From Ochromonas danica (lineage: Eukaryota; Sar; Chrysophyceae; Chromulinales; Chromulinaceae), in the NCBI GenBank assembly GCA_015146655.1, contig VKHL01000080.1, positions 62,951 to 126,950 on the forward strand: 64,000 nucleotides of DNA. Direction: 5' to 3'. The position numbers were made by a program, and so were the translations under genes. Positions 1 through 64,000 of the stretch are shown piece by piece. The notes under the pieces are model-generated. The model was given only the letters and a program-made list of their open reading frames with translations, searched no databases and was not told the origin of the DNA. Position 1 is the stretch's first letter. The number at the start of each line of letters is the position of its first letter.

Positions 1-159
1 AGATAGTCAGTCTCACTCCATGGTACTGCCTTCTCTCATCTTACAGCCATCTTCATCACAATACCAAAGCTCAGATGACACCATACCTTTGAGGGAAAGC
101 CAGCTTAGTTATGTTAACTGGTGGCTGTTCGTTTGTCACAGTATCTACCCAAAACTGTT

Positions 160-465
160 TTAAGCTGTGAGAGAGAAATCATTCCCCTTGTAGTAAGCCA
201 ACACATACGAGTTGTACTTCGCCACAATACGAATAGGAACAATAGGGACGTTGCCAGTCACTCTGCAGATTTTGTGAATAAGCTTGATAGCTTCTTCACC
301 TAACCGTCCGATGGCTTCCAGGTTGAAAGTATAGTACTGCTGCGGAATCGCCCGTACTATGACCGTTCTGGCTTCGTAACGGAGAGTATTGCGAGCTTCA
401 CTAGCCGTGTTGGCCCCCCCATCCGCTTCCTTATAAGACTGTTGGTGTAAGCAAAGCAAAAGCAA
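160..465 (-). other. Possible C-terminal remnant of a non-LTR retrotransposon polyprotein
   Basis: This is an open frame of about 100 residues with no ATG; the frame opens at a TTG. A plausible splice acceptor (ccaacag) lies just inside it, so the true exon may begin at 438. The part reading E-A-I-G-R-L-G-E-E-A followed some 35 residues later by Y-Y-K-G-N resembles, from memory, the short tail found after the reverse transcriptase domain in some LINE-like elements (E-x-x-G-x-x-G-x-E-A, then a V-A-x-x-x-G-N-A-like end). No reverse transcriptase motif is in the window. It could equally be the last exon of an unrelated gene. The 159 bases before it hold nothing I recognise. Confidence 0.25.
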
Positions 466-527
466 AGCATTCTAAACACACTATACATTATCTACATCAC
501 TATTTACAACTCTGCCCCATACAATCG

Positions 528-1556
528 CTATGAACTATCATCTTGCATCTCAGGATCGACACCATCATCAGTACCACTTTCCTCCTTCCTCTCCTCCTCT
601 TCGACATCTTCCATTTTCATCGGCATTGATGATGATGATGACGATGATGCATCTCCCACCACCGTGCCTCCCTTGCTCTCACCTTCCTGAGCTTTCCGTT
701 GCCGCTCATAAATCTCTCTTGCCATAGCCAACTCATCTTCTCTCTGCTTGGCCAATAGTGCAGCCTCAAAACGCTTTCTCTCACGTTTGATTGCTCTTCT
801 CTTTCGAGCTTCTTCTTCATCTCGACGCTGTTGTTCTTCAAATCGTCTCTCTTTCTCTTTCAAGGCCATGAAAGCTTGCTTCTGGAGGATATCTTCTCTC
901 TCAGCAATCTGATTCTCAATATCACTAGGAGAGACCTGCTTAGGCTTTATGATAGTTAATAGATGTGCACGATAAGCAAGAAGAGCGACTAGAATAGTCA
1001 GACCACCTAGAATAGCAGCCAAAATGATAACCTCCTTGACAAAGACTGCTACGATGATGACAGCAGGGATATAAGAGAGAGTCAAGGCAAGAAACCATCG
1101 ATTACGACATTCCTCTGCTTGAAAATGTCGTTGTATGATAGACAGTCGTTCTTCTCCTAGACGACGTTGTTCTTCTTCATGGACTTCTGTCTTGGCTTGA
1201 TTGTGAGCATTCGCTTGAATCATAGCTTGGACACGTTGAAGTTCAAGACCTTCTTCTTTCACTTTCCGTATCCTTTCTTTCTTTTTCAGTCGAATGTCTT
1301 CAAGTATCTTTTTTTCAGTTTCCACTTCAGCTAATCGTTTGGTGAGTAATCCCTCGATGCGATGGAGAAGTTCTTCATTGGCTGTGCGCCACATAGGACT
1401 CTTCGACTTCTTCGCTGTTGCTTGAAGGTGATGATACATTCCTTGAAGCTGAGCGGCATTGAGTTGGACTAGTCTTTCTTCTATGCGATCACTATAGTTC
1501 GAGCTGAACTTGTCCTCAGACAAGAGCTCTTTGATAAACAATGCGATAGATGGCAT
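528..1556 (-). CDS. Coiled-coil protein with a central membrane hairpin, function unknown
   Basis: Single-exon reading frame of 342 residues starting at an ATG and ending in TAG. The N-terminal 70 residues look helical. A highly charged Lys/Glu/Arg coiled coil covers roughly residues 70-150. A strongly hydrophobic stretch at about 152-198, with a short charged break (V-K-E-V), suggests two closely spaced transmembrane helices. A second charged coiled coil runs from about 205 to 285. The tail has a run of seven serines and then becomes acidic. Predicted layout: a membrane-anchored protein with both coiled coils on the same side. I do not recognise the family. It is the neighbour of tRNA-Lys, which lies upstream on the opposite strand. 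Confidence 0.75.
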   Translation of the reverse strand: MPSIALFIKELLSEDKFSSNYSDRIEERLVQLNAAQLQGMYHHLQATAKKSKSPMWRTANEELLHRIEGLLTKRLAEVETEKKILEDIRLKKKERIRKVKEEGLELQRVQAMIQANAHNQAKTEVHEEEQRRLGEERLSIIQRHFQAEECRNRWFLALTLSYIPAVIIVAVFVKEVIILAAILGGLTILVALLAYRAHLLTIIKPKQVSPSDIENQIAEREDILQKQAFMALKEKERRFEEQQRRDEEEARKRRAIKRERKRFEAALLAKQREDELAMAREIYERQRKAQEGESKGGTVVGDASSSSSSSMPMKMEDVEEEERKEESGTDDGVDPEMQDDSS

Positions 1557-1725
1557 TAAAATCGATAAAAGACAAGAAAAATAGAGAAGAAGAGATATTA
1601 AAAGAGAGGGAAACCATCAATTGCTAATGGCATTTCTCTCTTTCATGAATGGGAAAGGGTGGACAGGAAACGGTTCATTGAAACTAGTTTATATTTTTGC
1701 TGGATTTCAGCTAATTGTAAAGTTA

Positions 1726-1798
1726 ACCCGGTTAGCTCAGTCGGTAGAGCGCCAGCCTTTTAAGCTGGTGGTCGAGGGTTCGAGTCCCTCATCGGGTG
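1726..1798 (+). tRNA. tRNA-Lys (anticodon TTT)
   Basis: The 73 bases fold as a full cloverleaf. The 7-bp acceptor stem is ACCCGGT with ATCGGGT, including one G-T pair, and the discriminator base is G. The D arm is GCTC-AGTCGGTA-GAGC. The anticodon stem CCAGC/GCTGG encloses the loop CTTTTAA, giving anticodon TTT. The T arm GAGGG/CCCTC carries the standard TTCGAGT loop. There is no intron. A run of five T at 1806-1810 is a fitting RNA polymerase III terminator. Confidence 0.97.
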
Positions 1799-2337
1799 AC
1801 CATTCTTTTTCCTCAGCCTTCTGAAATGCCAACAATCATACAGTATGCAGTAATAGTATTTTTAAATAGTTCTGGTGTATAATCATGCCAACAAAAAGTA
1901 AGACAATGCGAAGGATAGCAGCAAATTCATTCCTTGCTTTGATTGCTGTTTATTATCCAGTTTCCTTTTCCTTTCCTCTTCGTCCCTACCTCTTTCTCCT
2001 TTCTCTCGATTATACCATCGAATTACTGACACACAATGAACTTCAAGTACTCGTGGTCATCACACAGCTCACCCCACAGTATGATGGACTTTGGGCAGGA
2101 CTACTGTGACATAGAGTCGATGATATGATTGATGTAGACAATACAGTTCCATGTTTCGACTCAACTAATGTACCCGCTGATACAGCTGTAGCAGACATCC
2201 AGGAACAGTACCTTTGACTCGAATGTAAAGGAGATTTCTTCAGCAAACAAGTGGCTTTTGTGACATGCTGTGGACAGGATCCATCACCATCATCATGATC
2301 ATCCGGGTATTGCAAATCAGATGATATTATGTAATGT
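1799..2337. other. Intergenic region, no convincing gene
   Basis: This holds the polymerase III terminator of tRNA-Lys and then unassigned sequence. A 74-residue hydrophobic open frame runs from 1885 to 2109 on the plus strand. It has no recognisable family, and I found no clear splice continuation, so I do not call it a gene. Confidence 0.5.
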
Positions 2338-2389
2338 GAGGTAGACTAGTCTAAGTGAGGATGCTCTTCTTCTGTCTTTGTTGTCTTCT
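2338..2389. repeat. 52-bp direct repeat, copy 1 (beyond 3' end of ankyrin gene)
   Basis: These 52 bases match 4655-4706 in the same orientation with one mismatch (base C versus T after GTGAGGATG). The two copies bracket the whole ankyrin gene. Near its start each copy carries the perfect 12-base palindrome TAGACTAGTCTA. The flanks on either side of the two copies are unrelated. Confidence 0.9.
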
Positions 2390-2522
2390 TCTGTGAGATT
2401 TGTTTGTTTTGCAATCCAATTCCATGGAATGCATACATAATTTTACCTGTTTTTGCCGGTAAAATATGAAAACCATTTTGCCAATTTTCAAAACCTTACG
2501 AATTCATTCTGCTCTTCTTAAA

Positions 2523-4603
2523 CTAGATTGCTCCCTTGGCCTTCAGAAGTGCTCTAATCTCTTCTGTCTTAGCAACAGATAGAGGAGTTTCTCCATCCTA
2601 AACCAACAATAACAACAAGATACAAGACAACATAAGACAGAGAGTATGACAAGGTTAGAGTCAATAACAACAACACACTCTGTCAACATAACTACCACTG
2701 CCACTACCATCTTACTACTACTATATAACCTACTAACATATAACATATAACATATAGCAGTAGACTAGTACCATCTAATCACTGTACTCCAATAATAACC
2801 ACACATCATGTCACTCACTCTAATAATACTCTACACCCTATTGCTAACCTCTCATACACACCACCATAACACATAATCCATTTCATACATCTACACCACT
2901 ACACCTACAACATCAATACTCTGCTAGACTATTCTAGACATGGCTAAACGTACCTTATCAGTCTTGTTCATATCAACGCGTCCATCACGTAATAAGATCC
3001 TAACAACTTCAACATGATCATTGCAGCAGGCACCATGCAAGGGAGTCCATCCCCACTACTCCCCACAGTCGCATTAGTAACATATACTAGCTATAACAAT
3101 AATCACATTCTAACGTATAACATACTACATATCATAATTGTGACATACTATACAGTACAATACTACTAGCATCATGTAAGGTGGAAGAAAGAATAGCCAC
3201 ACTTACATTATTGGCCTTGTTAACGTCTATCCGCTGACCAGACAACAGGAACTTCACCACTTCAACACGACCAAAGCAGCATGCAAAATTCAGAGGCGTC
3301 CATCCATCCTACTCAAACATAGGCATTGTAATCATGCTGTATCTGATCACACTAACATATGCTAATACTAACACCTTCATCTACTTTATACTAACACCTA
3401 CACTATCACTTACAAAGATAGTCACACTTACATGATTAGTCTTGTTCACATCCACCCGCTCATCAAGTAATAACATCCTAATAACTTCAACATGCTGACC
3501 ATATCTGCATGCATTGTACAAGGGAGTATATCCCCACTAGTCAAACACAGACACATATATTAGCTATCACAATAATAATCATCAGACAAGAAAGACTTAA
3601 GTCGTACACAGCAGACCCTCTTACCATATCAGCCATGTTTACATCTATTCGAGGAGCGGTCAATAAGACTTTCACAACTTCTACATTCCCTTTTATTTTG
3701 CAGGCAACATGTAAAGGAGTACTTCCATTCTAATCAAACCACAGGCCAACATTGGCATTAACATGGTGTTATAATACCACAGTATAATATACAACATTAT
3801 AACAATAATAGATCTAGTCATACTAACATTTACAGAATACAATACTCTCGCTTTAGCATCATATTATACAACAATACGCCAGGGTTAGGCACACAACAAT
3901 TACAACCTGAACACTCAGGCAAACATCATCATCAGTAGTTGTTGAAATGATTGCATGCATACTCACCTCGTCCACAGCATTGACATCTATTGCTGGATGA
4001 AGTAACAACAACCTTATCATCTCCGTATTACCCTTCACAGCTGCCATGTGCAGCGCTGTCATACCCTACAGACCATTATTAGACATTCACCACATCATAC
4101 CATCTCTATTAGAATGCACAGCAACATAGTTGATCTATACACAGACATCTCTCCCGCCTACATCATAACAACTACAATACAATAGCAAGCATCATCATCC
4201 TAGCTAACAGACTTAGTTAGCTAGAGTACACTGTTCTCCCTCATGACACCACCTTCTACACACTATAGCAACCAGCAGCCTATAATCAGTACTTTACCTG
4301 GATTTCGTAATCATCTACAGTCACTGTGACGTGATGGTGGATTAGTGATACAGGGATTCTATGAATTGCATTGTAAGTCTCCAGTGTTTTCAATACAGTC
4401 AAATCTTCTGATTCAATCATTTGCTGCCAATCAGTGGAGCAATTCTGAAGTAGAAGAGCGATCTCGTCCTCTTGTGACTGAGACAATAATAAGTTGTCAT
4501 TTGGAACCAGAGTGTCTGTAGTCTTTCCTTCGATTTCTTTGAGGAGGTTTGCATTCAAGTCAGCAATTTCAACCTTTCTATTTTCTTCCTCTGTATCTTG
4601 CAT
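2523..4603 (-). CDS. Ankyrin-repeat protein with one repeat per exon
   Basis: Seven exons on the minus strand: 4603-4298, 4065-3967, 3729-3625, 3536-3432, 3308-3207, 3055-2954 and 2597-2523. They give 297 residues. Exon 1 encodes a 102-residue acidic, non-repetitive N-terminus. Exons 2-6 are 99, 105, 105, 102 and 102 bases, all phase 0, and each encodes one complete ankyrin repeat (pattern G-x-T-P-L-H-x-A-C ... V-E-V-V-x-x-L-L ... I-D-V-N). Exon 7 encodes a short capping half-repeat that ends in TAG. All introns are GT-AG, 88 to 356 bases long. Ankyrin repeats are protein-binding modules; the partner is unknown. The phase-0, one-exon-per-repeat design would let repeats be added or lost without a frameshift. 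Confidence 0.88.
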
Positions 4604-4654
4604 GTTATTTGTCTGATCCTGACTGTATTTTGTATCAAATAATAATCTTAGGAT

Positions 4655-4706
4655 GAGGTAGACTAGTCTAAGTGAGGATGTTCTTCTTCTGTCTTTGTTG
4701 TCTTCT
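4655..4706. repeat. 52-bp direct repeat, copy 2 (upstream of ankyrin gene)
   Basis: Partner of the copy at 2338-2389. It lies about 50 bases upstream of the ankyrin start codon, so it may fall in that gene's promoter. The two copies start 2317 bases apart. Confidence 0.9.
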
Positions 4707-5034
4707 ATCTAACGTTATCACATCAGATCTTTTGCATTTCCTTTTGCCCGCCCTGTAAACGGGGTTTTCAGAAAAATGCGTCACTGTGGTCTGTTTCAAA
4801 ACTCACATAACGAGGTTTTGAAAGCGTTGGTTTTGAAAATATCCGTTTTCAGAGGTTTTTCATCGTTGACATGTTGGGTGTGTGTGTCAGTGAGTGTTCG
4901 TGTTGCGTTGGGTGCTTCTCTTGTCTTCTTCTTCTTCGTTGTTGTTGGCGTTGCAGCAAGAGAAAGAATCAAGAGAAGAGACAAGAAAAGAAAATAATTA
5001 ATTTAAAAAATAAATATTATATACATAGAGAGAG
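4707..5034. promoter_or_regulatory. Divergent upstream region of the ankyrin and F-box-like genes
   Basis: Gene-free stretch between two genes transcribed away from each other. It holds several variants of GGTTTT followed by CAG or GAAA, a GT-rich tract around 4877-4915 and an A/T-rich stretch just before the downstream start codon. No TATA box or other defined element could be assigned. Confidence 0.4.
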
Positions 5035-5766
5035 ATGTCCAAGAATTCTTATTTAGAATTGATTACTGATCCTGGGTGTCAGAAGTTTTGGAGCTTTTTA
5101 TCATTACGAGATATCATCAATCTCTCTCTTTCCTCTAATGAATCACGAAACCTTGTACTAGGTGAGGAAGCTGTGGCAGAGATTATTGCACGAACTTCTC
5201 TTGGTCCATGGAAAATCAATGCTTTCCAAAGTCTGAAGTTATTCCATCTTTCTCGTATTTTACGAATGTTGCAATCTCCCTTGGATGTCATTCTGCTCTT
5301 TGACGATCGCAATGGTCGCATGGTCTTGGATGTTGGTAGCACAGATGAAGATCTACAGAGAGGGGGTCTATTATCTGCTCCAGAAGAACAAGAAACGGAA
5401 GAGGACGTGGAGAGTCAGACAATCTTCCGACAGCTAGAGAGATGTTCGTACGATGAATATGATGACTTCCAGCCTCGCCATCCCATGCCTAAAGATCGTG
5501 CCCATCGTCGTGGTGATAGCTATTTCAACTCGGACATCGAGACTGTGGTCAATGAGATCTCAGGTGGGATGAGTAGTGGAACTTCTGCGGATTTACGAGC
5601 TATGGCACGATCTGCTTTGGAAGGAAGCCCCGCCGACCAGCCCGCGGCCACGGGGAATGCTGCTAAGAACCGTATTTTGGCTCGTGCTCGTAACAACGGA
5701 GGTGCTGCTTCTGCTGGCACACCCACTAAGGCTGGCCTCCCACCTACTGCGCCTAAGAGGGAATAG
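5035..5766 (+). CDS. F-box-like N-terminal domain protein with disordered C-terminus, function unknown
   Basis: Single exon, 243 residues, ATG to TAG. Residues 15-50 resemble an F-box helix pair (F-W-x-F-L-S-L-R-D-I-I-N-L-S-L-S-S-N, then A-V-A-E-I-I), which in known proteins binds Skp1 of SCF ubiquitin ligases. The match is by pattern only. The middle is acidic (Glu/Asp around 110-145). The last 60 residues are rich in Ala, Gly, Pro, Arg and Lys and are probably disordered. The stop codon is followed at once by a 44-bp tandem duplication and a hairpin, then an AATAAA. Confidence 0.7.
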   Translation: MSKNSYLELITDPGCQKFWSFLSLRDIINLSLSSNESRNLVLGEEAVAEIIARTSLGPWKINAFQSLKLFHLSRILRMLQSPLDVILLFDDRNGRMVLDVGSTDEDLQRGGLLSAPEEQETEEDVESQTIFRQLERCSYDEYDDFQPRHPMPKDRAHRRGDSYFNSDIETVVNEISGGMSSGTSADLRAMARSALEGSPADQPAATGNAAKNRILARARNNGGAASAGTPTKAGLPPTAPKRE

Positions 5767-5770
5767 TGGT

Positions 5771-5858
5771 GCAGAGAGTGTGTGAGAGAGACGCGAACGA
5801 AGACCACGAACCAAGCAGAGGGTGTGTGAGAGAGACGCGAACGAAGACCACGAACCAA
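5771..5858. repeat. Two tandem 44-bp copies in the 3' UTR
   Basis: Copy 1 is 5771-5814 and copy 2 is 5815-5858. They differ at one base. The repeat begins four bases after the stop codon of the F-box-like gene, so it lies in its 3' untranslated region. Confidence 0.92.
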
Positions 5859-5882
5859 CTAACTGTCCCCTCCTTATGTTGA

Positions 5883-5931
5883 ACTTGCCCTCTCTATAGG
5901 GGCAAGTCAATTATCCTTAACCTTTAATAAA
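5883..5931 (+). promoter_or_regulatory. 3' UTR hairpin and AATAAA polyadenylation signal
   Basis: ACTTGCCC at 5883-5890 pairs perfectly with GGGCAAGT at 5900-5907, giving an 8-bp stem with a 9-base loop. An AATAAA hexamer follows at 5926-5931. Together they mark the likely transcript end of the F-box-like gene. Confidence 0.5.
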
Positions 5932-6332
5932 GTAAATAGTCACTCATTCGTCCACACTTTCTGTTCTGCGCAAGCTGACTGCTTTCCCTCCATCAGCTTC
6001 TAATGGGCGCATGATAGAAGATCAGACCTTGCCCCTGTATCACCTTAATGCCACACTCCACTCTTGAGATTTCAAGTGTGATAGGAAGCAAGAGCACCGA
6101 ACACAGACACTTTGGAAAGATGAAGTACAATTGAATCGTAAATCTACAACAATATAATATGACCATTGCATCTTGCGGATGGAAGACGCAGAACCCTTTC
6201 ACTCCTCCAGATAGAGATAGTCGAGGAGGATCCAAATCACAGATGCATCTCGACAGTGTTCAGGTACACTCCGTGGACCACTAAGGAAGCATGAAGAAGA
6301 GTGCTTGGTGGGAAAGGGGGCCGGCAGATGCC
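5932..6332. other. Convergent intergenic region
   Basis: Lies between the 3' ends of the F-box-like gene (plus) and the SET gene (minus). No gene or repeat was recognised. Confidence 0.5.
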
Positions 6333-6902
6333 TCAGAGGGATAGATCAGAACCCACTATCTCGTCTGGTAGCCAAACAGACCAGTTCTTGATCCAGTACC
6401 ATCTGCCATAGTCTACGAAGACTTCTTCTCCAGGCTGAATGTCCCGCGTGGCGATGACTAAAGCACAGAGCTCCGAGGGACGCTTATCGAATTGCACATT
6501 CCATCTTTTGGGGTTTCGACAATCATTGATATACCTATCCTCAGCAATCATTAATCAGACAAGAAAGATTGACATGGTTGGTATGCAGGCCGAGAGGGTG
6601 GTGGGAGAGGAAAGAGGCACTTACCTGGCCAGACAGTGCATTGTAAACTTAGAGTCAACATAGCACTGCTCTCCTAGTCGCATGAGATAGGCTTTGTCTT
6701 CTAATCGCAGTGCTTCTGCTGTCCTCAACACTGTGCCATGATAGACACAGACGGTCTCTCCTTTAGAGAACTTACGTTTGGCAAATAAACCAAGAAAGTT
6801 ACACTTTGGTAATGTTGTTTTCTTTACTACTAAGTCTTCATTTTCTAAGATAACATCTCTTATATTACTATCCACTACTTGTGGACCTGGCAGATCGCTC
6901 AT
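6333..6902 (-). CDS. Small SET-domain protein, putative protein lysine methyltransferase
   Basis: Two exons, 6902-6625 and 6534-6333, joined in phase 2 through a split Arg codon; 159 residues. The protein is almost only a SET domain. The start is G-L-F-A-K-R-K-F-S-K-G-E (the G-x-G-like cofactor loop, though the second Gly is replaced). Then come Y-x-G, the R-Y-I-N-D-C motif (counterpart of N-H-S/C) and the C-terminal G-E-E-V-F-V-D-Y-G motif with its catalytic Tyr. SET domains use S-adenosylmethionine to methylate lysines in histones or other proteins. There is no pre-SET or post-SET cysteine cluster. This resembles the short stand-alone SET proteins of protists, whose substrates are mostly unknown. 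The acceptor was chosen because only GGATAG at 6540-6535 restores the frame. Confidence 0.85.
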
Positions 6903-7202
6903 CGCTTATCATCAAACATTGATAGCTAAAAGCCAACCCTTTTAAGTTAAGAGGGAAGTTGTGGCCAGATCTCCAGATCTCCAGATAATTTACCTCTGCG
7001 CTTTCTCCGTGGTGTTCTTGGAAGTTCTGCAGCACGCACACAGTGAGAGAGTACTGAGTGCCAGAGTGAGACTTGGCAGAGACAGAGAGAAGAAGACATC
7101 GATCATCCTCTTGGACTAGACTCCTCCCTCCCTCCTCTTACCACTTTCCTTTCTTCATTCTATCTCCTTGTTATTATTATTATCATTTAGAGCTGTTGAG
7201 GA
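6903..7202. promoter_or_regulatory. Divergent promoter region of SET gene and HslU
   Basis: 300 bases between two start codons facing away from each other. It contains a short direct repeat of GATCTCCA around 6968-6984 and a pyrimidine-rich stretch just before the HslU start. No TATA box is evident. Confidence 0.45.
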
Positions 7203-9021
7203 ATGAGATCATCAATTCTACTCAATCATGCTTTGTCATCTTCTCGACGATCAATCATCTCACGTTTTCTAAGTCAGACTGCTGCTCCATCAGCTCTGCA
7301 TGTCACAGATCACTCTGAGGTAAGCGCTATCCACCACTCTCTTTCCGTTACCATCCTATATTAACACGGCACCGACGTCACCAACAGCTTCCTCCAGAGA
7401 CTATCGCATCAAGTGTTCTCAATGCCGCTTTAAAACCTCGTGAGGTGGTGGACCAATTAGACAAGTTTATCGTAGGCCAAGGAGAAGCAAAGCGAGCAGT
7501 TGCTATTGCCTTACGAAATCGCTGGAGACGGCATCAATTGAGCGATGACATGAGGAACGAGGTCATCCCCAAGAACATTCTCATGATTGGACCTACTGGC
7601 TGTGGCAAGGTATTCCTTCTTCCCGCCCTGTTTCCTGCTTCTCATTCCTTCCCACGTTAAGCCTCTATGATGTGTGTCTATGTCTCTGTATGTCTATGTG
7701 TGTGTGTTCCTAGACGGAGATCGCCAGGCGTATTGCTAAGCTGTCTCAAGCTCCTTTTATTAAAGTGGAGGCGACCAAGTTCACGGAAGTTGGCTTCCAT
7801 GGTAAAGATGTAGATCAAATTATCCGTGATCTAGTGGATATTAGTATTAACATGACCAAGAAGCAGATTCGTGAGGTAAGTGGAGATGGATCTTGTTGTA
7901 GGGAGTGATTGTAACTCATTCTCAATGCTCTCGCTCTGTTAGAAAGTGAAAGCTGAAGTGGCAGAGACGGTCAACGAGCGATTGTTAGATCTTGTCATTG
8001 GTCCCCATGCTGATGATGCACAAAGAGAGTCTTTCCGCACATTGCTCAAGGAGGGTGCACTGGATGATCGTACCGTGGAAATTGATGTCCCCCCCAAACC
8101 ACATGCAGGAGATAAGAATGGAGCGCTTACTTTGGATCTGCAGACTGGATCGATCGCATCAGAACTCTTCCGCATGGTAAACAAGAATCCTCAGATGTTT
8201 GGTGGTCGTGGTACGAAAGCAGAGCGTCGCACAATGACGTTAGCGGAAGCTCGTCCCATCATCGAAGACAATGAGATTGAGAAGCTCTTAGAAGATTATG
8301 ATATCCCTAAGAAGGCCATTGCCTCAGTAGAGGAAAGTGGCATTGTCTTCATTGATGAGATTGACAAGTTGATTAGTGGTGGAGATTATCGTGGTGCAGA
8401 TGCATCTTCAGAAGGTGTTCAAAGAGATCTCTTGCCTTTGATTGAAGGATCCACCATATCAACCAAGCATGGCAATGTCAATACAGATTTTATTCTCTTC
8501 ATTGCTTCCGGTGCCTTTCATGCAGCCAAGCCTTCTGATCTCTTAGCAGAGTTACAAGGTCGTCTCCCCATTCGTGTGACATTGAAAGGCTTGACAGAGG
8601 AAGATCTCTACCGAATCCTCACTGAGCCTGTGACCAATCTCATTCGCCAACAGATTGAGATGATGAAATCTGAGAATGTGGATCTTTCTTTCTCTGAGGA
8701 AGCTATTCGAGAGATTGCTCGGGTTGCTCATTTGGTAAGACCTTTCTTCTTGCTATTATTATTCTTTGACATGGTAGTAGTAGTCTTATTATTATGAGAT
8801 GGAGTCTAATGATGGCTGCGTGATTGTCTCTCTAGACCAATAAAAGTGTGGAGAACATCGGAGCAAGAAGACTGCACACTGTCATTGAGAGAGTGATGGA
8901 AGAGGTTTCTTTCGATGCTCCTGATAAAGCGGGACAAAAGTTCGAAGTGACTGCAGACTATGTGCGCGAGAGAGTGAAGGGCTTATTGGGCAATGCTGAC
9001 CTGCGCAAGTACATTCTCTAA
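7203..9021 (+). CDS. hslU: HslU, ATPase subunit of the HslVU (ClpYQ) protease, organelle-targeted
   Basis: Five exons: 7203-7319, 7388-7609, 7714-7875, 7943-8734 and 8836-9021; 492 residues. HslU is a AAA+ unfoldase that feeds substrates to the HslV peptidase. Residues 1-40 are rich in Ser, Arg and Leu and lack acids until near the end, as expected for a mitochondrial presequence. The mature part follows bacterial HslU closely: D-K-F-I-V-G-Q, Walker A G-P-T-G-C-G-K at 107-113 (the exon ends at the Lys), [11 protein letters not shown], the intermediate domain within 168-290, Walker B V-F-I-D-E-I-D at 302-308, and a C-terminus of R-K-Y-I-L. In known HslU that tail docks into HslV. HslV is not in this window. 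HslVU is known from mitochondria of several protists. Confidence 0.95.
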
Positions 9022-9705
9022 GTGCTCTAGTCATCTTCATGTCATTGTTGTGCACACGACGGTAAAGGGAAGAAGGAAGGTGCTTCTATCATCCTCCTGG
9101 TCGTGGTTGTGGTTGTGGTGTGAAGAAGTGCAGGCCATCTTCAGATGCACTAGATAGACCAACCCTATATCATCATCCACCTAAACTACCACAGATCGAT
9201 AATAATGGAGTTGTTGTTGTTGTTCTTGCAGGTGATGGTAGTGTAAATTTAGCATAATACAATTGATGATACCATGGCATGGAAAGGCCTGGTGAAGGGT
9301 ATTCCATGGACACAGGGTCTGAAACAAAGGATCCTTCCCAACATACAGTATCACCACAGATTCAACACATAAGAGTTGAATTTGAAAATACACCCGACCA
9401 AGTCAACAAGAGAGGGCGGTTTCCGGTTTCGTAGGGGGGTGTTTTGGCTCCGAAAACCCGAATAATCAGACCAATCCGCACCCCGCATCCGGGACCCTCT
9501 CGTCTTCGATCTACTCTCAGCTGGTATGCCGCAGCAAAGATAACAACATAGTCAAGTGACGTGACAGCAGAGGGATCTTTCTGTCTATCTCATTTAATAG
9601 ACCATTTTTATTATAGACTACCCTTATTTTTTTCTTCCTTTCTTTCATTAAGATAATCTATTCCATTTTCTGTGCAGTTTTTCTAATTAACGGATAATCT
9701 AGAAA
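9022..9705. other. Intergenic region between HslU and EF-hand gene
   Basis: Contains GT- and GTT-rich stretches near 9110 and 9210, a G/C-rich patch around 9410-9500 that is probably part of the downstream promoter, and a T-rich tract at 9600-9660 before the EF-hand gene. No gene seen. Confidence 0.45.
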
Positions 9706-10802
9706 ATGTCAAAAACTGCGACGGAAAGTGCCATCGAATGTGCGAAATCATTGAGCACTTATGAACAGCAAAGAGAGATGTTTCTCTGGAAGTATCGTGA
9801 CATTAACCGTAATGAATGTAACGACCTGCTTAAGGTAGGTGCTACCCTGAATACCCTTGCATGAGCCTGGTGACTAACGGCTAACCCGCCGCTGTTGGGA
9901 ATCTGCCCATTTCTGCTCTTGTTATGCACAGGATTTCAAGAAGCATGATCATGGATCCAAAGGTTATCTTGACTATCATGAAGCCATGATGTTGTTGGAG
10001 AGAAGAGGCACCGTGAAGACCGCCAAAGAGCTCATGGACATGTGCAATGAGATGGACAAGGAGAAGAATCTCCATATCACCTTCATTGAATTCTGCTGTG
10101 CCATGTTTCAAAAGTCTTATGATGAGTTGTTCACCTTCGTGGATGAAGAAGCAAGACAGAGGGCTATGGAGGATGTCAAGACCTTTGGCGAGGAAGCAAA
10201 GAAAGCTGAAGAAGAGATCCAGAGAGCTCTTCGTGCAAAGGAATTGCAAGCAGAGCTTCGTGCGGCTGCTTTGGAGCGTGAAAGCAAGTTGGTAAGCTCT
10301 TAATCTCTATACCTGCTGGTTACACCAGATGTGGGCGCTGTGGTAACTGTGCATGTATGTGACTGTCTGTGCGCGTGTGTTTCTGTGTTTCTGTGGCAGA
10401 CGGGTGTGGCAGGTATGAGAGCTTTCTTCCATCGACAAGTGGAAGGTGCTCAAGATGTGACTAAGACCAATGAGCAGCAGGTGAGCTGTGTCTGTTCAAA
10501 GGTCTAGCCAGCGGGTTGTCTGACACTTACTTTGTTGCGGCTGCGAATAGATCAAAGAAGAGGCTTCGAGACGAAAGGCTCTACGCGAAGCCAAGACAAA
10601 GCTGAATGAAGCTATTTTGAATTGTACCAAGGTCAAGTCCGCTGCTGAAGTGGCTGCCGAAGTTTCTGCCAAGGCGGTAAGCATCAAGGCTGAGGAAGAG
10701 GCTGAAGCGAGACGCAAAGAAGAAGAAGAGAAGGCGGCTCGTGCAGCCAGAAAAGCTGCACTTAATGCCAAATGGGGTGGGGGCAGCCAAAAGGTGGCTT
10801 AA
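9706..10802 (+). CDS. EF-hand protein with Ala/Glu/Lys-rich coiled-coil tail
   Basis: Four exons: 9706-9834, 9932-10291, 10400-10480 and 10551-10802; 273 residues. Two EF-hand loops are visible. The second, at residues 85-96 (D-K-E-K-N-L-H-I-T-F-I-E), has acceptable calcium-coordinating positions. The first, at 49-60 (D-H-G-S-K-G-Y-L-D-Y-H-E), is degenerate at position 3, which is Gly. After about residue 115 the protein becomes a long charged helix. It ends W-G-G-G-S-Q-K-V-A. It is probably a calcium-responsive structural or adaptor protein, with specific function unknown. Introns 2 and 3 are short, and intron 2 is very GT-rich. Confidence 0.82.
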
Positions 10803-11435
10803 GCTTCCTCACTGAAATGTTGTGGGTCAAGGGAGAGTTGTTGCCCTTGCCAGATCAAAGCTTTTTATAAAAAGAAGGTATATCGATATGGATATCTTAA
10901 GACCTAGAAATAAGACTGTTGTTGGATCTGATAAACTTGCTGTGTAAGGCTTTAGTCTGTGTAGTGTGATGGTGTGTGTAGTTGCTAGATTTGCATGCGC
11001 CAGTAAACACTCCATGCTTAGAGTAAAAGCACAGCTGAGTGAATCAGGTGTGAATAACAAGATTGCTTTTCTTTTGAATTACAAAGGCAGAGAAATAGAG
11101 TGGTGATCGGTACTTCAATTGCTCTTAGTTCTCCTCTCTTGATAAAGTTCCTTCTTTACATGCATTACTAACAACACAACTTGACCAGGTTCAACGTAAA
11201 TGTCAATTCTGCACAATCTACAATCAGAGTTATAAACCTTCTTTTACCATATTGTGGAGAGTAAATGTGGAGTTTCTCACTCCTAGTGGACCAGACTAGT
11301 TTGGTTTTGTTTTGATCTCATCCCATCTCATCTCATCATACCATAATCAATATTAGACTATTATCACACCGTCAAGAATAATTCCCATCTTTCCCTCTAA
11401 CACCATCCTCTTCATCCTTCTCTTCTAAAAAAGAA
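10803..11435. other. Intergenic region between EF-hand gene and rhomboid gene
   Basis: Same-strand neighbours. A run of CATCT-type repeats lies around 11320-11340, and a C/T-rich tract precedes the rhomboid start. Nothing else recognised. Confidence 0.45.
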
Positions 11436-13133
11436 ATGCATTATGATCCATTACGACATGCTTATATTGATAATGAAACTAATGAAGTAGTTTACCAAGA
11501 AGATGAAGATGTTGTCATTCCACCTGACCTACCAATCAATCGAAGTATGAGCAGTGATGAATATCGTCCAGTCTCTTCGACAACTTTTGCTGAACCACCA
11601 CGAGGTTCTATACGTGATGAAAGAGTTCAACAATTTTTCCAATTAGTACGTAAAGAAGTCCAACGCTATGATGATGAAGAAGCTGCTGCAAATCCTCCTC
11701 TTACAGAGATGGAATCTCAACTTTATGCAATGCATCATAACCCTGTTAATACGAATGAAACCTTTGCTAGTCCTGCTGAAGATAATCCTGAATATCAAGA
11801 TTGGACATTAGCACGTACTTTACAGGCATTAGAGTTTGAGATTCCCAATGAAGTCATTGGTGAAGATTCTGATTTTGCTAGAAAGGAATATCGTGCTTCA
11901 AGAAGTTGTACAAGACAGTTATTAACCATTTCTTTCTTTATCTGTTTAGTACAGATTGCTTTATTAATTGCCATGATTCAAGTGGATGGGTATGACTCTC
12001 ATAATAGTGTGATTGGTCCTCCTGTCTACTCCATGGTCAGGTGAGTGAGTACCATGGGAGGTGTAGTGAATGGTATTGATCTTTTGTGTATAACTAGGTT
12101 TGGAGCAAAGGAAGCTGGCTTGATTGTGGTCAAGAATGAATGGTGGAGATTGTGAGTATTTTGACCTTCTCCTCACTCCCAATATGACGATGATTTATTG
12201 TTAATCTGCGTTTATGCTTTGATTGTTGGTTATGCTTATTAAATAGAATCTCTTGTATTATGCTTCATGCTGGTATCTTTCATTTGTTACCTAATGTAGC
12301 TATTCAGGTGAGTAACACAGAATCTGACAAGAAACACAGTGTCTCATCTCATGGATTGTGATCTTGGTTATGTTAAATAACAGCTTCGTGTTGGAGGTTA
12401 TCTCAATCTAGTCTATGGTACTCCCAAGTGGTTGTTCATATATTTGGCCTCTGGTATATTCGGTGCTATGATGAGGTGAGAAGCTTATCTTATGCACTGT
12501 CTGCTGTCTACTGTATATTTCTAACAACTCGTTTGTTCTGGATATTGTACGAAGTTGCATCTTCCTTCCTTCTTCTGTGGGAGTTGGTAGTAGTGGTGCT
12601 TTGATGGGCATGCTTTCCTCCTGGGTGGTCTGGATTATCTTCCGCTGGAAGAAGATTCCTCCTGAATGCAAGAAACAGAGGAATTGTCAATTGCTTATCG
12701 TTACAGCTGCCATTGTGGTGACTTTAGCAACCAGTGCTATGCCCAATGTGGATTGGGCTGCCCATGTGGGTGGAGCCATACAGGTGAGAGGAAGTGTATG
12801 CTTCTTGTTAGTCCACAGGATGTGCTGACAATGTGCTTTGTGTTGATATCTCTCTGTGATAGGGTATATTGTGGGGGTTTGTCTTGCTAAGCAACGAGCT
12901 TGACCATTCTTCTCATCGAGTAAGTTCAAACAATATATTCTATTTCCTTTTTCAACTGTTGATTGACTGATCGTGATGATGGATCTATTTTCCTTTAGAA
13001 ATGGCTGCGTCTTGGAGCCATCGCATTGTCGTGCTTTCTTTATGCCTTTTCGATTTATTACATGGTCGATCTTCTCCACCCGAGTACTGCAAACTTCTCC
13101 TACTGGGATAGTAACGATGATTGGCATAAGTGA
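11436..13133 (+). CDS. Rhomboid-family intramembrane serine protease
   Basis: Seven exons: 11436-12040, 12098-12151, 12247-12307, 12384-12475, 12555-12783, 12863-12919 and 12999-13133; 410 residues. Residues 1-165 are a hydrophilic acidic cytosolic domain, followed by a first membrane helix at about 172-193. The rhomboid core follows: W-W-R in the loop, L-H-A-G-I-F-H-L-L-P-N in helix 2, the catalytic G-S-S-G-A motif with Ser284 in helix 4, and the catalytic His341 in A-A-H-V-G-G-A of helix 6. A last helix and a short tail complete it. Both catalytic residues are present, so it should be an active protease rather than an iRhom. The substrate is unknown. All introns are 56 to 95 bases with GT-AG ends, and the reading phase closes at the final TGA. 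Confidence 0.92.
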
Positions 13134-13515
13134 AGAAAGTTCACCATTCATTGTAAGTAGTGTACATAGAGAAGAGAACAACGTCCAGTTCATTTCAGTT
13201 GGTCCGTAACAAATCAGAGATTGTAACTTATTTAGAAACAAACAATCACCACGCATTGTCAATAATATCTACTACTAGTAGTAGTAGTATTTGTTTGGAT
13301 TATGTAATATGAGTGAAGTCGCTACTTTTACCGACACTGAACGGACGGACGGAATTTTACCACTTTTTACCGAAAAATTGCTAGTCATACCACGCATTGT
13401 AACAATAGTAAACACTCCTCTATTTGAGATGGACAGTTCATCAGAAAGACAACAGCCCAGGAGAAATATTTGCCTCAAACAGAGAAACAGGAGTTGATCT
13501 GTATATTCTTTAATC
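13134..13515. other. Intergenic region upstream of paralogue A
   Basis: Contains an AGT/AGTAGT run at 13273-13288 and a cluster of TTTTACC/ACCGA motifs at 13325-13377. Otherwise unassigned; probably the promoter of paralogue A. Confidence 0.4.
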
Positions 13516-16500
13516 ATGTTAAATATTTTAAAAGATCAAACCAAACGACGATCTTCAGCACAAGCTAATTATGTCTTACCAGGTGGTATCAAAGTGACTG
13601 TGAAAAAGGAAGATTTCCGTCTTCGTGGTGAAGAGATGATTATTAAACGTCTTTATGTCCAAGATCCTAAAAGTCGAGATCCTGTCTTTGGTTGGGTAGT
13701 AGAAGAAGGGATTCATAATTGTATGGTCTGTGGGGAACCTTTTAGTATGATGCGTTGGTCTCATCATTGTCGATGTTGTGGGAATATTGTCTGTAGTCCA
13801 TGTAGTCCAAATGAAGTGGAAGTTGTCGAATTGAGAAAGTATGGACCTGTTCGTGTTTGTGTTCTATGCTATTGGGGACAGGAAGCTGTTCATGCTTATC
13901 TACGCCAAGAAGAGACTATCCCCGCACAATTCGCGGATGAACGTCAACTTCAATTTTCAGTCTCTTCAGAGAATCCAGAAACTGAAAAGCCTAGTGTGGT
14001 ATCTTTCGAGTCTCCTAGTCCACTCGAGACACCACATCAACGAGAACCTTTACAACCTACTGCCCTCTTTGTCGTGGAATTCCATCGAAAATTGAAGACC
14101 AAGGAGATAGCCTTATTATCTCCTAATGGATCTTCTAGTATTGCTGCAAGTGGACAAAAGATATCGAAAGATAAAACTTCTTATATTAATATCTGTATGC
14201 ATGATGTCATGATGTCCTTGTCGGAAGAGCAAGAGTTTGTTGTTTGTGATGAAGTCTATACCACGAATCAAGTGGTAAATGGCAAGGAGAAAGGAGAGGC
14301 TGATGTTTACCATGCCTTACTTCGTCCTGATCTTATTGAAGCTTACTTCGCTGCAGATAGTATTGATCAGTTTGAAGAGGTATGATAAATCTTGCTCTTT
14401 TGCTCCTGTTTCAGGCCTTATTGTTCTTTTGTTATAGGTCGCTTCTATCATTGTAAATGAAATCCTTGTTAAGTTTCATTTGGTGCTAATTCATAAGCCT
14501 GAGATACTCTCCGCTTTGAAGTACGTTGGAAATGCTGAAGAGATGACTGTACAACTTCCTGTTTGCTTGACTCCAGTCACGTTTATGAGAGGTTTGCATG
14601 GCAATTTCTCAATGGTAGGCTTTCCGATATTGGCCAAACGGTCTGTTAACTTTGTTGTAATTGGTGTGCTTTGTTTCATAGGCAAGTTCAACTGTCAGTG
14701 ATGATGAACGCGGTAGTATTGCTGGTTTACTAGCTCGAAACTCAGCTCGCAGGCAGTCTAGACTTATGTCCAATACTGAAAGCTCTCTTTCCTGTGACTC
14801 AATTGAGCACGAAAATACCTCGATGAAAATTCTTGAAATTCGCAAGACTGATATGAGACCTTCTGTCGGAGAATCTGCCGCGAATAAAACTGAAGCAGAC
14901 AGACTTGCTGCTGAGAAGGCTGAAGCAGATAGAGTGGCTGCTGCAAAAGCCGAAGCAGACAAATTTGCCTCTGAAAAGGCTGAAGCAGATAGAGTGGCTG
15001 CTGCCGAAGCCGAGGCAGACAGACTTGCCGCTGAGAAGGCTGAAGCAGATAGAGTAGCTGCTGCCAAAGCCGAGGCAGACAGACTTGCCGCTGAGAAGGC
15101 TGAAGCAGATAGAGTGGCTGCTGCAAAAGCGGAGGCAGACAGGCTTGCCGCTGAGAAGGCTGAAGCAGATAGAGTAGCTGCTGCCAAAGCCGAGGCAGAC
15201 AGACTTGCCGCTGAGAAGGCTGAAGCAGATAGAGTAGCTGCTGCAAAGGCTGAAGCAGACAGGCTTGCCGCTGAGAAGGCTGAAAGAGATAGGCTTGTTG
15301 CTACGAAGGCTGAGGCAGACAGGCTTGCTGTTGAAAAGGTTAAGTCAGATAGGCTTGCCGCTGAGAAGGCTGAAAGAGATAGGCTTGTTGCTGCGAAGGC
15401 TGAGGCAGACAGGCTTGCTGCTGAAAAGGTGAAAGCAGATGAAGCGGCTGCTGTGAAAGCTGAAGCAGATAGAGTGGCTGCTGCAAAAGTCGAAGCAGAC
15501 AGGCTTGCTGCTGAGAAGCTTGAGGCAGACAGGCTTGCTGCTGAAAAAGTCGAGGCAGACAGACTTGCCGCCGAGAAAGCTGAAGCAGATAAAGTTGCTG
15601 CAGAGAAGGCTGAAGCAGACAGACTCGCAGTTGAAAAGGTTGATGCTGTGCGTGTTGACACCGTAGAAAAGCAAGATGCTCCTTTTCAGTCTGGGGATGG
15701 AGAAAAGGTCGCCTTTCCTGCCATTGATGTGGAAGCCACTCCTTGGTCAGTGTTGAAGACGAAGAAAGCTGATGGCAAGAAGGTCTTTGTGAACGTGCTA
15801 TATCATGCACAGATACCTGCAGGCGAAGAGGAAGAGAGTGGGCGATGGCGAGAGGAATCTTTCCAGGCCTATTTGAAGCAGAACTTCGTGGTATACAGCT
15901 TGAACAAGGCAAAGCATGTGATGCACATCGGTGAGAAGCGAGACACAGCAGACAAAGAAGGAGGGTCGAGTTTGGTGTTGGATGTGACGGTCCATCCCTC
16001 CGTCTTCGTGGCATGCTCTAAAGATGAAGTATTGTGCGACAAGGTAAGAAGGATTAGATAAGCTGGGATTAGTCAAGTGGGTGCAGGTTGAAACTGAGCT
16101 GTGTGTTTGTGTTTGCCATGTTTGCCATGTTTGTTAGTTGTATGCGAAGGTGATCAAGGCAGTGTCTCGCAAGTTGAATGAAGAAGTAGACGGAGAGTAC
16201 AAAATGCCGAAGATCTTGAAGAACTATAAAGGTTCAGTCATTTCTCATCTTGTCATTCCCTCGTTTAACTTCCCGTCGGAGCGAGCGCTTCGAAATTCGA
16301 ACTCACCTTCGAGAAGTTTAACAAGTAGTATTGATGGGGAGGCTGCTAGGACTAACAATGCCATTGCCGTAGTGCGAAAGAGATCTTTTTCACAAGAGAG
16401 CTCTACCTCGACCATTGGTAGACCTCGCACTGAGTATCCTATCAATCCAGAATGGAATGCTGGGTGGAGAGCTTATTTACCAGCCGGTTTTAATGTGGTG

Positions 16501-16830
16501 TTCACCTCAACTACCGTGAAGAGCAATAAGTTTGGCATGAAGCAAACTCGTCAACTTATTCTAACTGATGTTCCCAGCTTGCTTTATATTGATACTGCCA
16601 AGAACATGCTGAAGGGCAGCATTGCCTGGACTAAGACGAATCCTCCCAAGGCTGCCAAAGTGAACAATACCACCTTTACTGTGACTACCACAGGAAGAGT
16701 CTACAAGTTTGAAGATCAAGAACCTCGCAATATTGATATTTGGGTGGAGCGAATAAATGCAATGATGAAAGTTACTCAACGCCGTAGTTTTGTTGCGATC
16801 ACTCCTGCTGGAGGAATGGATGACTTCTGA
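13516..16830 (+). CDS. Paralogue A: FYVE - PIH1-like - coiled-coil repeat - PIH1-like - PDK1-type PH protein
   Basis: Four exons, 13516-14379, 14438-14614, 14682-16043 and 16138-16830, all joined in phase 0; 1031 residues. Domains in order: a FYVE zinc finger at about 60-122 (C-M-V-C, the R-W-S-H-H-C-R-C-C-G signature, C-S-P-C, C-V-L-C), which in known proteins binds PI3P; a PIH1-like domain at about 183-345; an Ala/Glu/Lys coiled coil of 20-residue repeats at about 417-670; a second and better PIH1-like domain at about 692-835; and a PH domain of the PDK1 type at about 901-1015 (R-Q-L-I-L-T-D-x-P-S-L, L-K-G-S-I-A-W). PIH1 domains are known from R2TP and dynein-assembly co-chaperones. I infer a cytosolic, membrane-recruited scaffold. 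PIH1 identity rests on pattern matching. Confidence 0.85.
14890..15650 (+). repeat. 60-bp coding minisatellite in paralogue A
   Basis: About twelve and a half copies of a 60-base unit encode a 20-residue pattern (E-A-D-R-L-A-A-E-K-A repeated twice with variation). The period is an exact multiple of three, so the frame is kept throughout. Copies in the middle are most alike and those at the 3' end have diverged most. Confidence 0.92.
15784..16232 (+). repeat. 449-bp block identical to 24071-24519 (paralogue D)
   Basis: Comparison by eye finds no difference over 449 bases. The block covers most of the second PIH1-like domain, the whole 94-base intron (16044-16137) and the next exon up to the Tyr-Lys-Gly end of the domain. 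The flanks differ: single-base changes before and unrelated sequence after. Identity through an intron points to recent gene conversion or duplication. Confidence 0.93.
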
Positions 16831-17199
16831 GAGCTTTCGTATATTGGAAATTGAGCCCCGAGCATTTGTTTTGTTTTGTTCAGATAGACTATTGTTAAAA
16901 TGATATATTTTGAGATTTCATTCGTTGGCATTGTCATAGTCCAGGTGTGATTGTTGACTGCAGTCTACACTGTAGACTCTAAATTTGGGTGGGGGCTTGA
17001 TCTTCAGATCTCCAAATTCTGGTCTTGAACGGTAGGGGCAAATCTTTGTCCACGCAGACACAACACCGTTCTCTCTCCCACTGCTGCAACACAGAGCAAG
17101 TGAAGTCGGTTGGGGTTGCTGAGAGGAGGAGCTCTTTAGACCGCCATGTGTGTGGGTTAGTCCAACGCCTCTTCATCACAAGCGATAGCAGAGCAAACG
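16831..17199. other. Intergenic region between paralogues A and B
   Basis: No gene seen. Likely 3' UTR of A and promoter of B. Confidence 0.4.
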
Positions 17200-18835
17200 A
17201 TGATCTCTACATTGAAGGAAGCCATAAAGAATCCTCCTGACCAGCCATCCGCTCGCCGGAAGTCTCGGGAGTCTTTCACTGGAGAAGTAGAAATTATCGT
17301 GAGAAAAGAGCGAGTGAAAATCTATGGATGCCCTAGAATGGTGCGGCGTCTGTATGTATGCGATCCTGTCACAATGGAAGCTGGTATAGGGTGGGTGATT
17401 GACAAAGATGCACGGAGCTGTATGGTGTGTGGCAAGCCATTCGGTTACATGCGATGGTCCCATCATTGCAGATGCTGTGGGAACTTAGTTTGCAACGCCT
17501 GTAGTCCTGACAAGGTAGAGGTTGTGGAGCTGCAGAAACTTGGTCCTGTGCGTGTCTGTGTTTTGTGTTATTGGGGTCAGCACCCTGTGCATGCCAGTCA
17601 CAACTGGAATAGTGAAGATAGCCGTCATGGTTCGATGGCTGACATTGAAGCAGAAGATGACTTTAGTATCAAGACAAGCAAGTTTAAAGATGTGGAATTA
17701 ATGTCTAAGAAAGATAGTTTTGTTCCACCAAATCCGACACTATCGCCTCCTGAAACGGAGCATTTGATCCCTTCGCCGTTGTTTGTGGTGGAGTTCTATC
17801 GCAAGCTCAACTATGAGGAGTCTGGTGTAAATACTGATAATGCTCCAAAGACCAGAATTGTTTATGTGAACTTCTGTATGCACGATGCGATGCTGACCTT
17901 GCCTGAAGAACAAGAGTTCGTGGTTTGTGATGAGGTCTACGCGATGAACGAGACAGTTAATGGCAAGGAGGAAGAAGCGGAGGTCTATCATATCTTGCTT
18001 CGTCCTGATGTTGTGGGAGTTTACTTCGCTGCTGATATCATTGAGCAGTTTGAAGAGGTAATAGATCTGGTTGTTGTGTCTAACTGTGTTGAGCCTGATC
18101 TTTCTTGCTATGCTGTGTCAGGTTGCGTCCTTAATTGTGCATGAAGTCATCTTCAAGTTTCGCTTGAAGGTGGCCAATGAGCCTCGAATTATCTCCATGA
18201 TCAACTATAAAGGCGTAGCTGAAGAAATGCCAGTGCAACTTCCAGCATGTCTAACTCCATTCTCAACGGCTATGGGAATGTATGGCCATCGCATCCATTT
18301 GGTGAACTTTGGTAGCGAATCAGATAGTTTTCGTGACGAAAATTGCCACCACCAATGTGGATCTTCGAAGTCCGTGGATGAGGGAGATAACTTTGTTCTT
18401 GAATGTGGTGAGGGAGAAGGTTCCGGTCTTGAAGACGAGTCGAAAGAACCGGAGATTCTAAGAACCAAAACTCCTCAAACTATCAAATATCCCATTAATC
18501 TGGAGTGGAATGTTGCATGGAAGGCTTATTTGCCTGTTGGATCAAATGTGGTGTTCACCTCAACGATAATCAAGAAGAATAAGATCGGCTTAAAGCTAAC
18601 TCGTCAGCTCATACTAACTGATGCTCCCTCGTTAATCTATGTTGATACGGTAAAGAATAAGATGAAAGGCAGTATTGCCTGGTCGAAGATGAATCCTCCC
18701 AAAGCAGCTAAAGTAAGTAGCACTACCTTTTCTGTGACTACCACAGGAAGAGTCTACAAGTTCGAAGATCAAGAATCGCACAATGTTGATATTTGGGTGG
18801 AGCGAATAAATGCAACGATGAACAACAAAATATAG
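17200..18835 (+). CDS. Paralogue B: FYVE - PIH1-like - PDK1-type PH protein (short form)
   Basis: Two exons, 17200-18057 and 18122-18835, joined in phase 0; 523 residues. The FYVE finger is complete (W-V-I-D before the first C-M-V-C, R-W-S-H-H-C-R-C-C-G, C-N-A-C, C-V-L-C). The PIH1-like domain ends in I-N-Y-K-G, and the intron falls at the same point as in A. The coiled-coil repeat and second PIH1-like domain of A and D are absent. A linker with an acidic stretch of about 50 residues leads into the PH domain at about 409-515 (R-Q-L-I-L-T-D-A-P-S-L, M-K-G-S-I-A-W). This is either the ancestral short form or a deletion derivative. The start is MISTLKE, shared with C and D. A downstream AATAAA is at 18976-18981. 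Confidence 0.85.
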
Positions 18836-19298
18836 ACTTCTGCTTAATGAAGTCGTACCAGTGCCTAATAGAAAAGATTCTATTCAAAATAAGATCGTAG
18901 TTATCCAATCCTGTGCGTGTTTTTTGCAGCGTTGATCTTATCAAATACCATAGACAAGATATCATGTATTACTAGAATAAATGGCATGAAACAAATTAGT
19001 TTTGATCAACGAGGCCCATCCTATTGTATTTTTTGTCTAAAATATGTTAATATAATTGATTGTAACTTTTGACTTGTACTTGGTTGGTAGGTTGTATTGT
19101 ATTGCTACTGGGCACACAAATCCCATTCCAGCCATTCCGGCATCATTTGCAAAAGTTACAATTACATCAATTGTATCCATAGTTATCGACATTACACTTT
19201 GTTTTGCATGGGGAGCAAGGGGATTCCATGGAATTTTCCAGCTTTCCACGCACGAATCTCCAATGAGCAACAGAGGATAAGAGATCGATCACAGAGAG
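18836..19298. other. Intergenic region between paralogues B and C
   Basis: The first part resembles the region after paralogue C: both have a diverged GAAGTCGTACCAGTGCC-like stretch (C has GTAGTCG) and both have AATTGATTG followed by GTTGACT-like sequence. This supports tandem duplication of gene plus 3' flank. No other gene seen. Confidence 0.5.
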
Positions 19299-19812
19299 AC
19301 CAGACATTGTCAGCTCCTTTTGCCACTTCTTCCTCTATTCTTCTTGTTCCTCTTCATGATCCTTCCTTGACGAACCACCATAAACTAAGAAGACCCTATG
19401 ATCTCTACACTCAAAGAGCAGATTAAAAACCCTCCCCAAAACGAATCCTCTCGCATGGGATGTCGGGAATCAGTGACTGGGGAGGTACAAGTCATGGTGC
19501 GCAAGGAGAAAGTGAAATTTCGTGGTATCTTGAGAACTGTCAGAAGAGTGTATGTATGTGATCCCATCACTCAGGAGTCAGGTGTTGGGTGGGTGATTGA
19601 TGAGGATGCACTTGGATGTATGGTGTGTGGTGAGCCTTTTGGACTTTTTCGATGGCCTCATCATTGCAGATGCTGTGGAAATTTGGTTTGCAACCCTTGT
19701 AGTCCTGATGAAGTGGAGGTAGTGGAGCTGGAGAAACTTGGCTTTGTGCGTGTCTGTGTATTGTGTTATTGGGGTCAGCACCCTGTGCATGCCAACTATC
19801 ACATGGAGGGAC
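19299..19812 (+). repeat. 514-bp block identical to 21075-21588 (paralogues C and D)
   Basis: I see no difference over 514 bases. The block starts 99 bases upstream of the start codon and ends just after the FYVE domain. Sequence on both sides diverges abruptly. The shared upstream part means C and D probably have the same proximal promoter. Confidence 0.93.
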
Positions 19813-20595
19813 GTAGCGGATCTATCTCTAAGGATGAAGGTGATGGGAATGAAGATTTCTTACACATGAAGGCAAGTATTGGTTCGGCTTCGCTTCCTCT
19901 TCTCTCCCCTCCTCTTTCCAGGATGACATCTCGTTCCAAATCTTATACCCGAACATCTACCAATGAGCTACTCCTGGAAAGACGACATTCTGAGGTGGAA
20001 CTAACGCCTTTTAAACAAGGTGGTTCTTTCAAATCCAGTGAGCCATCATCATCTCCACCTCAAACAGAGCGTTTGATTCCCACTCCACTGTTTGTGGTGG
20101 AGTTCTATCGCAAGCTCAACTATGATGAATCGGGTGGAAAGACTCTTCACGCTCCGAAATCAAGACTCGTGTATGTGAATTTATGCATGCATGATTCAAT
20201 GATGACTTTATCTGAAGAACAAGAGTTTGTGGTTTGTGATGAGGTGTACACTGAAGCTCTGCATGGCAAGGAGGAAGAAGCAGAGATCTATCACGCATTA
20301 CTTCGTCCCGATCTAATAGATGCAGATTACGATAATATTCATCGGCTCGAAGAGGTATAGCCATCTTTACATGTTTTTGTTATCCTCGTTAAATTTGGTG
20401 TTGGTGTTGGTTTTGTAAATACAGGTTGCTTTAGTGATCATCAATGAACTGACAAGCAAGTTCCATCTCCGTGTGGCCAAGAAGTTTCGAGTCATTACTG
20501 AAAGGAAATATGTGGGCACAATCGGTTGTGTGGTGACGATCCCCAAAGAAAGAGGTTATCATTCCATGCGCGGCCAATCCTGGTGGAGTGAATAA
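19398..20595 (+). CDS. Paralogue C: FYVE - PIH1-like protein, PH domain lost
   Basis: Two exons, 19398-20354 and 20425-20595, phase 0; 375 residues. The FYVE finger ([10 protein letters not shown]) is identical to that of D. A Ser-rich linker and a PIH1-like domain follow, with the family's conserved intron at E-E|V. Exon 2 matches paralogue D up to about residue 367. It then runs into W-W-S-E and a stop. That last stretch is homologous at the DNA level to the end of the PH domain in B (TGGTGGAG-GAATAAATGCAACGA), but is read in another frame. C therefore lost the repeat, the second PIH1-like domain and the PH domain by deletion. The remaining frame is intact, so a short protein may still be made. 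It may also be an early pseudogene. Confidence 0.75.
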
Positions 20596-21074
20596 ATGCA
20601 ACGAGGAAATAAATCGCTGCAAGTCTGGTTGATGTAGTCGTACCAGTGCCAAATCGAAAATACTCCATGCTAATCATCCTATCCTGTGCGAGCGTTTTGC
20701 AATTTTGTGTTTATCAATGGGACCATGGCTTTTATTTACAGTTTATTTATATAGTAAATTGATTTTATGTTCTACATTATATTAAATAATTGATTGCAGC
20801 TGTTGACTGTTAGGTTTGTCTCCTATTCATATTTGTCGATATTTGTCGCTACGTTTGCTCACAGAGTTGATCAAACCAAATAGACGCTGAATTTACTGTC
20901 AGGAAAAGTGTGGAATCCAAAGTGGAATCACAGTTTCCACGCATTTCCACCCAGTAAAGAATGCGTATGCGCATTAACTTAAAGAGGTTGTCACGGGGCA
21001 GTTGTGGATCCAAACCACGAAGAGGTTCGGCTGAACGAAAGACAGAAGACAAGACGAGAAGATTCTTTGTCGAT
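20596..21074. other. Intergenic region between paralogues C and D
   Basis: Starts with the decayed remains of the PH-domain end and 3' UTR, homologous to B's 3' end. The rest holds no gene that I can see. Confidence 0.5.
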
Positions 21075-21588
21075 ACCAGACATTGTCAGCTCCTTTTGCC
21101 ACTTCTTCCTCTATTCTTCTTGTTCCTCTTCATGATCCTTCCTTGACGAACCACCATAAACTAAGAAGACCCTATGATCTCTACACTCAAAGAGCAGATT
21201 AAAAACCCTCCCCAAAACGAATCCTCTCGCATGGGATGTCGGGAATCAGTGACTGGGGAGGTACAAGTCATGGTGCGCAAGGAGAAAGTGAAATTTCGTG
21301 GTATCTTGAGAACTGTCAGAAGAGTGTATGTATGTGATCCCATCACTCAGGAGTCAGGTGTTGGGTGGGTGATTGATGAGGATGCACTTGGATGTATGGT
21401 GTGTGGTGAGCCTTTTGGACTTTTTCGATGGCCTCATCATTGCAGATGCTGTGGAAATTTGGTTTGCAACCCTTGTAGTCCTGATGAAGTGGAGGTAGTG
21501 GAGCTGGAGAAACTTGGCTTTGTGCGTGTCTGTGTATTGTGTTATTGGGGTCAGCACCCTGTGCATGCCAACTATCACATGGAGGGAC
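21075..21588 (+). repeat. 514-bp block identical to 19299-19812
   Basis: Partner of the block in paralogue C, offset by 1776 bases. It includes the 99 bases before the start codon of D and its FYVE domain. Confidence 0.93.
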
Positions 21589-24500
21589 ATAGTCGCAGTG
21601 GATCGATGTCGGATAACGAAGGTGATGGGAATGAACAAGTCTTGCACTTAAAAGCAAGTGAACTACTTCTGGAAAGACGACCTTCTGAGGTGGAACTAAC
21701 GCCTCATAAGCAAGGTGGTTCTTCCAAATCCAGTGAACCATCATCATCTCCACCTCAAACAGAGCGCTTGATTCCCACCCCACTGTTTGTGGTGGAGTTC
21801 TATCGCAAGCTCAACTATGATGAATCGGGTGGAAAGACTCTTCACGCTCCGAAATCAAGTCTTGTATATGTGAACGTATGCATGCATGATGCAATGTTGG
21901 CTTTGTCTGTAGAGCAAGAGTTTGTGGTTTGTGATGAGGTGTATACAACAAATGAAGCTCTGCATGGCAAGGAGGAAGAAGCGGAGATCTATCACGCATT
22001 ACTTCGTCCCGATCTAATAGATGCAGATTACGAAGATAATATGGATCAACTTGAAGAGGTATGGCTATTATAATGAGTGTGTTACATGTCTTTGTCTTCC
22101 TCGTTAAATTTGGTGTTGGTGTTGGTTTTGTAAATACAGGTTGCTTTAGTGATCATCAATGAACTGACAAGCAAGTTCCATCTCCGTGTGGCCAAGAAGT
22201 TTCGAGTCGTTACTGAAAGGAAATATGTGGGCACAATCGGTTGTGTGGTGACGATCCCTAAAGAAAGAGACCATCGCAACGTGCGCAGCCAATCTTTTGC
22301 GAAAGCCGATGCTGAGGTATGACTAACGTTTGCGTTCATGGAACCTTCTGACCTAATTTGATAAAAACAAACACACTAGATTGCTATGGAAATGAGTCCT
22401 GCCAGTTCATCAGCCAATCAACAAAGCAAACACAAGAAGACCGTTCAACAAAAGAAAGCAGAAGACAGATTACTAGCTCAACATTACCAAGCAGCAGAAA
22501 GATTGAAATTAAAAGAAATGGAACAAAAAATTAAACAACAACAAAAGGCAGAGGCGGATAGACTGGAGGCCGAGCGGTTGGCTGCCGAGAAAGCCGAGGC
22601 GGAGAGACTGGAGGCCGAGCGGTTGGCTGCCGAGAAAGCCGAGGCGGAGAGACTGGAGGCCGAGAGGTTGGCTGCCGAGAAAGCCGAGGCGGAGAGACTG
22701 GAGGCCGAGAGGTTGGCTGCCGAGAAAGCCGAGGCGGAGAGACTGGAGGCCGAGCGGTTGGCTGCCGAGAAAGCCGAGGCGGAGAGACTGGAGGCCGAGA
22801 GGTTGGCTGCCGAGAAAGCCGAGGCGGAGAGACTGGAGGCCGAGAGGTTGGCTGCCGAGAAAGCCGAGGCGGAGAGACTGGAGGCCGAGCGGTTGGCTGC
22901 CGAGAAAGCCGAGGCGGAGAGACTGGAGGCCGAGAGGTTGGCTGCCGAGAAAGCCGAGGCGGAGAGACTGGAGGCCGAGNNNNNNNNNNAGAAAGCCGAG
23001 GCGGAGAGACTGGAGGCCGAGAGGTTGGCTGCCGAGAAAGCCGAGGCGGAGAGACTGGAGGCCGAGAGGTTGGCTTCTACCGGACTGAGAGTATCTACCA
23101 GTTCTGATGCTTCAGGTTAGTTTTCTTTTGTTATTTCCGGGTTTTGTTTAATGGGATTGTTTTGCAGATTCTAAGCCATCGTTTTTGCAATCGATTCGTT
23201 ATCCTCAGAATGATGAGCGATTGAAGAGAATGCAAGCTGCAGCAGAGCGAAGGCGGCTACTACTTGAGAAAATTGCGGCTGATGAGGAACGAGAAAGAAA
23301 ACGTCGTGAAGCTGAGGAGGAATTGCGTCAAGTTTCTGCGCGAAAGCTGTCTGCAGCTGAAGAGAGGGAGAGAATTCGTGTAGCAGCTGAGAGAAAGAAG
23401 GCTGAAGAGGATGGTGACCTTGAATTTGAAAGACGTGCTGAGGAGGCACGCAAGAGATCGGTCCACTTTCAAGGAGAGGAAGAGAAAAAGAAATTTCTTG
23501 GTGCCATTCGTCGAAAAAGCATGGAGATTCGTGAGAAAGTTGCTTCTCGTGTAGAAAGAGATCGTCAGCGTTCAATTGCAGAGGAAGAAGCAAAGAAGAT
23601 TCGTGCCGAAGTGGAAGCTAAAGCCCTCAGATCGGCACAGCGAATGCTTGCAGAACGTGCTAGCTACATTGCAGCACAAGAAGCACAAGGTGCTGGTAGA
23701 CAACATACGGTATCCAATGAGCTCGATGATTCTTTCTTCTCCGCGCCAAGTGACTTGGATGACTCCATGGTAGAACCTGAGCAACCAATAAGACAGTCTG
23801 TGGAAGGTGATATTGCTGAAGCTTCCATAGTTGAAGAATCACACGAAAGCAAGCCAACACCATCTAACATCAACAGCCTATTTCCATCAGTGGATCAACC
23901 TGCAGAAACTCAAGAGGAAGTTCAAGAAGTATCGAATAAGAGTGATATTGTTGTCGCTTCAATAGATACCACCAGCATCGAAGAGGATCACTCCCTCTCC
24001 TTTCCTGCCATTGATGTAGAAGCCACTGCTTGGTCAGTGTTAAAGACGAAGAAAGCTGATGGAAAGAAGATCTTTGTGAACGTGCTATATCATGCACAGA
24101 TACCTGCAGGCGAAGAGGAAGAGAGTGGGCGATGGCGAGAGGAATCTTTCCAGGCCTATTTGAAGCAGAACTTCGTGGTATACAGCTTGAACAAGGCAAA
24201 GCATGTGATGCACATCGGTGAGAAGCGAGACACAGCAGACAAAGAAGGAGGGTCGAGTTTGGTGTTGGATGTGACGGTCCATCCCTCCGTCTTCGTGGCA
24301 TGCTCTAAAGATGAAGTATTGTGCGACAAGGTAAGAAGGATTAGATAAGCTGGGATTAGTCAAGTGGGTGCAGGTTGAAACTGAGCTGTGTGTTTGTGTT
24401 TGCCATGTTTGCCATGTTTGTTAGTTGTATGCGAAGGTGATCAAGGCAGTGTCTCGCAAGTTGAATGAAGAAGTAGACGGAGAGTACAAAATGCCGAAGA

Positions 24501-25255
24501 TCTTGAAGAACTATAAAGGAAATGAAGTTCTCCCTCTTCGTGTCCCAATCTTCCGCTTCATCAAAGATGAAACACCTGCTGCGGTATCATCCTCGGAACT
24601 TCCTGCTTCCACAGTGATTGCTGACGAAGCTCCAGTGAAGGGTCCCGTGCAGGTGGTAGAGTCTGCACCAACGACTGTTCCTCCTGTTCCTTCGACTCCT
24701 CCCCGTCAACCCTCTGTGGCATCTCCTTCTCCCGTCTCCACTTTGTCTTCCTCATCCAAGCCAGCAGCTAGTCGGACAGATTTTTCAATCAATGCGGAAT
24801 GGAACAACCGATGGAAGGCCTACCTACCCACAGGCTACAATGTGGTCTACACATCCTCGACTGCCAAGAGAAATCGTTTGGGTATGAAGATCGTTCGACA
24901 ACTCATCTTGACAGACCAGCCGAGTCTAATTTATGTGGATGTTTCCAAGAATGTCTTGAAGGGAACCATCGTGTGGACAAAGACCAGTCTGCCTGAAGCT
25001 ACCAAGGTAAGCAGCCATCTACCTTTCGCTGTCTCGAGTATGGAACTAACTGGATTCTTGGGGTGATTGTATGTTTAGGTCAATGGCAATACCTTCACAG
25101 TGACTACACCATCCCGTGTGTACAAGTTTGAAGATCAGCAAGGAAATAATGCTGACGAATGGGTAAAGCGTATCAATGCCATGGCCAAGTTGACTGCCCG
25201 AAGAAGTTTTGTGGCCGTACCTCTGTCAAGCTCAGGAATGTTGGAAGACTTCTGA
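21174..25255 (+). CDS. Paralogue D: FYVE - PIH1-like - coiled-coil repeat - PIH1-like - PDK1-type PH protein
   Basis: Six exons: 21174-22058, 22140-22316, 22380-23115, 23168-24330, 24425-25006 and 25079-25255. About 1239 residues as assembled; a run of ten N at 22980-22989 makes the length uncertain. The FYVE finger is as in C. PIH1-like domain 1 is followed by a 15-residue coiled-coil repeat, then a non-repetitive charged coiled coil (about 600-780, rich in Arg, Glu and Ala), an acidic linker, PIH1-like domain 2 (nearly identical to A), a Pro/Ser/Thr-rich linker and the PH domain. It differs from A in two introns: one between repeat and second coiled coil (23116-23167) and one inside the PH domain (25007-25078). 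Role as for A: probably a phosphoinositide-binding scaffold linked to co-chaperone function. Confidence 0.85.
22551..23074 (+). repeat. 45-bp coding minisatellite in paralogue D
   Basis: About twelve near-identical copies of a 45-base unit encode [15 protein letters not shown]. The copies differ almost only at one C/A base in the Arg codon (CGG/AGG), which suggests very recent expansion. The array is broken by the N run, so the true copy number is unknown. Confidence 0.93.
22980..22989. other. Assembly gap of ten N inside the minisatellite
   Basis: Ten N lie where an intact 45-base unit would need thirteen bases. The frame happens to be kept but one codon is missing. This is probably a placeholder gap in a collapsed repeat, not a real 3-base deletion. 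Confidence 0.95.
24071..24519 (+). repeat. 449-bp block identical to 15784-16232
   Basis: Partner of the block in paralogue A, offset by 8287 bases, including an identical 94-base intron at 24331-24424. Confidence 0.93.
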
Positions 25256-25739
25256 ACTGTCTGTCTCTCCACACTTCATATTGCTTTTCTTAGACTACAG
25301 TAGAACACATGGTCCCTGTTTGGATAGAACCAGGAATGAAATGCGCATCAAAAGTATCGTTTACCAACTTTAGCTTATCTCTGATGTAAGCTATGGTGTG
25401 ACCTAAGCATAGCCTTAAATTATCATAGCTGAAGCATAGCATTACACACACCTCATGATGTGTCAGAATTACTTCTTGTTGGTCAACTAGCATCATAAGA
25501 ATGAAGTATGAAATCTAGGCATACCAGTAATTCCTCTAGCCACTTTCAATTACGAACATTAGCTAGACTGGACTGGGACGTATTCCCTTGGAGACTGTTT
25601 TTCTTCGGAACCCGTTCCTTGTGTGAAACGCGTTTCTGTCATAGTATTGACCGATATTCGTTTTCGTATTTTGGTATATTCGCTTTTCGTATTTCGATGT
25701 TCGCAGTTGAATGAAGGGCATAACAGAGAAAGTAGAAGT
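25256..25739. other. Intergenic region between paralogue D and PIGB
   Basis: No gene seen. It holds the 3' UTR of D and the presumed promoter of PIGB. Confidence 0.4.
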
Positions 25740-26151
25740 ATGATATCACAGAAGTTTTGGATTCTCATTTTCCTTATATTAAGTGTTCGCCTAGTAGAGT
25801 GGTTCTTTCTAAATACTAGTTATCATCCTGACGAGTATTTCCAACATATTGAACCTGTTGCCAAGGCAGTCTATGGCCTGTCGTGGCCGTCCATCCCGTG
25901 AGACCTGCTGCCCCTCTGACTTGCTTGAGTGTGACTGTCTGCCTGTCTGTCTGTCTGACCACTGTAGATGACTGACTGACTGACTGACTGACTGACTGAC
26001 TGACTGACTGACTGTATTAGAGAAGCTTGGGAGTGGCAAAGTAACTATCGCATTCGCAGTTTCCTCCCTCTACTGCCTGCCATTACGACAGCCAAGCTGC
26101 TGAACTTTATGGTAATACTACTACTACTATATATAGTGTATAGTGAGTGAA

Positions 26152-26185
<34 letters not shown>

Positions 26186-27001
26186 TCTAGGGTGTAGATG
26201 ACCTTCCTGTGGTCTGGATCTGTCGACTTCTTCAACTAGCCTTAGTCGTCATAGCGGATGTACACTACTTCCTCTTGGCTGAGTTAGTCCCTCCCCCACA
26301 CACACATACAGATACATCCTCTGATCTCAACTCTATGCTACAGGCTGTTAAGTGGGGAAGAAGCTGCTATCTTCGCTAGTATAGTTAGTCTGTGCTCGTG
26401 GTCAGGAGGGTATATGCTACCACGCACTTTGATCAACTCTATGGAGTGTTGTCTACTCGTCATTGCTGTCTATTACCTCTTTAAAGGAGCTAAACGGCAT
26501 GCTTCTATGCAACAGGAAGGTAGTCTGCTGACAGCCATGTGGTGGATCAGCCTTACCGTCTATTGTCGTCCCACTGCCGCTCTCTTCTTGGTGAGACCTT
26601 GCCAGCACCTTCTCTTGCTTGATCTTGTCTAAACTAGTGATTGTGTTTATGCTAGATACCTCTCTTGATCATCTTATGGAGCGCGAAGCTGATCGAGCTG
26701 ACTAGATCTCGTCTATGGGCGAAGGTGAGGAAATACCATGAAGTCCTCTCTCACCACTTGGTTAGCTCATACTATGCATGGGTTATCAGTGGCTTGCTAT
26801 TGGTACAATAACCTTGCTAGGTGGCTTTCTTCTGGACAGCTATTTCTATGATGAACCAACTCTTCCCTTGTGGAACTTCTTTAAAGTCAATTGGTTGGAA
26901 AACAAAGCCATTATGTTTGGAATCAAACCATGGCATTTCTATTTCATTGAAGTGAGTATTACCATATAATCTTGTAGACCATGCTTACACTGACATTGTT
27001 A

Positions 27002-27051
<50 letters not shown>

Positions 27052-28063
27052 TAGGGTCTACCCATGATGCTTGGTGCCTACTTGCCCTTCTTGGCTGTAG
27101 CTTGGTATCGATTAGGTAGTCGCTTCTCCATCGCCACGAAGTAAGAATTATATTCTCTGTCCATGTACATTCTTCCTACCAGGCTAATCCAGAGGATGGT
27201 GTGTGAAAGAGCGTTAGTGTGGGCCTCATTGAGTTACATCGTTCTGCTTAGCCTGGCATCAAGTCATAAAGAACATCGCTTCCTCCTGCCTGTCACACCT
27301 TTCCTCCTCTTACCTCTCGCATTATCCGCTATGGTTGAAGATCGTAAAATGATTCGATCAGGTTCTTCTTGGTCGTTACATAACCTCTTGCTATCCTTGG
27401 CAATGACTTTACATCTCTTGGTCACACTTTTCCTGCTTCGTTATCATCAAGTAAGTGTCGAGCTAACCAGACTATCTATTATAACTGGTTGATAGTCACT
27501 TTGTTCCTTCGTTTAGTCTGGTGGAGAAGGGATTATGAGTCGATTACGAGGTCATATTCTTCAATCCCCTCGTCATCACAACGTGGTAGTGGATGTCATT
27601 CTCGCTGCTCCGTGCTACTCTCTGCCAGCTTATGGCCATCTCTACACCTCTGCACATCCGGTGCGCATTCATGCTATGCCTTGTCCTACCTCTCCGTAAG
27701 TCATCCACGGCATCGCATCATCAGCTGTGCTCATTCTCTTGCATTATCTGTCTTCTTCGTAGAGAAGGATCAGACTTGCCGTTGAAACAAGACAAGAAGG
27801 CCGTGGCAGCGTTTGTTCAAAGTGTAATGTCCCATCGGGACTCTTCCTGGAAAGGCCCAGCTCATGTAGTCACCTATGACACCTACACTTCCTCTCTCTG
27901 GCCGACTTTGCGTACCTATGGACTGGCTGTGAAGGACGACATCACGCATGCTTACTTCCGCTACGACTACGACGACCCGCACCCCAAGCGCCGTGCCTTG
28001 CTATTCATAGAGCAGTCCATAGAAGAAGAGGGGGTAGGGGACAGTGATAAGGTAGAAGACTAA
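25740..28063 (+). CDS. PIGB: GPI mannosyltransferase III (PIG-B/GPI10 family, GT22)
   Basis: Ten exons: 25740-25897, 26021-26111, 26191-26282, 26344-26590, 26656-26724, 26790-26951, 27055-27140, 27183-27450, 27517-27695 and 27763-28063; 550 residues, close to the usual length of about 550. PIG-B is an ER multi-pass enzyme that transfers the third mannose from dolichol-phosphate-mannose to the GPI-anchor precursor. Support: the GT22 motif H-P-D-E-Y-F-Q after the first membrane segment, W-E-W then I-R-S-F-L-P, R-T-L-I-N-S-M-E, D-S-Y-F-Y, K-P-W-H-F-Y-F (W-H-W-Y-F in relatives), H-K-E-H-R-F-L-L-P, and a C-terminal A-P-C-Y-S-L-P-A-Y-G-H domain typical of PIG-B. The latter argues against ALG9, ALG12 or PIG-Z. 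Several introns carry microsatellites next to the acceptor. Confidence 0.9.
25969..26014. repeat. TGAC microsatellite in PIGB intron 1
   Basis: About eleven uninterrupted copies of TGAC, ending six bases before the 3' splice site. Confidence 0.95.
26152..26185. repeat. GAT microsatellite in PIGB intron 2
   Basis: About eleven GAT units that run up to the acceptor (GTCTAG), leaving almost no polypyrimidine tract. Confidence 0.9.
27004..27050. repeat. GT microsatellite in PIGB intron 6
   Basis: About 23 GT units immediately before the acceptor ATAG at 27051-27054. Confidence 0.95.
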
Positions 28064-28127
28064 ACTAGGTCATGAACGTGACGACAAGACGATGTGATGG
28101 TTGAGAGGAGAGTGTGTGTTAGTGTTT

Positions 28128-28743
28128 CTATTTCTTGTGAGCCCATTCTTGAGCTGCTTCAGGGGTCAGTTCTACAATTGCTTCTACTTCGACAGGAACA
28201 CCGAGAGGTAAAGAGTTCGTACCAATAGCAGAACGAGTGTGTGCACCCGTTTTCTCTCCGAAGACTTTGAGCATGAGGTCAGAGCAGCCGTTGACGACGG
28301 CAGGCTGCTGGGAGAAGCCGTCGACACAATTGACAAAGCCAGTCAGCTTGACAACACGCTTGACCTTGTCGAGATCACCAAGGTTATGCTTTAAAGTCGC
28401 CAAGAGATTGAGACCAGCAGTCTTGGCAGCCTCGTATCCTTCCTCCACGCTGACATCTTTGCCTACCTTGCCTACTAGCAGATTGCCTTCAGCAGGCTGA
28501 CGAGAGGGTGTGAGTGAGTCAGTGAGTTAAGGACTGGGCAGCGGGAAGGGGGAGGGGGTGGCTGGTGGTCTACTATACCTGGGGGAGATGGCCAGAGAGA
28601 AAGGCGAGATTGCCTACGACGAGGAAGTTGATATAAGATCCCTTAGGAGTGGCAGCAGCGGGAAGTTCTAAGCCAAGGGTAGCAATGCGTGACTCAGCAT
28701 GGATGTGGCGACGAAGGACGAGGGGCAGTCTCTTGGCCAGCAT
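28128..28743 (-). CDS. RidA/YjgF/YER057c/UK114 family protein
   Basis: Two exons, 28743-28579 and 28496-28128, phase 0; 177 residues. RidA proteins hydrolyse reactive enamine/imine intermediates from PLP enzymes; some members have other roles. Visible features: G-x-L-A-F-L-S-G-H-L-P-Q near the end of exon 1, the K-V-G-K-D-V-S-V-E-E-G-Y segment, L-G-D-L-D-K-V-K-R-V-V-K, and near the C-terminus H-T-R-S-A-I-G-T-N-S-L-P-L-G-V-P-V-E-V-E. The R-x-x-x-G-x-x-x-L-P motif is intact, and that Arg binds the substrate carboxylate in RidA. This places it nearer the broader family with a long insert (about 155 residues) than the 130-residue classic RidA. The start ATG at 28743 gives a basic N-terminus (M-L-A-K-R-L-P-L-V-L-R-R-H), possibly a mitochondrial presequence. 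A longer frame to 28893 exists but looks non-coding. Confidence 0.88.
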
Positions 28744-29295
28744 GTTCTTCAAGATGTTCTCAAGGAGGAAATCCGACAAGAATCTCTTCCGCAGCGGGGA
28801 AAATAGGGTAAAACTGGTCAAAACAGGGTAAATGGGGAAAACTGGGAGTAACACTAGTCGCTTTATGAGGAGCATTACATCGTTATTCACCATTGACCAT
28901 TCATTAATACATTATTAAAGCACTGTAATGACTTCACTGACTCACTCTCTGAAGTGTGGGAAGATAAGGTAAGCAGACTGCTGCGCCTTGACGACTTCTC
29001 GCTAAGTACCACAGAGACAGTACAGGATAGGACTACAGCAGGAAGTGAAAGAAAGGTTGTGATCTAATCTGCAGGTTGTGATATCTAGCACGAGAAGGCA
29101 ACAGCCACTACTACAATCTGTAACTGTTGTTGGTCTTCCTCATGCTAAGGCTACACACACAAACACAGAGGCTGCTGAGGCTGAGGCGAAGTCAAGAGAG
29201 AGTAAAAGGAAAAGCTGTGAGTAAGGGTCAGTTTATTGACATTACGATCAAATCCTGGCATTGCTAAGGCGGCTCATAGCAGTAGTTGTGAAGGT
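28744..29295. other. Intergenic region upstream of the RidA-like gene
   Basis: Holds a patch of GGGTAAA/GGGGAAAA/ACTGG motifs around 28796-28850 that repeats imperfectly. Otherwise unassigned. The L26 gene on the same strand ends at 29296. Confidence 0.4.
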
Positions 29296-29921
29296 TTAAT
29301 CCACACCAGCTAAGTTGTCCTGCAGAGAAGAAGCGACGTCTCCCTTCTTCTGACCGATCTTGACGCGGTTCTTTCTGTCAAGGATGGCCTTGCGGCACTT
29401 GTCCATCTTGATCTTGGTGATTTCGACATTAGAGGCATTGATGCCGACGTGGATGGTCTGACCGTTGGCCTTGTCTCGGGTGCAGCGCTCGACGTGGACC
29501 ACGTACTTCTTTCTGTAGACAGCGACCACCTTGCCCTCCTTGCCCTTGAAGTCACCACGAAGGACTCTCACCTCATCATCCTTGCGGATAGGAAGAGAGC
29601 GAACCTGGTCGATCATCATCAGACAATGTCGTGTACGTGTACGGGGTCAGTCAGTGCCGTTGATGCGACAAAGAGTGACTAGAAAAGGCCTTACATGGTG
29701 TCTCTGGAAGAGCTCCTTCGAGAGAGGAGAGCTCATTCTGACGCGTCTCTCCACAGAGGTGGCAGCGAAATGAGCCTTGCGGTTCTTCCTTCTGGAAGCA
29801 GTCTTATTCACATTTAACTTTGCCACTAGAAATCATAGCATGGGGTAGAGAGGAGCAAATTAGAAGAAGGAGGTCAGAGAGGGCAGAGGTGGAGGGCGGA
29901 GGGTAGAGGGCAGGGCTTACT
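29296..29921 (-). CDS. RPL26: 60S ribosomal protein L26 (uL24), start codon split by an intron
   Basis: Exons 29604-29296 and 29825-29695, plus a single coding base at 29921 that ends the leader exon; 146 residues. uL24 binds 5.8S/25S rRNA near the peptide exit tunnel. The match is strong: [55 protein letters not shown]. No ATG lies in the right place in exon 2, which starts TGGCAAAG after a clean acceptor (ATTTCTAG). The upstream exon ends in CAAAGA before GTAAGC, so joining gives A|TG GCA AAG, i.e. M-A-K-L. Reading the upstream exon in its own open frame would hit TAA four codons after the junction, so translation should begin at the split ATG. Confidence 0.9.
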
Positions 29922-30844
29922 CTTTGCTTCGTAATGTCGGCAACTATTTTGTCTCCGCTGGCCAGTGCCTTCCAGCCAGCCACAGACTCGAGCCAGCCAT
30001 CAGCCAGCAGAGACAGTCGTCTGTCTGCGTGGACGAGGATTTTCCTGCGCAACACAATAATAGTGATCGTCGTTATTGTTGTGTTGCGTGGGTATCTCAG
30101 TCATGAGGTTTAGACTATTTATGTGGGGTGGGTCTCTTGAAGTAAGTGGTAGGGAGGTAATAATAGAGGAACCTTCACAGAGGACCCTCATGCAGTATTC
30201 AAAGGTAGATTAAAGCCCAGTTTAAGATGCCCTTAGCCAATCAATCCATAAGTCAGTTACACAGTGTAGTGCTATGCTACAATTGTCGCTATGCCGTCAC
30301 TCATTGGGATGGAATTGGTTTGGGATAGCACCATGTCCGTCATCAGTAATGCTTGTTCTTGTTAACTTAACCGATCCCCAGCAACTACGGTAGTCTGCAG
30401 CATGCTGACTGGTATACACTACAACCTACCAACAACTACAACTACAACTACAACTACAGCTACAGTACACAGCCTACAGTACACAGCCTACAGTACACAG
30501 CCTACAGTAACTAACTACAGCTATGGTAACTAGTCTAACAACATGTCTAACTACAGTAGATAGTGACTATACAGTAACTACTACAGTAGTAACTAACTAC
30601 AGTCTGTATACTGTATTACGGTAGTACCCACAATACAGTACAGTAGACTAGACTAGACAACTATCTCCTAGCCTGGTCCAACTAACTCATTAGAAGGGAT
30701 GAAGCATCATAATATAACAAATAGTATCGTATAGACTAAGACTACAATACATCCACACCACACACAGCCTGACCATGACCATGACCATGACCCATATCAT
30801 CTACTACTGTAGTATCATGGATCATCATGGATCATCATGGATGG
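29922..30844. other. Intergenic region between L26 and ABCF, with leader exon and repeats
   Basis: The part next to 29921 is the leader exon of L26 on the minus strand; its upstream end is unknown. From about 30430 on, the sequence is low-complexity, made of ACTAC/CTACAGTA words. At 30461-30508 a 14-base unit (TACAGTACACAGCC) is repeated about three and a half times. ATGACC and GGATCATCAT repeats lie at 30774-30840, next to the ABCF stop. No gene seen. Confidence 0.6.
30048..30088. promoter_or_regulatory. Inverted repeat upstream of L26
   Basis: CGCAACACAATAA at 30048-30060 can pair with TTATTG at 30073-30078 and TGTTGCG at 30082-30088, leaving a 3-base bulge and a 12-base loop. It lies about 130-170 bases upstream of the split start codon, either in the L26 leader or in the promoter. 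Confidence 0.55.
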
Positions 30845-33800
30845 TTAAGGATGAAGCATCTGCTCTTGAATAGCTCTCTCCAGCAATTCCTCGAAACTCT
30901 TCTGCTGGCTGACCTTGTTGTGTGAGTCACTACCTCCTTCACCTCTCTCTCCTTTACGAACAGAGATGGTAAACACTGCCTTGTTACTCTTCTGCTGTCC
31001 AATAGCCCCACTACTACTACTACTACTACTACCACTGCTTCCTCCTTTACCACCACTTGGAGTAGGAGGAGGAGGAGGAGGAGTGACAACGAATAACTCA
31101 TTACAAACCTGAGAGAGGAAGTAACGATTATGTGATACGACTACAATGCCTCCCATGAAGTCTTGACATGCCTTGATCAACGCTTCGATGGATTCCATGG
31201 AAAGGTGATTGGTGGGCTCGTCCAAGAAGAGCAAGTGCGGTCTTAACACACAAACAGCTGCGAAGGATAAACGCGCTTTTTGTCCACCAGATAAGGATCC
31301 AATCTTTTGTAAGGCAAGATTACCCGATAAACCAAATGATCCTAAATGAGCTCGTAACTCTAACTCTGTGTATTTGAACAGACCTGCTACACCTCCTCCT
31401 CCTCCTCCCGCTACACTACCACTGCTACCGTTAGCAGCTAGTAGACTATCCTCTACAGCATTGCTTGGCTGCTGCTGTCGATTGTATTGCTGGACAAGCA
31501 TTGTCATATAGTCCATAGGAGTGCTCCATAAGAAGTCCGACAAGATGTCAATCTGATGCTGTGCTACCACTCCAATGCGAAGATTGTGATGCTTCCAGAT
31601 ATGACCCGCGACGAGTGACAAGCACCTATTATTGTCATTGCCATTACTGCAGTCTCTGGGTCCTGTTGACTTGCTTGGCTCGGTCGTCGTCGCATGGGTT
31701 AGACCAGGTACAGCCACAGCGCCGAGGCTGTGGGCATAGGCTAGAGTGTACAGCAGAGAGCTCTTGCCCTTACCATTTCTACCGATAATACCCACACGAG
31801 ACTGCATGGTCAGCTGTAAGGTGATATTATCTAATAGTGGTACATAGCCTGCAGCTGGTTGTGAGGAGGAGGAGGTGGTGGTAGTAGATCTAACCCCACC
31901 ACTAGTCACACGATTCTTAGCTTGTTGGCTATTAGAACCTGTCAGTCCAGTTAGTTCCTGCGGCGATAGATAAGCCAAGGTGCACTTCTCCATAGTCAAC
32001 ACAGGAGCCTGTACATTGCTTAATCGTAAGGCTGCGGCATCTACAGCAGGGAATTTGAATTTGAATTGTCTGAGATCACTTTCTCCACCTGCTTCGATGA
32101 TCTCGGGCATGTGAATTGCACTTTCATCCTATACCACACACAGAAACAGATAGTCACTACCACCACTAGCAACAGAGAGAAGGCGAGCATGTGGTAGTCA
32201 GTCTAATGCTTACCATTTTCGAGAGGGAGAAGAGTTTAAACTTATGACCATCAATACCTCTTGTAAAAGCTGCTCGTTCTAACTTCTTCTGCTTCGTACG
32301 CACAGTGTTATCATCACCACGTGCTTTGGCTTGTTCGATAGTCTTCTGGATATGTCCTTCTTTACGAGAGCGTGCATCCAGTGCATTCTGTTTACGAGCT
32401 AGCAGTTCCTCTTTGTTCATGAGGAAGTCCTCATATCCTCCAGGGAAGTAGTTTAGTTGATAGTTCTTCATTTCAATGATGTCAGTTGTGATAGCATTGA
32501 GGAAGGATCGATCGTGTGAGACGAGTAAGATGATAATGTCTGCTTCACTGAGGAAGGATTGCAGCCAAGCGATGGATGGAAGATCCACTACCAAGAAACA
32601 GACAGACAGATAGATGGATAGATAGACAGATAGATAGACAGATGGTCGTTAGTAACCCCATACATACAGCAACAACAGCAACAGAGAGAGTGTGTGTTAG
32701 TGTGTTAGTGAGAGAGAGTGTATGTGTGTATTTGTGTGTATGTATGAGTGGCAGTGTGTATGTGTGTGTGCGTGTTAGTGTGTGATTGTATATATATGTG
32801 TGTGTGCATGTATGAGTGGTAGTGTGTTAGTGTGTATGAGTGTGTGTACAGAGGAGGGAAGGTAGTACAGTACAGTATACAGAAGGTAAGGACTTACAGT
32901 GGTTGGTTGGTTCATCAAGAAGCAAGACATCGATCTGATGAAGATTAATAAGAACTTGTGCTAGCGCAGCTCTCATTCTCCATCCACCACTCAATGCACT
33001 GAGACGTAATGAGAGGCGCTTCGGTGGTTTAGACAGTCCCAGGCCATCGAGGATGGAAGTGACTCGACTGCCTAGAGCCTCGATGTCTGCACGGGTTAGA
33101 CCAGCAGAGGTAGAGGTAGAGGTAGAGGGTAGCGCTCTCTGTGCTAGTAGCTGTTTTTCTTCTTCCACTTCAACTTCCACTTTCTCCATCTCTTCGACTA
33201 GATCACACAGTTGCTGTGCTAGCTCGCTTAGCTTCTCGTTGTCCTCTTCTTTCTATAGCAGAGATACACACACACACACACACACAAGCACACACACAAG
33301 CACGCACATACAGACACAAGCACACGGACACACACAGGATTAGGATGTGTTACATTATAGTATAGTATGGTGTAGTACTGTATGATGCTATGCTGTATAT
33401 GTTATACACTACGTTACACTACCGTACCTCCATGAGGTCTTCGAGCTCAGCTTCAACCTTCTTCAACTCTTCATATCTTCCTAACGGAGAAGCAAGAGCC
33501 GTTTTGGCTTTAAGGATATAGTCCATCACTGTCATATCCTCTGCTAAAGGTAGTTCTTGTTGGACATAACCAAAGCGGAAGTGCAAGGGAATGCCTGGGA
33601 GAGTCTGCTTGGCTAGACGACGTAGTAAGGTTGACTTACCCACTCCATTCTCTCCGACGAGTCCATAGCGATGGCCATGCACGAGTTTGAGAGAGGTTCG
33701 TTGAAGTAGCTCTCGGCCACAGAAGGCCAAGGTGACGCCCTCCACGGAGATGTCCTGCGTCAGCCCTGTGATGCGTTGGACACCACGGCCACCACGTGTT

Positions 33801-33943
33801 CGACCACCCCACACACCTTTCCCTTCCAGCACTTCTTGCCAGGCAGTGGTCCAATCGTCATTCTCTTCAGTGGATTGGAGATCAAATCCCCATCGAGCAA
33901 TGCTCTCTTTTGAAGTGGCTGTCTTCTCGTTAAATGACGTCAT
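30845..33943 (-). CDS. ABCF-family ATPase (GCN20/ABCF3-like), two nucleotide-binding domains
   Basis: Four exons: 33943-33428, 33252-32898, 32587-32214 and 32128-30845; 842 residues. ABCF proteins have no membrane part and act on ribosomes or translation control. First domain: Walker A G-E-N-G-V-G-K-S-T (starts at residue 97), signature L-S-G-G-W-R-M-R, Walker B L-L-L-D-E-P-T-N-H-L-D and the switch S-H-D-R-S-F-L. An Arg/Lys-rich linker follows. Second domain: G-R-N-G-K-G-K-S-S, L-S-G-G-Q-K-A-R-L-S, L-F-L-D-E-P-T-N-H-L-S and S-H-N-R-Y-F-L. Two unusual low-complexity inserts are present in the second half: Ser/Thr and Gly runs near the domain, and P/G/S-rich sequence close to the C-terminus. 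The ATG at 33943 was taken; the frame extends three more codons only to a GTG. Confidence 0.88.
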
Positions 33944-34477
33944 TTTCTTCACTCTTGGATGGAGTCAATTAAATGATAATAATAATAATGACTCAACTGC
34001 TCAGTCAAATGATGTGATACAGCAGCTATTTTGGATTTCATCACGTGTTGTCAATGTTGTGTTGAGGATGAAAAGTCGTAATAATAGACTTTTAACTCAT
34101 ACTCTTCTCCTCCCAGACTTCCCGCCCTCTCGTGGGGAAAGGTGGGAGGAATTAACTGCGGTTAGCTACATACACAGTCTACAGTTAGAGTAGCAGAGTG
34201 CATGGTAAAGGAGGCAGCATATGATGATACTAACTAGCATAATAAACACAGACAGAAAAGCAAACACACAACAACCAGACAGCCTACAGTTAGGTAAACT
34301 ACATCAGACTATAGTTAGGGTCAGGGGTAGTTATACTTGGGGTTTGAGTTAGAGGTATTCAGCCAGTTAAACTACACTAGACTACAAATGATCAGTTAGG
34401 TTTAGTTAGTGAGTTAGAGTGTATTGTTAGGGTGTATTGTTAGGGTGTAGGCTGTAGTTAGTCAGTCAGTTAAACTA
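33944..34477. other. Upstream region of ABCF and 3' flank of the LHC gene
   Basis: Contains CCCGCCCTCTCG near 34130 and, at 34315-34460, a loose cluster of GTTAGGGT/AGTTAGG words. No gene recognised. Confidence 0.4.
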
Positions 34478-35575
34478 TTAAAATGTTGAAGAAGACAACT
34501 TGGTCTGTACGGTCTGGAAGATCTCTCCAATCCCTCCAAACGCTCCAAAGGGTATTGCTAAGATACCTAGAAGACCTGCTAGCACCTGTCCACCATACAG
34601 AGTGCTGGCCACAGGCTGTCCTGTGAGATACTCCTGCCCTAGCATTCCCACGAAGCCCACCATAGCCAAGCGACCATGATTCAGCTCCACCTCAGTGATC
34701 CACTTGCGATCTTCTTCTTCATCGGGCATCAGCTTGAGAGGGTCGAAGTGAAGGTCCCCCACCTCGTAGTCCTCCTTGAGATTGCCCAGGCCAATGTTGC
34801 TCACGTATTGATGCTTGTAGTCCGAGGCCTTCCATCGCGTCCAGTTCTTGAGAAAACTCTTCACCTCAACCAGCATGAAGGAGGTAACAAGTAGGTAGTA
34901 GTCAACAGGCCATGTGGCCAGGCCATCCATGGCCCAGGCCTGGTCGGCCAGGCGGCACAAGGCGCTGTCCTGGCAGGAGAGGTCCCGCAGCTGCTCCATG
35001 TGAGTCATGGCCATGCCTCCAATGTGGGGATAGAGAGGGTGCCAGGCTTCTTGTAGAAGGTATCCCACACAGGCTAGCATGGCAATACGACCATGTTTGA
35101 CTTCTGACTCGCGATACTTCCTCACCACTGACCTCTGCACCTGAGAGAAGCAGAAAGGGTCCCAATTACCCAGTGGCAAGGTGTTTCCAGGGAGTCCATA
35201 GCAAAAGAAATCGTCAGGATAGCCACTGTCGAGGTATCGATAAGGTGGCAGAGTGTGTGGCAACTGGTACCACGCCAGCCACTCCACGGTGGAGTTGCGG
35301 AAGAGAGTCCAGGGGTGGTCATAGAGGACCTTCTTGCGGGGGAACCAGTAGAAGAAGGAGTAGGTATTGTAGAAGATGAGGCTGATGGGGTTCTTGGTGA
35401 GTAGACGGATTAGTGGATGGTGGGGGTCGACTTGCTTCATGGGGTTCTTAATCCCTTGCAAGAAAGAAGGTTGTCGAGAGAAGTGATGATGATGATGGTC
35501 ATGAGAGGATTGGAAGCAAGTATTGGGTGAGAAGTATGTGATAAGTAGCAGTAGTAGCAATAAGATCAGTAACAT
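34478..35575 (-). CDS. Chlorophyll a/b/c-binding light-harvesting family protein, plastid-targeted
   Basis: Single exon, 365 residues. The start M-L-L-I-L-L-L-L-L-L-L-I-T is a signal peptide, followed by N-T-C-F-Q-S. A Phe at the junction is the hallmark of bipartite plastid targeting in algae with secondary red plastids. The core has the N-terminal G-N-W-D-P-F-C-F-S motif, helix B with E-S-E-V-K-H-G-R-I-A-M (starts residue 156) and helix C with E-V-E-L-N-H-G-R-L-A-M (starts residue 295). These are the paired Glu/His/Arg chlorophyll ligands. The protein is much longer than usual fucoxanthin-chlorophyll proteins (about 200 residues): it has about 90 extra residues between targeting sequence and core and a wide spacer between the two helices. 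It may be a stress-type or photosystem I-type relative rather than a major antenna. Confidence 0.87.
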   Translation of the reverse strand: MLLILLLLLLLITYFSPNTCFQSSHDHHHHHFSRQPSFLQGIKNPMKQVDPHHPLIRLLTKNPISLIFYNTYSFFYWFPRKKVLYDHPWTLFRNSTVEWLAWYQLPHTLPPYRYLDSGYPDDFFCYGLPGNTLPLGNWDPFCFSQVQRSVVRKYRESEVKHGRIAMLACVGYLLQEAWHPLYPHIGGMAMTHMEQLRDLSCQDSALCRLADQAWAMDGLATWPVDYYLLVTSFMLVEVKSFLKNWTRWKASDYKHQYVSNIGLGNLKEDYEVGDLHFDPLKLMPDEEEDRKWITEVELNHGRLAMVGFVGMLGQEYLTGQPVASTLYGGQVLAGLLGILAIPFGAFGGIGEIFQTVQTKLSSSTF

Positions 35576-35833
35576 TGTCCAGCACTATTTGTTGCCATTT
35601 TCTCATCACAGCAAAGGCAGCAGAGATTATTACTACCCGCGCAATAGTAGTTTATTATTGTTATCCCGCGTAATAGTTATTGTCCCCTCCCGCGCAGATG
35701 CTATTCTGCCAGATTTGGCAGTCTGGGCTTGGGTGGCAGTGCTTGCCTCCCGCCATTCATCTTCTTGACCTTTTGCCTTTCTCAGTAATTAGTGATCTAC
35801 TTGCTGGAACACAGTGGCATTTGTCAGAAGAAC
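35576..35833. promoter_or_regulatory. Shared divergent promoter of LHC and midasin, with CCCGCG motifs
   Basis: 258 bases between two start codons. CCCGCG occurs three times (35636, 35665, 35689), twice followed by (C/T)AATAGT. A related CCCGCC is near 35752. CCCGCG/CCCGCC is the core of E2F-type sites; whether it is used here is inference. Confidence 0.5.
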
Positions 35834-38800
35834 ATGTCTAATTATATAATAGGTGAGTCAACCAGTCATCGTCCTCATTGAAGAGTGGTAGCTCATGGTG
35901 TGTGTCTGTGTGTCTGTCTGTCTGTCTGTGAAAAGAACTGAAAGAAGCGTTGCCAAGGTTACGATTGCTAACTCTCTCTCTAGAAGATAACGCCTCCTCC
36001 TCTCTCGAATGCTTTCAGGCGATTGGTCAAGTTAACTATGCCCTCCTATTGGCACACTATGCTATCCACTACCCCATGATACGAATCTGGCTTGAAGAGG
36101 TAACTTCTTTTTTCAGTTTTCAGCTTTTCTATCTGACTGCTTCACTCTCTAACTGAAAACCTGGTATCTTTCACAGCTCTGTTGTGTGGCTCTGCCGCGA
36201 CTGTCTCTCTCACTGGCCGAGGGCAGCAGCGCGGAGGATGTCCTCCTCCTATTGAAGAGTCTGCGCCTCCTCGTGGCTCATGGCTATGCGGTCCATCACA
36301 ATCAAGTGCACCTCTCCCTCCCAGCTTTGCTCGCCTTAGGAGAAGCAGCGAGTCAGGGGAATGAGTTCATCCTCTTTCAGCTGCGATCACTCTTCCATGA
36401 GTGCTTCCACTTGGCAAAGGAATTCCATGAGATCGCCACTGTGGTGGAACAGAAAGAGCAGGACTGGTCCAATGCTATCGTGCAAGATCTCCTCCTCGAA
36501 GGCGCGATCTATGGACAGTCTTGCGACTCCTCCCAGGCTATCGCAGAGAATATTCGACAGCGACTGACTCACTCCCTGCAGCTGCTTTCTGCCTGGCCAT
36601 GCGAGAAGGAGACGTTAGCCAGAAGCTATCTCACCTTGGATGGGAGTATGCTGCCTGTCAAACTGGAGGCAGAGCTGGGAGATGCCTTGGTCGTGGACAC
36701 TCCCTCCACCTTGAAGAACCTCGAGGCACTAGCGCGCAGTGTCTTGACGGAACAGCCTATTCTTGTCCATGGCACTGCAGGATGTGGTAAATCAACTTTA
36801 ATCAAAGAACTAGCACGTCGTATGGGGCTATTAGACCAGCTCATCGTCTTGCACGTCAGCGACCAGACGGACTGCAAGGCTCTGTTGGGGTCGTACACAT
36901 GCACAGATGTGCCGGGAGAGTTTGTTTGGATCGCTGGTACTATAACATCAGCTGTTATTCATGGTCATTGGATTATAATTGAGGATATTGATAAGGTGCC
37001 ATTAGAGTTTGTGGCTATCTTGGCGCCTCTATTGGAAACTCGAAGGTTGCATGTGCCAGCTTTGGGGATACATATAAACGCGCATAGTAACTTCCGAGTC
37101 TTTGCCACTCGAAATATTTCACATAACATGCTCTTGTCTTCTGCCATGAAGATGTTTGACGAAGAAGTTGAAGCGTCGCTTATCGTGCGAAATAATGCAG
37201 TTCCGCAGTTACATCACTTCTCTCATATTTGGTATTCCGTGCAGGTGCAGCCCATTACCTTAGAGGAGCTCAAGGTCATCATCTTGAGGTTGCACCCAAA
37301 ACTTACTCAATCCTTCATCGACAAGTTGTTAGAAACGCTCTTTGCTTCATCGGCGGAGCTGTTAACGGGAGCAGATCGCAAGATAGCATCCCAGAATCTC
37401 ACTAATCTCACTCTAAACCTACGAGAAACCTTGAAGATCATCAAACGTATCGCTTGCTATTCGACAGAGATCATTAACAACGAATCTGGATATATTGCAA
37501 CCAATTTGAAGATTCTGGCATTGAAGGAGATTGTTGATATTATTGGTGGCAAGCTGCGCAGCGTGGAGCAATTTGAATCAACAGCCAATTTTGCAGCACA
37601 GTTGTGGGGAATGACAAGTGCTGATGTAGACGCTTTGTTGATCAAACAAACGCCAAGTATTGCCTACCATCCTAATGCGCAGGGCTGTTATCAGATTTCT
37701 GTTGGTAGAGCACGGTTGGTAACTCACATTGACAACCCTACAGATCAGAAACACTTAGCATCTTCTTCCTTTGCACAAACATCATATGTCAAGAGATTAT
37801 TAGAACGATTAGCCGTAAGTGTACAAATGAACGAGCCTGTCATCCTGGTGGGAGAAACAGGCAATGGTAAGACCACGAATGTCCAAGAGCTCGCACGCTT
37901 ATTGGGTAAGAAATTAGTTGTACAGAATTTAAGTTTATCTAGTGATATTAGCGATTTACTTGGAGGGTATCGGCCTGTGACTATCCGACAGTTATTTCGA
38001 CCTATTTACGACCAGTTCGTGACCTTGTTTCAAGACACTTTATCTTCTACCAAGAATGGTGAATATCTTCAGCGAGTAGCTCAGTTCTTCCATGCATCAA
38101 GTTGGAGCAAGTTATTGAAAGCCATCGATAAGGCCTGCACGACAGCTATGACTAAGTTAGAAATGGCGAAAAAGACTTCTTTGGTTGGCTCCCACGGACA
38201 TGTCTTGGTCACACAGCGAATAGAAGAATGGCATGTCTTTCAAGCCACCATTCATCGCTACATTAATAATTTCCAAAAGATTGAAAATGGATTTGCTTTC
38301 AGCTTTGTAAAAGGATTGTTGTTAGAAGCCTATCAAAAGGGTTATTGGATCTTGATGGATGAGATCAACTTAGCCTCTGCCGAGACCTTGCAAGGTCTCT
38401 CGGGCTTTTTGGACCCTAGTCAACAAAGCATGATCATGGAAGATGCGGGCATGGCCCATAGTTCTCACATGGTGCACAGACATCCCGAATTCCGAGTGTT
38501 TGCTGCCATGAATCCTCCAACTGATATCTGCAAGAAAGAGTTACCGTCGGCTATTCGAAGCCGATTTACGGAACTTTATGTCCCTGAGCTAACCGACTCC
38601 CAAGATTTGATGCATATAGTTGCCAGCTATTTCTCTGGTATCCATGATGCGCCTATCATGACCATTGTGTCCGTTTATTTGGGATGTCGGAGAGCCGCTG
38701 AAGAGAAGCTGACGGATGGCGCAGGACAGAAGCCACGCTATTCTTTGCGATCTTTGACGAGAAGTTTGAAATGCGCCAAGAACTTCATGTCTATCAACCT

Positions 38801-41800
38801 GAGACCGCTAACAAGGTGTCTGTATGAAGGATTTTTGCTCAATTTCAATGTCATGCTTTCTGAAACGTCACAGAAGTTTATGATTGATTATTTGAAGAAC
38901 GAGTTCTATCCAGAAGGGAATAAGAAGGACTTGAACTTTCCACCTCAACGACCGCGCGATAAGGATGATTGGATCTTGGTAAAGCCTTTCTGGATGCGAT
39001 CTGGTCCACTGCCTCCCGTCGATTGGGCGGTCAAAGATGAACAAGGAGTGTCTCGGTTCGTCATGACAGAGACAGTGTTGAAGAGCATTCGTTGTATTGC
39101 TGCGGCTGTCGCTTCGAATGCTGGGTCTATCCTCTTGCAAGGCCCCACTAGCATTGGAAAAACATCGATGATTCAGTATCTTGCTGCCAGATTAGGCAAG
39201 AAGTGTGTGCGCATCAATAATCATGAGCACACAGATGTCCAAGAGTATATTGGAGGTTATATTACCGGTACGGATGGCCATCTTTGTTTCCGCGATGGTC
39301 TTCTTGTGGAAGCACTCCGCAATGGTTGGTGGATTATTCTTGACGAATTGAACTTAGCTCCTTCGGATGTTCTGGAAGCTTTGAATAGATTGTTGGATGA
39401 TAATCAAGAGTTACTAATTCCCGAGACAGGGGAGATTATTAAACCTGCTGAAGGCTTCTATTTATTTGCAACTCAGAATCCACCTGGTGTATATGGTGGA
39501 AGAAAGCCTTTGTCTCTTGCTTTCCGCAATCGATTCGTTGAGATTGACTTGAATGATCTCCCTTCACAGGAGATTGAAGAAATTATTACCCAAAGCTGTG
39601 GCATAGCACCAAAGTTCAGTACAATGATGGTGAAAGTCATGGAAGAATTGCAATTACATCGACAGAAGTCTTCCATGCTCTTGGGAAAGCATGGATTGAT
39701 CACTACTCGAGATCTTATTAAGTGGGGCAAGCGCCAACCACAAAATAATCTAGATGTGGCTCGTGCTGGTTACATGCTATTGGCCGAGAAATTGCGCACC
39801 AATGAAGAGAAGGAGTTGGTAGAGGCCACGCTGCGAACAGTCTGCAAAGCCAAGGATTTTACAGGAGATCTCTATTCTAATTCTTCTCAGCAACCCGTGG
39901 CTACTGGAAGCAAAGCAAGTGGTGGCAAAAAGGGGACTTCCCAAGAGAAGCGCGAAGAGAATGTCAGTGCCTTAGATAGTCTCCTTCAAGCACAGTCTAT
40001 GCTCAGGCAACAGTCATTCCAGCTAGACGGCGTACAGGGTATTGCAATTACTGATCCTTTGAAGCGAATGTGGTCTCTATTATATCACGCGATGAATCAC
40101 AGTGAACCGCTGCTGATGGTGGGGGAAACTGGATGTGGCAAGACAATGGTGTGCCAGCTATATGCTGCATTTAAAGGCCAGAAGTTGCGTGTGCTAAACT
40201 GTCATCAATCAACAGAAACTGCCGATTTGATCGGTGGATTGCGTCCATTAAGAGGCCGTGATAGTATTCGTGCGAATGTCGTTGGTGCCATTAACAGTGC
40301 TATAGAAAACGGATTGCTCAATCTACCATGCTTAGTCAATGAGAATGTTGATGATATTGCTCGTCTTCAACTCTGCCAGTTTCCATTAGTGGAAGGAAGT
40401 TGTAATGATCACGATCTCGCCGTTCTTATGGTTGTGATGGCCAAGATGTTGTCTACCATTGAAAGCAATCAATCTGAAGAAAGCAGCGCCAGTGGCAGCT
40501 TCAAAATAATCAATCAATACATTCGTGAAGCTGTTGATCAGTGGAATAGAATGAAGGCTCTGTTTGAATGGGTTGATGGTCCTCTAATTGAAGCCATGAA
40601 AAACGGTGACATTTTCTTGATAGACGAAATAAATTTAGCAGAAGATGCGGTTATTGAGCGATTGAACTCTGTCTTGGAATTCCATCGAGAAATTACTTTG
40701 GCGGAGAAAGGTGGTTTGGACACTGAAAGTCTGGTGGCACATCCTAATTTTCGTATCATCGCTACGATGAACCCAAGTGGCGACTTCGGCAAAAGAGAGC
40801 TCAGTCCTGCTTTGAGATCTCGCTTTTCAGAAGTGTGGATTCCTGCTAACAATAGCTATGCAGACTTCACCTTAATCATCACGGAGATCTTAGGTGCCAC
40901 GAACAGTCAATTGTCATCGATGTCCTCTGATTTGGTGGGCAGAATGATCAATTTTATGAAGTGGTTCAATCATCACATAACATATGAGCAGATGATTCAT
41001 AATTTCATCATGACAATTAGAGAGTTGATTGCTTGGGCAGAGTTCATGAATCGAAGTGAGCCAGCGAACGCTTTCGAAGGATACAGTGCCATGATACATG
41101 GTGCATTTCTAACTCTTCTTGATGGCTTAGGCATAGGGTGTAACATCCCTCGAGATCGAGCTAAGCAAATCAAATTGAATTCTGTGGAGTTCTTGCTTGG
41201 TCAGGTTCCAACCGAATTTGTCGAGCCGATTAGGAACTCCGTGGAGTTTCTTATTGCTCCTAGTCATGCTGCATGCCAATTTATTAAACCACATATTGAT
41301 GTTGAAAAGCAGAAATATCAAGTTGGAGAATATGGCATTCCCGTTGGTCAGAGATTGGCTGCAGCATCTGTAGCGGATTATGCTTACACAACAGATGCGC
41401 CCAGCACTGTGCTGAACCTAGGACGCATTGTGAGAGCCATGAAGATTAAACGACCTATTCTATTGGAAGGTCCACCAGGAGTGGGCAAGACCTCGGTCAT
41501 CTCGTACTTAGCTAAAGTTAGTGGTCATCATCTGGTTCGAATCAATTTGTCTGAACACACCGAGTTGTCAGACTTGTTGGGAAGTGATTTGCCATGCAAT
41601 GATAGCACAGAGGGAGAGTCCTCGCTGATGGAGGAGGCAGTGGATGAAAGCACGAATGCTCCTCGGTTTAAATGGTATGATGGGATCTTACTCAAAGCTA
41701 TGAAAGAAGGAAGTTGGGTCTTGTTAGATGAGCTCAACTTAGCCCCTCAAACTGTGTTAGAAGGGTTGAATGCTTGCTTTGATCATCGTGAGCAAGTCTA

Positions 41801-44800
41801 TCTTCCCGATATAGGACAAACCGTATATTGCGCGCCCTCCTTCCGAGTCTTCAGCGCGCAGAATCCGATGGTCGAAGGTGGTGGAAGAAAGGGTTTGCCT
41901 GCTAGTTTTCTCTCCCGCTTTACTCGTGTCTATATGGAAAGTATGACACAAGAAGATCTTGTGGATATCTTGCAAGCCGCATATAAAGAAAAGTTCCTCG
42001 ATCTATCACTGCCCGAAGAGCTTTCTTCACGGTTCTTTCCTTCCATGGTGAGTTTCATCAACAAACTGAACTACGATATCACCATTGCAGGTGTCTATGG
42101 TCGCCATGGCTCACCATGGGAATTCAATCTTCGTGATATGCTCCGATGGTGTGACTTGATTTATAATGCTCTTCTTCAATCTCGCCATAAAAAGATAAGT
42201 TTGACCTCATGGGATATGGTCATGAATGCCGCCTATTTCTTGTTCGTCTTGCGTATGAGGTCTGTGGAAGATCGAAAGGCAGTCTGTGAGACTTTCCAGG
42301 AAATATTTGGCTGTCCTTTAGCTGTTGATATGCATCCTACTATCAGCAACAGCTTGCTGGAGGTTGCCTTTGGAAGCATGGCGTTGCCAGTGAAGTTCAC
42401 GCCGTCTTTGCATCTGGCCCAGACTCATCATCGAGAACATCTTCTCACAAATGCTTCTTCGTTATCTTGTGGTAAACGCTTGTTGGCCTTTGGTCATGAG
42501 AAGAATCTAGAAACCTTGGCTTGGTGCATATCTTTGCAGTGGCCTGTCTTGTTGGTGGGATCGTGTGGTAGTGGGAAGCGCTCCACGGTTGAATATCTTG
42601 CCGCAGCCACTGGACATCGTCTGCACTATTTCTCTGGCATCCCTTCCCTAGATACCAGTGAACTCTTGGGTGCTTTCGAGCAATCCGACAAGGAAAGGAG
42701 TATTCGCATGGCATTGCAAAAGTTGAGAGATTCATTGATTCAATTGACCTATGCATTTATCTCGCGCAAGGACAACCTGGTTGATGTCAATCAATCTGGA
42801 GATATCCTCTTATTGTTGCAGTCCATTCATCAAATAGTTCATAAATATAGCAGCGATGCAGATTGGGAAGTTGCAACTCTTGTGGAAGAAGTGAGTCAAG
42901 GAGTGATTGAAATGGGACAAGTGATCCATCACCTCCAAGAGAATAAGCACACTGATATTGCTTCACTGGAGAACAGCTATGAGCAAGCAAAGGAGCAATG
43001 GAATCATTTGCTGTCAAGCTTGCAGAAAAGTAAAAGTGAGAGCTTCAGCTGGCTGAGTGGTGTTGTGGTCGAAGCGATGGAACGTGGTTACTGGTTGTTG
43101 TTTGATAATGTCAATCTCTGTTCTAGTAGTGTGCTAGACAGATTGAACAGTCTTCTCGAGCCAAATGGTGAGCTGGTCTTGAATGAAGATGGATCAGGAA
43201 GAGTGGTTCGTCGTCATGAGAACTTTCGAATCTTCTTTGCTATGGATCCTTCACTGGGCGAAGTATCTCGTGCAATGCGCAATCGTTGTGTTGAACTTTA
43301 TTACGATCGACGACAAACTAACAACTTGATGCTTCAAGCCTATTTGAAGTATCCTCTTTTCCCTTCTTTAGCCTGCTTCGCGGGTTACTGGGAACAAATT
43401 CTGGCGTTGCAACATTCCTATTTGGTTAAAGCCCCCAATGGCGGGAGGACTTTGGCTTATTACGATGTGTTGCACGTCTCTCGAGTGATCAAGTTTATCC
43501 TCACACAATCTTTGTTGAAGATTAGTAGTGCTGCGGATAGAGTTGATGTGAACGGTTCTCGCAGTTATGTCCTTACCTCCATAGCTGCCAACCATAATCT
43601 TATCAATCCTGTTCAGCAGGTCATCCTAACCTTCCTATACAACAGTACAGTTTCCTCGGCTAGCCAGAGTGTAGTGGTGGCATTCCTGGAGCAGATCGAA
43701 TGCTCCTTCGGAACTCTGGTTAGGCAGACTTGTGAAAGAAACAGGCATGTTGTTGGTCCGCATATAGCAGCAATTCGAAATCACCCCTTTGAGAACAATG
43801 AAATGAACTTGCGCAATTGGTTATTGTGTTTGCTTACCATCTCTCAGTTTGGTGATGCTATTGAAAACGATTGGCAAGTGCACGAGAAGATTGTGTCGAC
43901 CTTATTGCAGAAGGACGACCGAATGCTCTATCGGGCATTGCTGAATAAAATGAAGAACATTGTGGATGTCGCCAAACGCTACATTTCGACCGTTCAGGCC
44001 GATAGCATGCTGTTGACAATCTATTCTCACCGCAGTCATACTCTTCTTCAAGAGTTGAAGGAGCATAGTATTGGCGCACTGGATAGTACTGGTCAGATAA
44101 GCAATTTGCTTCAGTTGAGCAAAGCTGTGGATCGTCAAACAGTCATGGCTGATAGTCAGGAGTTGTTGGTAATTGGGCGATTGTGGGTTATCCTCTCTAA
44201 ATCTGAGTTCCTCTTGTATCTAGTAGCTGCCGCAATCACCGCGAGAGATTATTCTGGTAGTTGTGAGGTGGGGGTTCCTGAGGATGAGAAGATATTATTG
44301 ACAGATGCCCTGCAAAAGAGAGATATGTTGATCCTTCGTTTGCAAGACAGTCCTTGTGTGGACAGCAAGTTGATTCCTTGGGAGTCTATTCTCATTTCTG
44401 TTCGATGGCTTCAGAAAGCGATTAATAAACTCCTGCAGCGATTGAGTAATATTGATCATTCGACGCTCCTTACTGTGTTTACCTATTCAAAAGAGACGAA
44501 CGAGACGTTTTCCATCTTTTATGATCAATGCTCTATCCTGTGGAAAGGTTCGGGTTTCATGCAGAAGATGTCTCTTTGGAAGCTTGGAGGACATCGCTTT
44601 GTCCCGAGAAAGATGCATCAATGGCAAATCAAGTATCAGCTTGAAGCGGTAATATCTAGGTTTCATATCGAGTTGCCTGCTTTTATTGAGACGAGCAATG
44701 TCCATCTAATTGAAACCTCTTCAATTTATCGTCATGACTCGTCCAACCAAGTGATGAAAGACTGGCTCGCTCTCTATGCTACCTTCTATTGGCAATGCAC

Positions 44801-47800
44801 AAATGAGGTGAAGAGTGAGCTTAAAGCCGCTTTAAATGTTGTGGGGAAGAATAAGCAGAATAGAGAAAGCAAAGATGACGTTTTCAACCAACTCGTTTCC
44901 CCTATTCAAGCTCATATGGATGCCACCTATCCATCGTCTCAAAGCGATCTTGTCGAGTCCTTCATGTCAACTGAAGATGAAGAGGCTCAACACCGGGCAG
45001 AGGAAGAAGCATTATTGGATAGTCAGACTCTTGCTCGCATCAAATTGGAATTGAAGAACAGACAAGTGCTTGCACTCCATTGGTATGCGGATGAAATTGT
45101 ATTGAGTGCGATAACGATGTTGCGCAAGCAGTTAGCAGAGGTCATATATCACCCACGTCATCTACTGAATATATTGTCTCATCTGCAGATCTCTCTTCGC
45201 TCTCTCTTGGATATCGGACTACAGTATTCGACGTTTGATCCTCAGATCTTCAGAGAATGTCAAACTCTTCTTTGGTTTGTTGAGTTTGTGCAAAGCATAT
45301 CATCGAATGAAGTTGCTGTCACAAGATTGCCATGGATTGACATTTTGTCACTTCTTCGAGCCATATTGGTGGGATTGGAGAGCAACAACTTCCTTGTGAC
45401 AGCTTTCAATTTATCCAACCATGTTCAACGCATTGATTTGTCTTATACCAGTAAGACCTTAGCGAAGTCCGTTGATAGCTCTCAAACTCAAAGCGTGTCC
45501 ATCGTAACCGCGAGAGACGGTAGCGATCAAGTAGGTCTCAACGGTTGGAGTAGAGGCTGCCAAGCCGCATCCATGACTTTTGCTGCTCGACATATTGATC
45601 TTCATCTTCTCTTCCCTGGAGAGACTGTCTTGTCGAAATCTCAGTCGAGAATGGCGTCCTTGGGCCATGCACAAGTTAGCATTGCAGCCTACGAAAGAGC
45701 TCAATCCTCTCTTGTTCTTGCCATGCAAGGAGCATTAATGAAGAATCGCATGGACGCCATCCATAAGAAATTGATGGTAAATGGAGAAGAATATTCAGAA
45801 GTGAAATTGCACATGGTTGATATCCTCGTCCATTGCAAGTCCTTGTTTGCTGAAAGCGCTCATCCGGTAATTGATGAGCTCGTGGAGGATATTTCTCGGT
45901 ATCAGCAGCACCAACCAATCCTCTGGAGAGATATCCTTGAGAGAATCCGCTCAGTGGATTTAGTTTCCAAAGCTGTTCATCCCGTCGCATCAGATCTGCT
46001 GAAAAACTGTCTCCAACCTCTCCTCACAGCTTTCGTTGATGATGAAGAGCTGGGCTCGTTAGTTCTTGAAAGCTACGCTTCCGTGGCATTGGGTGTTTTA
46101 TACATTCATCTTGTTTTATCTAATGGCCCTGTTGATCCGGCCATGAAGCCTTTCCATAAGCACAGCATGCTCAGCCCTGTGGTCAGCCGAATGACCAATG
46201 AAATTCAATCTGCTCTTATGGTCAATGTGTTCTCTAATCAAAACCTTGTTGATGCGAACATTGTCAAGGATTGTTATTTGGTCGATCTCTATGCAAAACA
46301 AGATGCAACTTACCTTCGAAATAGCATTGAGCGACCGGAGGGTATTCCCAGTTACCTGGAGCTCTATCACACGCTGCAAAGCATCCTTCAAGGACCTTTG
46401 CAAGCGGTTTCCATCATGAACCTGGCAAGTAGGTTGCTTAGACACATAAAGCAACAGCAGTCGAAGTCTGTTTCCTCCTCTGTTCATACGCTGAAGCAAG
46501 AGGAATTAAATCTACAAGCTACCATCTTCTCTTCGTATCACAGCCTCAAGCGAATTTATGGCAAGGGATATGAAGATATCATAGGTATCTTAACTGCCTG
46601 TCTTGATCGCATCGCTCGCGGAATGAGACTTCTAATAACAGTGGCCCACAGCAACTCTGTTGTTCATCAACTTACTCGCAAAATGAATCTTTCTGTTTCT
46701 TCCCATGATCTCCATAAGCAGATCTGGAGTCAACTACTCTCCTCTCATCCCTTCTCTTCTCATGAGATGATAAATGTCAAAACGTACAAGAAGAATCAGA
46801 AGGACATTATCACTCGATTGATTAATCCAAAGGATGGATTCGTGGAGTACTTGTCCTGGGCCTTCCAGCAACAGATGCTGATGTCTGCTGGTCAAAGTAA
46901 CACTATTGTCAATTCTCAGCGTCTATCCCTCTTCCAGAATCAGCTGTCCAATCTGTTGCATCTCTTAGCGCTGCACAAGGTGAAATCCTTCGTGGATGGT
47001 TCCTTGTTGAGCATTAAAGAAGTCAATCGCTTTGTAAATCACATTGTGCAGCGATTTGTTCAGCAATATTTGCGTTTGAAGGAACTGCAACGAGAGAAGA
47101 GGGCCGAAGAAAACGCTTTGTTTGTTCACAAAAAGCCAAAGCCAGCCATCACTCCTGAACTTTCGGCCAGTTTAGCTGCTGGTGGGATGGTTGGAATCGA
47201 TGCAGAGGAAGAGCAAGAATTCCGAGAGAATTTCCCCAATCATCTCGCGCAGTTTAATGCTCTGTTAGAAACTGACGAAGACACAGAGGAAAAAGCATTA
47301 CCAGTTTACAATGAAACAGAAGACGATGACAAGTTTATTGAAGACCCCACGCTAGTACAGCAAATCGTCTCTGTGCATGCGCACATGCTCTTGTTAGGTC
47401 AGCGCATGTCAGGGTTGCACTATACCCTTCTAGGTCGCGGTGTGAACAGCACTCACAAGAAGTTGTCCTTGCTGATTGCTAAGGTCTATGGACAATTCGC
47501 CAATAGTTTGTCATCTTCTGAATTCCTGGATTATCTGAAATATGAGGAAGTTTCCATCTATTCTCACCTCCTGACTCAGTTAACAGCTTCAAGCACAATA
47601 TCAGCTGAAGAAAAACAGCGCAAACCCGCGAAATCAAAGCACAGTGAACTACAGAATAGCAATCAAGTGGATCGAGATCTTCTTTTGCTTTTGGATGTGG
47701 AAGGAGAATATCGTGATGTATTACTGAGTGGCAATGGAACAGAAGAATCGAATAAGAAGCACGACATTTTGTTTTCGAATGAATTCTACAATCCTGTTAA

Positions 47801-50800
47801 TTTCCACTTCGATAGCCAGATAACTGAAGTGGTCTTGGCCAATGGTCCATTGAATCAAATCCTTCAGCGTGCTATCGGTTTGCTGCAAGTTCTTCCTAAT
47901 AACGACGTCTTACTCAGAATCATCAAGCTGACTTATCATATCTCTCTTCTACATATCACTGTCCCATTAGGAAAGCTGATCAATAGCATTCAGTTATTGT
48001 TGAAGTATATCCAGCAATATGAAGACTTTGCACATCGTGAAATCTCTTTCAACAACGAGATTGCTCTCATGTCCCAGTTGCTCAGAAGATATCGTAGTCA
48101 AGAGTTGACATCATGGAATCATCTGCTGCGTACGAAGGAAGTGAGCTATGCCAAGCAAGCTATGGCTTATTGGTTCTCCATGATAAAGGTCTTTAAATTG
48201 GACTTGAAGCACCAAGCCAAGAAGTTCCAGAGTTGGCAGCCAATGACTTCTTCAAAGCGTGCTTTGCAATGGACCACCCTATCTAAGCATGCCCCTTCTT
48301 GGTTGTTTGCCGATTATCAGCATGTGGCAACCAAGGCAGAGCAGTCATCATCACTGGAGGAACAAGTGGAAAACTATCTCACAGACAAGCTAAAGATGTT
48401 GGAGAACTTCTTGCTTGACAGCAATCTTGGGCAATTCCCAATGAGATTGCATTTGATTCGTCTACTTGCCTTAGCAGTGCAATTGGATCGCCAAGAGTAT
48501 GAAGCAGAAGAAGAAAAGAAAGCAAAGGACCTTCTCAAGAAATTGAAGCAACATCAACAAGCAGCTCAGTCGCCGACGACCATTTCATGTTTCTTGAGAG
48601 AAGTTGAGAACCTTTTGTTTGGCATGTGGCGCTCCTATGCCAACTATTTGACCAATGTGCGTCAATTCCAAGATCTCTTCCAACAGCCTTTGCAACAAAA
48701 GGTCAAAGACGAAGTCAAGCTCAACAAGTGGGATGACATCACTGTGATCGCTCTGATTGAGAATAGTGAGAAGATCAATCGCAAGCTAAATAAATATCTC
48801 AAACAGTATCAAGAAGAGGTCCTTGACTATCCTGTGCGGAGACTCATCTATCGTGAGAATATGAAAGATCTTATTGACGAACAAGGCGAACGAATCCCTT
48901 CATATGAAGTGCCTAGCCAAGCCATCCTCTTCCCTGTAGTCCAGTCCTCTTCTTCATCCTCCAGCCTTTTATTGCAGAAGGTGGAGGCTTTTTATAAGCT
49001 CTACCATTGGCAGGCCATTCAATCTCAACAACAAGTACCTAAGCAGCAATCCGCTTCGCTGTCGCAAGAGATGATATCTGCCTTTCCTCGTCTTGGAAGG
49101 TTGTCGAAATTAGTCCGTAAAGTGGACAAGCATTTGGAGACCTTGTTTTCATTCCCTGATATGAGTGCATTAGTTGAAGATCCTTCACAATGCGAACACC
49201 TCTGTCTCGTGGGCATGAACTTCTCTCTGCTATGTGAAGAGGCTTGTCAGAACGTCTTTGATCGACTTCAGACGCTACGTGGAGAGAAAGTTAACATGCA
49301 AGTGAAGAAGAAGGCCTTGCGAGACTTCTTCTCCTTCTTGCATGAGCAAGGCGGTTATTCGCATCTGAGAAGTGAGGTGCCAGCGATTGCATGCTTAAGC
49401 AACCCAATTGAACTCTTTCAATCCGCATCACTACTGCCTCAACTACAAGCTCGCTCGTTGTCATCTTTCGAGTCTATGGACAAGGATTTGTTGTCCAAGG
49501 GAGAAAAGTATTTGACCAAGTCGTTAGTTGAGCTGTCACAGTTGCGTGTTCAAGTCTCAAGTCGCCAACATCATCCAGACGTCACAACGATCGAAAGTCT
49601 TCACATGGTTACCTATTGTGAGAGTATGCTCACCCATGCCCTTCAATCGAGAGCTGCCATTGAGGCAGGTTTGAGAAACTTACAGAGTTATTCATCTCAT
49701 TTGTTTACTTTGTCTCAAGAGATTCATCGTTTTCAAGGCAGTTCCATTGCCAATCCTTCACGACGATTGCTTTCCGCTATCGAGATGCAGCAGTTGGTTG
49801 ATCAAAACCTGCACACCTTCCGCATCGCCTATCAACTTCTTGCAGATCTCCTGGCAGTGATACAGCGGGTGGCTACAGGAAGGGAAGGGGATCTGATAAC
49901 GTCTTCTGCATCTTTAAGTAGCAGTAGTCAGTGGGTGAGCGTGCTTTCAGAGGTCATCTCTATGTTGGGAGACACCATCAATCAGCATCTTGCTGCAGAG
50001 GAAGAGCAGAGGCAGAAATATGCCTTGACATTGGTTACCGCTCCTGATATTACCCTAGCATTGCATGCCGAGGATGTTCCCGTATTTCTTCCTTCTCTTG
50101 AAGAGATTGATAACCATCAACAGGTGCTTTCCTATCTCATTGGTCGTCTAGACACTGTGGAAGAGGAAGTAGAACTATTTTATGGTAGGGAGGCGGGAGT
50201 ATTCAAGGCTAAGAGCTTGTTAACAGCAGTGTTTGAGAACAACCAAACTCTGCTGCGAGGAGAAGAAAGTGAACGAGTCAAAGATGACGATACCAGCGCC
50301 AAGAAGGTGCTGCAAGCAATGAACCATCTTTTGGAGGAATCACTGCTCACTATGCAACATCTCACTACTTTGCATGATAACTATCACGCGACCACTGGCA
50401 GTGATCTATCAGCTTCTTTACAAGGATGCTTTGGAGAATCTTTGTCAACCTTCAACCAGGAAGGAAAAGAATGGACTCTTCGAGAGCTACACAGTTGGTC
50501 TCTGGCTGTACTCAGCAATTGCCAACGCAGCTATCCTATTGAGTCTACCCGTCGGCTATTGAACTTCCTCCAGCCGCTGTCGCGAGTTGATGATTCTGTG
50601 TTGGGTCTTTTAACAGAGATGCAAGGGTTGGGAATTCGATTGCGATGCGTTAGTGCAGCATTGGTGGAGGAAGTTGCGCTTGGCTACAAGGCCCAGACTA
50701 AATTGCTCTACCTGGCACTGCGTCTCTTCCGTCATCTCCTCGCCAAGGGCTATTGTCATAAGCAGGGGGAAGAAGAAGGCGATGGTGAAGGAGAAAAGGA

Positions 50801-53800
50801 AGGCGACCCTATGCGCAGTCAGACTTGGCAAGAAGAGCAAGACGGTACAGGCATGGGAGAGGGAGAGGGACGCAAAGATGTTAGCAATCAGATCACCAAT
50901 GAAGAACAGCTTCTGGATCTGAAGCAAGATCAAGAGAAGCCTGCAGATGAAGGTGAAAAGCCCTCCACAGAAAAACCAAAACCTCAGGAGGATCAGAAGG
51001 AGGAAGAAGGTGTTGAGATGCAGCAGGACTTCCAAGGTGACCTCTTCGATCTTCCTGAAGGTGGTGACGAAGAGGAAGAAGATGATGATGAAGATGATCA
51101 AGATAGTATAGATCGAGAACTGGATCACGATCAGCAGCCCATGGACATGGACAACGTTGTCTCTGAGAAGCAATGGGACGATGATAGCGATGAAGAGCAG
51201 GAGGACCAGCAGCAACAAGAGAAATTCGAGCGGGACAACGCCATGGATGGACCAGCTTTGGAAGACGAGATGCATACCAAGGAGACAGGCGATGATGATG
51301 AGATGGATGAAGAAGGAGGGGATCAAAAAGAGCAACAACCGAAACCCAAAACCAAGGACCATCAACAAGAAGAGGAAGGACAAGACGAGGAGCAAATCAA
51401 CGAAGATCACGAAGAGGATTACATGCAGAAACCTCAAGGCGTAGAAATGCAAAAGAAGGAAGATGAACGAGCGCAGCAACAAGAGGAAGATGAAGAGGAT
51501 CAAGAAGGAGAAGAAGGACACGATGCAGAGGGAGAGAAAGAGGAGGACGGTAGCACTGCCTCGCCCTTCCCAGAGCAAGAAGAAGAAGAAGGCGCAAGTG
51601 GAGAACCACAACTGGATGATGAGGGTCAACGACAAGAGATGGACGAAGATCAAGGTAAATCAGACTGACACTTTCACCTTACTTCCATTTTCTCACTAAT
51701 ATGGGCTGCTTTTCAAACAGCGGGAGAGGATCTGCCTGAGAACATGCAAATCGGCGCAGAGAACGAAGAAGGAGAGGAAGACGAGACAATGTCAGAAGAA
51801 GGAGAGGATGCAGCGCAGCAGGAGGAAGAGGGAATGGAAGCAGCTGAAGAGGAAGCTCCCAAAGCAGATGAGAGCGCCAAGGCTGATGTTCCCAATGCAC
51901 CCCCTCCACCTGCTCGACCTGTTACCTTCGGAGTGCAAGCACAAGATGGCCAGGACAATATCCTTCCTTCAGCAGAAGAGGAGGAAGAGGGAGCTGATAA
52001 TAAGGACAAAGACAACAAATTGGGTAAGGCGGGAGAAGCTCAAGACGAACGCCAACATGGAAGCGATGAGAAAGGCTCGCGTCAGACCAATAGCAGTCGT
52101 CGAGATGGTGCAGGCGGGGGTGACGGACAGCAAGAGGAGGAAGAACAGCAGGTCCGTGATGAACAGAATCAACAGGAAGGCAATGAGATGACTCCTCGTC
52201 AGCCACCCAACCCCTTCCTCCATCGTGGAGACTTGCAAAAAGAATGGTTTCGCAGGTTGAAACTTTCACCGACGGAAGGACAAGAAGAGGAGGGCAAGCA
52301 GGATTCTGATGCACCAGAGGAAGGTGATGAAGGGTTGGATAACGACAAACCCGATGATCCCTCCAACCGAGGTGAGGGGCTCTTCGAGTTCGACGATGGA
52401 CAGCGAGGAGACGGGGAGCAGGTACTGGGTGGTACATCTGAAGAGGCGCAGCCACTTCCTTCTGAAGGCCATGAGAAGACAGAGCAGTCTGCTCTCGACC
52501 AGCAGACTCCCTTGCCTCCTCCCCCTGCGCCTCCTTCAAATCCTTCGAAGGAGAGGAAGAGAGAATTATCAGAGAAGGAAGAGGAGCTAGAAGAGGATGG
52601 TGCCAGCCAGAAGAAACGTCCTCGTACTGCTGCTAAAGACTCGTTACTTGAGGAATCAGAAGAGAAGAAGAAGAAACAGCAAGAGTCCAGCGAGAAGATG
52701 GATGTCGATGCTCAACAAGAGCAAACAGAGTCGATGGAAGAGGAGCAGCAAGAAGAGAAGACTGGTCCTCTGGAAGGAGAAGATGATAACAAGCAACAAG
52801 AGCCATCTAAGGATCTTTCGAACACTCCTTTCACCCAAAGAGAGTTCACTTTTGGAGCGGATCGTAATGCTGTTCAAGAGATAGAGGAGGAAGATGATGG
52901 TCTTCACCGAGAGATCGTGGTATCACATGGTCAAGACAACCCCGTCGTGGTGGACAGAGCCTCTCAAGAGGAATGGCAGCGCTGTGTGGTCCTCATGGAA
53001 GGTCCTGCGTTGCGACTGTGCGAACAGCTCCGTCTGCTGCTCGAACCCTCTCTGGCTAATCGCCTACAGGGCGACTACCGCACAGGGAAGCGACTAAACC
53101 TTCGCCGTGTCATCTCCTATATCGCTTCAGGATATCGCAAAGACAAGATCTGGTTGCGGCGTACGAAGTTGGCCAAGCGTGCCTATCAGGTGATGCTCTT
53201 GGTCGATGACTCCCGATCAATGCGTCGGGCTGGGCCATTAGCTAAACAGGCTTTAGCTTTGTTATCCTCGGCACTAAGTCGACTTGAGGTGGGAGATCTC
53301 TCCGTAGCTTCCTTTGCCGACGATGTGAAGGTTTTGCATGGCTTCGACGAGGCTTGGAGTGGTCAAGCAGGCGGGAAGATTGTCCAGCAACTAACTTTCG
53401 GTGCAGAGGCAACGCGACTGCGCGATGCCCTGCAAGCCGTGCTGCCAATCTTCAACAAGGCCAAGGAAAGCTCTCTGGCGAGTCAGCAACAATCCTCCCA
53501 GACGACAGTCTTGCAGTTGCTCTTTGTGGTCTCCGACGCGCGCATAGACAGCGAGAACCGCCAACTGCTCCACCAGACCATCCGAGCCCTCGCCGAGCAA
53601 CACATTCTTGTCGTTCTGCTCATCCTTGACACTCCTGAAAACAGCCGCGATTCGATCTTCCAGACCCGCTCTGTGTCCTTCGTTGACAACAAGGTGGTTA
53701 CCACTTCTTACCTGGACGGCTTTCCATTCCCCTACTACCTCGTCGTGCAGGATCTTGAGCGACTGCCTGAGGTCCTCGCAGATGCTCTCAAGCAATGGTT

Positions 53801-53837
53801 CGAGCTCGTCAAGCTGCAGCTCTCAGCCAGCAGCTAA
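35834..53837 (+). CDS. MDN1: Midasin (MDN1/REA1), giant AAA+ ATPase of 60S ribosome maturation
   Basis: Four exons: 35834-35852, 35984-36099, 36177-51654 and 51721-53837; about 5909 residues, longer than human (about 5600) and yeast (4910). Midasin is a dynein-like ring ATPase that strips assembly factors such as Ytm1 and Rsa4 from pre-60S particles in the nucleolus and nucleoplasm. Six Walker A motifs follow in order: G-T-A-G-C-G-K-S (residue 244), G-E-T-G-N-G-K-T (604), G-P-T-S-I-G-K-T (1034), G-E-T-G-C-G-K-T (1361), G-P-P-G-V-G-K-T (1810), and G-S-C-G-S-G-K-R (2173, with Arg in place of Thr/Ser). A long helical linker follows. An Asp/Glu/Gln-rich region runs from about 4900 to 5560, and a C-terminal MIDAS domain has D-D-S-R-S (5700-5704), the metal-coordinating DxSxS. 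Exon 1 codes only six codons and one base. Confidence 0.97.
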
Positions 53838-53865
53838 CCTAACCTAACCTAACCTAACCTAACCT
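53835..53865. repeat. Six tandem TAACC units beginning at the midasin stop codon
   Basis: Perfect (TAACC)6. The first TAA is the stop codon of midasin. The complement reads GGTTA repeats. Confidence 0.95.
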
Positions 53866-54189
53866 GAATAGCTCATTGTTTTGTACCATAGTTGATGATT
53901 GATAGTTTACCGTTTCTGGATCTCCTGAACATAGTTTAGACTAGTTAATATAATAATATTCCAGAAGGATTAGTTAGATAAACTCAACAGTAACATAACT
54001 TAAATTTTATGTAACATAGCCGCTACATTACAATAGTGCTATACTGTAGTACAGTAGTAAGACTGCAGTACAGTGCACTGCTACAGTGTGCTACTATATG
54101 ATTTATTGTTATGGTGCGTGTGAGAGGTGGGTGGCTGCTGTCTTGATTTGATTGCCTTTCGTTGTGATTTCAACAATTGTCGTCACATC
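53866..54189. other. Intergenic region between midasin and U5-40K
   Basis: A/T-rich; contains CAGTAGTA/TACAGT words at 54040-54095, similar to those at 30430-30650. No gene seen. Confidence 0.4.
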
Positions 54190-55380
54190 ATGTCAAAGCG
54201 AGGAGGTGAAACAGTATTGGATGATTTAGATCAAGGCTCAGAGCAACAGTCCAAGCGTGCCAAAGTGGAGGAGGATGGTAATACAGGCAATCTTGACGGT
54301 TCTGGCCGAGCAACGGAGGAACGCGCGCTGGTGCCACACAGCCACCAAGCTTTAATTTCCTCTGTCAACTACCACAACTCCAGTCTAATAGTTCATCATC
54401 AGAGCAACCACAGGACCTCTTCATTGCCAGCACCTGAACTCACACTCACTGGTCATGAGGGGGCAGTCTATGGCATCGCTTTCGACCCTCAAGGTCAGCA
54501 TCTAGCCTCTGCAGGATTAGATCGAAAGATCTTTCTCTGGGATCTCTTCCCTAAATCAGGATCTGAGAGTGAAGGATGCGTGAATTACAATGTGTTGTCT
54601 GGTCACAAGAATGCCATCTTGCAACTGCTCTGGTCTGATGCCAATCAGCTCATCACTTGCTCTGCTGATCGTACGATCGCTTTGTGGGATAGTCAACAAG
54701 GAACAAGAACTCGTAAATACCATGAGCATAGTGATATTGTCAATGCCGTGGCCTGTGATGGCGAAGGCAAAGTCCTTGCCAGTGCTTCCGATGATTGCTC
54801 GACTATTCTCTGGGATGTTCGAAGCAAAACCTCTGTTGCTTCAGCCTTTCTAGATTATCAACAATTGGCCGTGGCCTTATCAAAGGATGGTCAACATGTA
54901 TATACTGCAGGGATTGACAATATTATTCGACGATATGATACACGGAAAGGTTTGTCAGTGATGGATTGGCAGTTGGAAGGTCCAGAAGATAGTGTGACAG
55001 GTTTGCAGTTAAGTCCAGATGGATGTCAACTGCTTGTTAATGCTATGGATGCTAAGTTACGAATTTTTGATGTTCGCCCCATGGCTAATTCGGGTGTTGG
55101 CATGGAAGGTCGACAACGTGCTGTGTTAACAGGTGGTCGCCATGGCGCTGAGAAGCTCTTGTTGAGATGTGCCTGGGCTCCTGATGGAGATCTGATCTCT
55201 GCGGGATCTGCTGATCGATTAGTTCATCTTTGGGATGGAAGTCATCATTATCGTGAATTGGGTGCTTGGGAAGGTCATAAAGCTTCTGTGAATGAAGTAA
55301 TCTTCCATCCAACACAAGCTATTTTAGCCTCTGCTTCATCCGATAAGACCATCACGGTGGCTGAGATTGTTCTTCCTTGA
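54190..55380 (+). CDS. SNRNP40: U5 snRNP 40 kDa WD40 protein (SNRNP40/Prp8-binding) orthologue
   Basis: Single exon, 396 residues from the ATG at 54190. An in-frame ATG at 54127 would add 21 residues that look like leader sequence. The first 95 residues are polar and contain a basic K-R-A-K nuclear-type patch. A seven-bladed WD40 propeller follows: L-T-G-H-E-G-A-V-Y, L-A-S-A-G-L-D-R-K-I-F-L-W-D, L-S-G-H-K-N-A-I, S-A-D-R-T-I-A-L-W-D, S-A-S-D-D, A-G-I-D-N-I-I-R, N-A-M-D-A-K-L-R-I-F-D-V-R-P, L-L-L-R-C-A-W-A-P-D-G and G-S-A-D-R-L-V-H-L-W-D. The last three are characteristic of the U5-40K family rather than generic WD40 proteins. In known spliceosomes it binds Prp8 in the U5 snRNP. Confidence 0.92.
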   Translation: MSKRGGETVLDDLDQGSEQQSKRAKVEEDGNTGNLDGSGRATEERALVPHSHQALISSVNYHNSSLIVHHQSNHRTSSLPAPELTLTGHEGAVYGIAFDPQGQHLASAGLDRKIFLWDLFPKSGSESEGCVNYNVLSGHKNAILQLLWSDANQLITCSADRTIALWDSQQGTRTRKYHEHSDIVNAVACDGEGKVLASASDDCSTILWDVRSKTSVASAFLDYQQLAVALSKDGQHVYTAGIDNIIRRYDTRKGLSVMDWQLEGPEDSVTGLQLSPDGCQLLVNAMDAKLRIFDVRPMANSGVGMEGRQRAVLTGGRHGAEKLLLRCAWAPDGDLISAGSADRLVHLWDGSHHYRELGAWEGHKASVNEVIFHPTQAILASASSDKTITVAEIVLP

Positions 55381-56026
55381 GTCTGACAGGAAGGTGATGA
55401 TGTCTTACTGTGTTCTTATTGTGTGACTCTCTCCCTCTCTCTCTAGTGTAACCTAACGAGAAAATGTTTCTTTCTCTTTCTCTCTTTTCTCTCATACACA
55501 GTGTTTTACTTCATGTGGAGAGAAGAAGCTGTTGGTTGTCATTAAGAAGTGACGTCAGCATTCAAAGTACCCATAGCAGTAGCTAAACTACTAATATACA
55601 TAAGGTGCTGCTGGTCCATAGACCTCCGTATCAACACACTCAGCGAATAGAAAGATATGCTCTGCAGAATAAAAGGAGCAAGCAAGGTCCATAATACTTA
55701 GCAGCCAACCTTACGTGCTTCCAGTAGGTCAACAAACAGATTGCTCAATCCCATGAGCATGTTGATATGGTGGAGTATGAACAAGCTGGGCCTTATGTTT
55801 AGTAGCTGCTGTAGGTTTGTTTGAATGCTAATATCACTTCCCCCATGTAATACTAATTATTGACTTAATCACCTAATGACATCCAATAGAAGCAGAGAGG
55901 GGGAATCCACTCAATCAAGGTCAAGTTGGTGATAGATGCTGTGTAGATAGTATTTACAGAGTGACAATTGACAGTGAGATGAGATGGGATGAGATAGGAA
56001 GTGTTGATGACCAATCAATCAATCAA
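55381..56026. other. Intergenic region, convergent
   Basis: Between the 3' ends of U5-40K and the small His-rich gene. A CT-rich stretch at 55426-55445 and a short CAAT repeat at 56012-56035 are the only patterns I see. Confidence 0.45.
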
Positions 56027-56392
56027 TCAATCAACTTTCATCTCTTTCTCCTGCCTCTCCCTCAATGTATTTCCATCATCATCAACACCATCAACACCAT
56101 CAACACCATCAACACCATCAACACCATCAACTTCTTCTTCTTCTTCACTTGTTGGGAGGTCGCCATCGTTGGGGTCAGCAGGGATTTGATTGTGACGAGG
56201 AAGATGATGACGTGGTCCATGGCGATGATGACGTGGTCCATGGTGATGATGAGAGTCATGCTTGAAGTTCCATTTCACAAGAGCACCTGTGAAAAACATT
56301 CCGCTGACGACGAAGAACTGAAAAGGCGTCAATCCTAGTCCCTCACAGAGAGTGTAGAATCTCTCCAATAAACGACCTATCAGTGACTCCAT
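56027..56392 (-). CDS. Small membrane protein with His-rich and Val-Asp-Gly repeat tail
   Basis: Single exon, 121 residues. Residues 1-20 form an amphipathic segment. A hydrophobic span at about 22-40 (L-T-P-F-Q-F-F-V-V-S-G-M-F-F-T-G-A-L) looks like one transmembrane helix. Then come a His/Arg/Pro-rich stretch with a duplicated H-G-P-R-H-H unit, an acidic run of five Glu and five Val-Asp-Gly units. The last are encoded by a 9-base minisatellite. I do not recognise the family. The hydrophobic N-terminal half looks like real protein; the tail may be drifting repeat sequence. Confidence 0.6.
   Translation of the reverse strand: MESLIGRLLERFYTLCEGLGLTPFQFFVVSGMFFTGALVKWNFKHDSHHHHGPRHHRHGPRHHLPRHNQIPADPNDGDLPTSEEEEEVDGVDGVDGVDGVDGVDDDGNTLRERQEKEMKVD
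56081..56131. repeat. 9-bp minisatellite (CAACACCAT) encoding Val-Asp-Gly
   Basis: About five and a half perfect copies of ATCAACACC on the plus strand, translated on the minus strand as V-D-G units. A CTT/TTC run follows it and encodes the Glu run. Confidence 0.92.
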
Positions 56393-56701
56393 AAACTAGT
56401 TAGTTAAAATATAGAAATATTGATATTAAATTCAATGGATAGATAGATTGGGTAGTCTAGTATGTATCACACAAGACTTGACTTGTTGTTTGATGTTGCA
56501 TTGATCAAAGGAAAATTGTCATATATTATTGTGATGCGTGCGAATCAAACCTGGTGTCTCATCTTGAAGTAATATTGTCTTGCGTGGTGAATCACTCCTC
56601 TCACACCCGCAGAGGGTCGGCAAACAAACGAATTCCAAATCGAAATTCCATTCATTCATCACGCGATCTTATTTGCTTGTCCTGGGACAGTCCCCTATCC
56701 C
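56393..56701. promoter_or_regulatory. Divergent upstream region of the His-rich and F-box/LRR genes
   Basis: 309 bases, A/T-rich near 56400-56450. No specific element recognised. Confidence 0.4.
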
Positions 56702-58234
56702 ATGTCACCATCCTGGAGACAGTTATTCTCTTTCTCCCAATGTGGAAGCAAGAGTCGACCAGAGCATTCCACAAAGAATATTTGGTTTTGTGAACTGCCG
56801 GATGACCTCTGCCGAGAGATTCTCACCGTGTGGCTTGCGGAGGCCGACGCTATAGTGAAGCTGGACACTGCGCTCTGTAACCATCGCTATCGTAAAGATT
56901 TCTTGCGCCAATTGCAGACCCCGGACTTCTCCGACATCTTCTACTCTCTCAACCCCAAGCTAGTGGGTGGCAAGTTCGAAGGCTATTTACAATGGATACA
57001 AATCCGCGCTGTTCGAATAACTTCCTTGGTTGTGAGCTTACGTACATTGACGAGTAAGAGAGGTAAGGAGCTCTTTCGCTCCATGAATCTTGTGGCGATA
57101 AGGAAGATGCACCTCTGCGCCCCCGCCCAGGAAGACAACAAGGCCATAGCCGTCTACAAGTGGAGAAAGCTGCTGTCCTCTTGTGATGGGCTGGAAGAGT
57201 TGGAAGTTAGTACACGTTGCCAAGGAGGAGAGCTGCTGCCAGAAGCTTTGAAACACTGTCCGTTGCGGTCCCTGCGCTTGCACTACCAGCTGCTGTCCGC
57301 ACTCACTCCCTCCTCTCTGGCCTGCTGGCACCGATCCCTGCTGAGACTCCACCTTCTTCACTGTGAGTTGACAGATGATCTTATGGGACAGTTGCTACTT
57401 CAATGCCAAGGCTTGGTGGAATTACAAGTCGTGCAATGCAGTATGGTCACCATAAAGAGTTTGCCGGTCATCTTCGGAAACTTGCCTCTCCTCGAACAGC
57501 TTGCATTCGTATTACCTCGAACTTTGAGGGTTGATGGAGATGTTGGAGCCTTACCAATTGCACCCTCTCTGAAGATTCTCGATCTGCCAGTGAGAGGACT
57601 GCCCGTTGACTTTCCTCAGCGTCTGTTAGCAGCGTGTCCGCGCTTGGAGCAAGTCCACACTTTGCGATTTTCTGTTGCCTATGAGCATGGAATGCGTTCT
57701 ATCGCAATCCTTGATCCTCAGATTATGTTTCCTGAGCAAATGATAACCATATTGAGAAGGTTTGGATCGGAGCTGCAGGCCGTTGAGGCTACGGACTTGT
57801 CCGCCGAGCAGGTCTGCCAATTGTTGCAAGGCTGTCGAGCACCGTTATGCAGCTTAAAGCTTGTTCGTTGCGCACTCAATGATGATTCGCTTAAAATGCT
57901 CTGCCAACATGGCCCTGATTTACAGGTGCTTCATTTGTTTGCTTGTGGAGGTCTTCAAGACAGACATTTGCTAATGCTTACAGAGTATTGCAAGAATGTC
58001 GTCGATTGCCGTATCCCTGGCAGTGCTTTGATTAGCGATGATGCCTTGATATCATTGAAGCGTTGGCCTTCTCTTCAACGCCTTGATATTTGTCGCTGTG
58101 AACAAGTGAGTGACAAGGGTGTCCAAGCTGTGCTTGAGCATTGCGTCTTTCTACGTCACCTCTCTGCCGCACATAGCCGACTTTCTCCCTCTATGTTATC
58201 AGCCTTACAAATTCGGTTTAGAGCACATTATTAG
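56702..58234 (+). CDS. F-box-like leucine-rich-repeat protein
   Basis: Single exon, 510 residues. An F-box-like segment at about 32-72 (L-P-D-D-L-C-R-E-I-L, then R-Y-R-K-D-F) precedes a series of irregular leucine-rich repeats. The clearest are the C-terminal ones: L-K-L-V-R-C-A-L-N-D-D-S-L, L-Q-V-L-H-L-F-A-C-G-G-L-Q-D, L-Q-R-L-D-I-C-R-C-E-Q-V-S-D-K-G. These are the cysteine-containing AMN1/FBXL type. Such proteins are usually substrate receptors of SCF ubiquitin ligases, but many protist members are uncharacterised. The first 25 residues are low in conserved character, so the real start could be another site. Confidence 0.82.
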   Translation: MSPSWRQLFSFSQCGSKSRPEHSTKNIWFCELPDDLCREILTVWLAEADAIVKLDTALCNHRYRKDFLRQLQTPDFSDIFYSLNPKLVGGKFEGYLQWIQIRAVRITSLVVSLRTLTSKRGKELFRSMNLVAIRKMHLCAPAQEDNKAIAVYKWRKLLSSCDGLEELEVSTRCQGGELLPEALKHCPLRSLRLHYQLLSALTPSSLACWHRSLLRLHLLHCELTDDLMGQLLLQCQGLVELQVVQCSMVTIKSLPVIFGNLPLLEQLAFVLPRTLRVDGDVGALPIAPSLKILDLPVRGLPVDFPQRLLAACPRLEQVHTLRFSVAYEHGMRSIAILDPQIMFPEQMITILRRFGSELQAVEATDLSAEQVCQLLQGCRAPLCSLKLVRCALNDDSLKMLCQHGPDLQVLHLFACGGLQDRHLLMLTEYCKNVVDCRIPGSALISDDALISLKRWPSLQRLDICRCEQVSDKGVQAVLEHCVFLRHLSAAHSRLSPSMLSALQIRFRAHY

Positions 58235-58425
58235 ATTTATAATGTTCTTCTTTAGTTTCTTCCGTTACTATAGTTAGGTTAGAGCAGCCTGAACATATTT
58301 GCTTTTAGCAGAAGCGCACAGGCCTTTAGGATTGTGGTCCCATCGCATCCCAGTAAATTGGTAGATGCAAATGAATATAATCGTTAACTGACATTTTTTT
58401 CGGGAATGGCGCTCTTTCTTCTGGT

Positions 58426-59729
58426 TCATGATCTATCATCCCCATTTGAGCAATCTTTGCACTTTCCAGATTCTTGCAATGCCTCCATTACTTTTACATA
58501 GCCGCGGATCTTAGCTATTTTATAAGCAGTTTGACCCAATTTGCTCCGTCGATTAACATCAATGTTAGACATTTTCAGCAGCATTCGAACGATTTCAAGA
58601 TGTCCATAGCTGCAAGCCCAGATCAACCCAGTGTAATCGTCGTCATCCATGATGTTGACATCAATGCCAGGATATTTCAAGAGGAGTTGGACCACTTTCG
58701 TGTGACCATTCAAGCATGCTCCCATGAGTGCAGTCCATCCATTTGGTGTTGTACGATAATTCACTTCAATCTTTGGTACAGCCAACAGCATCGCCACGAT
58801 TTCTGGAAATCCATTATATGAAGCCCACATTATCGCCGTGCAACGGTACTGTTGCACATACTACTTCAGCTTAGGATATATACTGTACATTCCATGAAGT
58901 GGACTCACATTGGTTTCCGACAAGTTTACATCAAGGTGAGGATGGAGTAGGAGAATCTTCAACACGTCTTTGCTGTTTTCACTGGCAGCAATCATTACCA
59001 CGGGGCAGGTCTGCACACACATGCACGGGAATAGAATAGATCAGCAAGTCTGCAAAGCAAAGCATGAGAGAGCTGTTCTCACGGTCTCATTCATATTGCG
59101 AGGTTTGTATTTGAGCATCGCATTGATGTTTGGTATGCGATCAATCGCATGCAGATCTCTAAGCTGGCGAAGCAGGCCGACATCATTCAGTATGGCTGTG
59201 TTAAATAAGTTGAGTTGATCGAGTAGGGTATGAATGCGATGATTGGCTTCTTCCACTGTAGCCTTTCCTATAGTTTCGACATAGTCAAGTCACCAAACAG
59301 ACAATGTGCAGATGGACACCAACATAGCAGGTAGAACGAATTAACAGTTTACAAACCGTTAGTGGGTGTTTTAGCCTTCTGAGCGTCGATAATGATAGGG
59401 GCAAGGCAGTTGTCTCCTTGGCCTGCTCGGTGAGATGGAGATGTGCGGCAGGCGGCAGTGCAGTGCTGATAGTATATGAACCAGAAGGTTGCACTCGACA
59501 GCAGCACCAGAATTAGACTCAGAGTCATTGCCTCACTCCAAGTGCCCAGTGCGTCAATATTAAGAACGGGCTCTCTTATTAAGACCAAGAAGGTGTGCGC
59601 AATCTGGTTGAGACGACTCCAAGTGGAAGACTTCACGCCATCAAGATAGTCCACTAAGTACAAGCAGTTTTGAAAGATGAAAGCCCTCAGGATCAGTGAA
59701 TAAGACATGGTGATAATGATAGGATTCAA
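58426..59729 (-). CDS. Ankyrin-repeat protein with N-terminal membrane segment
   Basis: Four exons: 59729-59357, 59267-59083, 59010-58909 and 58860-58426; 364 residues (357 if the second ATG at 59708 is used). Residues 1-85 contain hydrophobic stretches, and a clear membrane helix lies at about 67-85 (T-L-S-L-I-L-V-L-L-S-S-A-T-F-W-F-I-Y-Y). A linker follows, then an ankyrin array of about five repeats (C-T-A-I-M-W-A-S-Y-N-G; W-T-A-L-M-G-A-C-L-N-G-H; Y-T-G-L-I-W-A-C-S-Y-G-H). Exon 3 is exactly one repeat (102 bases, phase 0), whereas exon 4 fuses several. The 5' junction is an uncommon GTTTGT donor, chosen because it alone keeps the frame with CTATAG. It is a likely membrane-tethered adaptor of unknown partner. 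Confidence 0.8.
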
Positions 59730-59835
59730 TTATGACCTCGTTGCAGCTCATGAAGACAAAGAAGGGACGACGTCAAAATGTGTGGATAAACTATTTGTTG
59801 TATTCATATAAACCTGTGTGTTATGCATCTTCAGC

Positions 59836-59935
59836 GCTCTGATAGCTCAGTCGGTAGAGCATTCGGCTGTTACGCAGCCACCTAAGAGGTGTACTGGTTA
59901 CCGAAAGGTCGAGAGATCGAGACTCTCTTGGAGCG
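59836..59935 (+). tRNA. tRNA-Asn (anticodon GTT) with a 27-base intron
   Basis: The acceptor stem GCTCTGA pairs with TTGGAGC, with discriminator G. The anticodon stem is TTCGG/CCGAA, and the loop CTGTTA-A gives anticodon GTT at 59869-59871. The intron at 59873-59899 sits at the canonical place after base 37 and can fold on itself (ACCT aag AGGT inside CAG...CTG). The T arm GAGAG/CTCTC carries the loop ATCGAGA, with A54 instead of the near-universal T54. Four T at 59940-59943 can terminate polymerase III. Confidence 0.92.
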
Positions 59936-60088
59936 AATCTTTTGCCACTGAGTGGTTCTTTTCCTACGCATTGTAATAATATGGTAACGGCTGCTGTCTG
60001 GATGGGTTTTTCGAATTAGACTGAATGCTGCCATTGCTGTAAATGGATGATGAATTTATACAGTATTGACTAATTGTAATCTTTTATC

Positions 60089-63000
60089 ATGTCAGGATCT
60101 CAGATAGATCTTAATCCATTAGAAAGCTTTTGCTTCTTTTGTAAACTTCTCTGGGCACCTGATCGAAAAGATCTTCGTCCACGATTCCCTATTTTAGATA
60201 CATTAGTCTATCACCAGGGGAAGCCTGTTTGGTGGCTCTTTACCTCTAAGAAAACTGGAGTAAGTACTACTGCACTGCCTTTGCTTGACCCGCTTTTCTC
60301 ACCCTCATCTCTCATCTGTGTGTGTGTAATGTGTGCGGGGTGTATCTATGGTGTGCGTGTGTGTGCATGTGTGTGGGGGGTGTCTAGGAGGTAATGAAGA
60401 AGAAGAGCTCTCGTCTGCTGTCAGTCATGCATATCGTCAACAACCTCAAGAAAGCCTTCCATAACTTCGCTGGACATAAGGCACCAGAAGTGAAGACGAA
60501 GATCGCTCTGGTCTGGTATGTCAACGCCTCGCACAGCCTGGCCTCCTACCTGGTCGACGAGGTAGAGCTCTCCGCTCTGCTCACCCAGCCCGTCAATGAG
60601 ATCATCGCTATCCAGGCCTATATTGGAGGCTATCCTGTGAAAGGCAGTGGGATTTTCGAACATCGGATATCGAAAACAGACAAACGTGGTCGAGTCAAGT
60701 ATGACTCCATTGAACGCTGTGATTTGGATGATTTAGGCTTAGCCAAAGTACAGTTTACTTATCCTTGCAAGGAATTGATTATCACGGATACTCAGCATGA
60801 ACTAATGCATTCTCTGTCGATTCTGATCAGTCGGTATATCGAAGGTGTGACAGGAGGCAAGGTGAGTCAGATGACCTTGGTCTCTGTCTTCAACAGCTCT
60901 TGGACACCTTTCTTTGTCACGCTCAAGACACTCAGTCTCACAGCATTACCAGCTGGTGAACTGGTTGATCGTGAGCAGTTCATCTATCCTTTAGGTATCG
61001 CACCTCAACCACCAGCTTTTGATCAGCGCAGCTCTTTCCTTCCTGTTGGAGTCTATGATGAGGTTGGAGGATTAGGATTGGGAGTGAGAAGTGAAGAAGG
61101 GTTTGAAAGACGACCCACGAGATTACAGAGTCCATTGTTACGACCAGCATCACCTGTCATTGCTGGCCGTCCACTTTCTCCGCATTTGTCAACACGAGCC
61201 AGTGGATTGCTGGACCAGATCCTCAACCCTCAACAGACAACAACAACAACTACAGCAACACGTACATTCTTCCCAGATGATCCTAATAACCACACTGCTA
61301 CTCGTCTGTCCTTTACAGCCACTAATAATACTACTGCCTCCTCCTCGTTGCCTATGCAATTGTCTGACTTACAGTCTCAACTACCACAACTCAAGATAAC
61401 TATAGAACAGTCTTCCAAGCAGAAAGAGGAGCAGGAGAAGCAAGAAGAGCCGAAGGAAAGGCCTGAAGAAAGGGTAGCAAGGGCAGTGGTAGCACAGGTT
61501 TTGGGGAAGAAGCCACGGCCTCGCAGTGCGCCATCTACGAAGGCCACGGGTCGCAGACTGTCCAATGCTCCAGCACCCACCACAGCCGTCATCCAATTGA
61601 AAGTCTCCACGCCATCTGATCGTGTGCTGCAAGGCACAGAGAGTTGGCATAATCGTTTGCCAGTGGAGCATGTATTGGCCAGAGAGGCACCAGATGGAAG
61701 TGCCAAGCCTTTAGAGAGCTTCTTCCCTGTACGAAGACCTATTTCAGCACCTCATAACTCACGAGACAAATACAAGAGAGAGAAGAGTGAGACTGTCTTG
61801 ACACAAACAACAAAGATGATGACGCATGTTTCCTTCCATGGCGATCATCAACAACAATACCAACAACAACACTATGAAGGACAGCATGGAGAAGGAGATG
61901 AAGAGGAAGCTATTCCAGGAACGTATTTACACAAAGACCTCCCATTAGCAGGGTCTGTCTGTTATGGAGATTATTGCAACTTTATCCAACAATTAGATGA
62001 AGCCATGAGAGCAGAAGGGACGATGGATGACTTTGCTTCTTCTCCTCCTGCTGCTCCCTCTCCCAAGGGAAAGAAGAAGTCTTATCATCGCAGCAGCAGT
62101 GATGATGATGGCAAATGCAAAGACTGTACTCATCGTCTCTCTCTTAAATCAATTCTTCTTTTCCGTGCTGAAACTCAGTTTACAGGACTTGCTTTAGAGA
62201 ATAAAGTACAATCTTGGTTATTACGTTTGAAGTTACAGTCATTAGATCGTAGTCAACAACTGGCGTACTTCATTAGACAACATCTACGCGAAGTAGCTCA
62301 GAGGTGTCAAGAAGAAGCACGACGTATGGCTCTCTCTTCAACCACTCATAGTGCTATGGAGATGTGGCAAGATCTTCATGTCGTCTATCGTCGATTAGTT
62401 TATGCTCAAGCTATGCACACTATTCATCCTAGTCGATTCTATTACTCTGTACCTGTTTGTAAAGCTTGTTATCAACTGTATACTTATGCTGATGCATTAC
62501 GACAGAAAATGATATTACATCCACGTAATGAAGAACAAGCAGAAGAATATCTCAAAATGCAACAATTAGAACAACAACAAGAAGAAGAGTTTCGACGAAA
62601 AGCTCATGTAGATAAGAATGACCTAGGAGGGGGTGGTCGAAAGACTAGAACAGTCTCTAGAAGTGGAACAGGTAATAGTTCTCTCTTTCATCGGCTATGC
62701 TATGGAGATGATGAACAGCCTCGATCTGCAGGCTCTACGGGTGGAAGCAAAATGCGTTTGATGCGTTTGTTACAACAACAACATCAACAGATTGCTCAAC
62801 TCAAAGCACAACGTAAGACAATAGGACAAGTAGATGAGTCTAATTATGATGAGGTTGATGATGAAGAAGGAGACCGTCGAAGGGATCGAAAAGGGCGAGC
62901 GACAAGTCGAAGTCGAAGCAGAAGCAGACATGGAGCAGACTCTTCTCCTTCGCCTCTGTCCGCACAGCCTACATCTCTTCTCACTACTACTACCACTACT

Positions 63001-63624
63001 ACTCGCAATATAGTCCAAGACAACGCCGAAGCAGTTCAAACGGGTAGTCAAAGACCAGCTACTAGCACTATCTTTTCCTATGTCAAGCAGCAACAACAAC
63101 AGTCCAAGAAGACAAGGACTGTAGGAGGAGATCAGGAGGAGGATGTGAGTGTGAGGGATGATGAGATTGAGCAAGAGGCGATGAGGAATATGATGAGTTT
63201 TGGTGTTGTTCAACAAAGAGTTAATGATCGTATAGCCAATCTCTATGGTTACTCTACTTTGCCTTTCGAAGATGATGCACCGCAACTGTCAGTGAAAGGA
63301 CCAACACCAACACCAACACCAGCACTAACACTACCACTACCAGCAGCAAAGGCCATTCCTCCTACTCCCCCTTCCTCTGTTGCCATGAACAAGAACCAGT
63401 CAGCTACTATAGTGCCTATGGTTCGTATTGATTTGACTGATAGCAGTCGACCTGTTGAGATTCGCTTGGATTCTGCGAGAGCTGCTTCTCCTTCTGCCTT
63501 GCCTGTCATCGCAGAGGAGAGTGTTGGACAGCTGGATGAGTTCACTATCTCAGCTCCCTCTTCTCTATTACCCATGGACTACTCTCAATCTCTCAGTCCC
63601 ATGCCTTCTTTTTCTCCTATGTAG
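60089..63624 (+). CDS. Large conserved-looking protein with two CxxC pairs, function unknown
   Basis: Two exons, 60089-60259 and 60388-63624, phase 0; 1135 residues. The first 250 residues look globular: F-C-F-F-C-K-L-L-W, G-K-P-V-W-W-L-F, then a hydrophobic alpha/beta-like stretch. A long Ser/Thr/Gln/Pro-rich region follows. A second ordered block spans about 630-800 with K-C-K-D-C (C634, C637) and V-C-K-A-C-Y (C748, C751), which could form one zinc site built from two distant C-x-x-C pairs. The C-terminal 330 residues are low-complexity, with Gln, Thr, Ser-Arg and Pro runs. Two globular blocks separated by disordered linkers suggest a scaffold or regulator. I do not recognise the family. 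Intron 1 is very GT-rich. Confidence 0.72.
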
Positions 63625-64000
63625 TGATAAAACTGTTCTTGTAGTTCTAGTAGTTGTTGTGGTCGTAGTCATCGATCAATAGAAAGATGACTTTTGATTA
63701 ATTTGATTGTTTGATTTCACGTTTTCACTAAAAATACTCTCTACTAGTCTACTTCTTCTTCTTTTCCTTTTAGTTTAGAGATGGTTGAAGTACAGTAGAT
63801 ATAGTAGATATATAAGATAATTTCAAAATGAACTTCGCGCAATGATCATTTAAGAGTTTTACACTATTAGACTATTCCACACTCATCGGTGGTCATTTAT
63901 TTAGATGGTCTAACCTTAACCTATTGTCCTAACCCCGTCATCATGACTACAATCAATCAATCCCAAGGCTGTGAAAGAGAGAGATATATAGTCAACTGCT
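63625..64000. other. Downstream region to the window end
   Basis: A GTTGTGGTCG-type tract, then A/T-rich sequence. No gene could be supported. Confidence 0.45.

Follow-up and report, generated by a model that had tools for sequence, protein, structure and literature searches.

Two members of a four-gene tandem family in Ochromonas danica join FYVE, PIH1 and PDK1-type PH domains

We found an array of four neighbouring paralogous genes in a 64,000-nucleotide stretch of the Ochromonas danica genome (the window; contig VKHL01000080.1), two of which encode a FYVE finger, a PIH1 domain and a PDK1-type PH domain in one protein. We call the genes A to D in their order along the forward strand. In A and D a long charged repeat precedes the PIH1 domain, which retains the core lysines of the phosphopeptide site. 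Based on these layouts, we tentatively propose, as a reading that we hold at somewhat less than even confidence, that A-D form a family of cytosolic scaffolds on phosphoinositide membranes and that the PIH1 domain of A and D captures acidic phosphoserine clients.

The spliced models agree to the nucleotide with the initial annotation, which had placed four adjacent paralogues on the same strand at 13516-25255 (Table 1). All frames are open and are preserved across the introns, and each of the ten introns starts with GT and ends with AG. The domains are under constraint: a usable dN/dS was obtained for 8 of the 16 domain pairs and lies at 0.13-0.26, the other eight being either saturated at synonymous sites (seven pairs) or without any difference (the C-D FYVE pair). 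Elsewhere in the window, we asked whether an apparent in-frame stop in a neighbouring midasin ORF (51666-51668) might signal recoding; we reject this, as the sequence just ahead of it begins GTAAAT and fits an ordinary intron.

Table 1. Genes, domains and repeats of the array, in positions of the window
Feature	Positions	Strand	Description	Basis
Gene A	13516-16830	+	4 exons: 13516-14379, 14438-14614, 14682-16043, 16138-16830; 1031 aa; FYVE, PIH1-like 1, charged helix repeat, PIH1, PH_3	frame and splice sites; Pfam
FYVE finger of A	13693-13875	+	residues 60-120; RWSHHCR basic motif, WxxE, RVC retained	Pfam
First PIH1-like domain of A, exon-1 part	14056-14379	+	goes on in exon 2 from 14438	no Pfam match
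Repeat of A	14892-15643	+	20-aa unit (60-nt period) rich in Ala, Glu, Lys and Arg; interpreted as a single alpha-helix	
PIH1 domain of A, exon-3 part	15711-16043	+	continues 16138-16233	Pfam, alignment
PDK1-type PH of A	16465-16773	+	Pfam stretch	Pfam
Gene B	17200-18835	+	2 exons: 17200-18057, 18122-18835; 523 aa; FYVE, PIH1-like 1, PH_3; without repeat or second PIH1	frame and splice sites; Pfam
First PIH1-like domain of B, exon-1 part	17770-18057	+		
Gene C	19398-20595	+	2 exons: 19398-20354, 20425-20595; 375 aa; FYVE, PIH1-like 1; without PH	frame and splice sites; Pfam
First PIH1-like domain of C, exon-1 part	20079-20354	+		
Remnant in C	20582-20660	+	homologue (77.8%) of 18796-18875, which spans the end of the B PH coding sequence and 3' flanking DNA	
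Gene D	21174-25255	+	6 exons: 21174-22058, 22140-22316, 22380-23115, 23168-24330, 24425-25006, 25079-25255; 1239 aa including 10-N gap; FYVE, PIH1-like 1, charged helix repeat, second helical stretch, PIH1, PH_3	frame and splice sites; Pfam
First PIH1-like domain of D, exon-1 part	21774-22058	+		
Repeat of D	22551-23075	+	45-nt period (15 aa); contains N gap	
Assembly gap in D	22980-22989		10 N, inside the repeat	
PIH1 domain of D, exon-4 part	23998-24330	+	continues 24425-24520	Pfam
PDK1-type PH of D	24806-25192	+	Pfam stretch; interrupted by an intron (25007-25078) that A and B lack	Pfam

All four proteins carry the FYVE finger that had been called by motif: PF01363 (cut-off 27.8 bits) matches at 56.9-60.2 bits (E 2e-16 to 2e-15), and the ligand cysteines are invariant in the paralogue alignment. 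The motif set of PI3P-binding FYVE domains consists of WxxD, R(R/K)HHCR and RVC (listed in passages of PMC8233823). None of A-D has the complete set. RVC is found in all four and WxxD in B, C and D, with WxxE in A, while the basic motif reads RW[SP]HHCR throughout, its first two canonical positions being altered from R[RK] to W[SP]. Because these two residues are missing, PI3P binding by the FYVE fingers is doubtful.

The second PIH1-like domain assigned earlier to two of the paralogues is recognised by PF08190 in A (55.6 bits, E 6e-15) and D (52.1 bits, E 7e-14; cut-off 24), and its single exon pieces alone score 39.0 and 36.2 bits. The two regions are 98.9% identical over 524 nt, with a 94-nt intron identical at 94 of 94 positions. 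Aligned to mouse PIH1D1, both domains retain K57, K64 and K166 of the phosphopeptide site and also an equivalent of K153; K113 is replaced by Glu, which directly follows a Lys. The phosphoserine site of PIH1D1 has K57 and K64 at its core, where exchange of Lys for Glu leaves binding absent or very weak (passages of PMC4058522). A pattern search for self-binding sites of the form [DE][ST][DE][DE] returned none in the four proteins; A has a single SDDE, at residue 353.

The PDK1-type PH domain was identified correctly in the initial annotation but undercounted: instead of two paralogues, three carry it, with PF14593 (PH_3, cut-off 25) scoring 70.6 bits in A, 72.7 in B and 83.8 in D (E 1e-19 to 1e-23) and giving no match in C. 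The A domain has the solved PDK1 PH domain as its best PDB match (5e-8), and 16435-16769 of A is 80% identical in DNA to the corresponding part of B. Positions of the three domains are numbered here by the PDK1 residues to which we take them to correspond. Basic residues at K465 and R474 mark a PtdInsP3-binding PDK1 PH domain. An equivalent of R474 is retained in all three; the K465 position is occupied by K in B, R in D and S in A, and the R472 position is uncharged in A, B and D. The effects of R474A and K465E on PDK1 are described in passages of PMC2845649.

No additional Pfam domain exceeded its cut-off in the scanned stretches of A-D. Matches below the cut-offs to Herpes_V23, DUF7602, FKBP_C, Ribosomal_S10, PH_13, OLD-like TOPRIM, DUF6760 and, on the repeat, HC2 were set aside as products of chance or composition. 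Two more matches that stayed under the cut-offs, to FYVE_2 and PH_2, are expected of relatives of FYVE and PH_3.

The region called PIH1-like in all four proteins is indeed common to them, as a candidate PIH1 domain. It is quite conceivable, though we stop short of calling it probable, that it is an unrelated, lineage-specific alpha/beta domain, in which case the fusion of PIH1 to lipid modules would be confined to A and D. This would fit the lack of any PF08190 match in the four proteins, even at E up to 10, and the absence of PIH1D1 from the three PDB matches of the first-domain profile at E up to 10. In profile comparison by hhalign, the domain obtains a probability of only 8%; nonetheless, the score of 22.9 was reached by none of 200 column shuffles (maximum 18.96), and the match holds its register between the VYVN strand and the final YxG. 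In this register the K64 equivalent is Leu in D. Pairwise local comparison with mouse PIH1D1 divides the family: D (Z 6.2) and C (Z 4.8) argue for PIH1, whereas A (0.1) and B (0.7) barely exceed shuffles and the best local match of B to the second-position PIH1 is out of register. An AlphaFold model of the exon-1 part of the four paralogues had low confidence (pLDDT 59.9) and no Foldseek match at E 0.001 or better; PIH1 was absent from the best 50 of its 471 matches, which included folds resembling BolA and OsmC. However, the exon part of the true A/D PIH1 domain, run by the same method as a positive control, failed as well (pLDDT 40.3, no PIH1D1 in the best 50 of 1350 matches), so the structural negative carries no weight against PIH1 identity. 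Overall, the support for a first PIH1 domain is modest and uneven.

Gene C ends ahead of the PH domain in a short B-like tail, and a further match links its flank (20758-20808) to that of B (19023-19074). In addition, the FYVE coding stretches of C and D are identical across 106 codons. Both features could be explained if the array consisted mostly of decayed or redundant copies, with one or two genes that matter and C a pseudogene. We regard this as unlikely, given the open frames and proper introns of all four genes and a dN/dS of 0.26 for the first PIH1-like domain between C and D.

The repeats of A and D had been described as coiled coils. The repeats are there; the coiled coil is not supported. 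They have periods of 10-20 residues and no heptads, and at best phase LIVMF residues fill 11 of 72 a/d positions in A, 6 of 41 in the D repeat before the gap and 10 of 46 in D exon 4 (longest runs 2, 1 and 2), counts that still allow Ala-based coils. Net i,i+4 ion pairs, on the other hand, exceed the means of shuffled sequences: 40 in A (mean 0.0, sd 7.4), 29 in D before the gap (mean -2.0, sd 6.4) and 21 in D exon 4 (mean 0.0, sd 6.1). The repeats thus look more like a single charged alpha-helix than a coiled coil.

In the scaffold that we propose, the N-terminal FYVE finger and the C-terminal PDK1-type PH domain would seat the protein on phosphoinositide-bearing membranes. The charged alpha-helix of A and D, long and presumably stiff, would hold these two ends apart, and the PIH1 domain beside the PH domain would capture clients with acidic phosphoserine (CK2-type) motifs. 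B, without helix and PIH1, and C, which also lacks the PH domain, may be partners or regulators that bind membranes and capture no clients. Several residues appear to speak against the scaffold: the first two canonical residues are missing from the FYVE basic motif, the PH domain of A has no K465 equivalent, those of A, B and D have no charge at R472, and K113 is replaced by Glu in the PIH1 domain of A and D.

The same layout could describe a membrane tether, with the FYVE end on one compartment, the PH end on another, the helix spanning the gap as in EEA1 or contact-site tethers and PIH1 as an accessory. In A and D the helix does separate two terminal domains of lipid-binding families, and the 255 repeat residues would extend about 38 nm if fully helical, at a rise of 0.15 nm per residue. 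But lipid binding by either end is itself a prediction, and the scan described above adds no further domain. Moreover, B has no helix between its two ends and C has one end only, so tethering is not a role common to the family; we consider it improbable.

The initial annotation had suggested a membrane-recruited co-chaperone or assembly scaffold. Of the two, the membrane-recruited assembly scaffold stays our best guess, and the co-chaperone part is weakened because a CS domain was not found in the stretches of A-D scanned, which covered D exon 3 (22380-23115) for its first codons only. A membrane-tethered co-chaperone of the R2TP or dynein-assembly type is accordingly very unlikely: it would suit a true PIH1 domain with its core phosphopeptide lysines, but the scanned stretches of A-D hold no TPR or RPAP3-type match either, and yeast Pih1 is recruited to Hsp90 through its CS domain (passages of PMC4058522).

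Known systems share parts of the architecture. Like PIH1D1 and yeast Pih1 of R2TP, A and D have a PIH-N domain; unlike them, they join it to FYVE, PH and a long helix. The PH domains of A, B and D resemble that of PDK1 but come without any kinase domain found, after PIH1 in A and D and after the first PIH1-like domain in B. With EEA1-type proteins A and D have in common a FYVE finger with zinc ligands and RVC and a long helical rod; they differ in the N-terminal position of the finger, the atypical basic motif, the rod without heptads and the PH domain at the far end. The oomycete fusions PsFP1 and PsFP2 of Phytophthora sojae also combine FYVE with a second phosphoinositide module, which is PX, and passages of PMC8233823 make no mention of PIH1. 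PH belongs to a set of five domains said to be joined to FYVE across almost all taxonomic groups, and 272 FYVE proteins are counted in P. sojae (passages of PMC8233823 and PMC2837644); the main text of PMC2837644 does not contain 'pih1'. The FYVE-PH pairing is common, and the addition of PIH1 is the new part.

In the open-licence literature, judged by titles and abstract openings, we found no FYVE-PIH1 protein. Among viral contigs, the PIH1-PH part of A gave 19 pattern matches and the FYVE alignment 45, and among GTDB species contigs the FYVE alignment gave 61; tblastn confirmed none of them as relatives. As both are non-eukaryotic collections, this null says nothing about stramenopiles. If the PIH1-bearing architecture turned out to be common in stramenopile proteomes, it would be a case of ordinary domain shuffling.

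PIH1 domains are the client-reading part of Hsp90 co-chaperones. That of A and D comes with no Hsp90-linking CS domain found and is fused to two domains of phosphoinositide-binding families. One possible account, which we put forward with some reserve, is that PIH1 has moved out of the Hsp90/R2TP setting and been rebuilt into a reader of phosphoserine that is addressed to membranes. One protein would then combine FYVE, a PIH1-like domain, a rigid helix, PIH1 and PDK1-type PH, and deletion and segmental conversion would reshuffle these modules within the tandem family. A directly testable prediction is that the PIH1 domain of A and D binds DpSDD-type peptides. If the predicted lipid and phosphopeptide binding are true, a phospho-reader would have been shifted from cytosolic assembly machinery to membranes.

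The array at 13516-25255 comprises four protein-coding paralogues, A to D, all on the + strand. Introns were placed by hand and then checked by script, and 21201-21899, a stretch within the first exon of D, was examined in translation; 10/10 introns start with GT, end with AG and keep the frame, with lengths of 52-94 nt. All 44 matches of the four proteins to the window (tblastn, low-complexity filter on) fall within the array.

Features of the array and its surroundings (window positions)
Feature	Position	Strand	Details
tRNA-Lys	1726-1798	+	anticodon ttt
Rhomboid family intramembrane protease exon	12475-12825	+	PF01694; just upstream of array
Gene A	13516-16830	+	4 exons, 1031 aa
Gene B	17200-18835	+	2 exons, 523 aa
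Gene C	19398-20595	+	2 exons, 375 aa
Gene D	21174-25255	+	6 exons, 1239 aa including 10-N gap within D repeat
Alg9/PIG-B-like mannosyltransferase family, three open frames	25563-27489	+	PF03901, 2/3 above cut-off; directly downstream of array
ABC transporter-family ATPase exons, ABC-F-like by arrangement	30845-33964	-	ABC_tran, ABC_tran_Xtn
Chlorophyll a/b-binding family protein	34478-35584	-	PF00504, 1.7e-42
Midasin (MDN1-type AAA) gene	36153-53837	+	one giant exon, ~5170 codons

Using Pfam with E up to 10, we scanned B and C entire and A and D as two end pieces each; exon 3 of A and exon 4 of D were scanned further with E up to 1, and the exon 3 repeat of D was covered for its first codons only. 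FYVE (PF01363) is found in all four genes at 56.9-60.2 bits (cut-off 27.8), and PIH1 (PF08190) at the second position in A (55.6 bits) and D (52.1 bits; cut-off 24), both as the initial annotation had called them. Exon pieces alone yield 39.0 bits (A exon 3) and 36.2 bits (D exon 4) for PIH1. The proposed PDK1-type PH domain (PH_3, PF14593) is also confirmed, at 70.6 bits in A, 72.7 in B and 83.8 in D (cut-off 25), hence in three genes rather than the two originally counted; among known structures, the PDK1 PH domain is a match to the PH of A at 5e-8. Neither a kinase nor a CS domain turned up in the stretches scanned.

About 125 residues following the FYVE finger, the first PIH1-like domain, are common to all four genes. 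Pfam recognises PIH1 there in 0/4 genes, and a profile of the domain searched against the PDB (E up to 10) gave three matches, with PIH1D1, a mouse R2TP protein, not among them. Compared by hhalign with the second PIH1 domains and mouse PIH1D1 combined, this profile scores 22.9 (E 0.0043 but a probability of just 8%) in an alignment that stays in register for 97 columns; 0/200 column shuffles reach that score (maximum 18.96) and a decoy PH profile scores 6.0. Against the two-sequence alignment of second PIH1 domains alone, or PIH1D1 alone, the scores are 16.4 and 16.0, both falling among the shuffled scores of the combined comparison. In local pairwise shuffles against PIH1D1, Z is 6.2 for D (0/1000), 4.8 for C (1/1000), 0.7 for B (223/1000) and 0.1 for A (440/1000), and global alignment gives 4.6, 4.5, 2.7 and 1.9 in the same order; because C and D are near-copies, their scores count as one observation, not two. 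Local Z against the second PIH1 of A is 1.5-3.3 (14 to 99 of 1000 shuffles reach the score), the best local match of B being out of register. AlphaFold on the contiguous exon-1 part of the domain gave pLDDT 59.9 and no useful structural match; the control, part of the true PIH1, likewise failed (pLDDT 40.3; PIH1D1 absent among the 50 matches listed), and the result therefore speaks neither for nor against PIH1 identity. The first domain is probably a diverged PIH1, although unproven. Its K64 equivalent in D is Leu in the hhalign register, which makes phosphopeptide binding in the PIH1D1 manner unlikely.

The repeats of A and D, with periods of 60 nt and 45 nt respectively, had been annotated as coiled coil, and this is not borne out. 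Large hydrophobic residues are spaced mainly by 10 in A and by 5 and 10 alternately in D. At the best phase, 11/72 heptad a/d positions are hydrophobic in A (shuffle mean 13.5) and 6/41 in D before the gap (mean 8.1), counts no better than shuffles, and no hydrophobic a/d run exceeds two; the hydrophobic set used would miss Ala-based coils, which lie outside this test. Pairs of opposite charge at i,i+4 are strongly over-represented, with a net 40 in the A repeat (shuffle mean 0.0, sd 7.4), 29 in the D repeat before the gap (mean -2.0, sd 6.4) and, similarly, 21 in the D exon 4 stretch (0.0, sd 6.1). The pattern fits a single, charged alpha-helix better than it does a coiled coil.

According to the available text of PMC4058522, the phosphoserine and the acidic residues beside it are held by K57, K64 and K113 of mouse PIH1D1, K166 takes part via its backbone NH, and Lys-to-Glu exchange at K57 or K64 leaves binding absent or very weak. 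Positions of chain 4ckt were taken as residue numbers; K57, K64, A112, K113, K153, K166, R168 and L171, named in that text, then fit the letters. Aligned to mouse PIH1D1, the second PIH1 of A and D keeps the equivalents of K57, K64, K166 and K153; that of K113 is Glu, with Lys immediately preceding. The FYVE motif list in the accessible part of PMC8233823 includes R(R/K)HHCR. Its counterpart is RWSHHCR in A and B, and RWPHHCR in C and D; all four retain RVC, and WxxD is present in B, C and D, with WxxE in A. On the PH alignment of A, B and D, for which we assume the PDK1 numbering as well as the role of R472, the R474 equivalent is Arg in all three, the K465 equivalent is Lys in B, Arg in D and Ser in A, and the R472 position is uncharged in all three. 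In PDK1, R474 to Ala abrogates membrane localisation and K465E is without PtdInsP3 binding, as described in the accessible part of PMC2845649. Lipid binding at either end is thus plausible without being secure.

Around their starts, C (19296-19595) and D (21072-21371) share 300 identical nt, with 0 differences over 106 codons of the FYVE coding stretch, and the end of C (20582-20660) resembles B (18796-18875, 77.8%). C thus has the appearance of a B-type gene whose front is D-type and whose PH has been deleted. A 524-nt block spanning PIH1 is 98.9% identical between A (15709-16232) and D (23996-24519), its intron at 94/94 positions; A-D synonymous sites are saturated in PH (62.0 of 72) and FYVE (53.2 of 67). 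A near-identical PIH1 block inside strongly diverged genes is the trace expected of segmental gene conversion or recent exchange, which is likely here; mis-assembly across the block is less likely. The domains of the four genes are under constraint (dN/dS 0.13-0.26 in the 8 usable of 16 domain pairs; 7 saturated, 1 without differences).

Around the array, a perfect (TGAC)n run (25969-26014) lies between two of the three PF03901 open frames. The best PDB relatives of the chlorophyll a/b-binding family protein (best 60 of 574) include two multi-unit LHCI chains of 9vfj, then VCPI-1 and fucoxanthin chlorophyll a/c proteins; VCPI we take to be eustigmatophyte-type. Together with the short introns, this protein fits a host that is a photosynthetic stramenopile or some other alga with chlorophyll c, and speaks against an oomycete; the initial annotation's mention of stramenopiles is thus reasonable. 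The midasin gene has an apparent in-frame stop (51666-51668) just 3' of a GTAAAT 5' splice-like site, and the next open frame beyond it has a weak VWA match (25.0 bits, below the cut-off of 27), so the stop reads as an ordinary intron.

From this anatomy we infer that A-D are most likely membrane-recruited scaffolds: the proteins would be recruited to membranes, and the A and D forms would read acidic phosphoserine clients through PIH1. The main functional rival is a tether between two membranes. A co-chaperone role is less favoured than a scaffold because no CS domain, the module linking PIH1 proteins to Hsp90, was found by Pfam in A-D (first codons only of the D exon 3 repeat), and in yeast Pih1 it is the CS domain that mediates recruitment to Hsp90 (available text of PMC4058522).

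The FYVE-PH pairing is already known: in the accessible parts of the sources, PH is one of five domains combining with FYVE across almost all taxonomic groups (PMC8233823), and the frequency of PH-FYVE association is high (PMC2837644). By titles and abstract openings among the papers listed, we found no FYVE-PIH1 fusion protein in the open-licence literature, where co-mentions of FYVE and PIH1 are expression and methylation studies; 'PIH domain' with FYVE and 'PIH1 domain' with diatom also returned nothing there. Judged against this literature, the new element would be PIH1 joined to FYVE and PH. The architecture of A-D would then be one of known domains newly combined, not a new kind of system.
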